From contig CM059625.1 in NCBI GenBank assembly GCA_030435675.1, forward strand, positions 17,670,001-17,734,000: a DNA stretch of 64,000 nt. Direction: 5' to 3'. The notes under the pieces are model-generated. The model saw nothing but the letters and a program-made list of their open reading frames with translations. It did no database searches and was not told the DNA's origin. Source of the DNA: Steinernema hermaphroditum (taxonomy: Eukaryota; Nematoda; Chromadorea; Rhabditida; Steinernematidae). Shown piece after piece: positions 1 to 64,000 of this stretch; within the stretch, counting starts at the first letter, position 1; every line of letters begins with the position of its first letter. The position numbers were made by a program, and so were the translations under genes.

Positions 1-3000
1 GCCAACTATTTAACAGTGTATTTGCCATTTTCATTAAACAAGTAGTGAAAAGTTTAGAAAATGAGTACATTAAGGGCATTTCCTGTTTCTATGCAAAATT
101 TCTATGAAATTCTAAATGATGAAAATCTGGAGGCCCAAAGCCAGTGGCATCGTGTCCATTAGAAGGAAGTGTTGTAATAACATCCGGTGTATCTGTGGCG
201 TAGAATGCATAACCATTCTCGGAATGCAACCCAATTTTTGCCTTTAGATAAAAGCGTGTCGTCAAACATGTTGTTTCCGCATAAGAATAGAATGAACGTA
301 AAAAGGGAATAGCATGGACAAACAATAGAATTAGCGGGATTACGCGAACAGACGGCAGAAAATGGTTGTTTGTCGACAATATGACCGTACAACGCAGCCA
401 AAAAATGAAAATAATAGTGAGGAGGACAATACGTAATATATATTTGCCGAAATCTCTGTGAGAATAATAAGTAATTTCTTAAGAGTTTTAGCAACTGCAA
501 AGACGTAAGAGAGAAACACGTAACCGAAGAATGACAATAAACGTTTTTTAACCAAAAATAACGTAGGCCAATATTTAAGTTTTCACTTAAACAGTAATAC
601 ATATTAGCTCCGGTCTGGGCAAAAACAAAAACCGAACACGTTTTAAATACACACTAAGCCCAACATCTAGGGAAGAATCCATGGTGATACATTATATTCA
701 CCTAGTTCACTAAATAGCACAGAATTTCTTTTGATGAACATTAATCATTCTCAGGTGAGCTCCTCAAGAGGCGGATATTTTAATGTCTCCAGAACGTAAC
801 AGTTGGCGTTCTGGAAGAGAGGAATTGACTCTTGAGTGACAACAGCGCATCAAAAAGTGAAGGTTCTATTCTAATTGTCGTCGGTTGCATATTTTTTCGC
901 ATATCAACAATCGCTGCGGTGAGTTGACAGATGCGGCTCATCGTCATGCGTAAAAATGTAAGATATTAATAGCAGCAGCAAGGAGTGTCTCTTGAGAAAT
1001 TTGCGAAGTGTAAACTGTGAATGTAGCCAATCAGTGCATTTTTGCTTACATAGTTGCCGAGTGGACAGACAGTCAATAAATCCAATACAATGTGCTGAAT
1101 GAAAAGGAAACAATAGTGCTACAAATTCGTCAAGAAGGGAGGCCTTCTGGACAAAGATTAGCGTAAAGGCCAGATGTTCTATAGACAGATTAGTCGTGTA
1201 TACATAAGTATAACACATTTTGTGGAATGTCAGAATGTCATTAGCTGTCGTCATTCCGGACGTACTTTCTTCCAACTAGAGTTAGCATGTGCACTTTTGT
1301 AGATCAAGTATGATATACTATGTTCGCTGTTACAGATACCAAGACAGAGACTGCGGATCAACACTAATTGACCTACCTGTCACTTAAACCCTGTTATCAC
1401 CTAAAAAACCATGTCAGCGGATACATTCTTATAACAAAAAGAGTGCTTACAACTATACCACACAGATAACGCGTAAACATTCAATATATAATATCGCCAA
1501 TTTGCTTTCAGCTAGAGCCAATATCGTGTATGTATCCGAGAGAAATCACTGAATAGGAAGGCTGGTAACCAGCTGTCGGAAGGGTTTGGCCATTGTCGGA
1601 CATCGGAATTTCAGCTTCGTTCTTATCTCACTACTTAGTTGTAGGGTCTACTACATTTTTTGTTTTGTTGCGACATAAAAGACAATAGAATCTGAAGTTG
1701 TTGGTTGCGAGACGGGAAAAAATAACTTCATGAAGGAAGACATAAAATTGGAAAGAAGAGAGTGAGCTGATTTTGAGCGAAAACATTGGGCCGAGAAAAA
1801 TCCAATCTATCCAACTTTGGCTATTAAGCTAATTTTCGTTAGTTTGCTCGTGTTTTTATAGATCGTATTTGAGATTGACCATCTGGTGCGCGGACAAACG
1901 ATTCAGCATATCCTGTTAATTTGCTATTGGCGTCCAGCTTGGTATTGAACGTCGAAAGCACATAAGATCTTTGGTCTGTATTCACTTCTTAATATGCTCG
2001 TTAAAATAGTTAAAAAGGCAATTTGCGCAACAATAGGCAATCAAACACATTTTAGTAATTACGAATCGTTAGTTCAAGATTGTGGCACAGTGCCGGCCGA
2101 TTTGTTACACGATTTTGTGTAAAAAATGGCCGAAAAAAAAGAAAATTACTTTACGAGTAATTTTGAACAAATTCTGTTACAGTATCGAACACCTCAAGGG
2201 TATAACCAGTTGAATCAGTTATAGCCAGGCAGATAAGCAGGTAACCCGTCGGCTATTTCAATGTATTTGGATACTACTTATTTGTATGTTCCCATACGAA
2301 AGTTCATTTTGAAATGTGAAAGGATTCTGGATTGATTTCTCATTCCGTTGAGGTGGAAACAAATCAGTGCCCCGACTCCAACCTCGTTTTATGAAAGTGA
2401 CGGATAATCACAGTACTTTGGCGAGTTTCTATGATAACATTCATTGCGACGAATACTACTGTTTGATCTAGTGCACTTAAAGGTCGATTGGCTTTCAATT
2501 CAAACGCATTTTACTCTCTGCAAATTATCTTGATAATTACCTGAGCAGATTAATGCCAAACTCTTTTGGATAAGCAATTATCGTAACGCAACTCCAACTT
2601 AGTTTATCCCAGTTCTTTCCAAATGCTAATCTTCCTTACCACCGGTCGCAACCAGAGTGCATTTTGTGAGTCAGAAGATTAGACCCATCATAATAAAGGA
2701 AAACTGCGATAATCTTCAATCGAGCGGGTTAGGAAAACTGAAATGGTCGTGTGCAGAAAACAACATAAGCCATAATAAGAAGTCAGAGAAACTAGTTCAA
2801 CGGCCCGGTCGGGCGTCCTTTTTCTATGGCAACAATCACGTTCAACTTTAGGAAAACATGGAAAGGGAAAGGCTCGAAAACAGCGGCGAGAACAGCTGAC
2901 TGTGGTCGGAGGCGCGTTCGGTCTTCGGCGTCCTAAGGGGCGAAACAAACGCTCTTTCCAAAGACTTCTCTGCTCTCTCAATTTTCGCCAAATGTGTTTA

Positions 3001-3581
3001 AATGCGGGGACAATCCGAAAAGACTACCAATACAAAAAGCAGATACCTGGAGAAATAAAGGCTAATCTTCAACACTGGCGTTACGAGCAAGAACAGACAA
3101 AAGATGGTACGGCCGAAGCGCTAGTTTCATTAGTAAACAGAGTGAAAAAAGAATTCCACGTTTTAAAACAGTGCAGGCACCATCCCGCAATGTGGAATGA
3201 CATGAATCCAAGACATTATGTATAATACAATTTATCAAATGCAGAGATGGTAGGTGGTAGGTGCAAACGCAGATGCGGTTTGCAACAAAACCTGTCAACA
3301 GCTTGCAGTGGCCGTGACTTGCGGTGAGGGAACTAAAGTTGTAAACAAAGTCCAGGGTCTTCGTGGCCATTGCGCAAAGGTCTATATTTAGTTCTGCCGC
3401 TGACAGCTGCTAATTATAATCTGAAAGTGTGCCGAAGGCTGTTTAAAAATATTCTCCGGAAGTATATTGCTTCACATTGGAAAATCTGTGAAGAAAATGC
3501 TTAAAGCACTTTCAGGGCAAAATAGAACATGGCAAGGGCAGCAAACAACTTCGACAGTTCATTGGACGCGAGAACGCAGCA
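1..3581. other. gene-poor left flank, nothing recognised
   Basis: No exon chain with family similarity was found. Short open frames on the minus strand near 89-602 encode hydrophobic stretches that could be fragments of a membrane protein, but three frames overlap and none has convincing splice borders or a conserved motif. A 107-codon plus-strand frame at 2902-3225 is rich in Lys, Arg and Gln and matches nothing I recognise. A 16-bp motif at about 3401-3416 recurs just outside the right end of the foldback element near 8671-8686. Confidence 0.4.
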
Positions 3582-3597
3582 CTTCTTTAGGCATAAA

Positions 3598-3800
3598 TCC
3601 GTTTCAACCGTCCCCCTAGATTTCAACCGTCCCCCCTGAGATTTCAACCGTCCCCCATTGCTTTCAACCGTCCCCCTGAGATTTCAACCGTCCTCTTTGA
3701 GATTTCGACCGTCCCCCTGGGATTTCAGCCGTCCCCCTTGCGATTTCAACCATCCCCTCTGGGATTTCGACCGTCCCCCTGGGATTTCGACCGTCCCCCT
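3598..3800. repeat. left-arm tandem array, ~10 units of 20-21 bp
   Basis: Successive units read as variants of ATTTCAACCGTCCCCCTGAG, with scattered substitutions such as TTCGACC, TTCAGCC and CCATCCCC. The unit sequence is the reverse complement of the array at 8406-8645, so the two arrays can pair as one long hairpin. Confidence 0.9.
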
Positions 3801-3979
3801 GTATTAACGAAATTTTAATAATTTTCATATAATTAAAATTTAAAAAATTAAAATGAAATTTTCAGAATTTGAATATCACTAAAAATTCATTCATAAACTC
3901 TCGGGTAGATAATGTGGCGTCGGCTAATATGGCATCGGTATAATGTAAAATGCAGAAACTCCAATTTTTATTAATTATC

Positions 3980-4500
3980 GATTTTACACGATTTATCTTC
4001 CCGAATGAACGGCTTACGCCGTGCAGGACGTCTCATATATGCACAAAGAAGAACATAGTCACACCGTGGTCGCTGATTTTCTTCTGATTTCGGTGGAGCA
4101 GACGAATCCGAATAGAATGCAGCGTTCCCATTAGTTTGCGCGGGCATCGAAGTCGTGAAGAGCTGATTCCGGAAGTGGAATAGCGGTGGAGCTGAGCCAA
4201 CAGAGCGGAGAGTCATCTTCGGCTCGGCTAGCGCCGTGGACTTCGGAGTTCCAACGCTTCTTCGGCTTCTCTGGTGGCGCGGGTGGAGTCGGGCGATCGT
4301 GACGGGCTTTTTGGCGAGACGGTGGAACTACGGCTCCCTGGTGTTCCAGGCCTTCTGGGAGCCGGGGCTATCATTGCGCCAACAACGACGGCCGAGAATG
4401 ACTGCTCACTCAACTCATCCGAGCGAACTCAGACAGCCTCAGAGAGAGAGCGAGCGAGTGGACGACCCGACCGATCGCTGGGGGCACAAATGAAAGCATG
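3980..4500 (-). mobile_element. ~520-bp retroposon (copy A), flanked by 12-bp direct repeats
   Basis: This stretch is roughly three-quarters identical by eye to 49742-50239, including the shared core TCCCTGGTGTTCCAGGCCTT. It is bracketed by a perfect 12-bp direct repeat TTATTAATTATC (3968-3979 and 4501-4512). The other copy has a different flanking repeat, as expected of independent insertions with target duplications of variable length. Read on the minus strand it ends in an A/T-rich tail with a polyadenylation-like motif, so minus is the likely sense strand. Short open frames exist in both directions but are not conserved, so I see no coding function. It may be SINE-like; no clear pol III A/B boxes were found. 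Confidence 0.7.
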
Positions 4501-4969
4501 TTATTAATTATCATATTAATTATATTCATTTTTATTCATTTTCACTAGTTATCTTGGATGGTAAGTGTATCAATTGCAAGCATACAACGGAATAAATCCC
4601 TGGTCATATGTTCCTGCACGGACCAACATCCAGGCTTGGCTTAAGCTTAGTCTTATGGATAGATTTATTTTTTAAATACATTTTAAATTGGTGAAATAGA
4701 TTTTTTAAATATGTTTTTAAATAGATTCATTTTGTATTTTAATTTTAAACACAAGCAAGATGGACGTGTCCTGGTGATCATAATAATCAAGAGGACGAAC
4801 CGCTGTTCTTGACATTGTTCGAGAAATACCTCGAATTATAAATTATAATTTATAATTCTGACATTGCTAAAATTCCATTAAACTTCCGTGTTATAAATTA
4901 ATCTTGCAACACCTGATATTCTGAAAATTTCATTTTAATTTTTTTTAATAATTTTAATTATATTAAAAT

Positions 4970-5319
4970 TGTTGTACGCGCGCACTCGGGGCACCAATGT
5001 TGTACGCGCGCACTCGGGGCACCAATGTTGTACGGGCGCAGCCGTACGAATGTGAGGGAAACCGGGGGAGAAACGACGAGAGGGTTGTCCGACGAGACTC
5101 CGGTGACAATTCCTGTGCGTGGGACGCGGGGCACGACTTAGGAAAAACACTTTATAACCGTCCACAAGGGAACGATACCCGGTTAATACAACAAGAACCA
5201 CCCAACTGAACAACAAGCCCAATACGAAAATGGAACGCCGCGCGGATGGCACTCGCTCGCACGGTCGGGGTTACGGTACAGGGGCTTCGTGGTGGGAGCC
5301 CGGGGCGTCATCTTCTACA
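4970..5319 (-). repeat. 3' LTR of the gag-protease element
   Basis: 350 bp and nearly identical to 8034-8383. Its plus-strand left end carries the 30-bp-period repeat of the motif CTCGGGGCACCAATGTTGTA. It is the downstream LTR because the element is read on the minus strand. Confidence 0.9.
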
Positions 5320-5333
5320 CCTCCCCCTTCTTC
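5320..5333 (-). other. polypurine tract
   Basis: The minus strand reads GAAGAAGGGGGAGG directly before the downstream LTR. It is all-purine, as expected for the plus-strand DNA primer of an LTR retrotransposon. Confidence 0.8.
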
Positions 5334-5420
5334 GACGAGAAGCGTCCTCGCTTCGGTAGGCTTGACGGTTATCTAGAAACATGTAAAAAGAGAAAATTGA
5401 GCACCAACTAGGCTCCAGGA

Positions 5421-6269
5421 TCACTGTGACTGTTGAGAGGCTGTTGATCTGCGTGTTTTGGTTCGTATGCCATTCGAACGTAACCAATTTGCTTTGTTTT
5501 CGCAGTGCACCTTTGCGCCTGCAGAGCTTTGTGCACGTGTAGGCTGCTGCCTTATGTCCTGTTTCGGCGAGACTCGTGGATGAGCGGCGTCGATGAATGC
5601 GCTACTTGCATTGCGCCAGCGGTCAGCGATGGCTCGCTCAGGCTCTTTGTGAGGATGCCGTAGTTTGGCGGGAAAATGCCGTTTCGTTTCCTTCGATGGC
5701 GGCTTGTGCGCGTTGGATGTGGCAGTTACAGCGGAAACTGCTGCTGACTGTTGTTCTGTCTTCGCGATGAGCGGAATGAACTCGTTATTGAGCTTGTCAA
5801 CCAGCATGAAACCAAGGCGCGACAAAATATCTGTGCCAAGCAGTACATCATGACCGAATGGGTTGGCGGTGACGAAGAATCGTGCTTCTTGGCTCTGTCT
5901 GTTTGCGTAATTGAGCTGCACGTGGACGCATCCTACGTGGCTCTGCTTGCTCCCGTTTGCTGTGTGTAACTGCGCGTCGTTTGCGATCAGTTTTACGGGT
6001 GTGTCTGTCTGGTTTACGAGCTGCGCGTAAAATTTAGACGAGATCAAGCTCACGTTCGCGCCAGTATCTATCAAACCGCGGCAAGTAATATCGTTGATTA
6101 CAATGGGCAGCGTTGGCACGTAACCAAGCCTGGAATTTTGCCCTTCGTCCTCTCCACTGCGGAGACTGCCAATGTAGTGTGCGCTGCTTGCTTGCGCTTG
6201 TCTGTCTCTGTCCTGTCGCTCATCGTGCGGGCTATTAATGTGACTTCTAGGCACCGTTGGAGGCCGCAA
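5421..6269 (-). CDS. retrotransposon aspartic protease (pro)
   Basis: A 282-codon frame with a retropepsin domain at about residues 45-165. The catalytic triplet lies in GLIDTGANVSLIS, and the second conserved strand is VLLGTDILSRLG. The remainder is basic, low-complexity sequence rich in Ser, Gln and Lys with no zinc-binding or RT motif. It begins 23 nt before the gag stop and lies in the +1 frame relative to gag, so the protease was probably made as a gag-pro fusion by +1 frameshifting. The stop comes about 100 bp before the downstream LTR, leaving no room for polymerase domains. The frame is unbroken, consistent with a recent insertion. Confidence 0.85.
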   Translation of the reverse strand: MRPPTVPRSHINSPHDERQDRDRQAQASSAHYIGSLRSGEDEGQNSRLGYVPTLPIVINDITCRGLIDTGANVSLISSKFYAQLVNQTDTPVKLIANDAQLHTANGSKQSHVGCVHVQLNYANRQSQEARFFVTANPFGHDVLLGTDILSRLGFMLVDKLNNEFIPLIAKTEQQSAAVSAVTATSNAHKPPSKETKRHFPAKLRHPHKEPERAIADRWRNASSAFIDAAHPRVSPKQDIRQQPTRAQSSAGAKVHCENKANWLRSNGIRTKTRRSTASQQSQ

Positions 6270-7680
6270 CCTGCTGGATCGTCGACTGATCCCTCAAACG
6301 CTCACTGCTGTTGTGTCTAGGACTCGGAATACGGTTGTTCCCGTTTCCAGTGTTTCTCCAGTGCTGTTCGCCTGGGAAGCGGTGCGCTCTGGGCTGGTTC
6401 GATGTGTAGCGATCGACTGAATCGTTGTGGAACTGGCGCGGACGCAAGCAGTTAAGTTGCGCTTCGATCGCCACTGTCTTTGCCACTTTCTGTTCGAATG
6501 TCAGACCTTGTAGTGCTACGACTGCGGTCACTAGATACGTGTTGTTTAGGCCTCGCATGAAGTAATGATCAAGCAAGTGTTCCATGCTGATCTTGTCGGA
6601 GCTCGGGAATGCACTGCGAACAGTTTTGGCGATGCGGTCGCTGTAGCTAGCTACCGTTTCATTCTGCTCCCTGATGATGCCGTTTGTCAGCGCCTGCAAG
6701 GCTTCAATGCGCTCTGTGCTGGCTTCTGTGATCTGCTGCGTCAGGAGAGATCTCACTGCGTCGTACTGATCGGTTCCAGACTCGACGAGGTCGCTGATCA
6801 AGCGTTTAGCGCGTTGCTTGCACTTTGTACGGAGTAGAGATACGCGTTCCGCGTTCTCGCACCCGACTGTGATCTCATCGAAGCGCCGAAAGAACTCTTT
6901 CAGGCGGCTTGTGCCTTCATATCCAGTAATCGTTTCCACTGCTTTCAGCCTCTCGATCCGGATGGATGCTGCTTGAAGGCTGATGAGTGTTGCCAGCTGA
7001 TTGTTGACGTGATCATTTGGGTCTGTTCCCATGAACTGCGGCGCGGCGGCCGGATGATGAGGGACAGAACGTACATTTAACTGGGGGTGTGGAGCAGGTG
7101 GATTTTCGAAAATCTGTGGGTGTTGTGAGCGCCGAGCGAATTGCTTAGTCGCTGGTCGCTCTTCCTTGACTTGTTGCGGCCATGCGTGAGTAGCAGCTAC
7201 GCCATATGCGTTCTGCAGCGAGGCGGCATTTTCGAAATGTGCGTAATGGTAACCGAAAGCAGGGTTAACCTGGTAAGCAGCGGTGTTGTGTGGAGCTAAA
7301 CCGTGTGCATACGTTGGCACGAACGGCGTGGGTCCTGGACGTGATCCACAAGAAGAATTATGACTGTTATTCTGGCTAATGTGCGCCATTTGGTTGTAGG
7401 ACTGTGCCTGTTGTGGAGTACGGCTTGCGTTTGTTGGCTCTGGTGCGCTGTACCGGCTGTGTGAGTTGTTAGCACCGGCGGCGCGGCGTTTTGCTAACTC
7501 CTCTTCTATCTCTCGGAACGAGTACTTACTCAAGTTCGTGCTCCTTGAGACGTTCCAGCTGTTGTTTTCTGATGCATGCGCGGTTTTGTTCATGGCGGGG
7601 TGTGGTCCGGCCATTTGTGCCTCGTCCTGCTTGCGGTTTGCCTCTTCCACAGCTTTGTGGATAGGTCTTTCAGCTCTCAT
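6247..7680 (-). CDS. retrotransposon gag-like structural protein
   Basis: An intact 477-codon frame. The first ~200 residues are polar and rich in Asn, Pro, Ala and His. From about residue 235 comes a helical segment (ITGYEGTSRLKEFFRRFDEI and following) resembling capsid regions of Ty3/gypsy- and BEL-type Gag, ending around LNCLRPRQF. The tail is basic and Asn/Arg-rich. No CCHC zinc knuckle is visible, so RNA binding may depend on the basic tail. The next frame (protease) starts inside its last codons in +1. Assignment rests on position between the LTRs and general Gag character, not on a diagnostic motif. Confidence 0.75.
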   Translation of the reverse strand: MRAERPIHKAVEEANRKQDEAQMAGPHPAMNKTAHASENNSWNVSRSTNLSKYSFREIEEELAKRRAAGANNSHSRYSAPEPTNASRTPQQAQSYNQMAHISQNNSHNSSCGSRPGPTPFVPTYAHGLAPHNTAAYQVNPAFGYHYAHFENAASLQNAYGVAATHAWPQQVKEERPATKQFARRSQHPQIFENPPAPHPQLNVRSVPHHPAAAPQFMGTDPNDHVNNQLATLISLQAASIRIERLKAVETITGYEGTSRLKEFFRRFDEITVGCENAERVSLLRTKCKQRAKRLISDLVESGTDQYDAVRSLLTQQITEASTERIEALQALTNGIIREQNETVASYSDRIAKTVRSAFPSSDKISMEHLLDHYFMRGLNNTYLVTAVVALQGLTFEQKVAKTVAIEAQLNCLRPRQFHNDSVDRYTSNQPRAHRFPGEQHWRNTGNGNNRIPSPRHNSSERLRDQSTIQQVAASNGA

Positions 7681-7698
7681 GGTTGACGCGTATTTCCG

Positions 7699-7990
7699 GG
7701 ACTGCTTGGAGTCGCTGTGGATAGTCGCGTGCAGAGTGTGCTGGAGAATGCGTTTCCTTTGGACTGCGTGGAGTCGCTATAGGAGGTGACGCAATAGAGA
7801 TTGGACGGGGTCGCGAGCTTGCTAATATTGACCCTTGGACTGCGTAGAGTCGCTGCGGGTGATCACGCGGACGGCAAATACACGAGCGCGGCTGGAACTT
7901 ACAAGTGTTACCCCTATGGACTGCAAGGAGTCGCTGGAGGGAGATCACACGTTGCAAACAAATAACGCGGGAGGCAATCAGTCTCAATTC
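7699..7990 (-). repeat. four diverged ~60-80-bp repeats in the retrotransposon leader
   Basis: The plus-strand motif GGACTGC(N)4GAGTCGCT recurs at 7699, 7761, 7837 and 7918, followed each time by a related GATCACGCG-like segment. Spacings are 62, 76 and 81 bp. The array occupies most of the untranslated leader between the primer-binding site and the gag start. It could be packaging or translational structure; that role is inference. Confidence 0.75.
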
Positions 7991-8015
7991 CGTATCGGCC
8001 GACGGATAATCCGTA

Positions 8016-8032
8016 CCGATCTCGGGGCACCA
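8016..8032 (-). other. tRNA primer-binding site
   Basis: The minus strand reads TGGTGCCCCGAGATCGG one nucleotide inside the upstream LTR. The leading TGG pairs with a tRNA 3' CCA. I could not assign the primer tRNA with confidence. Confidence 0.75.
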
Positions 8033-8033
8033 A

Positions 8034-8383
8034 TGTTGTACGCGCGCACTCGGGGCACCAATGTTGTACGCGCGCACTCGGGGCACCAATGTTGTACGGG
8101 CGCAGCCGTACGAATGTGGGGGAAACCGGGGGAGAAACGACGAGAGGGTTGTCCGACGAGACTCCGGTGACAATTCCTGTGCGTGGGACGCGGGGCACGA
8201 CTTAGGAAAAACACTTTATAACCGTCCACAAGGGAACGATACCCGGTTAATACAACAAGAACCACCCAACTGAACAACAAGCCCAATACGAAAATGGAAC
8301 GCCGCGCGGATGGCACTCGCTCGCACGGTCGGGGTTACGGTACAGGGGCTTCGTGGTGGGAGCCCGGGGCGTCATCTTCTACA
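8034..8383 (-). repeat. 5' LTR of the gag-protease element
   Basis: 350 bp and nearly identical to 4970-5319. It should carry the promoter, as the element is transcribed on the minus strand. Its interior-facing end contains two extra tandem copies of the LTR-end/primer-site junction sequence. Confidence 0.9.
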
Positions 8384-8405
8384 AAATTATTAAAATGTTA
8401 TTAAT

Positions 8406-8645
8406 CTAGGGGGACGGTTGAAATCCCAGGGGGACGGTTGAAATCCCAGGGGGACGGTTGAAATCTCAAGGGGGACGGTTGATATCCCAGAGGGGACGGT
8501 CGATATCCCAAAGGGGACGGTTCAAATCCGCAAAAAAGGGGGACGGTTCAAATCCGCAAAAAAGGGGGACGGTTCAAATCTAGGGGACGGTCGAAATCCC
8601 AAAAAGGGACGGTCCAAATCCCAAGGGGGACGGTTGAAACGGCTT
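8406..8645. repeat. right-arm tandem array, ~11 units of 20-22 bp
   Basis: Units are variants of GGGGGACGGTTGAAATCCCA, including two with an extra poly-A (CCGCAAAAAAGGGGG). It is inverted relative to 3598-3800. The A/T-rich sequence just inside (8384-8405) is also inverted relative to sequence just inside the left array. Confidence 0.9.
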
Positions 8646-8659
8646 TATGCCCTTCTTTA

Positions 8660-10331
8660 CTTAGCAATGGCGGTGACAGCTGCTAATTAAGGGCCCGAAA
8701 AACAGTTAAACCGCTAAGTGGATTTTTTAAAGGACACTAGAGGCTGTGACTCAAGCAAATGACAGTAACGAGATAGTGATTCAAATATTAGTTAGACGAA
8801 CCTCGCATTCGCAGTAGGTCCATCATTGTCATGTTGGTTAACTGCAAGGTCAAGATATTTTTTTACAAACAAATCTATTGTATGCGTTATTTCTGTCCAA
8901 GACTGAGCGTCGTCTACTTTTACCTTCCGCTAGACACCCAATAGAAAGTAAACTGGAATAAAATCATAGAAAAAACTGTTTACTAACATTTTCTTGGGGA
9001 TGACATTTAAGGCACATGCAGAAAATCTATTTTTACTTCACTTGAAGACATCATAATCTAAGCTAAAGTTCATAGCAATTTTGGTCCTATTAAAATTACA
9101 TAAATTAACCGACAAAGGATAACTCAACAGATACGTATGCTAACTGGTCTTTCCAAAGAGGCTTCGCATTTATCAAATATGCATGGCAAAATAATGCATA
9201 TGCATGGCAAAATAATCGAACCCATGAACATTTGCATACCATACAAGGATTTAGCGCAAATCGAGTAAATCTTTAAAATTTTCCACCGCACAAAATGAAT
9301 CGAAACAGTTTAACTGAAATAGTCCACAAACAGCGATCGCGAAACAATAAAACAAGTCAGCTATATTCATAATTTCCAAATTAGGATTTAATGTAACATG
9401 TTGCGACACCAAGCATGAGTTCATATAATACAACCACTGCCGACAACGAGCGTGGTGTGTCGGCGAAAAAAGGGTCGGATAAGATTACAAATTGACATAG
9501 TCGTGAATGTTTAAATCGTGCTTAAATATTCTTTGTTTACTATGGATTTTCGAAGGGAACTCGATTATAGAGCCTTGTAAGAGCCAAGGGAAAATTTGGC
9601 TAGGGGCCGCACCCGAAAAAACACGTGAATTTTAGTCGATCGCAGAGCAATTTATGCTGACAATGGATTTACGTCGGATTAGATCAAATGGCTTCCGACG
9701 TAAACAGAATGTTTTCTGTGTCGAAAGCGGTGTTGTTTCAGCTCAGTGGATTGAATTTTGCTTATCATTCTGAGATATTCTGACAGGGTGGCCAAACTTT
9801 GGCCACCCTGTCAGAATATCTCATATACACGACTTTACTTCATGATTTAATTCATGATTCAAAAACATTGCGCACAGCAATAGAAAACCGGAGGATATCA
9901 CTTGTAGCCAACTTCATTCCTGGTTTGGCAATGGTGTCGAACGGGTCGCTTACCGCGCTTTTCATGGGGTATGTGGAAGTTGTCAAACCTCCGGCGGTGG
10001 ATCTTCTTCTTATCAGGGCGATCGCGGCACAGCAGTGCCTCGCAGCTCGCATATGCTTTGAACTTCGAGCGGGAGTTGCGTCCTGATGGTGTCCTCAGGG
10101 TGTCGGTGTCTTTCAGGGTGAGAATTCCTTCTGGTAGCCAGAACACTCCCAATTGCCACCGGGTTTGTCGTCAAACCAAGCGCACGCTCACTAAGGAACT
10201 CGCCACCGCTACGCGAGTGAGCGACACTGATGTACAGGATGAGCTAAAAAGACTATTTCCAATTATAGCTAAAAACACGGCTGATTAATGCAGCACAAAT
10301 TAAATAATTTAAAGCGGCTTGATAATATACT
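8660..10331. other. intergenic, no gene recognised
   Basis: Contains two adjacent 19-bp copies of ATATGCATGGCAAAATAAT (9177-9195 and 9198-9216) and the palindrome at 9771-9823. Overlapping short plus-strand frames at 9799-10288 use different frames and show no family motif, so they are not called as genes. Confidence 0.5.
9771..9823. repeat. perfect 26-bp inverted repeat with 1-nt spacer
   Basis: The left arm TGAGATATTCTGACAGGGTG plus GCCAAA is exactly mirrored by 9798-9823, with a single C between. In DNA or RNA this forms a 26-bp hairpin with essentially no loop. The CAGGGTGGCCAAA core resembles a transposon terminus; two ends joined head to head would give this structure. Confidence 0.9.
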
Positions 10332-11239
10332 GTTGATCCATAAAAAATGGCCGATGTTGTAAATATGTCATAATTTCACGACGTTCACTCCTAGGGCATA
10401 ACCGATGGGCGCGTTACTGAGTACAGTGAACTCACGCCTTACACCATGATTGGTGGCTTGTACGTTACATTCCTCTTTGTGTTAGAGGACCATTCTTTCA
10501 CGATGGTCATTTTTTTGGCACCTCGAGAGAGCGAAATGCGAAGTGATGTATGGACTTCTTATATTAACATTTGTGTGATGGACGGTGACTGCCTTATATC
10601 ACATACATATTTGGGTCCTCCCTACCGAATGCACCTATCGTTGCGCTCGTCGTTTATCACAGCATGGGCTAATCTCAAAAAGATGGCCTTTTCGGATCAC
10701 CATGTTCCGTTTACTTCACTGTTTCCAAATGGTTAAGTAATATAATAAGGAACGGGGACATGCAGAAGATAGCCATCGCTCACAGCTACCATGCCCACAT
10801 AGTGACTTCAAGAGCTCTTTTCTACTTCACGGAAATAAAGTCCAAATGTGAAAAAAATGACCCTCGGATTACCAAAAAGTCAGACTAACCGAGACCATGT
10901 GTTTCCAAATTGACCGTCACAATGTCTCTCCACTTTGAGCTGTGAGACTCCTGTTTGCTTTTCGTATAGAGCTCTCTTAGCTCTATCTTACTGTCATCTG
11001 TACGCATCCGTAAATGAAGATATCAGAGAAAGCCACTCAAAATAATGTGAAGAGATCGAAAATTGGACGAAAAATATTTTTCGGTTTTAAACCCTCGTAT
11101 TTCACAATTGAGGAATCAGGATGTTGGCCATAAAGTGGGCTGAAGTTATACATAAGAGTGATGAATACCTTGACTGAAATCTTTCTGTTTTGTCTCAGTA
11201 AATTATCAAAAAATAATCGGCCATTTTTTATGGATCAAC
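10332..11239. mobile_element. mariner-like inverted-repeat element, no transposase
   Basis: A perfect 24-bp inverted repeat bounds this ~908-bp segment: GTTGATCCATAAAAAATGGC plus CGAT at 10332-10355, and its complement at 11216-11239. On the right end it extends to TATTGGGTTGATCC, which resembles mariner-family termini; the left end is more degenerate. No D,D34D transposase frame was found. A 96-codon plus-strand frame (10446-10736) has no recognised domain. It is probably an old non-autonomous copy. Confidence 0.55.
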
Positions 11240-11885
11240 CCAATATTATGGCGCACACAATACACCAGTTTCTGGTACCCCGACTCAGATAACTTTTGCT
11301 TCCTTTTTTATGCTCTTTAGTAAACATTATTCAAACAAAGTCAGAAGTCTTTTTAGAAAATAATGGCATGAGTGTCGGATACAGAGAGATTTTACCCCAC
11401 TGGGATTTTGCGAGTGCGTCGATGTTGCCAAACACATAACTCTTCTTGGAACGACACAATGATGGGGTTTTGACCCTTAAAATAGCTGAACCAGGAAACT
11501 TATCTAGTTCTCAGATCATCTGATAGTATTGAAAAATATATACATAGTGGACTTATGACTTAGTCGCTGTCTTCGCGGAAGTAAGACGTTGAACTACTAT
11601 AACTTATGATTCCTGCACATTTATTAGACAGTGTTTTAGCCATCTATTTTGTGTAGTGTAGTTCTTTAGAGATGACTTACGATATTGACTGCGGATGTAG
11701 TTTTTCGAAACAAACTAGGTGGTTCCCAAAGGAGATTTTTATAAGTACGTTTATATAGTACGTTTTTATAAGTTTATAAGTGTAGTGCATGCAGTAGAAT
11801 GTACACGGATTTCTAATATATACATACAGAACATGAGCATGCTTTCGCTGTGTAGTCCACATTAACTGACGTATCTTGCACGGCT
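11240..11885. other. 3' flank of peptide transporter copy 1
   Basis: A/T-rich sequence with no coding signal beyond chance frames. It should include the 3' untranslated region and polyadenylation site of the minus-strand gene ending at 11886. Confidence 0.5.
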
Positions 11886-14800
11886 TCAGAACTTGGTGGG
11901 AAAGTCTTCGTCGCTGTTCATGTAACTGAGTGCGTCATTTTCATTTAGATCGTTATCCTCGTCTTGACCCTGTTGTGAATAGTCCACGTATTCATAGTAG
12001 AAGATGCTGAGCAAAACAAATATTCCAATGACGATGACCATTGCGGCAGCGAAGACAAACATTATGATTGCCTAGAGGATAATTGCTCATCTTGGTTGCT
12101 GAAATCATGCACATACCAAATTTTCGATCTTCACAATTTTATCAATGATGATTATGATAAGGTCACCGAAAGCTACGGTAAACCACCAGATAGCAGTAAC
12201 GACAGATTTGAGCGATGGAGCTGCTTGGCTATAACTGAACTCGAGGCCAGTAATGGAAAAAAGGATTTCAGCAGCAGTGATGATTACGTACTGTGGCACT
12301 TGCCATAGAATACTGACATGGTTTCTAGGCACCACAGTGTGTACGTTAAAGACGCTGGTCTAAAACATTTCTCAGAAGTGAAAACATCTACAGGAACGTC
12401 GCATTACATCACTGCTACTCTTCAACGTTCCATTTTTAGCTATTGTCAAAGTATACACACCGCCTTGACCCAGAATACTGAGAACTACCCCTGGAATGGG
12501 GTACACTTCCAAATCGTCCTTACTTGGCGTTCGATCTCCGTCAGGCTTCAAATAGCGCACATAAAACAGCTGGTACCTAAAACGCAATTCGGATAGGCGT
12601 CACATAAGAAGCTGAATCTGCTAAAGAATGAAATCACCCATTGTACTTACAGTCCAGCTTTGATATCCTTGTGATTGTAAGCCGTCCCGTTTGACAACGT
12701 TCCGTCTTTTGCGCGAATAGAAGAACGCGCAGCTTCGTTTTCTTTCCAAACATAATATTTCCTAAAGAACATTAAAAGCTCGTGATTTATATGGAGCCGC
12801 ACCGATTTCTAGGATCGCAGTAAGGATTTTCCGAGAACTCGCACGCCGCAATACGACCTGAATAAGAATTCAATTCTGGCGTCCTTGATGCGCTGCATCC
12901 ACTATCCCAAGTGACATTCGGTGGAAGGAACGTGCAAGGGAGCAAAAGGTTTAAACTAAAATTATCAATTGTGCACCCGCAGCCGTTTGGTAGCTTACCT
13001 AACACTAGACTCTCCCTCTCCTTCTTGGGGCTTTGCCAAATTCGATGTGCCCGTGAAGACACCCTGAGGTGTTGTTGCAATGAAGTAAGTGTTCCCACCA
13101 CTTATATTTACTCCAGCATTCAACGGCGCCTTATCGTAGCCAAAACAGCCAGTTCCAGAATATGTGAACTCAAATTTTATCTCGTCTTTTGTGCTCACTT
13201 TAAAACGAAAGAGTTGTTGAATGTCATTCACTTTGTCATCCACAAGCGACTAAACCACAAACAAACTTAATAGTCGGTGACTATTAGTGTTAGCTTACTT
13301 GATTGGCAAATACTGCATGGTCTTTTCCTCTTGCAGATACACTGACGTTGCACTTTTCGAAAACGTTGATCACTGAGACAAAGCCCATGTTATCAGCAGG
13401 AATGTCGGGAAGTGTTTGCTAAATAATAAAGTACCGATAAAACTATGCTTGGGGGTGATTATTTATTTGTTATGAAGAAATACTTACATTCACTTTGAGC
13501 TGAACAAATCCGCAAACGGCGAACGAAAGAGCGGCCAACAGACCGCCTGCAACCATTCTTCTTAAAGGCCTAAATGATCATATTGTTATTATGGAAATCA
13601 TATTGTGCCATTACGTTGTTCGGATCCCACATTTCTCGACAAGGGGATACACAAACGCTTGAAATATCGGGATAAACGCCAAGATCAGAATCGCATTCAA
13701 AACACCCATCTGATCTGGCAGCAAATTGTAGCCATTCCAGATCTCAGAATCCATCTCGACGGCTTGGATAAGCCATCGAGACCCCTAAACATGCACGTCA
13801 GCTGTTATCTCTTTTGTACTACCTGTTGATCGTAAAGCGCCCAGAACATGGGAACAGGGAGCATCATGACGATAACGCGTACAAGCGATTTGCAGTCGTC
13901 GGCAAATTTTTGCTGCGCGCATTTCTCTCCAAGGCGCTTCCCCTTAACGGCCAATGCGAGACACTTGGAGTCGTGCTCACACAAATGACCATCCAAATAA
14001 TGGTCTAACCAGTGCTCACGGCGAATGTGCCTCCTTGTGATCTTGTTGTAGATTGCCTTCTAAAAAAGGCATAACAATGCGACAGGTGATTAACCTACGC
14101 AAATAGCTTTAAAAACCCGTGCGATGATGTTCTCCTTCGGAGGAACCTTTTTGTAGAAAAATGAACCGAGAACGAAGACGACTAAATGCACACTTTTTAA
14201 AAATCTGATCATATCTGGTTGCGTACCCGTAGAAATAACCATTAGAACGGCTGGAATCCCAAACGCTAGTGGGTAACAGCTGTCGTGACCCATACACGGA
14301 ATTGCTAAATTTTTTAAATCAGGTAAATATTGCGAAATGCGTACTTCTAAAGAATGGGGTGATGAACATGGAGATCGTGGAACCCGCATTAATGGTGAAA
14401 TAGAAAACAGAAAAGAAAATTGAAATCATGACTACGTAGTGAGCTGGAAATTGGTCAGCTCCAAAAGCCGACACACATGGTTTAATTCCACCGGTTCCTA
14501 GACCTATAATGAAGAGGCCAGCCAGGTCCAGCCAGGGATGTAGGTGGTTTGCTTTGTCAAATGTAGATGCCACTGCCAAAACGACATTTCCGCAAGCGTA
14601 TATTAATGATAAGGAGAAGATAGTCCTGAATGATGCTTTTACAATATCTGCTTGTGAACATTTGTAATTACCAAAACTTTCCGATATACCCATCGGCGAT
14701 GATAGATCCAATCATCGGGGATGTGAACGCAACAACAGTAAATGCGTGATAGAGAATAGTTGCGTTATCGTTGCTGAACTGGAGGATATTGATCAAATAT

Positions 14801-15522
14801 AATGTCAAAACGGCTAAAGCATTCAGTAACACATCGGCTTCATTATTCGGTACCACTCACATCTCATGCCGTAATACGAGAAGCGCTCACAAAACTCATT
14901 TCCAATGATACAAAATGTTGCTTTGGGCCATTGCTTGACTCTTTCTTTGAAGCCCTGCAATCGCAGTCAAATCACTTTTACGCAGCTAAAACGAACTGTA
15001 GGTTCCGAATCGAGGTCTTCTGATCGATGGCTTGGAATAGCGCCATTTTGGAAGTTGGATAAAACGCCTGCAAGTGCTTTCGCTAGGTAAGGTATTGATT
15101 CGCTGTTAAGAGATCACGATTTCAAAAGGAATCACAAGACGATTTGGCATTTAGGGTTCATTAAGTTCCAGTCTTTATCAGTGTTCGGTTTGCTATTTGG
15201 TGAATCGTTGAACTGTTAAAGTGTCGACTGTGTTGAATAATAGAACACGATCAAAACGACTCGATTGAATTCAAGCCCTTTGTTGGACATGTATTTTTTA
15301 GATGACTATCATGTGTCTTTTGTAAATTTAGACTGAGTTGGGTAAAATATTCAAAGGGGAATAAGTGTTTTCAGAGATTTCGTAGCCAAAATGTGCAAAA
15401 GAACGGAATGTGCTGTCTGCTAATAATTGTGCTGGAACCCAACTGAGCAACTGACAACGTTAAATTAACTAACCTTTGTCATCCGAACTATCTTTCTTCA
15501 TCCCGATGCGGTTTCCGTTCAT
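11886..15522 (-). CDS. oligopeptide:H+ symporter, copy 1 (SLC15/PTR2 family)
   Basis: A multi-exon minus-strand gene for a 12-TM proton-coupled di/tripeptide transporter of the plasma membrane. The start chosen is ATG at 15522, in an exon just after an AG acceptor with a short leader, as in the other copies; it encodes MNGNRIGMKK. Exons 1 and 2 (15522-15474, 15067-14997) join in phase. Exon 3 carries the PTR2 ExxERFxYY motif in NEFCERFSYYGMR. Later exons carry GTGGIKPCVSAFGADQF, FSVFYFTINAGSTIS and FWALYDQQ. A large Cys-containing extracellular loop precedes the last TMs, and the tail is acidic (NSDEDFPTKF then stop). Introns are mostly short. All expected family segments are present, so it looks functional. 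It is the most downstream of three tandem copies. Confidence 0.9.
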
Positions 15523-15539
15523 ATCAACTCCGAAGACCT

Positions 15540-16908
15540 AAAAACAAGAAGTGGAATATTTATCGGTTAAAGGTAAGCCTGTAGTGCACACGAAAGTGAG
15601 ATTATATGAATACGAGTCATGTGTGGCGTCTGCATTATATAAACATAGACATCTGATGAATAGGTGACACGGAAAAACAAAAGTATTGTTTGCTTACTCG
15701 ACGTATTGAAATGTTTTTAAATACATCACGCCCCTTACATAGAAAACGTCGGCTTCTTTCCGTTGAATTATCCTTGAATAATGAGTACTGGGGAAGGTCC
15801 TGTGCAGCCTTATGCAGAGATCACGATCAGAATAAATTTCTAAACATTGATCGGTTCAAGTGCCCTTTGTGAAAAATGAACAACGACTGAACAGGAAAAC
15901 TAGGTGCATAGAGGTGATAACAGCGCCTCAGCTGATGTAATGGGCCATAAAAGTTCCTATCTTTGGTCATCACTTTCACTTGCAACAGGAAGACTCAAAA
16001 AGATATAATGGATAAATCGCCAAGAACGAACGGAAAATGCACATAAATCAAGAAGGGGCAAGCACAACGTCACCGCAGCCGAACCGCCGATGCTGTATCC
16101 ATAAACAGTGCTTCCGTTTCAAAAATATTGTTAGAAGACTGAAGCTATTTGATCTTATCATTTGATTGTCACCAACTATACCGAAGATTATGACACCTTC
16201 ATACACTCGTGGATTGTACTTCGCTCTTCATTTTTCAATTGTGTGTACTTTTTGTACCTATAATCAGCACAACTTATACAATCTATTTTAAGTTTGTTGC
16301 TTCACTTTTTTTTCATAACTGAAAAGTGGTAAACATCGAACAAAGATTAAGTTGTAAAGAACTCTAATCCTTTTTTTTTATTTTAGACCCTTCAGCACAT
16401 TCTTGCAGCAGTACGGAATGCTCAGTTCACGTCAAATCTCTTTAATTACCCGGACCATAAATACTTGAATGTACAAAGTCTTACGTTATGATGTTCTGGA
16501 TTGCATCAGCGAGTCACAAGCGTTTCAGTCGTGAAAATATGACTGGGCTTGTATTAATTAAAATTAAAAGGCATAGAATTGTGACGTGCAGCTCATCAAA
16601 GAGTGATAAAATCATGTCGATACTGGTACGAACCGAGCCTTTTTCGATCGCCAGACCAACTAAGTGAATTTCAACTGAATGCTTTATGCTTCCTTGAATG
16701 CTTTATGCTTCTTTTTCATATAGTACAATTGATGGCAATCAGACCACAGTCATAAGAAAACTATGAATGGAATGACGTTTTTAAAATCACTTGATAATCT
16801 GTACAAAGTACTGTGAATACAATAATTCTAATGCAAATAATACGCACTGCTGACAGTAATTCGAATCGCACCAACGCAATTTAAACATTGTCAGTTCGTT
16901 TGTATGTG
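15540..16908. other. upstream region of transporter copy 1
   Basis: No coding exon recognised. A GATA-factor-like site (minus strand TGATAAG) lies at 16154-16160, about 630 bp before the start codon. Intestinal peptide transporters of nematodes are commonly under GATA control; a role here is inference. Confidence 0.4.
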
Positions 16909-16916
16909 AAATTTTG

Positions 16917-17388
16917 GGCTCTATTAGGGAGAAGTGACCAAAACTATACCGATCTTGACAAAACTGTATCGATTTTGACAGAACTATACCGATCTTGACA
17001 GAATGGTATCGATCTTGACAGAATGGTATTTATTTTGACAAAATGGTATTTATTTTGACACAATGGTAATTATTTTGACAGAATAGTAATTATTTTGACA
17101 AAACCACATTTCACTGACAAAACGTTCTTTAATCTTTAACTACTACAAAGGCTGATTTATGATTTTGTCAGTGAAATGTGGTTGTGTCAATCTAAATTCA
17201 GTTTTGTCAATCTAAATTCAGTTTTGTCAAAATAAATACCATTCTGTCAAGATCGGTATAGTTTTGTCAAGATCGATACAGTTTTGTCAAGATCGGTATA
17301 GTTTTGTCAAGATCGATACAGTTTTGTCAAGATCGGTATAGTTTTGTCAAGATCGGTATAGTTTTGGGCACTTCTCCCTAATAGAGCC
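16917..17388. mobile_element. compact foldback element, 472 bp, with 8-bp target duplication
   Basis: The ends are inverted repeats (GGCTCTATTAGGGAGAAGTG on the left, its complement on the right). An 8-bp direct repeat AAATTTTG flanks the element exactly (16909-16916 and 17389-17396). Both arms consist of tandem ~20-bp units related to AAAACTATACCGATCTTGAC, with variants toward the middle (AATGGTATTTATTTTGACA). A central segment around AACCACATTTCACTGACAAA is inverted on the other side, so nearly the whole element is one hairpin. No coding capacity. Architecture and duplication length match the element at 3590-8651, though the repeat sequences differ. Confidence 0.9.
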
Positions 17389-17396
17389 AAATTTTG

Positions 17397-19058
17397 AACC
17401 CTATTATATATGGAGGGTTGTGATAACACTGACAATAAGTTGATTAGGTACGTAGCAATCACGATGTCCATTATGGGCACTTCACAGCAGTTACTAAGTG
17501 CTTGATTCCAGCGATCATAATCACACTTTCAAGCAATAATCAGCTTTGTGAGCTAGATAACGCATACACTTCAGCTCTATTTAAAAAGATATTAATATTC
17601 TACATATATAATCTGTGCAACAGGCACTACGTAAAAAGTTAGCAAAAAAAAACTTAAAAAGTTATAAGTAAAGGAAGAAACTATTTAATTGATCTACACA
17701 AAATAATCTGTAAAAGTGTTGAAAAGAAGTGAGTCGTTGTGAGCATTGTTTATAATCGATGTCGGCGAGTTTGTCCGAATTGAAACCGTATGTAACGACT
17801 AAAATAATCCGAATCACATAATATATATACGATTATTAGTCGTATCGGCAAAGGGCGAAACACATTGAACTATGTCAGAAGCAATGGTCACCACGGGTAC
17901 GGCAAGTTTCGATCGCTTACGGCCAAATAATGGAAATCGTATAATGAATATGCACTGTTCTTCTTCTACCCATAAAAAAAGTTGACAGATTCAGTGAAGA
18001 AAATTAAACCTTTTACTGCCGCATAGAGTATTCAGAAACAAAACCTACAAAAACAAAAGCTCTCATCAATAGAGGAAACTCATGATTATGGTTGAAACAC
18101 AGCAGAATGCATCACCATACGGTACTTCGATATGCTAGTCAAGATTACCGACACGCCGGTTGATTTTCTGATAAATACTACGGAAGGTATTCTGACGCTT
18201 TGCGACTATTACAGGTATTACTTATGATATCTGTATTCAGTTCGCCGCGATGTCCTCAAGCCAGAAATCAAAATGTTTTAATCATCGAGCACTGGTCATC
18301 TTTTGATCCACTCGAAGACGAAGCATCAGTTCACTCGTTTCGGCGATATTAATAGTTGTTAGCCTGTCGTCGTTACAAGAAGAGATTTATATCAAGAAAA
18401 AGCTGCGAACGAAGCACGTGATATCCATGCGAGTACATTGCTGTTTTATTTGTGCGCAGTAGTACACAATAGTGCTCAATAGTCATCTCTAGACTGGTTC
18501 TTTAGATTTGTAGCAGTCGCGTTTGTTCCTAGTCAAAGGACAAATACATTTCGATTGCGTTCTTAACTTTTATTCCGATTTATATTAATTAATTTATATT
18601 AAGCGGATCTCATCGTGTCGGACGATTAGTGGAGCGCCGTTCTTCTCGCTTGGTTCTGCCTTGCTTGAGCTCTTAGCGTTTTCTTGATTTCGGCTTGCCA
18701 TCTCTGGGTCGCCCGATTGGTCTCGAAGCAATTGGCCTCCACTTCGTCAGGCACTTTGTCCATTTTTCTTCACCATCGCTCGCGAGTTTTCATGCTTACT
18801 TCATTTTCGTTTCTTTGAAGCTTTCGCAAGGTCTGCAACCTTCATCACGCCGCGCCTGTCAAGCAGACGAGCGGCGAAAAGAAGTCGAATGACTGGCGGC
18901 GTGGCGAAGTGTTCGGTTGCGTTCACCTTAACTAAGAATAAGTGCGTCGCTAAATAGGTCCTTTATGTCTTATTTTTTTGTTTTATTGTTTCGTTATATA
19001 TATTCAATCTGCCTCGTTGACTACATATGTGGACAGCAAGGAAGCACCCGTACTCTTA
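17397..19058. other. intergenic between transporter copies 1 and 2
   Basis: No exon recognised. A 65-codon plus-strand frame near 18695 has no motif or splice support. The right part should contain the 3' untranslated region of copy 2. Confidence 0.45.
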
Positions 19059-22000
19059 TTACAACTTTGTGTGCTCTTCTTCCCCGCAGTATTCGTACGA
19101 AAAATTGTCGCGACCTTGTACATTATCCTCTTCGTCGTCATCTATCGTCGAGTAGTCAACGTAGTCGTAGTAAAACACACTAAGAACCACGAAAACTAAC
19201 ATGATTCCCAGCATCATGCCAGCGTAAATAAAGAAGATGATAGCCTTAAAAGCAGACGTTACTTTTTGTAGCCGCGCGATGAAAGTTACCAGATTCCTCA
19301 AGTCGATGATAACATCAAGTAGGATAATAAGCGTGTCACCAAGAGCAGTGGTCAGCAGGAACATGGCGGTCACGACGGACTTGAGAGACGGTGCTGCTTG
19401 TGAATAACTGAACTCCAAACCAGTGATCGAGAAGAGAATCTCAGCCGCGGTAATCAAAACGTATTGGGGAATTTGCCACAGGATACTTATGTGATTCCTG
19501 GGAACGACGGTATGGAGATAGAAGATGTTCTGCAAAGTTCGTTCAGGACCTTCTCTTTGCGCTAGCGGTCATACCTTAGCAGCTGTATTGTGGAGGTCTC
19601 CGTTTTTAGCCATAGTGTACGTATAAACGCCTCCTTGCCCAGTGATGTTCAGGTAAACGTCGGTTATCGGGTATGCAATCAAATCACTGCGTGCTGGACT
19701 GCGATCGCCCATGTAATGCTTGTACTTCACGTAGAACATTTGGTACCTAAACGTCGCATAAGCATTGCTGCTCTGAAAGCAATAGCTCACATTCCAGGCA
19801 TGATATCTTCATGGCCATAGATGGTTGCGCTTCGAGTTGCATTGCCTGATGCTAGTTCACGTATTGCAGTGGCATCTCCAGCTTTCCATGTAAAGAAGAG
19901 TCTGAAATGATATTATTACAGGAATGACTTTAACTATAGTTATATGTGTATATGCGGCGATATTGCGTGCAGGTAATAACTCGTACAGTTTGCGAGTTTT
20001 CTTAAATGGATGCCAGTTCTAACACAGTGGTAGATGGGCAGAACAGATGAAAGAAGTATTTGTGGCATGTACCTGTTTCTGCCATCACAGTGAGGATCTT
20101 CCGCGTCAAACTCACAAGCGGCAATCATGCTGGTGTAGGAAGTTTCATAGGGTGTGGTAGAACTTTTACAGCCGTCGTCCCAGTTGACACCTGGTGGTAG
20201 ATTACCACAAGATAGCAGTAAGTTCACACTGAATTAACCTTGAATATGATATTTCGAAACCACGCACATACCTCACACTGGACTGTCCTTCTCCTTCTTG
20301 CGGCTTATCCAGCACGGAGCTGTCGCCGACTATACCTTGTGGTGTTGTGGCAATGTAGTAGGTCTTTCCACCCTCCAGAGAGAAACTATGCGAGATACTT
20401 GAGTAACCGTAACATTCAGCACCCGAGTAATCGAACTTGAATTGAACATCTTTCTTGCTTCCAACATCGAGACGGAAAAGCTCGTGATATTTCAAAACCT
20501 TATCGTCAAGTAGGGACTAAATGGAGATATAGAATTAGAGAGGGATTTATGAACTTACACTGTTGGCAATAATGTACTTGTTAATGTTGTCGGCGGTTAC
20601 ATTTACGTTGCAGTTGGGAAACACATTGATCACAGAGATAAAAGCAGTGTTATCGGCAGGAATATCAGGAAGAGTTTGCTAAAATCCTTCACGTTTTAAG
20701 CACCTCCGATCACTACTCACATTTACGGCGATCTGAACAAATCCTGACACTACAAAAGTGGCGGAAGCCAGGATTCCTCCGGCTGTCATTCGTCGGAGAG
20801 GACTAAAACGAGCGAATTTTCGCGTATCATATGTCACGATGAACATACGTTGTTTTGATACCACATTTTTCGACAAGAGGATAGACGATACCTTGGAAGA
20901 TTGGGATGAAGCACAAGATCAGTACGGCGTTAAAAAGGCCCATCTGCTCCGGAGGCATTGTAAAGCCAGGCCAAATTTCGGAATTCATTTCGCATGCTTG
21001 GAAGATCCATCGTGTACTCTAGAAAACAAAATGAATAAATTGACTAACGAACTTAAAATATATTTCAGGCAGGACATGGATAACGAATAAAAAAAATAAA
21101 AGTAAAGGAATGGAAAACAAAGTTCATGTCGGTTTCGTTGGTTTTGATGAAATGGAGCTCGCAGAAAACACGCAATCCGTGAACTCGCTAAGATCACAAA
21201 GCACATGTTGGAGTGGACTGAACCGTACATTACAAGCCTCCACATTCTGGCTTATCTTGCACACGGTGTTATAGTATGATGGCGCAGTTCAAAGACCATT
21301 CACGTATTGAAGGAATTTTTACTTGAACGGGCTCTTTCAGCAGGAATGCCCGGCAACACCAAAAGTTATTCTTGAGAACATCTAATTTGATACCGGTCGA
21401 ATGTAGAGAAATACGTGAGTTTTTATAGTTATTTTTCGCTGCGTTTCGCCGCTCCGTCCATACTCACATTACGAGCACTCGAGAATAACTTTATTGTATT
21501 GCCTAATACTTCTATTAAAAGAGACCTTTTTTGCAATAAAAATTTGGGAGTCTTTGCGAATCAGGAGCTTACCTGTTGATCGTAACAAGCCCAGAAAATG
21601 ATCATCGGTACCATCATGACAGCCACACGAACCAACGACTTGCAGTCATCGGCGAATTTCTGCTGGGCACATTTTTCTCCGATCCGCTTCCCTTTAACGG
21701 CCAACGCGAGACACTGCTCATCGTTCTCGCAGTTGTGACCATCGAGGTAGTGGTCCATCCAATGTTCGCGCTTGACGCTTTTCGTAATCATATTGTAAAT
21801 GGCTTTCTGAACATGGCAATAAGTATAGACGCCTATTCTGCAAGAATCATACAGAAATCGCTTTGGCGACCTTGGCGATCACATTTTCTTTTGGGGGAAC
21901 TTTCTTGTAGTAGTACGATCCGAGCACAAAGATGACTAAACGACGATCCTGCACAAGCATTTGAGTACACCACTTACCTGTAGAAACAACCATAATTGCA

Positions 22001-23061
22001 GCGGGAATGCCGAACGCTAGAGGATAGCAACTGTCGTGGCCCATGCAAGGCATTACTAGAAATTAGTTCTTACTGGGAATTAAAAAAATTTGTCTTGCCT
22101 CTAATTCGAGGAGTGATGGCCATAGAAATCGTCGATCCAGCATTGATGCTAAAGTAGAAGACGGAGAAGAAGATTGAGATCATTTTCGTGTAATTCGCAG
22201 GAAACTGGTCAGCTCCGAATGATGAGACGCACGGCTTAATGCCACCGGTTCCGAAGGCGATCATGACCAGGCCCGCAATGTCGAGGTAAGGGTGAACTGA
22301 TGCGCCTGCGTCAAAGGACGCACTAACAGCGAGTACAACATTTCCAGCTGCATACAAAATCGAGATCGACAAAATGGTCCTAAATGATGACCGGTACCAA
22401 GCTGTGTGTTGCTTCGACATACCAGAACTTTCCGATATATCCATCAGCCAAAATGGAGCCAAGGATGGGAGTAAAATAAGCAAGACTGATAAAGGCGTGC
22501 GTTGAAATTGTGGCTTGGTCAGTTGTCTGCTTCAGGATATTGACAAGATACAAAGCCAGAATGGCTGAAAACAAAATTTTACTAATATCTTACATATCGA
22601 CGCTTACTTCTCATTCCGTAAAAGGAGAACCGCTCACAGAACTCATTTCCAACAATGCAGAATGTCACTTTCGGCCATCTCTTTGCAATTTCTCCCCATG
22701 TCTTAAATAGTTCTCGGTAAACATATACCGAATATACGAATTTACTTACCTGCGGTTCAGGATCGTTATGATCGGCGCGACCTTTTTCAAATTTTTCCAG
22801 CGAGTCTAAAAGAACACGTTACGATCGTTTTTCCTCTGTAACAATCGTCAGGAGATGGGTCGGCATTCAGTGTTTACTTCATTTTTTAAAAGGTCTTTGC
22901 TTACAGACTTCAGTAATCGCCGTTCCAGTTAAAACCTATCAAATTATCTCACTGAGTCTTCGGCGTAAGTATGCCCCTAATGTTTAAGCGAACTCACATT
23001 CGTCAAATCCATCGTTTCTTGTCACTGCTACTCCATTTGCATCGTGCCTCTTGGCAGTCAT
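19059..23061 (-). CDS. oligopeptide:H+ symporter, copy 2 (SLC15/PTR2 family, diverged)
   Basis: Same family and exon plan as its neighbours. The start is ATG at 23061 (MTAKRHDANG), just after an AG acceptor. Exon 1 ends in phase 1 and joins in frame to the exon coding SLEKFEKGRADHNDPEPQ. Family segments include GTGGIKPCVSSFGADQF, FSVFYFSINAGSTIS, the Cys-containing extracellular loop and a tail rich in Asp/Glu. Two conserved motifs are changed: ExxERFxYY reads NEFCERFSFYGMR, and TM7 reads FWACYDQQ followed by STRW where copy 3 has FWALYDQQ-GSRW. A 45-nt intron at 19289-19245 is a multiple of three with no stop, so its retention would only add 15 residues. Introns in the middle are longer (about 540 bp near 21035-21570). 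No stop or frameshift was seen. Confidence 0.88.
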
Positions 23062-25049
23062 CACGGTAGATTACCCTAAACAAACAAATCATTTAAAAGA
23101 CCTCGAAGCCGTTTCGAACATTCTGAACCCGAATGAAATTGACAGCAAAACTTCACGCTGATAGGACGGACAATGGTAATCTTGAAAGCGCTTAACATTA
23201 TCACTACTTCTCACTGGCATCGACCGTGTGAAAGGTTTCAATGGCTGCAGAAGGAGTGATAACGAATGCAGGCTCCATGATGTTTAACAGAAGATCTTTA
23301 TCAATGGATGGAGAAGATTTTGTGGTCAGAAGACCATAAAGAAGATTAAATAAAGATGACAAATTTAGTGAAAATATTTCACATTTTTCCGTCTAGTGAT
23401 CAATGACATAGGTATGGTGTTCATAAAAACTGGCCACTCCACACGTGCTATCAGTCTGCCGCCCACTTACACGTGATGTCTACCAAAGTCGTGTACTAGT
23501 ACGGTTACTAGACTCCGATACTCTTACGTGCAGCAGAATTACGGTGCTGTCCATGAGTAGATGTAGTATTTCTACGGGCATTCTACTGGAACAGAGCACA
23601 AATTTTCATATTGGACAAAAAAAATTTAACGTTGGGTCAGCATCAACAGTGAGAAGTGTGTGTGGCATCACTTCATTTCATTGAAAAAGAATTACACGAG
23701 CATCCGTCTTCAGCCGGCCCGTGTGTGGCCGCGTCAAGTGGCCGCTGGAAACGCACCTTTATTTCAACTCTGCACGGAAGGCGCTACTGATATGATAAGC
23801 AGGATTATACGGAACCAAAAGTAATAAACTACACGTGTCGCTCGTTCAAGAGTCACCTTTTCAATCAGTCAATTGATCGGAATACAGCGATATCACTATT
23901 TATTTGAGTCATTTTCAAATTCAGCAAATTCCTGAATAGTGTTGTTTACGAGATACGCCCTAGACATAGGTGGCAAAACAGTGGAATGGGAAAAGAACGG
24001 AAAGAACGCGAGAAAGGCAAAGCGTAGGGTGGAATAGCTGGCGTTCGTATAATTATATGAGAATAAATTGATAGGAGTTCTACAAACGCTTCCCTCCTAC
24101 GGTACGTTAACATTTTGCGTAAACATCAAAAGACGTCAAGTAAGGTATCCGAAATTGTGCTTCAATACAATTTGATGGTTATGAGTGGCCATGACGCTAT
24201 CTATAGAAATATGCTACTGCTCGCTAAGCCGCTGTTTTAATCTTTGAAGAAAGTGGAATGAATGGTTAGGGACCACCGTGCGACTGATACTATATGTGTG
24301 CACAAAGTCAAACCGTACATTGGCTAGACGATAACCCAAAATGGCGTCACTCGTATCGGACTCGTTTTACCACTGAATTGAAATCATGTAGCACCATCCA
24401 CGATAGCGCATAAGAAACATCTAAGTTCCACATGTTTCGCGCTTAAGATTTCTGATATTAAAAGCACTTTTTAAAGAATATCCTAATACTTGGTTGCTAA
24501 CAGCAGCTGACGACATGCAAACGTACTTATATGTGTACATGTATGTGCCTTAACGAAAACTATAAACCGCCATAGCCAGGTGAAACTCAACTCTTCGTGA
24601 GGCAAATGCAACGCTTCATAGGTCTGAAAATAAACATCGAACAAAAAATCGCTGCGTGTGCTACGCAAGACAAGAAAGTAGGGAGCAGATTACGGTCAGC
24701 ATATCAGTGATCACCTTTGGACGCCAATTGCGGCAAAGCCGCGAAGACGCCATTCAGTCGAGCTCCCCTGCCTACTGCAAGCTGGCACTTTGATAATACT
24801 CAAGGAGCCGGGTTAATCGCTCATGTGACATTGAGTCCTTTTTTCAGCATCATCAACATGCCTTGGAAGGGTAGGTACGATGGACGTGTTACGCTCTATT
24901 TGTTCCGGTCACGACATTTGTTTTTTTGGTTTAAAGAGGGCGCTTAACTCCAGTGTGACTGACGATTTTTGTACATATTTATTAATGTAGTTGTGTTGCA
25001 AGGTGTGAGAGAGTAAATACCCGTGAGCATATCACAACCCGGCCAATCA
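23062..25049. other. intergenic between transporter copies 2 and 3
   Basis: No gene recognised. A GATA-like TGATAAG lies on the plus strand at 23793-23799, about 730 bp upstream of copy 2. The right end holds the 3' flank of copy 3. Confidence 0.45.
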
Positions 25050-28000
25050 TTACAATTTCACCGATTCGTCAACTTCCTCATAACCGCCATTTTCCTCTCC
25101 TCCAGGCAGCGACTCGTCTTCCTGCTCGACTTTTGAGTAGTCGACGTAGTCGTAGTAGAAGATGCTCATCAGGGTAAATACACCGATAACGATAACCATG
25201 GCGGCTCCGAAGACAAACATGATGATGGCCTAAAAGTGCAACAGATTACCGGCTTTAGTATGAGCCAATCCCACCAAATTTTCAATTTTAACGATCATGT
25301 CGATGATGATGATGATCGCGTCTCCGAAGGCAACAGTTATAAGCCAAAGCGCAGTTACAACAGATTTCAGCGAGGGAGCGGCTTGACTGTAACTGAACTC
25401 GAGACCTGGGATGGAAAAGAGAATTTCAGCGGCGGTGATAATGACGTATTGTGGAAGTTGCCACACGATGTTGACGTGGTTCTTTGGGACAACGGGGTGC
25501 ACATTGAAAAGGTTTTTCTGAAATGTGTAAGTTAGCAGAGTAACAAAATCGGTATTCTTACTTTTACAGAGAGATCACGAAGATTTCCGTCTTTGGCAAC
25601 TGTGAGCGTGTACACACCTCCCTGGCCCTTGATTTGCAGAACAACATCAGGAATCTGCACGAATTGGAGATCATGTTCGGAAGGAGTTCTGTCCGTGCCA
25701 GGTGGTTGGTTGTTTTTTACATAGAAGAGCTGGTATCTAAAACGCGTCTTGCATGACCACTCTGAGACGTTAGAACTTACGTTCCAGGCTTCAAATCTTG
25801 ATGACCATAGCGGGTGCCCTGAGAAACGTCACTGCGAAGTGAGTTCAGAGGCACATGCTTTCCACGATTCCATTCTCCATATAGTTTATTACGAGGATCG
25901 CAGTGAGGTCTGTCCGAAATCTCGCAAGCAGCAATGGTGCTGTTGTACGACGTCTCTGTGCTGTTGTTTGTCGCATTGCAGGCCTTATCCCATGTCACGT
26001 TAGCAGGCAGACTTGAACAAGGAATCAAAAAATCGAGACTGACGCTTGACTCCCCCTCTCCCTCCTGAGGTTTCTTTAGACTCGACGTATCGGAAAGTAG
26101 ACCTTGCGGTGTAGTGGCAATGTAGTATGTTGTTCCTCCATTCAGCTCTTTGACTATATTCAAAGGGTTCTTATCGTAGTCGAAGCAGTCTGTGCCGTTA
26201 TAGGTGAAAATGAATGTAACGTTCTTCTTGCTGCCCACTTTGAACCGGTAAAGCTCGTCGATGGCCTTAACCTTATCTTCAATAAGCGACTGAAATAAGA
26301 TACGATAGACGTTGAAAATCGCTTTAAGTTTGCTACCGTGTTTGCAGGAATGAAGACGGCATTACCGTGCGGCATCATATCATTCGTCACTGTGACCCCA
26401 CAGTTGGGAAACGCATTAATGATAGAGACGAATGATGTGTCATGTGCGGGAATGTCCGGAAGCGTTTGCTGAAAAATTATGGTATCATAACCGGTCAACG
26501 GTAGACTAGTCCTACGTTTACTCGAAGTTGAACGAATCCGCAGACAGCGAAGGAAAGAGCTGCAAGAAGTCCGCCAACAACCATCTTTCTCAGTGGGCTA
26601 AATAGAAAAAATTTTTTGGCATGAAATGTACGCATACGTTGTACGAATTCCACATCTTTCGACCGCAGGGTATACGGCACTCTGGAAGATCGGGATGAAG
26701 ATGAGGATAAGGATGGCGTTGACAATGGACATCTGATCAGGAAGAATATTGAAACCAGACCAGATCTCGGTTTCCATCTCGACAGCTTGCAGAAGCCATC
26801 GTGAGCCCTAAAGTCGATTTTCAGTATTCTGTTATAAAATCAATAGAATCAGCTAATGTTAACAAACTTATCAATGCCCCAATCTGCTTACTCGTCTAAA
26901 TTTATCAAAGCGGAGCAAAAGCAGCACGTACTTTTCTTTGGCTTTTGAGCTGATTATGAACGATAACAAAAGAATCACTAACCTGTTGATCGTAGAGGGC
27001 CCAGAACATTGGCACGGGCAGCATCATGACGGTAACGCGAACGAGGGACTTGCAATCGTCAGCGAACTGTTGTTGAGCGCACTTTTCTCCGACGCGTTTT
27101 CCCTTAACGGCCAGAGCCAAACACTTGGGATCGTTCTCGCATCTGTGGTTATCAAGGAAGTGATCCATCCAATGATCTCGCTTTGTATTCCAGTTACGGA
27201 AGAAGTTGAAAATGGCGACCTGGAAAAATATGTATTTCGACCGTTTGTTAACCAACATCAACCAACTAACAGATATGGTCACACAGACACGTTTGATAGT
27301 GTTCTCTTTGGGAGGAACCTTCTTGTAGCTAACTGATCCGACCATGAAGAGAACTGAATATACGATTAGGAGTTGGTATGAAGACTTTACTTACCTGTAG
27401 CCAAAAGCATCAATCCAGCAGGGACACCGAATGCCAATGGATAGCAGCTGTCGTGACCCATGCAGGGCATAGCTGAACATCGCAGTGAAATTGGTGACAA
27501 CATACTATATACATACTTCTGAAGATGGGTGTGAGAGCCATCGAAATAGTCGAACCGGCGTTGACAGTGAAGTAGAACACCGAAAAGAAGATCGAGATCA
27601 TCTTGGTGTGATGGGATGGGAACTGATCGGCTCCGAAGGACGACACACAAGGCTTGATTCCACCTGTTCCCAAACCAATGACGAAGAGCGCCGCAAAGTC
27701 GAGGTACGGATGAATGTGACTAGCTTTGTCAAAAGTCGAGGATACTGCCAACATGACATTTCCACCGGCATAGACGATCGAAACGAAAAAGATGGTCCAG
27801 AATTTTCCAATGTAACCATCGGCAAGAATAGAGCCCAGAAGCGAAGAAGCGTAGGCGACGACGGTGAACGCGTGGTAGAGGATGGTGGCGTTGTCGTTGT
27901 TGAACTGAAGGATGTTCAGAAGGTAGAGTGTGAGAACGGCTCTCATTCCGTAGTAGGAGAAACGTTCGCAGAACTCGTTACCCACAATGCAGAAAGTAGC

Positions 28001-31000
28001 TTTTGGCCACTTCTTGAGCATCTCTTTGAATCCCTAAACATATAATGTGAGTAATAGATTAAGTCATGGTTGCCCTACGTGAGGTTCGGGTTCAAGGGCA
28101 TTGTGTTTTACAGGTGCCACAGATTCGCCATCGAAGCTGTCCAACAGGCCTAAATAAAGAACTTAGAAATGGTAAATACAAAATGGCTAAATGCAAAACC
28201 TTGTCTTTCCTGGTCAGGCATTTTGAAAAACACCGATCACAGCGATCTTGCGGAACTGTTAACTGGACGGCAGCAAGGGCCCTGAGTACCCGGACAATGA
28301 CTTATCAGGAAAGGGACAGCACCAACCGACTGGAAGGGGCAGTGGTCAGACCGATTAACTGTAAACGAGGGGTTATCAGCGGCTTTTTACAACGATGGAC
28401 ACTCGTTTGTCAAAGAATGAGAAAATCAAACGCGGTGTCTGCTATTTGCCAATGGAAAACTGACCATCCCACCGCCTTTAAGGCCCGATCATAAGATAAG
28501 AGAAAATTGCACAAATAGCGAGGAATCGTAAGGGTCAAAGTTTAAAAAGTGTTTTCAAAAAGGGATGCGCACCCAAAAGGAAGGCTACCCAGCCGATATA
28601 AGTGCACTGCCATCGACTGGTTTGGGTCACATAAACAAACGAGGGGTGAGTCACAGCGGCGGACAGTTAGTCAGCTGTGATTGCGCATCGACTCATTCGG
28701 CATGCGGCGACTATCCGCAAGTCAGAAAGTGCAGCGCGGTCTACTATGCCCCGTTTCAGAGATCACGCGTCTCGGCAGAATGGTCGAAAACAGCGCGCTC
28801 TAACACACTGAGCAGCTACTGTATCGCTTATCATACAAAACGCTCACACACCGTAATGCAAGGTCTTGTTCACTGTAATCCGGGTTCGTTACAAAAGGCG
28901 GAAAATAGCTCCGCTTATGCGGGATGCAAATGTCATAGGTGCAAGTAGTTGCAAGCCCTATCGATCCGATCAGAGTCTCTTTGTCTGGTGCGCGCACTTA
29001 AGGTGCAGGTGGAATTCGCACATAAGTGATCGAATGGATTTTTCAATCGCGTCCATTGGCAGTTGCTGACCAGCGATTGCGGAACTGGAGATAAAATGCG
29101 CTGCAGATGGGTTGGACGCAGAGAAACAGAAAAAGATTTGGGCTGTTTTTGTATGTTAAAATATGCTTTCGAAAGGAATGTGCAATGCGTTCATTCACTT
29201 TGTGGCATCACTTTTCGGAAAACATGATCTTGCTGTTGCTTTGTTAAAAAAGACATTGCCAATATGTAGGCTTTAAGTGGTAAAGCTCGAATACGAACAC
29301 TCTTCATTTAGTCCTTCAATCTTGACATTCCCGCATTCGGACATGAATTCTATCTGTTTAATGCATACACTGTTATCAGCTTGTTGTTACAGGACAAAAA
29401 CTTCCCGCGACTCCGCTCCCTTTTTGGTACGTGCGTTCTAAATGTATGTAAATCATCCAGTATGGGAACCACTGGAAAAAAGGAATTCACTTCAGAATGA
29501 TATTTACTTAAACCCACACTCAGGAATGATAGCGGTAGGCAAATAATGATTCGCATGATTTGGGCAAATAGGAACTATTATATGGAATAAATCAAGAAAA
29601 CAATAAAGCAAATTAACGGCAAATCAGAATTTACCTAGGTCATCAATTTTATGTAATTTATATTGTGTTGTTCCACAATTAATGTCGACTACTATAAATA
29701 TCCCTGATTTTTGCACTGTTCAGCCCTTGGGGGGGGGGATGGATTACTGTGTTGTTGAGAATAGGAAATTCTCACACCACATTTTGATTAACCGCTTGCT
29801 CATTGCATTCTTCCTGATTTTAGAGACCTATAATATCTTGAAGGTTCCTAACCTGGTACTTCGACATTGGGAAATGCATTATTATTTATAAAAATGCTCG
29901 AACGTGAACCACGTTTTTCCACCCAGTAGCGCGAATTTTTTTCGCGCGCACTGTCGGGCTCCTGCCGACAAATCCGAAGCAATAGCTCATTGTTGAATCA
30001 GCTAAAACCTGCAAGATGTGCTTTATGCCAAAGGCTTGCGGAAATCCCCTATATATAAATGGAGAACCGACGGGTCCGTTGGTCTGTTTGTGTGTGTGTG
30101 TGTGTTTCCGTGAGCACGGGGAAAACACCCACACAAAATAAGGACCCCGAGGGGAACCGAACCCGGCACCGCCCGCTTACAAACGAAGCACGTTCGCAAT
30201 GAGCCACACAAGCAGTTGAGATGGAAGCACTATACTTCCAATATATCTCTGGGGACGCAAGGCTTTGCGTTTCTTTACAGTTTTTGTGCCGTTTTTAGCG
30301 TATTTTTTAGCTTTGCAGTTTTTTGGACAACTTCAGCCATTTGCATGAGCACCAATCTTGCCGCCCGCATGGCTATGGTGTCTTGCCGCCCGCAGGGCTA
30401 TGGTGTCTTGCCGCCCGCAGGGCTACAGTTTTAGGCCCCAACTTCAGCCCTATCCATGAGCACCAATCTTGCCGCCCGCAGGGCTATGGTGCCTTGCCGC
30501 CCGCAGGGCTACAGTTTTAGGCCTCAACTTCAGCCATTTGCATGAGCACCAATCTTGCCGCCCGCATGGCTATGGTGTCTTGCCGCCCGCAGGGCTATGG
30601 TGTCTTGCCGCCCGCAGGGCTACAGTTTTAGGCCCCAACTTCAGCCCTATCCATGAGCACCAATCTTGCCGCCCGCAGGGCTATGGTGCCTTGCCGCCCG
30701 CAGGGCTACAGTTTTAGGCCTCAACTTCAGCCCTATCCATGAGCACCAATCTTGCCGCCCGCAGGGCTACAGTTTTAGGCCTCAACTTCAGCCCTATCCA
30801 TGAGCACCAATCTTGCCGCCCGCAGGGCTATGGTGTCTTGCCGCCCGCAGGGCTACAGTTTTAGGCCCCAACTTTAGCCCTATCCATGAGCACCAATCTT
30901 GCCGCCCGCAGGGCTATGGTGCCTTGCCGCCCGCAGGGCTACAGTTTTAGGCCTCAACTTCAGCCCTATCCATGAGCACCAATCTTGCCGCCCGCAGGGC

Positions 31001-32313
31001 TATGGTGTCTTGCCGCCCGCAGGGCTACAGTTTTAGGCCCCAACTTCAGCCCTATCCATGAGCACCAATCTTGCCGCCCGCAGGGCTATGGTGCCTTGCC
31101 GCCCGCAGGGCTACAGTTTTAGGCCTCAACTTCAGCCATTTGCATGAGCACCAATCTTGCCGCCCGCATGGCTATGGTGTCTTGCCGCCCGCAGGGCTAT
31201 GGTGTCTTGCCGCCCGCAGGGCTATGGTGTCTTGCCGCCCGCAGGGCTACAGTTTTAGGCCCCAACTTCAGCCCTATCCATGAGCACCAATCTTGCCGCC
31301 CGCAGGGCTATGGTGCCTTGCCGCCCGCAGGGCTACAGTTTTAGGCCTCAACTTCAGCCCTATCCATGAGCACCAATCTTGCCGCCCGCAGGGCTACAGT
31401 TTTAGGCCTCAACTTCAGCCCTATCCATGAGCACCAATCTTGCCGCCCGCAGGGCTATGGTGTCTTGCCGCCCGCAGGGCTACAGTTTTAGGCCCCAACT
31501 TTAGCCCTATCCATGAGCACCAATCTTGCCGCCCGCAGGGCTATGGTGCCTTGCCGCCCGCAGGGCTACAGTTTTAGGCCTCAACTTCAGCCCTATCCAT
31601 GAGCACCAATCTTGCCGCCCGCAGGGCTATGGTGTCTTGCCGCCCGCAGGGCTACAGTTTTAGGCCCCAACTTCAGCCCTATCCATGAGCACCAATCTTG
31701 CCGCCCGCAGGGCTATGGTGCCTTGCCGCCCGCAGGGCTACAGTTTTAGGCCCCAACTTCAGCCCTATCCATGAGCACCTAATTGGCTTTTAGTACCTGG
31801 AGGGCGCGAATTCGCGCGCAGCCGGGTTTATAACTATTAATGGCCAATCATCTGCGCCAGAGTTATCTGTACACAGACACCATTGATAAAAGTAACCGAT
31901 CTCTTGTCCAACCACATGTTTGATTCACAAACCAATTTAATGGAATACTGTGGGTAGATTTGATGCGCGGGTCTTTCGGACTGGTATGTGATCGCAGGAA
32001 TCACAATTTGAGTTTTGCCCCGATGGGTATTTTTGAACCATCAAGATACACAGGGCCAAGTTCATTGTTGGTATACTCAAGATAGATGGTTCAGCAGTGT
32101 GGGCGTCAAATGCGTTCGAAATAGATCTTCTTGCTACATACGAAAAACGATAAAGGCTTCCAGCGCACGCATCTTACGGTTAAACAACATTTTGCTTACC
32201 AGTACATGACACTTTTAAACGGTGCGAGGAATAAATCGAGCTCCTATGAGATAAATAAAGAAATTAACAAAGCACTTACCGCGGTTCCGGCTCCTCACGC
32301 TGTCGCCGTCCAT
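25050..32313 (-). CDS. oligopeptide:H+ symporter, copy 3 (SLC15/PTR2 family)
   Basis: Thirteen coding exons join without a phase error and give 836 residues, close to the length I recall for C. elegans PEPT-1. Exons by minus-strand borders: 32313-32280, 28149-28079, 28033-27517, 27472-27395, 27353-27271, 27219-26983, 26807-26638, 26597-26516, 26468-26337, 26289-25781, 25736-25562, 25517-25275, 25229-25050. Motifs: NEFCERFSYYGMR (proton-coupling TM1), GTGGIKPCVSSFGADQF, FSVFYFTVNAGSTIS and FWALYDQQ-GSRW (TM7). Exon 10 encodes most of the large extracellular loop between TM9 and TM10, with several N-glycosylation sequons. The tail is acidic (EENGGYEEVDESVKL). Exon 1 (MDGDSVRSRNR) is separated by a 4.13-kb intron carrying a repeat element. 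Expected role: di/tripeptide uptake at the gut apical membrane (family knowledge). Confidence 0.93.
30135..30212 (-). other. degenerate tRNA-like segment
   Basis: On the minus strand, GGCTCATTGCGAACG resembles a D-arm/A box, GCTT-CGTTTGT-AAGC an anticodon arm, and GGTTCGGTTCC a B box. The anticodon loop lacks U33, and the acceptor and T stems do not pair properly, so this is not a functional tRNA. It may be a tRNA-derived promoter of a SINE or repeat unit. Confidence 0.4.
30340..31790. repeat. minisatellite with unit lengths of 61+25n bp
   Basis: The landmark CAATCTTGCCGCC occurs at 30353, 30464, 30550, 30661, 30747, 30808, 30894, 30980, 31066, 31152, 31288, 31374, 31435, 31521, 31607 and 31693, and a truncated one at 31779. 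Spacings are 61, 86, 111 or 136 bp. The difference is the number (0-3) of 25-bp inserts GCCGCCCGCAGGGCTATGGT plus GYCTT inside a fixed 61-bp frame. Units are nearly identical, indicating recent amplification or conversion. The frame stays open on the plus strand for stretches, but this follows from the repeat and is not a gene. Confidence 0.95.
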
Positions 32314-33869
32314 GCCGGTGTTAGGTTACCCTGAAAGAAACCATGTTAACGCTTATTGTACGAACAACATCGTAGTGTGCTTAACGCTCATAAGCGACCT
32401 TTATTAAACTAGCATCAACAAGCAACCATGCGTATGCATGGAGTGTTCTCGACAGCAAATGATCCGGAAGCAAGTCGCGAAACATAGATAGTTGTGCGGA
32501 ACACCGATTGTCCCAGGGAGATTAGAGGCGTCAGGAGCGCAATGTAGTGACGCAGATGACTCGTGTCTTCAGGAGCGAAACTCGATACAACAGAAGTAAC
32601 GCTATCATCTTCACACTCTTTTTGCAATCTTAACGTCCGACTTTCCGACTGGAGCCACCATTCTTATCACTGAAAAGCAAGTAATAGGAACGAGAGTGCG
32701 TAGAGTTGTAAAATCTTCGTTCGACAGTTATGTATGGAATTCCAACTCAACCGTACGATAGAGTCCAATCTTTTTGATCTGTTTTATCTGTAATTGACAT
32801 GTTTTTGCACTTAGCGTTTAGATAAAGTACAACTACTGGAAGCTTAGCACCAAAGACAGGAAGCTTAGCACCACTGATATGTGCACTACATGGTGTTCCC
32901 TTGGGAAACAGGGAATGAGGCATACAGCACCGAATGATATCCAAGAAGGTGATATCATAAACGTGAACCATGAAGCGCTGCCCTTGGAAAGAGAAAGAAT
33001 AACGCACGATACAAAGAAGAACAAGCTATCGTTAGCGGGAGATGTTATTTAGCAGCTAATACAGGAAAAGAAAGTGAGGTGATAGTAGGTGTATAAGAGT
33101 AAATCACTTGTTTACCTGTCATACCCCTCACTTTTTGTTTTTCATTGTTCTTACTGTACTTCGTGTACAGTCTTTAAGCCACTGTGTGTTTAGATGTATC
33201 ATTATTTTGTATTGCGCAAAGTACCGTCAAACATGTTGTCGATCGCAACGGCTGTGGAATATTTGCTAGCTATTAGAAAGATGTTAGTATGTAACTCAAG
33301 CTACAACACATGAAATTCACTAGAATTAACACCATGAGAGTTCATGATCAACGATAATTTTTCATTAATTGCAGCACGCAATGTGTGCGCCCAGGTAGGT
33401 ATGTATGTGAACATAAAACACACATCACGAGGTTGATCTTTGTTCGTACCATGCCCTAGAAGTGACAGCCACTGTTTGTACCCAGTTTTTCATCAATAGT
33501 GTAAGGCTGCTGACATTTTCTTGATTGATACTATCACGCAACATAAAAAATCCTCATATGCTGATCATAACTCGATAAGATCAATGCAATTCATGAATGA
33601 AATTGATGACGTCATCGAAAACTGCCAGAAGATCGTGAATTTGTAAGTATTTTTTTCCCAGCAAACTGAATGGGTTGTGATAGGAAACAAGAGAACAGTT
33701 GGAATACTAAATCACATAGCTGGTACATATGCAAGTGATTTTTTATATGTGTGTATATTAATATATCATAATTATGCGTAAATATAACATATACACTTAC
33801 AGATAAAGCAAGATAAATATAACAACTTGGAGAATAAGTACACATCAGATTTCCAGATCAGCGACCACG
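32314..33869. other. upstream region of transporter copy 3
   Basis: No exon recognised. A minus-strand TGATAAG (32663-32669) lies about 350 bp before the copy 3 start codon. Short minus-strand frames at 32415-33024 lack splice or motif support. Confidence 0.45.
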
Positions 33870-36512
33870 CTACAACGCAGTTTGAGCGAGTGCACGCTTT
33901 GCTTCGGTCGGTGGAAGCAAATCCATGTTGCGAACGCTGTTCGGAGGCATGTCCATGTAACGCAATAGAAGCACGTTCGTGTCGTACTTGAAAACATCCC
34001 TTTTTGCTTGGTAGAGCAGCGCTTCGTCGCCTTTCAGTTCGGCCGTCTTCTTTCCATGGACTTTCTAAGCGTCTTTGCTGAAAGCGTTGCAAATTTTTTA
34101 AACTTACATGGATGTGGCCGCCAAATTCACGAAGCTGGCTCCTAATTGTGCATTTTTTGAAAATGCAGCTGATGAATAAACCATGATGATTGGCAACATG
34201 TTGGCGTATCTCGTACAGACCGGGCTTCAAGTTGAAAATGGTTTCCTTGCAAAATGAACACTGAAATAGAGGAAACCATGAATGAATACGACTTTTTCCT
34301 TACCTTGAATACGTATTTTTGTTGCTCGCGGAAAGGAAATGCGCTAGTTTTCTGTGACGCAGAAGTTCTATAAAAGACACAGAGAAATGTAAAAACGCGC
34401 AACACTACTTACGCTGGAGAGCTTAAACAGTTTATGCAGTTTGGAAATAAAGCGGATTCTCCAGCAGGCACTGCCACTGGCTGCGGGTTACCCGTAGCCA
34501 TCATATACTGCAACCACCGCATGTGCGCACTACCGTTGCGGAAGGCGTTGAACATGTTTAGCAGGCCAGCAGCGTTTTGTGGGGGGAACAGAGCGTTCTG
34601 AACAGTTCCAGTGGAGCTGAAACCACAACTTTCCATGGTCTACATTCAATGGATTTTACCTTGGCCCAAATATACCACCTTGCAAGTTCCCAGAAGATGA
34701 TACCATATTGGTATTTTGTTGCTGAATTTGTTTATCGACAGTGAGTACCCTAAAAAAGTATCACGCTCTGGTGTTATTCATGGCGTCGTACTGTTCGGTG
34801 GCGGTCGCATTCAAAATCGATTCATCTTCAGAAATTGACGACGATCGCTCAGCTTTTTCCTTCGGCGAAACGCTGAGTAAATTAGTAGGATCTTCAGGTA
34901 AGTCCTGCGGAGAAGTGCTGGTGTCTGACCTCAAACAGTACAAAATTCAATTAATCGCGTGAGTGCAAATAAATACGTGATGTTGGGTTCCAAAGACGGG
35001 AAGTGCTCTACCGTAACATCGGATTGTAACATAGTTGAAGTATGCTGTTCGTTTCGCGGTAACCCAAGAACATCGCGAAGCCTTAACGCAGTGTTTTTAC
35101 ATAAACGCATTTATACATAAACTTACATAAACAGCCTTGTGACAAACTCTTGCCCAGGCAGAGGAATAGCACAGCTACTAGCAGCAATAGCAGCGTTGCG
35201 TTCTGCGTCGACTAATTTACGGACATCCTCCGGAAGATGGTCTACCATCGAAGATTTCCCATTCGAGCTAAAGAAACTTCTTTAATACTCAGTCTGTATC
35301 GGATACGTATTCAAGAAAAGGGAAAAAGACGAGAGAATGGATACGACAAGATTTATAAAGATACCACCTTTTGAGCCTGTTGCATCAATTCTTTTAATAA
35401 GAATGTGGCGTAAATTCATTTTTTTTTATTTTATGATGGAAATTTCCAGAAATGGTCCCATCTTTAGCCCTTCCATCGATTAAAGATAGAGTACTCAAAT
35501 ATCTGTGTTCGAAGAATCATGTTACAAGAATTAAAGCTTACGCTTAGTTTGTACGTAGTTTAGTTTCAAGAAAATGACACACGTTTAGGCCCGCTGTTGT
35601 GAAATAATGATTACCCATGTGCCTTGTCGTTTTCCTTAACGTTCCTCAGCGCTGATGGAAAAACGATTTTAGCGATATTGTTGATGTGGTTCTTTTCGAA
35701 CTCCGGCATTTGTGATGGCAACAACACATTTTGATAGCAGTCGAATGTTCTGAAATTCACATTTATGGTCCAGTCACATGATGGAGTAAAACTGATTGAA
35801 GCGTTCCGTCGGTGGTTCTAGCGTTAGCGTATATTCTTTTTTGTTTAAAGTTGAGTCCATATTCTTTATTGGAGACTGCTGTTTCCTCCTTGATAAGAGT
35901 AGAATACGAACCACCAAAAACAATTTACCTTGTACTTTTTGGAGTAGGTTCTACATTGTCCGTTAGTTCATGCACTTCACAAGTCTCATTCAGCTCGGAA
36001 GGATCAGTCGCATGCTGACCGCTTTCCACAGGTTGCTTTGATCGTCTAAAAAAAACGCGTAAGCGTGGCACTCAATGTCTGTTCACCTTTTATGAGGAAT
36101 TTCGGCTCTCGCGCCAGAAAGAATTGACTTCTTAGGACGTTTGCAAGACTTACGCTCAGGTGTAGGCGAACGTCTTTTTGGTCTAAATGAGAGACATATA
36201 GATCAGTAGCGAAGAATAATCATTAGTAATGAATATTCGCAGTGATATCGCTACTACTTACTAAAAATAGTGAAAAACACGACAACTTCGGTTTTTTTGG
36301 ATCTGCATTGTTTTCATAGGTAAAATTATACTTTTATGACTACAGCACAAAAGCGTTGTCATATTAGCTGTTAACCGGTGCTTTTACGAACAAAACCGAA
36401 TAACGGTCAAGGGACGGAAACGTGCGCCTTACGTGAGGATCTGTTCAGAATGCTCGAGTGCATCAGGTTCCCGCTCGGCGTCATTGGTGACTTGAGGAGC
36501 AGAATCCGCCAT
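33870..36512 (-). CDS. nuclear C2H2-like zinc-finger protein, unidentified
   Basis: Reconstructed from exons that join in phase across 43-46-nt introns for the 3' half; the 5' half is less certain. The start ATG at 36512 (MADSAPQVTN) follows a TTTGCAG acceptor. Early exons are charged, with a basic nuclear-localisation-like run (PKRRSPTPERK). Middle exons are Ser/Gln/Asn-rich, including AVPAGESALFPNCINC. The C-terminal part holds two zinc-finger-like motifs: CSFCKETIF...HVANHHG, and CIFKKCTIRS...GGHIHKVHG with its last His across a splice junction. The protein ends NMDLLPPTEAKRALAQTAL. I do not recognise the family; DNA or RNA binding in the nucleus is a reasonable guess. Its downstream neighbour is transporter copy 3, same strand, 1.6 kb apart. 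Confidence 0.65.
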
Positions 36513-37967
36513 CACGCTGCAAATAAGATATTATCAAAACACAATGAGAACGCAACAAATTTCTTTGCTGATCGGCGGAAATGGCAGAAGTTTCAAAAGA
36601 AAAATCGACTTGCAAAAATTGTTGCGTCTATTACTGTCCGACGAAATCAAACGACCCCTCCAATGGAGATCGCCGTGCTTACTGCACGACATGAAAGGTG
36701 CAGCCTCATCGGCCGCTCACGACAGTGCGGCACCTTGGGGAGGACAGCCCAAGAAAGGATTGTGCCCGCCAATAGCGGTCTGATTACGAATGCGATTTGA
36801 GGTACTGATGAGGTAGTCCGTTTCACGCGAGTACATTCAACAAATCCATTTTGCCGTACAAAAGGGAGCACCGAAGAGGACTTTGTGGATCAGTCAATAA
36901 TGCCCAGAATGGGACGCAGCCGTCAGCCGCATCCCGAACTGGTAGGTGATGAGCGCTTGATCATCGTCCACGTAACAGTTGAGTGAGTCGTGAGTGAGTC
37001 GACTCTCAGTGATTAATGCATGACTGAAGGAAATCCTTTCCTCATGTGTAAATGGACGTCGAGAGGTGTGCTGAATGTTAAGCATTCATACCATATCCTA
37101 TGAAGTGCTCTGGCCAACATATATCGATAAGGACGTGTCCTTGCAATTGTGTCCGGATTTCATACATTTTTCCAAGTCGTTCGTTCCACCGAAGGAAACA
37201 AAACAGTGTCCAAAAGGTACGCAGAATTTCAACCAAAGCGTTATCAAGATTTTTCACATCAGAATATAGAACCATTCATGCAACCAAACGTAAAAGATGA
37301 CCAGACATCCAGCAGTTTAGGGGAGATAAACGCAAAGAAGTCGTATATAGTATGGCGTAAACGCTTTCTTGTCCGCTACCATGGGTCACGTTAGCAGCCA
37401 GTACTTCTTCGTCTCCTTTCTAAGAATGAGCGGGAAAAGATCGGAAAGTTGTCGGCAGCTTTGAAGAACTCAGTGAACGAACAGGACAGACGCGTAAGAT
37501 GCACTATTGCTTGAGAGATGCACTTTGCCTTTGATTGCATGTCTGCAGACAGATCGTTCATCCTTTTGGTCCATTGTCGATCGCGCATGTCGGAATGTGA
37601 AAAATTTACACACACAACACGGCAACAGCTACCTGGGCAAATGCATGATAGAACAAATACCTCCACAGCCTGTTGTCAAAACTCTAACTAAGCATTTCCG
37701 AAAAATCGCAATTTTTTGGGAATTCGACAATTAAAACGATTTGCGCAGTCACCTTGCCCGCAATCAGCTTCATGCATACTGTTGAATGCAATTCCTTACT
37801 GACATACTAACATGCTTAGTTATAAATATTTTTATCAGAAAACATCGTATGTACAGTCTTGCTGAGCATAAGTCATAAACGGTCATTGCTACCCGTGGAA
37901 AAGAATCGATTGACCAGTTTGAAATCGGTAGTGAGAAGTGTTGGCAAGGCTTGAAAGACGATTGCCC
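36513..37967. other. intergenic, nothing recognised
   Basis: Short overlapping frames occur on both strands (for example plus 36378-36800 and minus 37391-37666), none with a motif or consistent splice borders. The right end is the 3' flank of the CDC50 gene. Confidence 0.45.
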
Positions 37968-39630
37968 TTATATGTACTTCATCTTCCTGTTTATGCACTC
38001 GTAGACGATCAGACCGCAACCGAGAAGGAACAGGAACAGTCCTACGGTCATATAGGCTATTCCAAGGAAGAAATTCTTCGGTCCACTCCAACTTGTTGTC
38101 GCTATGACAAAGTACTTTTTAATATTGAATTGCGCCACACCGTAGTCTGGAAATCTGACGTTGATAGAATGTTTCATTGCAATGCACTTACTGTATCTGA
38201 TCCGTAAGGTATAGTTTCCTGCCGGCAGTCCAATGTGAAATGTACTGTCGTCAGGTTGGGTTCTGTTTAGGGTACGGTATATTTTGCGAAAATCGGGAAG
38301 AGGCGCTGTGTTCATCCACACAATGAAATCGACATTCTCAAATCCCCGGCCAGTTTCGTCGTTTCCTACCTCACAAATAGGCGTCTGCCACCACGGGGGT
38401 TGTGTTGTCTTCTGGAATAAACTTGTTTCAACAATGACAACAAACGGCCGATTCACATACGTTAAAAGCGTCACACAACGTTTCGTTTAATGCTGGGTCA
38501 TATGGAGGATTCTTGTACTTTCGCTCTCGTTCGTAAGAATGGATAACGTTGCCGGCAGCGAATGGAACGTTCACAGTTGTACCATTCTCCATGGAATACG
38601 TCATAGAGAATGTGTCTAGAAAGATTATTATTATAAGCTGAGCACTAATACTATTGCTCAAAAGGTGATGTTCTATGCATATCTACATATACTGAAAAAT
38701 TCTAGGAGCAACTCTGCTACATACAAGACCCCAAAGAATTAAAAAACCAACCGTTAAACATTGAGTTGGCGACACTTCCACAGGGAGCAATTTTCAAACC
38801 GGAAGTCTCATCTTTCTCGTAAGGTGCGCAATTTTCTACGGACTCCAAATCGCCAAACAACTGCTGATCATTTCTGGACGCGATGTATTGACGAAGGTTT
38901 TGATAGAAGTTCGATAGGCCGTAGAAGAACACTACATCACCCTAAAAGGAATTCATCTTTCTAGTACATTTCTATCTTTGTTTCTTGTTCCGAAATGAGC
39001 GACACGAGATGAGCGGGTTACGTGACTTGCAAGAGATAGAACACAAAACAATGTGTCCCAGTCGAGTCAGATGTTCAGGACACCAGAGTGAGGTTCCGGT
39101 TTTTCTAGCTCCGCAAACACTAGTTGATTTCATCATTATGTTGCCAGAGTAGCAGACACGAATACACATCTACTCACCTCAAAACCTTGGTTCAAAATGA
39201 TGTGGTATTCGCAGATCGGTCCTTGTTTTTTTGTGATATCCAGTAAGCTTAAGGCTTTTGTGCCGTTCGTTGTTTTGCAGTCTGTGTAGTCGATAGAAAC
39301 TTCCGATGCTGAAAAGATAAACGGAAATAGGTGGAACCATCTTCGGCAGTGATAGAAATAGAGCGATTTAGTGTGATATGTACCTTTTTTGGCACCAAGA
39401 TGTAATAATACTCCGAGGCAAATGAACGCGGCACCGACAAGCATGAAAATCGGATATATACATCGTGCAGTGAGGAGGGGCCGCCATGCACTAAGCCTTT
39501 GCTGACAGAATTTTGACTCTGAAGTAAAATAGCTGTTTTAAGGACATTTACATACCATAAGCAAACCTGGAGGCTTATTGCGTTTGCCACGATGAATCTT
39601 CTGCAGATCGTCCGGTACGTTATTTATCAT
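37968..39630 (-). CDS. TMEM30: CDC50/TMEM30 family, beta subunit of P4-ATPase lipid flippases
   Basis: CDC50 proteins escort P4-ATPases out of the ER and take part in aminophospholipid flipping. The start is ATG at 39630 ([10 protein letters not shown]). An N-terminal TM follows ([20 protein letters not shown]), then a glycosylated luminal domain with Cys pairs ([25 protein letters not shown]), the family block [27 protein letters not shown] (two adjoining segments), and a second TM after [17 protein letters not shown], the hallmark of the family. Introns are short (45 nt near 38190-38146, about 52 nt near 38412-38463). A splice inside TAC-A|AC yields YNYGVAQFN, matching the conserved NYPV-like stretch. 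The model looks complete. C. elegans chat-1 is the named relative I recall. Confidence 0.93.
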
Positions 39631-39886
39631 GGCCAAGTGTTACAAAAGAAAGAGCATAACAGATGCTGCCACAGCCGACTGTTGAGTTGCCTGAAAGTAA
39701 GTGAAAAGTATGCAATCGGTGAAGCTACAAACTCCGACCGGAACGAACGAGCGTAGTTAAACAAATCCATTGTGTTGACTAGTCGCGCATTTGACTCTGT
39801 GCACACTGGGCCATGTCCAACTGCCTCGCGCACAGTCGCAAAAAAGTGCTAAGAGCACGGAGCCAAAAATCAAACACCATTGGAAG

Positions 39887-40290
39887 TTACTGGATAAGTA
39901 CTTCTTCACACTGTGCTGCTCGAGAACACGAAATGAGAAAAAGCAGAACGGCTAACAAGTGCTGTGACTTCAATTGGTTTGGAACTGTTTCGAACCGTTC
40001 TTCGTGGCTTATAATAGTAGTTTGCAGCAGGTAATCCAATGTATATCTCTTCGCTGTTTTCGTCTTCTTTTGAGTGAACATCAGAACACGCTACATGATA
40101 CCGCTCATCAGTGTGATAATTTTGCACAAGTTCAATCCCACTAACGAGTTCTAATGTTTCCAGAAACGACTATTGTAGATCCCTCTACTGTAACTTTTAG
40201 TTTGAAAATAATATGGTCGGTTGTACTGGACACAGCAAAACTGCAACAGATATTTCCAAAAACGAACGCGGAGAAGAACACGTAAGACAT
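39887..40290 (-). CDS. possible small secreted or membrane protein
   Basis: A frame starting at ATG 40290 begins MSYVFFSAFVFGNICCSFAV, a good signal-peptide candidate, followed by IIFKLKVTVEGSTIVVSGN. Downstream in another frame the sequence reads ELVQNYHTDERYHVACSDVH and so on, and a third frame ends with the hydrophobic segment HLLAVLLFLISCSRAAQ. The frames need at least one intron to connect and I could not find clean borders of plausible length, so the model is tentative. It could also be a degenerate gene. Its 3' end lies about 260 bp from the CDC50 start, same strand. Confidence 0.25.
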
Positions 40291-40699
40291 ATCATATGTT
40301 GCCTCAGCCGCGAACGATCTAAACAGTTCCCATGATAACGCGCGGCGTGCCCAAGGCAATCAATCGATGCGGCCCACGCATTGAATTCCTAAGAACAAGC
40401 ACACGCAATGGGGCGGAAGGGACAAACGCAGCCGATGTGAGGGCACAAATATTCGAAGAAGATAACGATGACGCATATAAGAGAAGGAAAAGGTGCGCTC
40501 CGTAATTCTAACCCCCGATTTGGGGATGCGCGGCCCATTCGGTTCAAATCGAAGAGAGCGCAGTCTCCAGTCGCTCGCCGAATGATGTGGGTGTTGAGAG
40601 GTCCCTTCGGTGATAGAGACGACGAAAAAAGATAGAGCGGCAAACAAAACCGTCTTGCGGAAGACCTGCTTGAATCGAGCAAACAGAACCATGCACAAC

Positions 40700-42897
40700 C
40701 ATGTACTTACCTAATGACTTACTTCGCGGTCACAGCGAAGCATATAATCGGGAAGATATGATATTCGAATTTTCCGCTTCTGAACTCACTCTCTAAACAG
40801 CTTTTGCGTTAAATGGCGAACAAAACAGAAATGACTTCTCGAATAAGTTTAATTATTGTTTATCACGATGTTAACATTTGTCTAAAACTTCTTTATTTGA
40901 TAGTTCACGAGATCCTGTGAGTGACGCATACATGAACACGATCCCATGAGTCCGAAAGCGTCTACTTCAGGCGGTAAACATAATGACATCACTTAACATT
41001 GTTAACATATGTAAATAAACATAGTGTGTAGGTGGTAAACCTTAGACCCACAGAAGAATGTGAGATTGTGCGGTGCCATCAAGAAACGGAAAATAGATTT
41101 TTGCTTACAGTTCCTCGCTAACATTTTGGATCCCGATTTCTCTGAGCTCTGTCATATTTGAACATTTTTATAGTAAAGATCCAGCTAACGTAGAATATCG
41201 TTAATGTTCTCCAAACAATGGAAGCTTTTCTCATGTGTACTATGAGTGTATTATTAGGGGTCATTAATTTCTGCACTGTGAATTTAGCATTGTTTACCGT
41301 AATAATTTATTTTGAGGCCATCCGTCTATCACATTCATATGATGTTGCAGAAATACACAAGCGTACATACTGAGAGTCGAATCGAAGTGTTGCATGACTG
41401 GAGATTAAAGGAAGCACCGTGAATAAAAACTTTTTAAGCGCGACCTACATCAGGCTATTACAATGTTGCTAGTGCAATATATAGTACTGGACACAATCAA
41501 TAGTACACGTAATCGAGTGACTGAAATCATCTATAGAGCATATGTGATTGAATTGAAGAAGAGAGATCGCCCGCAACGCAAAACACCCATTGAATTTTGT
41601 AGAAAGCCACACACCACAGCACAAATGCGTTTTAAGGAAACAGGACAACTTGCAACAATTTTAGGAAAAGAGCGATTAAAGCAAAAAGCGCGGCGTAGTT
41701 AAGCAACAAATAATTAGAATTGTCGCTATGCGCTATGCTGAATTTGGCTTTAGTGCGATTGCATATACACCTTGATTTTATGAAAGATTTGTTATGACGC
41801 GCTATTCGGAGAACTTGGTCATATCGGCAGTTCCGACAGAAACCGAGATGGCTCATCTTGACGCGCATGACCTCCTCAGCTGTTGGTCTACCTCTGCCTC
41901 CAAGCGCATTTCTAAAAATGGTGTCAAGAAGGGAAAAATTGTAGGATCATGTGAAATACCTTGTCCACGAAAGTTTCCTCATTAGATCCGAGTCGCATTC
42001 GTCATCAGAACAGAGAGAGCCAAGATCTTCGACACTTGATTCAGATTCTTCGCCTTGTTCTCTGCGCACAAATAGGACTCTATTGAGAGGAAGAGTCAAA
42101 CATGGAGATGTATATTTTGGAACTACTGGAGACGCTTCCCGATGACAACGGGAAAGCAGCACTTCCGATATTCTCAAAGGCGACGCTACTTGCTCAGCAA
42201 GTTGTTCGCAGCTCCCGTCTTGTATGTCAGACGATGTCGAGACCGACTGTACCATACGATTACAGCGTCGGCCAACAGATCCCTTGCGGGAAGGAGTAGC
42301 TGATGCAGAACGAGTCATTAGTTGAGGGATGCGTGATCGCGGTAGAGAAGACGAGCTGGCGGCAGATCGGTAGCTGCAAGCGGTCATCACCCTTCTACGA
42401 AAGGTATTGGTATCGGGTGAGTTGGCAGGTGTTTGACTAAAAATATAATCAATTTGGTGTTGATTATAAATATACTCACGTATTCATGTTCGCATCAAAC
42501 GCACAGTTCCAGCTCTTTACAATGCCATATACTGAACTGTACAGCATGTTGTTCTCATCCGAGGACTTCCCGGTAGAAGCTGATGAAAATGAAGATGACC
42601 TTGCCGAGTCTGACTGATGTGAAAATGAACCAAGTTCCCAGTTTATGGGACTGCAAGGAGTTTTGGGAGCATTGCATAGTGGGTATAGTGTGGTGTGTGG
42701 TATTTGTGGTTGCGAGGACGGTCGGGTACAGAGCTTCACCGCTTTCCATGGACACCAGCGGGCACGAGACCGCGTGCCCTGGGGAACATGGAACTCGCAT
42801 CTCCAGTACCCGCTGTTCCCATTCTTGTGAGTGCGTTGCGGGCAACGGCGTTTTTTGAATGGCTAGCTGAATTTATCCTAAAAAGCGATGATGCACA
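40700..42897. other. intergenic, possible unsupported exons
   Basis: A minus-strand frame at 41947-42390 is Ser/Arg-rich (SRIPQLMTRSASATPSRKGS) and could be an exon of a regulatory protein, or a further 3' exon belonging to the kinesin locus, but it lies beyond the kinesin stop codon. A neighbouring frame at 42476-42739 is also polar. Neither was recognised. The remainder appears empty. Confidence 0.35.
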
Positions 42898-45800
42898 TTA
42901 GCGAGCCAAGGACTTTGAGTACCTAGACGAACTAACACTCTTTGATAGAGGAATTCTAGAGTCTCTACGGGTTGAGGGCAAATGTGCCGCATCGATGACC
43001 ACGTTGTCGGTCTCCTCTTTCTTATTCTGAAGTGAGTGTATGATGTGTTAGTAAGAATATGTGGGATCGAAACACGAAAAAAGGGAGAATAACCTACCTT
43101 GCTGTAAAGCGTTAACGTTTTTTGGTACGAACTTGTTTGCTGTGGCAGCTGTTCCAAATGCGAGAAGGAAATCACGTTCTCTCCACTAAATCGCATAATC
43201 TCCTCCGGGATGAAAGGATCGTCGTTAGCCGGGCACGTGGCAGCTGGCGATCGCACCTTCCGGCCCATCCGATGTCTGAGTCGGGTCAACGAGCCTTTCT
43301 CGTAATCGGATATGGGACGTCGCATTCCCATCACCGAGACCGGTCGCTTTGTGCTATTCACCACTGGCGCAAAGTTTCCGGAGTTTGTTGACATTGACAC
43401 ATCGCTTCCGCCAGTGCCAAGACCGGAATCGACCATACGACGGAAGGAACTGTCTTCTTCGGTAGTGGTCAGATGGTTGCTTTCGAACGAAGAGCTGCTC
43501 TTCGGGCGCTGCTGCCCTGGCTGCAGAATAACCCAGTCGAGTTCGTCTTCGTCGAAATAGGCACGCTCCTTCAAACGTTCGCGGGTGTCGGGAGGAATGA
43601 AGTTTTCCACGATAAGCAGTCTAAAAGTAGCAAATAAGCAAAAAATGATCTCATGATTAATTGGAAAAGTGCGTCAGACAAAATACATTGACGAAAACAC
43701 GGCATGACAACTTACTTTAACTTCAATTCCTTATTAATTTCAGTTAGTGAATTTTCGAGGTCCTGTCTCTCTTCTGAATGTGATATACCACTATCCTGAA
43801 TATCTCCCTTGATCTGAAGTTTGTGATGATATTAATGTTCTATTCTTTCATCTCCTACTTGTTGAATTTTCGCAACCATCTTTTTCAGCTTTTTTGTTTT
43901 TGCATCGACTTCTTGCCTGAGATTTGTGAAAGTTTGGTGAATTTCGGCGGTATTATCCTCGTGAGCTTCTAGTTCCTGAAGAATTTCCCGTTCTCGACGC
44001 TGAAGTAGTAAACGTGAAGCGGAGTTTACCCTGGTATATCTACCTTCTGATCGGCCAGTTCTATTCGTTTCTTTTCGAGTTGTCTCTGCTGTTCTTTCGT
44101 CTGGTCGAGTAGGTTTCCGTCTCCAGAGAGCAGTTTGCTCTGCATAGTGCGGATTTTGGCAGCAACGGCCGTTTGTGCTTCCCGTTCTTTGGCCAATTTA
44201 AGGGCGTTCTCCTCCATTTCGGTGAGGATCTTTCGCTTTTCGTCATCGAACAGGTTTGTGTCGGCGAGCACTGCTCTTCGGTCTTCATCGAGCTGCTTTT
44301 GTTGTTTACGCAGATGTTCTTCCATTTCTTTCTCAACTAAAAATTGTGTGATTCACGTTAGCTAAGTGGTTATTACCGTCGCCTAGGTCGTTTTCCTCCC
44401 CATTAGCTACGGTAGTTCGCTTCGTCTTCTTCCGTTTTCCAGCTGAGTTTGCTCTTTTTTCGAGAACGGCACGAAGTCGTGCTATTTCATCCTGTAAGAG
44501 GTTGAATTTCTAATAGTGTATGTCACTTTATACCTGGAACTCTCTCAAAAGGGCGTCCTTTGGATCTTCGTTGATCTTCGGCTTGTTTTTGATGTTTTTG
44601 GCCCTGTTGGCGTATCTAAGCGTTCCCAGTGTTTCGTCAAAATTATACGATGCTGGACCGATATTAGCGACCATAACAGTTTTCGAGTTTCCACCGAGAG
44701 AATCTGCAATATATCGATAAGTATTGGGATCCGGTACTCGGACTCCGAACCTTGCAAAAGCCTAGTTAGCTTCGAGTCTCTGTAGGGAACGTGACTGGAT
44801 TTGCCGTCAACAAGAGCTGATATCACGTTTCCCAGTGCAGAAAGCGAAAGATTTATTTTCGTCGCCTCTTTCAGTCGTTCACCAACGGCACCCGTTTTCG
44901 TTTGTCGCTCACTACCTGCCAAGTCAACAAGGTTTAATCGGCCGACACTAAACTGTTGCATGGTAGTCGTAATCATCAATATTTACGAACCGTATATGAT
45001 TTTCCCCATCAGGACCAGGCTCGCTGCATTCTATTGTGATGATGAAGATTGCATGGGAACGACTGCTATGCTCATTCATGTTCGTACGTCTTAATTAGGG
45101 GAAATGCGCGATCGAGCTCAGAAGCGTGAGAACTCACCCCACTGAGCGATTGGAATTTCCCACGGACATTACATGCTTGATTTCCGCCACGGATTTCGTT
45201 GCAAACGTCGAAAGATCTTTGACGTAGACGCCGACATCGGGCCTTTCCTTCAACTCCAAGCGGGCTTTTGAGTCTTTATTGAGCAAATCACGAATTTCCT
45301 CCTATAATATACCGCCAGCCTTAGACACTATTTTTATTTATACCTGGTAGATTTCCAAATAGCTGGCTCTGACTAAATATTGCTGATTTTGAGACTGAGC
45401 AATGTGCTGGAATATGTGCTCGAACGAATTGGGTATGACTCCCCGAAGCTCAGGGACATCGGCGACTCCTTCCATGGTGAATGTTTTCCCGGTACCCGTT
45501 TGGCCATAAGCGAAGATGGTTCCGTTGAATCCATTGAGCACGGAGTTGACAAGGTCGCGGAATGTCTCGTCATAAAGGTCGATTTGTTTGGAGCTACCAT
45601 CGTAAACGGAATCGAAAGTGAAGCACTTCGGTGGCTCACTGCTGTCCTTCGGATTGCGCATTTCCACCACACCTCGGTTTGGGTGCATGGACACGATACT
45701 GAAAGTACACGATGCAACTTAATCCAGGTGCGTCCTAAGCCTGTCCAAACGGTTATGTAGTGGCCCACCTCGTTAAGTTCCATTTTTTAAACGGAATGGG

Positions 45801-46573
45801 ATAGTGCATGATAGTATCACGTAATCGGGGGTATCCCGTAATTGTTTTGTAATGCCACGAATGTCAGCAACCAGCACCAATCACGAATTGAACGGCAAAA
45901 TACCTTTGTTTTCGATTTTAAGAATGTACCATAGAAAGTAATGGCATTTCCGTTACTCTCTCATATGTCACTGCAAAACGTAGGTCCCCAGGGTTTCATC
46001 CTCGTCTAGGCAGTTTGATGCAAAAGAATGTCGCACCAGTTTCCTTTGGGATTAGGTGTTTTGAAGAATGCAATAACTGGCTTCCAGCTATGACTAACGG
46101 AAACATTTCGTTTAGCTGCGTTATAGTAACTGTTTCGTCTCCATTTCAGCGCAATCCCTGCTTTATAAGAATTATTCATCATAATGGATTCCGTGTGATA
46201 GCTGTCTTTCACGCGGTTGTGAACGAGATGTTTTCACCTGCAGGTAGTAAATTTCGTTCCACCTGTTAGGTTTTTCTATGTCTGCGCAATGCATAGCTGA
46301 TACCCTAATGAAACTACGTCATATGACGAACACAGTAGTTTTTCGTCGATATGTGTGCCAATTTGCATATTTCAAGGCCACACGCGCATTCACCGACGGA
46401 GGCCAACCGCCATCATAGTTGATCACCGAGATAAGAAGTGACAGAATGACTTACTTTTGATGGCCTTGCTTGATTTCCGTTTCCGACAAAGGACGGCATC
46501 GCACAACGACTTTAATCGATTCACCATTAGCAGCACCGTTTCCGGCGGTTCGCGGTCGCACCGGTAGCGCCAT
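42898..46573 (-). CDS. KIF3B: kinesin-2 motor subunit, KIF3B/KLP-11 type
   Basis: A plus-end microtubule motor of heterotrimeric kinesin-II, which drives intraflagellar transport. The start is ATG at 46573 ([10 protein letters not shown]), leading into [13 protein letters not shown]. The motor domain shows the P-loop GQTGTGKT, switch [11 protein letters not shown], switch II DLAGSE, and the neck-side block [37 protein letters not shown] and DGENHIR favour KIF3B over KIF3A. An acidic/basic hinge (KRKKTKRT) is followed by a coiled coil (from [18 protein letters not shown]) and the tail block [22 protein letters not shown], with [12 protein letters not shown] as in KIF3B. It ends SKSLAR then stop. 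The short exon between exon 1 and the [10 protein letters not shown] exon was not resolved. In the nematode, expressed presumably in ciliated neurons. Confidence 0.92.
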
Positions 46574-46599
46574 TGCCTTAAAGGGAACGACCTGAAAAA

Positions 46600-49500
46600 C
46601 AGAACGACATTAGAAGCTGCTTTACGGCAACGAAGCGTGGCCATTATTCGACGTCGGCCTTTTCAGTCAGGCAACCCAATCCCGCCTGGTTCTCGAAATT
46701 TGACTATACACCCATGGCTGATGAGTGGAAAACGTCGCCGTTGCCAAGAGCAACCGGGATTTTTGCGCCCAATTTAATAACGAACGCCTGGCGAAACGTG
46801 AACGTATACCACCGCTGAGTGTTTATTCACACGGACGCCATAGTGCTACCACTGGGCGGTGGTAGTGTGTGGTCAGACAGATGGCTTACCTTTAATCCTG
46901 AGCAGCGACCGCGTTTTTGTTCCTCCTGAAAGAACGCGTCCGCTATCGCTTTGTTGTTCTCTTCCACATCTTTTTGCACTTATCAAAGACAGATCTGAAA
47001 AATTGGCACAATTAAGATATCAGACGCCTAGGAGAATGTTTTCGAATTGAGTCGTCTGACGCGCACACGATTACCGCAACCGTTCTCCCCTTCTAGTTCC
47101 CTTGGCGCTGCCCTCATCTTGTTTACCTGCACTACCGACTCGCATCACACAGCGCAACACCACCAACGGGAACTTTGCCTGCGGCCGGCAGCTAGGTACT
47201 CCCCTCAGTTCTTCCTGGTTTCGTGACGGCTGAGCCGGCGGCGGTAGTGGTCCTGCACTCGCACGCAGACGGCAACACCATCACTCGCACCCGCTTGTAG
47301 TTAGGCTGAGTGGAGCTCCCGCACTCACAACAATCGATATTTGCATATGACTATGGCGGGAGCAAGGCACGCGTCCAATGTCGTCGTGGTGGTCGCTGCG
47401 CTTTGAAAATAAGTGAGTTTCTTGTTGCGTTAAGTAGCAAGCATCTATAGGCTATTGCAACCAAATAGTCTCTAATCATGTTGAGCGCTTTTGGAAATGT
47501 ACATTTAAGTGTGTTGAGTATCGTCCACCTATCTGAAAGAATCCTTGATTCAACCTAGTGTAGCTGCTTTTGACTTGTTTAATCTTTAGTGTACTCATTG
47601 GTTTTGTACAATAAGCCGAGATAACATAAAAAGACACAAGCTACAAATGATGGTTTTCCATGGCCGCTTCTATTATTGCCAATGTTCTCCAAAATTGATC
47701 GATTTATCATATCACTCAGTGAAGCAGTGTTAACAGCCATGGGTGTTATAAATTGCTAGAAAACTGGAAATCACACGCTACTATTAACAGTCACCAGGAA
47801 TGCTGAAAACTCATCAACCATCGCGGATTGGACATTACATAACCATCGTTGCATTTGGTTCTGTCCAGCAGCGAGTTGAGCACAGCAAGCAAATATAGTG
47901 TCAAAAGTTTTTCTGTACGTCATTCACTGGTATAGGTAGACCTTAGCAGAACATTCACAGTCGAAGGATAAAATATGCATCGCAGACGTATACGGGGCTG
48001 TCTTGGTTGGACACATAAAAACATAAAGTGGAAAATCGCATCCATTAGCCGTCGTAAAGGAAAGATTTGCCGAAGCATAGCAGAGCCCCAGTCAATCTAA
48101 AATAAAAACAGCATTCAAAGTCAGCAAGCGAAAAAATCATTAAAGGAACACAGGTAATCAAGTAAAAATGCCACTAACAACCCATTGTTAATCGACTCAC
48201 TACCCACTGATTTATGGAAAAAAGAAAACATAGTTGATGGGGACAACAAACGTAAGAAAGTAAGGGACATTGTAAATTTGGACACGAGGACGGCACAAAC
48301 ACACTCAATGAAGTGTAATTCAGCAAAACTGAATAAAAATAAAAACTGCGTGGTCACACTGAAGATTATAAAACGTTTTGGGAGTCAATCGTCGGATCAA
48401 CGCATAATGGAGCAAGAAATAGTAGGTTTCGCCACATCTCTTCCCAGACGTTCTTTGGAAAGATATTCGAAGGCGTATAATAGATTGCTCTTATAGAAAT
48501 CAGACAGTGTTGGCAAGGTATCCGGTAACCGATGTTCAAATAAAAACAGTTCTTTATGTTTGTTAACTAAGCTTGTAAGTTAAACAGCAATTTCTACCGA
48601 TCACAAAAAGAGCACGTGTCATCTGAGCGCACACCACCACTCACCCGAGTGCAGATAAGAAGAGCAGCAGGGCGGCCGACAACAGGTGCGAACCGTCCAC
48701 CTATCGGCATGAATATTAATGCGTTAATTTCGCGAAGACATGCACACGATCCGCTTTTTGCCCCCGTCAGGTTTGCACTGAATGACGTCGTAAAAGACTA
48801 AGTGCCGAAACAATTGCTGTTTCGTGTCTTCTGAAGTGGTTGAAATCGGCAAACAATATGCATCGAGAAAGACATGGATGCTGTCAAGAGTAGGATGATC
48901 CCCTTTGTCAAACTGGTCCTGACAGATGAGGATTTTCGAACGGTGTAACAGATCTCCGCAAACCATGCTGTCATGTCAATGTGACGAATTATCTATGATC
49001 AACAATTAAAAAAACGGTTTTAGTGAATATTAGTTGCCCGTCTCTTGATCCACTGTTATATTGAGATCCGTAATTGGAGGTCGCCACGCTCAAAGAGCTA
49101 CCATGCCGGACAGATGTCTAGAGTGTCTAGAGTGTCTACAGTGTCTAGAGCGACTCCATGCGTAACTCCTATTCCTTGTTAAATCCAATGATATTGTTGT
49201 CAAATACGTGAAACAGAATAGAATATCTTGATGGATCGCAGTTCATTGACAGAAGAAGCTGAAAAGCTCGTGCAGCGAGAATGACGCAAGTGAAAGTGCA
49301 CACAGCTGGCACGTTTGACAGCTAAATAACCAGGCAAACCTGACCTCCGTAATTCAATCTTGATCACTGTTAAAATAAACGATGGAACTAATAGGTAGCA
49401 GAAAGGAGACCGAGTACACAAACGGCGAGCCTATATCGCCCTAATTGAAAAGAGTGCGAAATATGCATTTGCAAACCGGGAAGCAAATACACAAGGAAAT

Positions 49501-49731
49501 CTATGCTTACAGCGGATGTAACTTTAGTTCAAATCGCTGCTCGTAAGCCACAATATGAAGAATCGATTGATCAAGCTGTTAATCATAATTCGTTTCATTT
49601 TAAATGTAGGCATATAAACGTCCGAATTCAGCGTTGGTTTAAAAACTACTTAAAATACAAATAGAAAACAGCTTTTCATTGTGTATTCGCTGTAATGGCT
49701 ATTATCAGCTACTCAAGGTTGATGTGATGGA
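46600..49731. other. upstream region of kinesin gene and intergenic sequence
   Basis: 46.65-47.4 kb is relatively GC-rich and probably contains the kinesin promoter and 5' leader. A short imperfect repeat, four copies of a ~10-bp unit around GTCTAGAGT, lies at 49115-49150. No coding exon recognised. Confidence 0.45.
49115..49150. repeat. four imperfect ~10-bp tandem repeats
   Basis: Consecutive units read TGTCTAGAG, TGTCTAGAG, TGTCTACAG, TGTCTAGAG. Short local satellite with no evident function. Confidence 0.8.
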
Positions 49732-49741
49732 AGTGTAGCAG

Positions 49742-50239
49742 TTTCGAGTTTGGAGTTTCGAGTTTATTTCTCGTATCTAAGGCTTACGCCTTGCGAGACG
49801 TCATATATATGCATAAAAAGACCGCATTGTCACTCCGTAGTCGCCGGTCTTCTTCAGGCTTCGACACATAAGAGTAGAACGCGACGATCCCATCAGTGTG
49901 CGCGGACATCGGAGAGGCGAAGAGCTGATTCCGGAGACGGTGGAGCACAGCGAACTCATCTTCGGGTGGCAGCACGGACGTCAGAGTTGAGGAGCTTCGT
50001 TGTAACGCTGCTTCGGCTTCTCTTGGGTGCGGGTGGAGTTGGGCGGTAGTGACGGGCTTCTTGGCAAGACGGTGGAACTACGGCTCCCTGGTGTTCCAGG
50101 CCTTCTGGCCGGGAGCGCTCATTGCGCCAACCACGATGGTTGAGAACGACCGCTCACTCAACTCACTCGGCTCAGACAGCCTTAGAGAGAGAGCGATTGG
50201 ACGACCCGACCGATCGCTGGGGGCAAAAATGAAAGACGG
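49742..50239 (-). mobile_element. ~500-bp retroposon (copy B), flanked by 10-bp direct repeats
   Basis: Homologous to 3980-4500 over its length. It is flanked by a perfect 10-bp direct repeat AGTGTAGCAG (49732-49741 and 50240-50249). The minus strand ends with an A-rich tail containing GAAATAAACTCG, suggesting reverse transcription of a minus-strand RNA. A plus-strand TATA-like TCATATATATGCATAAAAAG lies near 49801-49820; whether it is a promoter or part of the tail is unknown. Confidence 0.7.
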
Positions 50240-50249
50240 AGTGTAGCAG

Positions 50250-53092
50250 AGGGAGCAAAATTTCCAGAGGTCACCCCGGTCAGATAGTAGGCCGGAAAAA
50301 TACATGAACATACATGCAAAATACGGAATATACAAAGGGCATAACGGCTAGCTGAGTTTTTTGCAAATATGCATCAAAAGTACTACTACACGACTATTAC
50401 CTTGGTTACGAAAATTGTTGTGACGTTGATTGCAAGGATCAGGCCAAAAATTGGAGAACACCATTTGGTACAATGTCCCAGAATGTCATAATGTACGGAC
50501 ATTTGGTGCTGCATTTTCGTCACAAGCAACTGAATCACAAATATGAAGAAAACCCTATCTAACCACGAGCATTTTTATCAGTCAGGTGATATGCGTTGAA
50601 GGAAGAGAATTAGACGACTGATTGGAAGGTGGAGACGCTCAGCTCATAATGAGAGCAGCATTTAGTGACCAAATTAAAATGCCTACTTTCCGTGCATCAT
50701 ATAGATTTAAATGCACCAAAATAAGTGCAGCAAATGCACATTTCTACGTTTAGACGAAAACCTTCCTATTTTCCGTTTTCTGCTCATTGCGACTGTCCAT
50801 CAATCCTGGCGTACCATCGGAAGATGCCAGTTATATTATGGTGAGACTTAATATATAACCTACTTCATAGCGATCGGCCTGGAAAAGTGACTAGTGAGGG
50901 TAACTGTTCGTGCGCGAGCCTATATTTGCCTGTTCACTGTATGTTGTTTTGCACACAGTTTCTCACGTCCTTGTGACAAAAGAAAATTATTGGTCTTTCA
51001 AAAGCACGTTTAACTGTGTTCGGAACAACGGCGTACTTTGCGCTTTTACTGTCAACGATGCTCATGATATTATTTGGCTCTGTAAAGGGTTTCCATATAG
51101 CAATCCACTTAATGTGACGTTCAACAATGTTGCACTTCTCAAAACATTTTAACGTCCGACAATCTGCAACTGTGTTCTTCAGAATCCCGTGATCGTTTTA
51201 CGAGACGCACTTTCTTTTACTGTGCTGACGAGGCGTTGGTGCATTTTCCGGCTGTCTAGACGGTATGTGCGAGCAGACGCCTTTGATCATATCCCGCTTT
51301 TCTTTCTGTATAAGGACAGTTGCACTTCTAATCTTTCCCCATAATTCCTGCAAACAGTGACCGTATTAGTTGGCCGTACAGAACCTGGGCTATAGTCACA
51401 AAAATGTACGGTGCAGATATTGGTGTACAATATGTTGATGCACAAGCGTTCATTACACAGTCCCGACAAGCCATTACCAAATCGTTCGACTGTCTAGACA
51501 GGGCGTGACTGTACGCCTCAAAAATCTCCTCCATCTGATCACATCGTAGTTTTGCTTTTCGAAGATATCGTGCACATCCATTCTTCACTGTACGCAAACT
51601 TTGAATTCCAAATATGTAAACACTTAGATGACAATGTGTCTTGTCCTTCAGTTTCCGCAGATTATCCGCTTTAAATTGCAGTCTTTTGTTTTCAGTGCTG
51701 AACTTTGTGGCTTTAAGTTGACGTTTTGACACTTTTCAGTTAATCCCTAGATAGAGTAATCCAAAAATACCCATTGTTTCGGGGCTACTTATCTTAAGCT
51801 TTCTCACACTTCTTTCTTAGAGAGTGGACAATTTATTTTTAGATAATGGTATCGGCGCTGCGACAACAATTAAGCGACGAATACAAATTGTATTTACAGA
51901 ACGCCGACCTATTTTCTCTACTAATGGCTATTTATTGTCGTAGCGTTATTTTGATTCCTAGATTGTCGCCATCATCTGATCTTAGAAGGCTACGATGTGC
52001 CTACGTAAATCATGGTGTTATTTTTCGGTTAAGCAGTTTTGTTAGGCCAAAGGATACAGCTAATCGAGTGGGATTATGAAGGCAAGGATTACGTGATGAG
52101 CTGCTAATCGCTAATCGGGATATGCAAGCAGACAGAACGACTCTTGCGGAAGACCGTTGTTTTTGCGGAACGGGAAAAGATTTAAATAATCTTAGAAACC
52201 CAAGAATTGTCAATACAATGTTTTACGTGTCACTTTACAAAGGATTTCACAAAATGACAATAAAGTAAAAATGCTATCAGCGATGAGAGGAAGTGACGTT
52301 CATACTGTAATGCTCGGAAAGTTTACAAGTTAACCTTTTTTTACAGCAATCTAGTTCATCTCACTACCAACTAGATCCAGACTACCCAACGGTTAATATA
52401 GATCCAATGGCATTTGTCTACCATTACATAAAAGTTTTGCTTGGGCGCTTGATTCAGTAACTTATTTGAGCTGCCTGGATGAAATTATATTCAGTGCACT
52501 TTCACAAGCTCGACCTCTAACTCTCGGCCGCAGCGATCCCACATGATATTTTTCTCTCAGAGATTTTTATTATCCTCTCGAAATTCAGACTGCTTTCAGC
52601 TTTATACTTGGAAAGGGAGGATATTATGTACTCAGAAGATAAGCGGCGCAGTGCAGGTGTTTATCATCCTTGCAAACGTCTCTCCAATTATTTCTCTAGC
52701 ACGCGGAAGCACCGCCAAACGTTCACTTCAACATTCCCCTTAAATAAGGTAGTGTTCGGTCAGTTAACCCAGATTTTAAACAGCGCGCCGCGGGAAGACC
52801 ACAAGCGCAACACCATTATCTCCAGCTGAAACGCCTTTTAATTTCGCATTTATCCCATTCTGATCAACAGCTATGCCGACATTGAACTCTGTCTCGTTTG
52901 CGCACCGTGCGTTCCGTGCGACCGAACATCGTGATTGATAACTAACGAACGCGACGAGGCTCCTATTTGGAATGTTTTTGGTGACCCGGCTAACTTTTGG
53001 CGGTAAAACATGCATCGCTCTGTTTATCGCACAGAAACGCCATGACCGGCTGTATATCAGTCGATCAAACACGCTTTACAGACTGACCAAAG
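50250..53092. other. gene-poor interval
   Basis: The longest frame is a 134-codon minus-strand one (51732-51328) beginning MSKRQLKATKFSTENKRLQF and rich in Lys and Cys; it has no recognised motif and no splice context. A 77-codon plus-strand frame at 51846 is equally unsupported. The right end should hold the thymidine kinase promoter. Confidence 0.4.
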
Positions 53093-55326
53093 ATGGTGCT
53101 TGATTTCTACTGCGGAGATGGACGGGGCGGCATCCACATGATCGTTGGCCCAATGTTCAGCGGAAAGTCGTAAGTTCATTCAGTGACCTTTAGAAGATAT
53201 TGACTGTGATCTCGCATTTTGTTTGTACAGCAGCATTTATCCTACGAACACAGTTTTGTTTTTTAGTTCAGCTCAGTGTAGCGTTTCTGGCTAAGCTGAT
53301 TAACACCGCTGCGCGATAAAATAATGAGGTCAAATGGAAACTGTAAAAACTGGTTCAGCGACATACTCCTGCTTTACTTGTTTATCATTATTTTCAGTCA
53401 AAATTTATATCAACACAAACAAATTTCGATTCTTACTCTCCTACACAGTGTCCCAAAATAGACAGCTGAAAATCGGAACTTTCCTCTATTAAATATCCAC
53501 ATTCGCAAGCAAAATCTAACTGTTCTGGTACACTTTCTTCCGCTTAGGACAGACTTTAGAGATTGTACTGTGTGTACTCATAATAACAGTTTACTCATTG
53601 CTGACAAATCACTTATTCTAGTGGTCAAAACATGTTGTTATCATACTATTCTTGAAATTAAGGATAGATTAGATAAAAAGCACCCTTAAAGGGCAAGTAT
53701 GCCTGTCCCATGTCTGAACTGTGTGCACTTACCGCAACAATCACCTTAAATACATGGTAGTGTTTAAGGTACAAATGTCCTTTATAAGATGGCAATTTGT
53801 CCTTAACCATAATTGCTGTGACAAAAGCCTATCCCTTATTTTAGAACTGAATTATTCCGCCAATTGAACCGTTATGAGCTGGCCGGAAAGAAGACCGTTC
53901 TGGTTAAATACGCCAAGGATAATCGCTACGACTCCGAAATGGCTTCTACCCACGACGCGTAAGTGTTTGTTTCCGGCTTCCCACTCAGAATAGAATCTAG
54001 AACAGATGTTTTCGCACGCGGAAGTGCCGACCATATGATCGGATTAGAGTCGCTGCACATAGCGACATTTGCATAATTTACGATCTTAGTGTTTTGTTTA
54101 TACAAACAGATAATGCCATGAAAATGAAATGAAAAAAGAATGCAGTTCCATAAATGTGATAATATAATTTTTCTCCTAGGGCTTACGTCGCCGGCGTAAT
54201 TTACTTTGCACCTGATTAAATTGCAAATCTTGTTACTTAGATCGTAGTTGATCTACTTAATCTATGACTTCGTTTGTCTTTTCAGGAAAAAGATGAAGGC
54301 CCTCAAGGCGCTGCGTCTGTCGGATGTCATCAACACCATTCAGCAGTACCAAGTGATCGGAGTAGATGAAGGGCAATTCGTAAGTCAGCAGCGGGATTTC
54401 GAGCTTAGTCATGACATCGTCGGAGACTATTCCGGCTAAACACTATTATTCGCGACTTCAACTAAGTCGACGTCTTGCGCGCTCTTAACGTCAGCACAGA
54501 TAATCGCCGCGATCATCTCGATTTAGTTCGATAATTCCGAGAGTGACGGGGTGCTTTGCGGTGAAAAATAAGATAATTTTTGCGCCTGTTTGAAAAACAA
54601 ATTAAGTCTTTTGTCACAATAATAATCACTTTTTACCACTACAAACAAGCACAATAGAAAGGGGAAATACATTTTCTTTTCGGCATCGTAAAATAAATGG
54701 ATTTCCTTAAATAGGCAAGATTAAAGATTAAGGGGCACAAATTGAGGAGCTTTTGCGGATTTTTGCGCAATGCTGTTTTATCCGCTAAGTAATTAGTGAG
54801 TCAGTTTTGCTAAACATTACCGTTTTTTTTTCAGTTCGACGACATCGTGACGATCTCCGAAGCGTTAGCGAACATGGGTAAGACGGTCATTATCGCTGCG
54901 TTGGATGGCGATTTCCGGCGGGAGGTTAGTGAAGTAAACGCAATATGGCAACCTAGCGGTAATTTCGCCGATTTTAGCCTTTCCCCACGATCGCCCGTCT
55001 CTACTCGCTGTCGGAAAAGGTGGACAAGCTGACGGCCGTCTGCCGACAGTGCAGCTACTTCGCATCGTTCACAACTCGTACAAAACCGTACTCTGAGGAA
55101 AGCGACGAATTTCCGACGAAGCATTACAAAAATGCCGATCTTTTAGGTGGAGGTCATTGGAGGAGTTGAAATGTATGAAGCGGTGTGCCGTCGCTGTTAC
55201 AACGACGCTCGTGGAAAGCTCTGTGTCGAGAATACGTCAACGAACGAATTAGCCTTTAGTCAGAAGCGTGAATGCGAAGATGAAAGCGACGACAATTCTG
55301 TGGTCTTGAAACGACGCAACGCTTGA
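53093..55326 (+). CDS. TK1: thymidine kinase, TK1 type (frame break unresolved near the 3' end)
   Basis: Phosphorylates thymidine to dTMP in the cytosolic salvage pathway. Exons 53093-53169, 53845-53958, 54286-54379, 54835-54924 and one from 54978 join in phase. Motifs: P-loop GPMFSGKS (split by intron 1), STELFRQLNRYELAGKKTVL, Walker-B-like VIGVDEGQF, ALDGDF, KLTAVCRQC (first zinc pair), then VEVIGGVEMYEAVCRRCYND (lasso and second zinc pair). The Cys-x2-Cys pairs identify a type II (TK1) enzyme. The frame of KLTAVC and that of VEVIGG differ by one nucleotide, and no GT donor between 55040 and 55146 has the phase needed to reach GTG at 55147. A donor at 55078 with an acceptor at 55162 restores frame but drops VEVIGG. 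Either a sequence error, a real frameshift or unusual splicing is possible. Confidence 0.85.
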
Positions 55327-56107
55327 GCGCTTTATCTCCGCATAACGAAATCAGATATTCTTCCAGCAAATCTTTCACTTATTTCCGCTCGAATTCGTCT
55401 TTCCTTTTTTTATGGAGTAAATATCCTGCAATGTAGAAATACGCTTGTGTGTGGAACTCTCCTTACCAGGGCGTCATTTTGAGACATCATTTCAGATATG
55501 AATGACTCGTCTTCGATTTCATTCATGCGTTTCTACTCATTTACGTATTTGGTCACACAGTATCTAGAATGACTCTTCTTGAAGCCCAATCTTTCCGCCA
55601 TTGACAAGTTACACGAGAGTTCAAGAGCCTACTACATTCCGCTTGTTTTCATGTATATGTCGCAATCCGTCTTTGTTTATTTCTCTTGTGAATAAATATA
55701 CAGTATTACATACATTCAACATCTCTCCGCCCAGTAGCGGAATTTCTCCTCATTGCATTCTTTGTCTTATTCTTTTGTAAAACATTTAACTCGAACAGAA
55801 AGAAACCACGAAAATAAGAACAACATTATATAACAATTACAGCTTAAACTTATTGAGCGACAGAAGGCATTGATGGAAGAAAGTTCGGAAAGTGATGAAA
55901 GTCAGGGATTACGAGAAGGGAAACGTTTTGGCAAACCACTATGTACAAACCAACGAGTTACCAGGAACATAAAACACAAGAGCCGCAAAGTTGAGATCAC
56001 AAGACGGTCGGAAACAAAGAGGGCGAAGAATAAGCTATACAGTAGATGAAAGGAACGTCTCAATTAACCGTATGTGTATTACAAAACCTAGGTCATTATT
56101 AACTACT
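55327..56107. other. intergenic between convergent genes
   Basis: Lies between the thymidine kinase 3' end (plus strand) and the end of the Ala/Gln-rich gene (minus strand). It should contain both 3' untranslated regions; AATAAA occurs near 55693. No coding sequence. Confidence 0.6.
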
Positions 56108-58427
56108 TTATTCGGTGGTGCCATTGGGATGCTGATGCACCGGCGACGGAGAAGTTATCGCCGTCGTCTGGCCAGAGAAAACGGTTGACGTAGGGGTGGA
56201 GGTGGAAGACGCGGCCATCGCAGCGGCTTCGGCCATTTGCTTTTCGGTGAGGCGAATTTTTTCTAGGAATGCCCGGAAAACCTTGTCGTCCGGCCCACTT
56301 TTCGGCTGCTCCGTGCTTGTGCTTGTCGGCTTCTCCTGCGCCACTACGGTAGTAGGAAGCATGAGCTTTGGATGGAGAGGCTTTGCGTCATTCACTGCGG
56401 TGGTCGAAGGACCGACGGCTGGACTTGCTATCGGCTTCAGGGCAGGAGGTTTTTGTAGGGGCTGTTGATTCACTGACATCGTGTTCGCGTTTACGTGGAG
56501 TACAGTAGAAGCGGCCGAAGCTGCGGAAGCAGCTGAGGCTGCCAAGGAGGCTGCGGATGCTGCGGCGGCTATCGATGCCGAGTACTGCATCGGATTTCCA
56601 ATGGAAGCTCTTCTGGCCGGGAGGGCAGCCGAGGGATGCTGGTGGGAGAGCTTCTTGGGTGGTACTTGTCCAAGTTGATGCAGCTGCTGTTGCTGAAGCA
56701 GTTGATGCTGGTGGTGCAGGAGTAACTGCTCATTTGGTGATAGTATTCTTTGTAGCTGTGCCGGATTAGCCGCCGCAGCGGCAACAGCGTTTGCTTGTTG
56801 TTGCTGGGTGAGACGCAACAAATTGTTGTATTCAAGTTGGCGTTGTTGAAGATAATAGTCTTGCGCAGCGTTTCCGGCGGATACTGCAGCGATCGCGGCA
56901 GCCATCCTTTGCTGCTGCTGTTGTTGCTGCTGCTGGTGTACGAGAGCAGCCTGAACCTGAGCTGCTTGCTGATTCTGAGCTGCTCTCACCTGAGCTTGCT
57001 GAGCAGCTTGAGCTTGCGCAGCTTGTGCTTGAGCTGCCTGAGCCGCTTGGGCAACCTGAGCAGCTTGGGCAGCTTGTGCAACTTGAGCAGCTTGTGCCTG
57101 CGCCTGGGCATGCGCTTGAGCCTGAGCTGCTTGAGCTTGGGCAGCCTGTGCTTGAGCTGCTTGGGCGGCTTGCGCCTGAGCATGAGCCTGAGCTTGCGCC
57201 ATCATCTGCTGCTGCTGCTTCAGTTGTTGCTGATGAAGAGTAAGCTGCTGTTGCCAATTAGAAGGAAAATTCGTCGCCGATGGGTTTCCTATACCTCAAA
57301 TTGCTATATTTATGTTGCCCATTCACTCTACTTGCCATTACCGTTAAGTGCCGAAATTTGCGTTGTCGACAACGGGAAATTAGTGATGACATTTGCTTGA
57401 GCATTTGAAGTCGGAGCAGAGCCTGCACCAAGCGAATTCTGGTGTTGAAGTAAATGGTGCGGAATTCCGGTTTGTTGAAAAGTAAGCGGAGGGCCGCCGA
57501 TATGCTGCTGTGGGGGTGCAGAGTTGGGCAAGAGTGAAGCTGAAGGGTTGTAGGTAAACGCCGAAACGGAAGGCCGTTTCGCTTGAGGGACGCCAGACGC
57601 CATTTGATCATGCTAAAATTATAGTTTGTTAGCTAACGGCGTCGATGCGTTAAGTGCTTACCATCTGCTGGAAGGATCGTTCGGTGATTTGCCGCTTCAG
57701 GCCGTTTAGATGTTCCTTTCCGGGGGATGGCACCTTCACGCAGGTTGCCGATGGATTTGGTTCTACTTTAACTTCGTGCTTGAGCAGTTGATTTTGTTGT
57801 TGCTGCTGTTGTTGTAACAGCTTCAAAAACTCGAGGTTCTCGTTGTGCATGATGCTAAAATGAAACTTCACCACTAGTATTTCACAGCGTTGAAAGTCTT
57901 TGTCTCGCATAAATAGCCAAATTAAAATGAAGATCACCAGCACAATTGCTAGAACCATCTCATTGTGAGGTTCATGCAAAACAGAAAAATACCCATTGTT
58001 CATAACGGAAACAGCATTTTTGGGTATTTTTGAACAACTCCAAAAGCGAGCACACCGTTTCCTACAGGCTGTTCGTCGACTAAAGGCGTGTTTCGAAAAC
58101 ATAAACGGAGATGCAAATTTAATGCTTTTATAGCCTGACAGGTGTTCGGCGACGACGTACACGCCTTTTGTAAGCTGGTGTGAATTTTTTAAACTAGAAA
58201 TACCCTTAGACACAGCTTAAGATAACTTACTCTGGAGGTGATCGGCGCTGAACGGCGGCGGCTGCAGCCGCGGCGGCAATAAGGGTTGGGTCAATTTTAG
58301 ACGACGGTAATTCGTGATTAATCGCAGGTGCGTCGGTCATGCCGCTCATGGAAACGATAGCGGTAGGGAAAGAATGATGGTGGCTTGCAACGCTGAGGTG
58401 AACAGCGTTCGGCGCCGTAGGCTCTTC
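56108..58427 (-). CDS. Ala/Gln-rich, probably nuclear protein, unidentified
   Basis: Four exons join in phase. The first visible (58427-) may use ATG at 58349 (MSGMTDAPAI) or continue from an upstream exon. It contains an Ala8 run in KIDPTLIAAAAAAAAVQRRS. The next exon encodes MHNENLEFLKLLQQQQQQQN. A third begins HDQMASGVPQAKRPSVSAFT. The last, long exon (starting QLTLHQQQLKQQQQMMAQ, ending at 56108) has an Ala-Gln alternation of over 60 residues, a Gln9 run, an Ala/Ser-rich block and a conserved-looking short helix DKVFRAFLEKIRLTEKQMAE near the C terminus. Such composition is common in transcriptional co-regulators, but no domain identifies the family. Confidence 0.7.
56890..57230 (-). repeat. 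coding GCN/CAR repeat (Ala-Gln tract)
   Basis: Degenerate repeats of GCTCAAGCACAGGC-like hexamers encode alternating Ala and Gln, followed by a pure CAG/CAA run encoding nine Gln. Codon mixing suggests an old tract rather than a recent trinucleotide expansion. Confidence 0.85.
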
Positions 58428-61400
58428 CTAAAACGGAACCATTCTTAGAATAGCCAAACGTAATGACGTTCAATATTAATTAGGCGAAAGCGCATTCGAT
58501 GTTTACGAATAAACAGCCCTTCACGTCGCATTGAATTTATATGCACATCGCCCCTTTTTCGCAACGTGATCAGTGGCTCGAGATAATGGAAAAGGGAAAT
58601 GGTGAAGGGACGTCCTAGAGTAATGATAATGCGCACAAAGAAAAATTGAGAAAAGGAAAAGTGAAGAAAATTGGGCGAGCCGAAGGATATAGACCAGAAA
58701 TGAGTGCCTGTTTCCGTAGGGTTTCCGAAAGCGGCTCAGTGCAATGAAGATCCCGCCCAGTGCTGCCACCTTACCCTTAAGCTTAGCAACACGGAATGGG
58801 GGCGCTGACAAGTGGCATCGGCCGGACGGGAAACATTCGGGCTCATAGAAACGTGTTGGCAAAATACATCTAAATCCGATCAGTTCGATTGGCAGGGCAT
58901 CTCTTCATGATCACGGTTTTTGTTCCTCATGTTACCACGACAGCACAACAACTAACTCGTTAGTCGCTGTCATCACTGCGCTCGCAGTTCAAGCTCATTA
59001 TGGACACGATAACATGTAAATCTGACAGGTTTGTCCTGGCTGAGCCAGTCGTTCGCTTCCACAACAACCCGAAAATAACAATAATCCCGATGGGCATAGT
59101 GCTTCTAATGCTTGTCGTGATCTCCCCGCAGCGTGGTTGCAATATGCATAAATCTCCAGGTGAACCACTTAATGTCTGGTCACTCGGCCAACCGGCAAAA
59201 TCCAATTTCTCGAAATTGTCGTCGTTGCGTGGAGGAAGTCGATAGTCAACGCGTGACTTGGCGAACTTGTCGCTGTTGGCCGAATTTACATACTACAACT
59301 TCGGGTAGTCGGTGACAAAAACAATGCGAAATGCTACGTTGCGTGTGAATGTATGTGTGTGGCACGAGCGGGGATCCCATCGGCCGTGACGGGGACACGG
59401 AATGGCCGTGGGCTCTTTGGCGGGGCGGCTTCGAGCCCCCAGCCGACCGGCCAACCGACCACTGGTGTCAGCTTGTGCCTCGAAAAAAGGAGCAGGCCTA
59501 ATCGATTATATCCTACTTAGAAGAGGTCGAAACGAAAGAAAAAAGTGCATTCAACAGTACATAACCATGATCAGCGTGACTGTTGTGAAGAATAGATGAA
59601 CTTAGCGGCCGGCTTTCAAAATCACACCCTGAACGGCGAGAAAACACGAAAAAAGAATAAAAAATGCATTATGAGCCAAGTTAATCGCATGCATAATGCA
59701 TGAGAAGCGCGTCAGTAAATCAGAAACTAAGCTCTGGTATCACGCCAAGCGCTGACGCCAAAGAAAAAACACCAAGAGAAGCGAAAGTGCGCAGAATAGG
59801 AGGGCCTTCGACGGGGTGGGATGGGCAAAAAGATGATCGTCCTCAACTTGTCTGCCGATCAGAGTTGCCGCTTTTAACACAAGAATTAATAAAAGAAAAC
59901 ATTTGGGCTCGCACAGGCGCGGCAAAGGGGAAAAACATGAATGAAGAGGTGGGAACCGGAGGGGAGGATCGGGAAAGGGAACGCCGACGAGAGGGGCCGA
60001 ACGAGAAACGCGCGTGCACGCGGGGCGGACTCGTCACTAGCGACGTTCTTCGCAACGTTTCTTCCCGTCTCTGAAGGGTGGCCGCATGTTGTTGCTATAC
60101 ACACGCACAACAGCTTAGGCGGCTGTCACAACTTGCCCTACTCGAAAGCCATTTCGAGCTATTGTTAGTAAATGCGTGAAGACCGCCTTAAGCGAAGAAC
60201 AAAGGCGCTGCTTACGATCCGCTTGTTGCGTTATGAATAAATGAACAAAAAGGCGGCGCACGTGTAAAGGAGCGCAAAAGGGGGAGGGACTAAGCTCTGC
60301 TCTCGATGACAATGAGTGAGCGCTAAGAAAAGATCTTTTGAACGACGAAAGGGGAAGTCCCTGTGTTCTCTAAAGCTGAACGCACAATTCGCACTTATTA
60401 CAAAGAAATGATCAATAAGCAATGCATAAATAAATTGACAGCGAAGGAGACTACGCCGGGGGCGGCGATAAGCACAACATTTTTAATTAGGGTCTCGAAA
60501 AAGGAACGAAAAGTCTGAAGTGACGAGGAACTGAAAGAGAAATACATGCGTCGTTGGCAACCTGTGATGCTGGGCGATTTGTAACATTCTCAGGATACAA
60601 CATCAGGCGAACTCATCTTAAAGCAATTAAAAGTAGGATTCGTTCTATAATAGGCAGGGAACCCTTTGTTTGCAGCAACCTTAACGAGAACAACAGTTTC
60701 ACCGCCATGTGATTCATCTCACCAAGCCACCACAGAGGTGATTGGTGCCGTCCTGAAGGCGGAATCAGCCTTTTGTAAGGTTTCGTTTTCGATGACTGGC
60801 GACAATAACATTCACCAAGGCATCACCACACGGTGCGTTGTCCGCAGATCATTTACATAAATTACATCATTACAGGGGTGGCAGCGTCAAAACGAACAAA
60901 ACGCGCAAAATCAAACGCTTTGACTGAGCGCTTTCCCATGCAGAATCGGTAATGCTGAATAATGCATAAGCTTCATTTTTGTCTGTCGCATAAACATGTC
61001 ACACTGGCGTCGTCTATCATTCTTCATCTACCGAAGGTGAGTTCCCTCAGCAGACAGCGCCATTTTCGTTGCCACACCTTTTGTATGTTTCATACAATAT
61101 AATGTAGTGCGTCGCCATTTTTGTTGCAACAATTGAAAGGTGGTGACCATATCATATTGTCCAAACTGCTTCGGATATGAAAACATCCGAAGCGCTAGTG
61201 GAAAAATCAGCATACAGAGTCACATATAGGTTCACGGCAACAAGGTACAATAATTCTTACCAATTAACCTCAATAAGATAAAAACGTCGTCCATTTGTGG
61301 ACGTGTTTTCCTGGGATAAGCCTTTTTTGCATAATTTTCAAAATCTTATTATCGTCCATTTTATTATACGCTTCTGACAAACGACATGAATAGTGCGCGT

Positions 61401-63411
61401 GTACGAGTGACACATTAGTCGTTCGAATATCCTGGGATTTTCATTGAAATTTATAAATAAAATATGACTGGGCGACGACGAGTTCAGTTTTTCGTTGCTG
61501 TTGCATAAAATAGAGGAGAATAAAAACTAGTGATTCCATGGAAATGCATCAGGAATGCGTGGATTCTAAAGGATCTTAACGATTAAGTTATATAGTCTGG
61601 ATCATGGAATTTCAATGAGCATGTAAGAATATCGTCTAAAAATGCTTATAAAAATAGGGTACAACAAGACTTCACACGTTTCGAATCAGTTAAGCGTACC
61701 ATCAATGACGACCACATTCGATATATTATGATGGGCGTTTGGAATTCCGATGATGACATGGCCTTTCTCAAAATAGTAACAAAACAAATGTAGTTCTTTT
61801 AGGAGTGAGTACCATATTTTTCACTGCAGTTTCACAACTGACTCACGCTGTTTATAAGATAGACGAAACAGGGACTTGACCGTGAGAATATCTTTCAAGC
61901 GATTATTAGAATAATAACGTAACATATGTTGTTATCATGACGTCGGTAAAAATTCCCATCTCCGTACAGTCATTCCCGTTCGATTCGAATAATTTCCGAA
62001 ACTTCAAGGAAATACGATTGACGTTAACATAATCAGTTGAAGAATTACGTAGACCACTGAATTCATTTGCCACGCCGAAAGAATTTTACCTCTAAACCAC
62101 GTGTCATGTTCATTTAGATTCTAGGATTCTATCATTTTGTTATTCACGGACCAGTAATAAACGTTGAAATATCTGCACAAGTCAAAAGTCAAAAGTGTTG
62201 TTGTTAATAAGTGCTGTTGCAAATTAAGGTTTTTGAAAGAAAGTGCCGTCTGTATAAGGGTATTATTTACTTGCAAAAACACAGACATCATCCGAATCAA
62301 TGGTTACTTGCAAAAGGTAAAGAGAATATCACTGTCGATAATATAGCCAACTGACGTTAACCAAGAACGGACGCAGTGATAAATAAGTCAAAGGTCGGAC
62401 TGAATGATGAAATAGGAACGCCGAAACCATATTGTGGTCTGAGGAGATGTTATATTGTATTATACAGTTCCAATTAAGTTTTAATTTCTATTATAGTCCT
62501 TTACTGCTCAAGTAACATCATATGGGCAATTTTCAGGACACTTATATATGGTGAAATCACAAAATCAGTTCTATACAGCAAAGGATTTTTTAGGTAGATG
62601 AAAGACGCGAAAGGAATACCTTCGCCGAAAAGAAGTACATAATACACTGATAAGAGAGTCAGAAGGCAGAGTGGATGTTTACGTCCATACACACTTCTCT
62701 ATCAGTTTTACATCTTTGCTCGACGTCCTTTTATCAGTAAGCCTCTTGTAGCTCTTAGTCCATAAGTCTATCGCCAAAACACCCCTTGCTTGTCATGCAA
62801 TCCTATTGTTAATTACATGCCACATACATTATGGTCGAAAATTACAATCTGCGTTCCCGAATAGTATGAAATTTACCGTAATCCTGACATCAACCAGTTT
62901 TCTGTTTTCTTCACACCGACTCCAGACTTGTATACGGTACTTCCGTGTTATCTGTATATTCTATCTCCCTGACATTTAACATCACGAAAACAAAATAATC
63001 AAATATGAATAGATTGAATCCGAAATAGACACATAATATGAGCCGGATGAGCAACGACGCGCATGTTGACATACTATTTTCGCCGTGTAACAATGGCGTG
63101 GAAAATCGTTTTCATCAATCGTTTCCGGCGATTGATCGGCTCTCTCGCATGAGTACGATTAAAAATTAATTACTCTGTATAAATTTCATTGCGAAGTGCA
63201 TTTTTAATTGTTTACGCGCAACGGGCCGCCAAGCAAAAACATAAAATTCAAGAGGCGCCTAAAAGAGCGTGCATATTGCTCGTCCTTTTTCCGTCGCCGT
63301 CGCCTAAGGCGCTACGAAACGAAGATCACAGACTGAGCTGTAGGAGAACGAAAAACGCAGAACGAAGAGCACAGCGATGAGATGTAATTAAAAAGCTTTT
63401 AGCCTGCCGTC
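58428..63411. other. gene-poor interval, nothing recognised
   Basis: About 5 kb without a convincing exon. 59.7-60.1 kb is purine-rich on the plus strand (AGAGGGGCC, GGGAAAGGG), which opens long charged frames by composition. It may include the upstream exons and promoter of the Ala/Gln-rich gene. Confidence 0.4.
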
Positions 63412-63760
63412 TCACAACATCCAGCTTCCTGTGGAGGAGGCACTTCTTACCTCCAAAACGATGTCGTTATTATCGAGTCCGACTAAAAAAAATTTGCACT
63501 GCAATTGGGCGGAAAAGGGGACGCTTACTTTCGGCGTCGTTGAACGAAAGGCTATTTCCTGAAAGACCGACGCATCAAGTAATATTAAGGTTAAGGGAGG
63601 CTTACCTATGTTTGGGAGTCGTATTCGCAATTTTGGATTCGCGCCGTCCATAAATGGTAATTCTTGCACCTCTATGTCGTCTTCTGTAACCGCTGTGCCG
63701 AAAACGTTCTTGTATCGTCTGTAGAAGGCACTTTTTCTCATCTTTCTCAGTTTGTCGCAC
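63412..63760 (-). CDS. part of an unidentified minus-strand gene
   Basis: An exon after a CTTTAG acceptor (minus strand, near 63763) encodes CDKLRKMRKSAFYRRYKNVF and continues DDIEVQELPFMDGANPKLRI to a GTAAGC donor near 63606. It appears to splice in phase to two short exons (SLSFNDAE, then GLDNNDIVLE ending at a GTAAGA donor near 63450). Further exons were not found to the left, and earlier exons may lie beyond the right edge. The protein family is not recognised. Confidence 0.4.
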
Positions 63761-63763
63761 TAA

Positions 63764-64000
63764 AGATGGCCACTGATAACTTCGCTGGCTTGCGAAAAAA
63801 AAATGAATATGAACAAAAAATTGGTATGTATAATTACAATATACAGAAGCGATTACGGTAACCATCAGTATTTCTTTATTTCTCAACTATTTCTTTCTTT
63901 TGTTGTGGCGTGTCACGCTACGGTGTTATTTATGTGACTTCGATAATTTCTGTGACTAGACCCTTACACTACAAAAATTATTTATTTACCGTTTCAAGCA
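63764..64000. other. right edge, no feature called
   Basis: A/T-rich sequence with no coding signal; probably an intron or upstream region of the partial gene at 63412-63760. Confidence 0.4.

Follow-up and report, generated by a model that had tools for sequence, protein, structure and literature searches.

The 472-bp foldback element at positions 16917-17388 of the window (by which we mean the whole 64,000-nucleotide stretch of Steinernema hermaphroditum DNA that was analysed) is, judging by its termini and by the transposases of its longer relatives, a member of the Merlin superfamily of transposons, not of hAT. The element is best explained, with fairly good probability for both parts taken together, as a deletion derivative of a longer Merlin copy whose arms would be arrays of phased transposase-binding boxes. 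What is new here is the occurrence of a foldback architecture in Merlin; that architecture itself is already known.

The element is bordered on each side by a perfect 8-bp target-site duplication, AAATTTTG (16909-16916 on the left and 17389-17396 on the right), and its limits agree with those given in the first-pass annotation. Its left terminus, GGCTCTATTAGGGAGAAGTG (16917-16936, plus strand), recurs in inverse form at the right end (17369-17388, minus strand), and each end begins with GGC, in keeping with the 5'-GG-3' termini of Merlin. The left arm (16934-17122, plus strand) contains ten boxes, starting at 16934, 16955, 16975, 16995, 17015, 17035, 17055, 17075, 17095, and 17114, of which the first is GTGACCAAA, the last is CTGACAAAA, and those between are TTGACANAA. 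The right arm (17163-17371, minus strand) contains eleven, from the outermost GTGCCCAAA at 17363-17371 to the innermost CTGACAAAA at 17163-17171. The ~20-bp tandem units previously described in the arms are also detected by TRF, as 20-bp arrays on the left and on the right. In one register, 198 nt of the arms pair at 81%, separated by 82 nt, and in another 184 nt pair at 84%, separated by 40 nt. The short tandem units of the arms make up most of the length of the element, as in the foldback architecture of Galileo, Tm1, and Tetris. Folded as a single DNA strand, the element reaches -158.4 kcal/mol, a value attained by 0 of 100 dinucleotide shuffles (mean -40.2, sd 3.7). The window copy contains no frame of at least 70 aa, and is located between two minus-strand POT-transporter genes. 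These form part of a tandem set of POT (PTR2) peptide-transporter genes on the minus strand at 14319-22483, with PTR2 start exons at 14319-14711 and 22070-22483 and, in the gene next to the first, a late PTR2 exon at 19059-19535, all on that strand. Elsewhere in the window, a long array that mixes units of 25, 61, and 86 bp (beginning TCTTGCCGCCCGCAGGGCTATGGTG), many of them near-identical, occupies 30328-31779, and short-period repeats of 9, 15, and 18 bp that resemble a low-complexity coding stretch occupy 56909-57181.

The proposal that the element belongs to a mobile family is supported throughout the 90.6-Mb genome, where the 20-base terminus is found, with up to three mismatches, at 125 places (61 in forward and 64 in reverse orientation), against only 2 + 4 for a control in which the pattern is reversed. 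The element is therefore not a unique assembly artefact. The 22-base spliced leader of nematodes has 265 exact occurrences in this genome, in keeping with its nematode origin. From 100 of the 125 places, 34 convergent terminus pairs were picked, and perfect 8-bp duplications coincide with the termini in 28 of these, as had been predicted for other copies; identical 8-mers occur at 1 of 4769 randomly shifted boundary pairs. The pairs with imperfect duplications match at six of eight letters in L028, four in L029, one in L044, five in L046 (a shifted near-match), and seven in both L048 and L053. L028 is omitted from later family counts, leaving 33 copies with perfect duplications in 28, while a pooled count of 42 of 47 is not an independent rate, as it includes two copies of the other window element's family as well as 12 sister elements that were chosen for having a perfect duplication. 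Single ends L062-L066 (forward) and L052 (reverse), for which no partner with up to five mismatches occurs in the stretch read, stand outside every pair count. The duplicated sites match the palindromic consensus GAAATTTC at 4.08 of 8 letters (38 sites) and flanking 8-mers match it at 2.14, a difference that is overstated since the consensus was drawn largely from those same sites; the resemblance suggests a target preference. Among the matches listed for family loci, none involves the 500-bp flanks of the window copy.

Two long members were considered as autonomous copies and rejected. L028 (4266 bp; duplication 6/8) encloses a frame that by eye resembles a Mutator-type transposase, and the extra length of L027 (3659 bp) holds a long frame that by eye is of the LINE endonuclease/reverse transcriptase type. 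L027 is a family copy containing a LINE-like insertion, and L044 contains a fragment apparently related, again by eye, to the end of that insertion; both copies have served as landing sites for other elements.

The superfamily assignment is based on where transposase domains lie relative to terminus pairs. The Merlin domain DDE_Tnp_IS1595 (PF12762) is matched 36 times in the genome and the dimerisation domain of hAT (PF05699) 77 times. The positions of these matches were compared with 68 terminus pairs, comprising the 34 pairs of the window element's family and 34 pairs of a closely related sister terminus beginning GGCTCTATTAGCGAATAG. Twenty of the 36 PF12762 matches lie inside these pairs, four in the window element's family and 16 in sister pairs (19 in all on a stricter figure, since the sister pair L061 was located via its transposase), and none of the 77 PF05699 matches does. 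A further PF12762 match, C2:15378320, lies beside the single end L052 of the window element's family and was left uncounted. Frames of this family in L034 and L054 exceed the Pfam cut-off, and no intact full-length transposase occurs among the copies read. The search was also made from the transposase side, by screening the surroundings of the 20 best PF12762 loci for any inverted repeat with an identical 8-mer on either side. Twelve of them (L068, L069, L070, L073, L076, L077, L079, L080, L082, L084, L085, and L086) have GGC termini with an identical flanking 8-mer, and L061, which is outside the best 20, likewise has GGC termini. The termini of these 13 loci begin with GGCTCTATT at both ends in ten and at one end in L061, with L069 and L070 differing (GGCACTTATT). 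Of the remaining best loci, L067, L071, L078, and L083 have sister termini with duplications matching at seven of eight letters, and L072, L074, L075, and L081 yielded no terminus pair. Outside relatives are represented by nine proteins, each containing PF12762.

A zinc ribbon at the N-terminus of the transposase, hinted at by WRCxxC in several frames, was considered and rejected: a genome-wide search that ignored introns gave no match to PF12760 (Zn_Tnp_IS1595) over the cut-off (best E 0.235), and a CPKCG peptide in L030 is at most a putative part of the transposase. L069 and L070, which represent another Merlin family, are both 1036 bp long, have TIRs of 105 bp that are 100% identical, and differ in their 8-bp duplications (CACCGCTA and AAAACTGG); this family looks recently mobile. 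Internal tandem repeats of 12 bp (GAGCCCGAAGAG) and 15 bp (CGCCATGGCGGCATG) are present in the longer Merlin copies L033-L037, L068, and L073, in coding-like stretches, both in the window element's family and in sisters.

The origin of the short hairpin can be read from its loop. A 75-nt loop stretch (17111-17185, plus strand) is whole in 13 of the 33 family copies, the window copy included, at 94.7-100% identity. It contains a junction at 17149/17150, to the left of which window positions 17081-17149 align with element positions 85-153 of L029 at 97%, and to the right of which 17150-17210 align with positions 1987-2047 of the same copy at 87%. L029 is a longer copy that retains a PF12762 remnant with one stop inside, and the two halves of the loop are split in L057 as they are in L029. 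Because the halves are apart on both of these copies, the shared junction shows that the 13 hairpin copies stem from one internal deletion of a longer Merlin copy. The loop is not whole in the short copies L040, L048, and L053.

These 13 copies constitute a natural experiment, in which the same loop and ends are combined with arms that differ mainly in unit number, and the steps of arm evolution can therefore be counted. Between terminus and loop lie 74 to 294 bp on the left (omitting L027, at 3321 with its insertion) and 83 to 280 bp on the right. Left lengths equal 14 modulo 20 in 10 of the 13 copies and right lengths equal 3 modulo 20 in 11, so that 21 of 26 arm lengths keep one 20-bp phase, with residues that were taken from the data themselves. 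Five arms are out of phase, namely those of L042, L039 (by one extra base), and L027 on the left and of L041 and L044 on the right, with L027 and L044 containing foreign sequence. The earlier suggestion that the arms evolve by units is thus borne out, whole units being gained and lost. Left and right arms vary independently of each other, as in L039 (235 and 103), and it is the middle of the arm that varies, with little change in the outermost 38 bp or at the inner ends. In L042, L049, and L027, the last unit of the left arm is, by eye, the usual inner-end unit of the right arm, a resemblance that points to exchange between arms.

Each unit comprises two parts that differ in conservation. An iterative profile recovered 434 units (87 distinct) in the window element's family, in which the 9-bp box TTGACANAA is near-invariant and the other 11 positions are more variable, and 99 units (44 distinct) in sister families, in which the near-invariant box is GGCCAAAAGT, with its first G less strict. 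Since profile parsing is biased towards units that have the core, 21 in-phase arms were also cut every 20 bp without reference to any motif, giving 115 pieces, 38 of them distinct. Off-consensus letters in the distinct phase-cut units amount to 29 of 342 (8%) at positions 1-9 and 132 of 418 (32%) at positions 10-20, although the division is not clean, positions 14 and 18 of the spacer being invariant and position 7 of the box variable. The spacing of successive cores is 19-21 bp in 390 of 407 cases for the window element's family and 87 of 92 for the sister families, and L076, from a further Merlin family, has the core GTTGCCGGAA at 20-bp steps, with two spacings only. At 60 of 66 ends, the box that follows the terminus is GTGACCAAAA, which resembles the sister box more closely than the inner boxes do.

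From these observations, the following mechanism may be proposed. A longer Merlin copy with arms of ~20-bp units lost the interior that holds its transposase in a single internal deletion, as the shared junction shows, and the resulting short hairpin reached sites with the different 8-bp duplications now seen around its copies, presumably through cut-and-paste by a transposase provided in trans. In each arm, near-invariant 9-bp boxes alternate with 11 more variable base pairs and recur, on the parsed sequences, every 20 bp, a step of about two helical turns that would place the boxes on one face of the DNA. By analogy with Galileo, the boxes are most likely secondary transposase-binding sites, at which transposase may assemble before the ends meet. 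Because such units are interchangeable, the arms gain and lose them whole, in the length steps that are observed, and probably pass stretches from one arm to the other; slippage, unequal exchange, or conversion may be the cause of this turnover.

The same Merlin deletion derivative may instead carry units that are a satellite-like by-product of slippage and unequal exchange with no binding role, box conservation then reflecting inheritance and homogenisation. Unit number, which varies widely across copies that have moved, appears free to do so, and tandem repeats occur inside some Merlin copies elsewhere (PMC8101967). Perfect duplications are found in L082, despite TIRs of just 40 bp, and in L040, despite a left arm with 0 units in the profile, which argues against a strict need for inner boxes. 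Homogenisation, however, would be expected to act alike on box and spacer, against the unequal proportions of off-consensus letters given above for distinct phase-cut units, and the 19-21-bp spacing is retained by families whose boxes differ. We regard this explanation as unlikely, though deserving of serious weight.

The retention of spacing under a change of box leads to a more specific, and tentative, version of the binding-box model, which we consider possible but would not back at even chances. Phased arrays of boxes about one turn long, recurring every two turns, may be the Merlin end signal in this genome, with the geometry conserved and not the sequence of the box, which is TTGACANAA or GGCCAAAAGT in the two groups above, GTTGCCGGAA in L076, and perhaps TTTCAACCGTCC in the other window element; the hairpins would then be box-rich decoys that titrate transposase. 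The same pattern bears on a different explanation, in which the hairpin is kept or tolerated through RNA (read-through dsRNA or small RNAs) or through a host factor that binds the boxes. The great stability of the hairpin and the adjoining tandem POT transporter genes are compatible with this, but a box that changes between families while its spacing stays is better suited to a co-evolving transposase, and we consider such a role improbable. The hAT-like enzyme proposed in the first-pass annotation, and with it a non-autonomous hAT element, is rejected because PF05699 scores 0 of 77 inside the 68 terminus pairs against 20 of 36 for PF12762; 8-bp duplications suit hAT as much as Merlin and hAT is common in the genome, but the termini start with GG, as given for Merlin in PMC8101967, and the probability left to this reading is close to nil.

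The window contains a second element of similar design, at 3590-8651, with GGCATAAA termini, ~20-bp arm units, and the duplication CTTCTTTA at 3582-3589 and 8652-8659; its enzyme is putative. The two had been described as sharing one design, and the ~20-bp units and 8-bp duplication are indeed common to both while their sequences differ, but this element is not a compact foldback, as its arms of 236 and 270 bp are ~4.5 kb apart. The separation is due in part to an LTR retrotransposon nested inside at 4970-8383, which has 350-bp LTRs (4970-5319 and 8034-8383) that are 99.7% identical and, by eye, AAAT on both sides, and which is probably a young insertion. In this element and in L087, a second copy of its family with the duplication GTGATAGC, 24 of 33 spacings between ACCGTCC cores are 19-21 bp, a period less strict than that of the Merlin families. 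Both copies read have termini that start with GG and duplications of 8 bp, and membership of Merlin is plausible for this element too. The claim that one enzyme mobilised both window elements was not upheld, as their termini share the predicted GGC and little beyond it, their unit sequences differ, and no transposase frame was recognised in the two copies of the other family, whose terminus GGCATAAA has 187 places. A shared hairpin in L028 and L087, hinted at by equal self-alignment numbers, was rejected when no similarity was found.

The Merlin elements (DDE_Tnp_IS1595, related to IS1016) are described in PMC8101967 as having GG termini, duplications of 8 or 9 bp, and TIRs that are 24-462 bp long; the elements here share the 5'-GG termini, the 8-bp duplications, and PF12762 transposases in longer relatives, with no zinc-ribbon match over the cut-off. 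They differ from the Merlin elements described there in arms that consist wholly of ~20-bp box units, the hairpin copies consisting almost entirely of arm. Neither foldback nor MITE appears as a word in the main text of PMC8101967. For Merlin and foldback together a single plant review was listed, and no title or abstract opening in the literature covered, which included few subscription papers, describes Merlin arms of this kind.

Galileo, a P-superfamily transposon of Drosophila, is similar, according to the sections seen of PMC3688188 and PMC3573991, in its long, internally repetitive, Foldback-like TIRs, in TIR lengths that vary with the number of tandem units independently for each TIR, and in deletion derivatives with two TIRs, and its transposase DNA-binding domain was demonstrated to bind sites in the repeats (PMC3688188, in part). 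It differs in its transposase superfamily, in the ~210-bp repeats of its F subfamily against 20 bp here, and in its THAP domain, which is absent from the sequences seen here. Tm1, a Mutator/Foldback element of root-knot nematodes, is likewise a nematode foldback with hairpin and MITE-like members, whose TIRs each contain 1-9 short units. The number of units differs from one TIR to the other, and one end of the unit is the better conserved; its Mutator-type transposase, 9-bp duplications, and commonest unit of 14 bp set it apart (excerpts of PMC3169594). Tetris, a foldback of Drosophila virilis, is also non-autonomous with tandem repeats in its TIRs, but its units are ~220 bp long and seeded satellite DNA, and the abstract names no autonomous partner (PMC4079207, in part).

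Foldback arms in Merlin add a third transposase class to those in which this architecture occurs, after the P-type (Galileo) and the Mutator-type (Tm1), and strengthen the case for recurrent origins of repeated-site arrays in transposon arms. The asymmetry between box and spacer makes the role of foldback arms testable. If the arrays do act as a phased end signal, hairpin copies could outcompete the autonomous copies of Merlin, or titrate their transposase.
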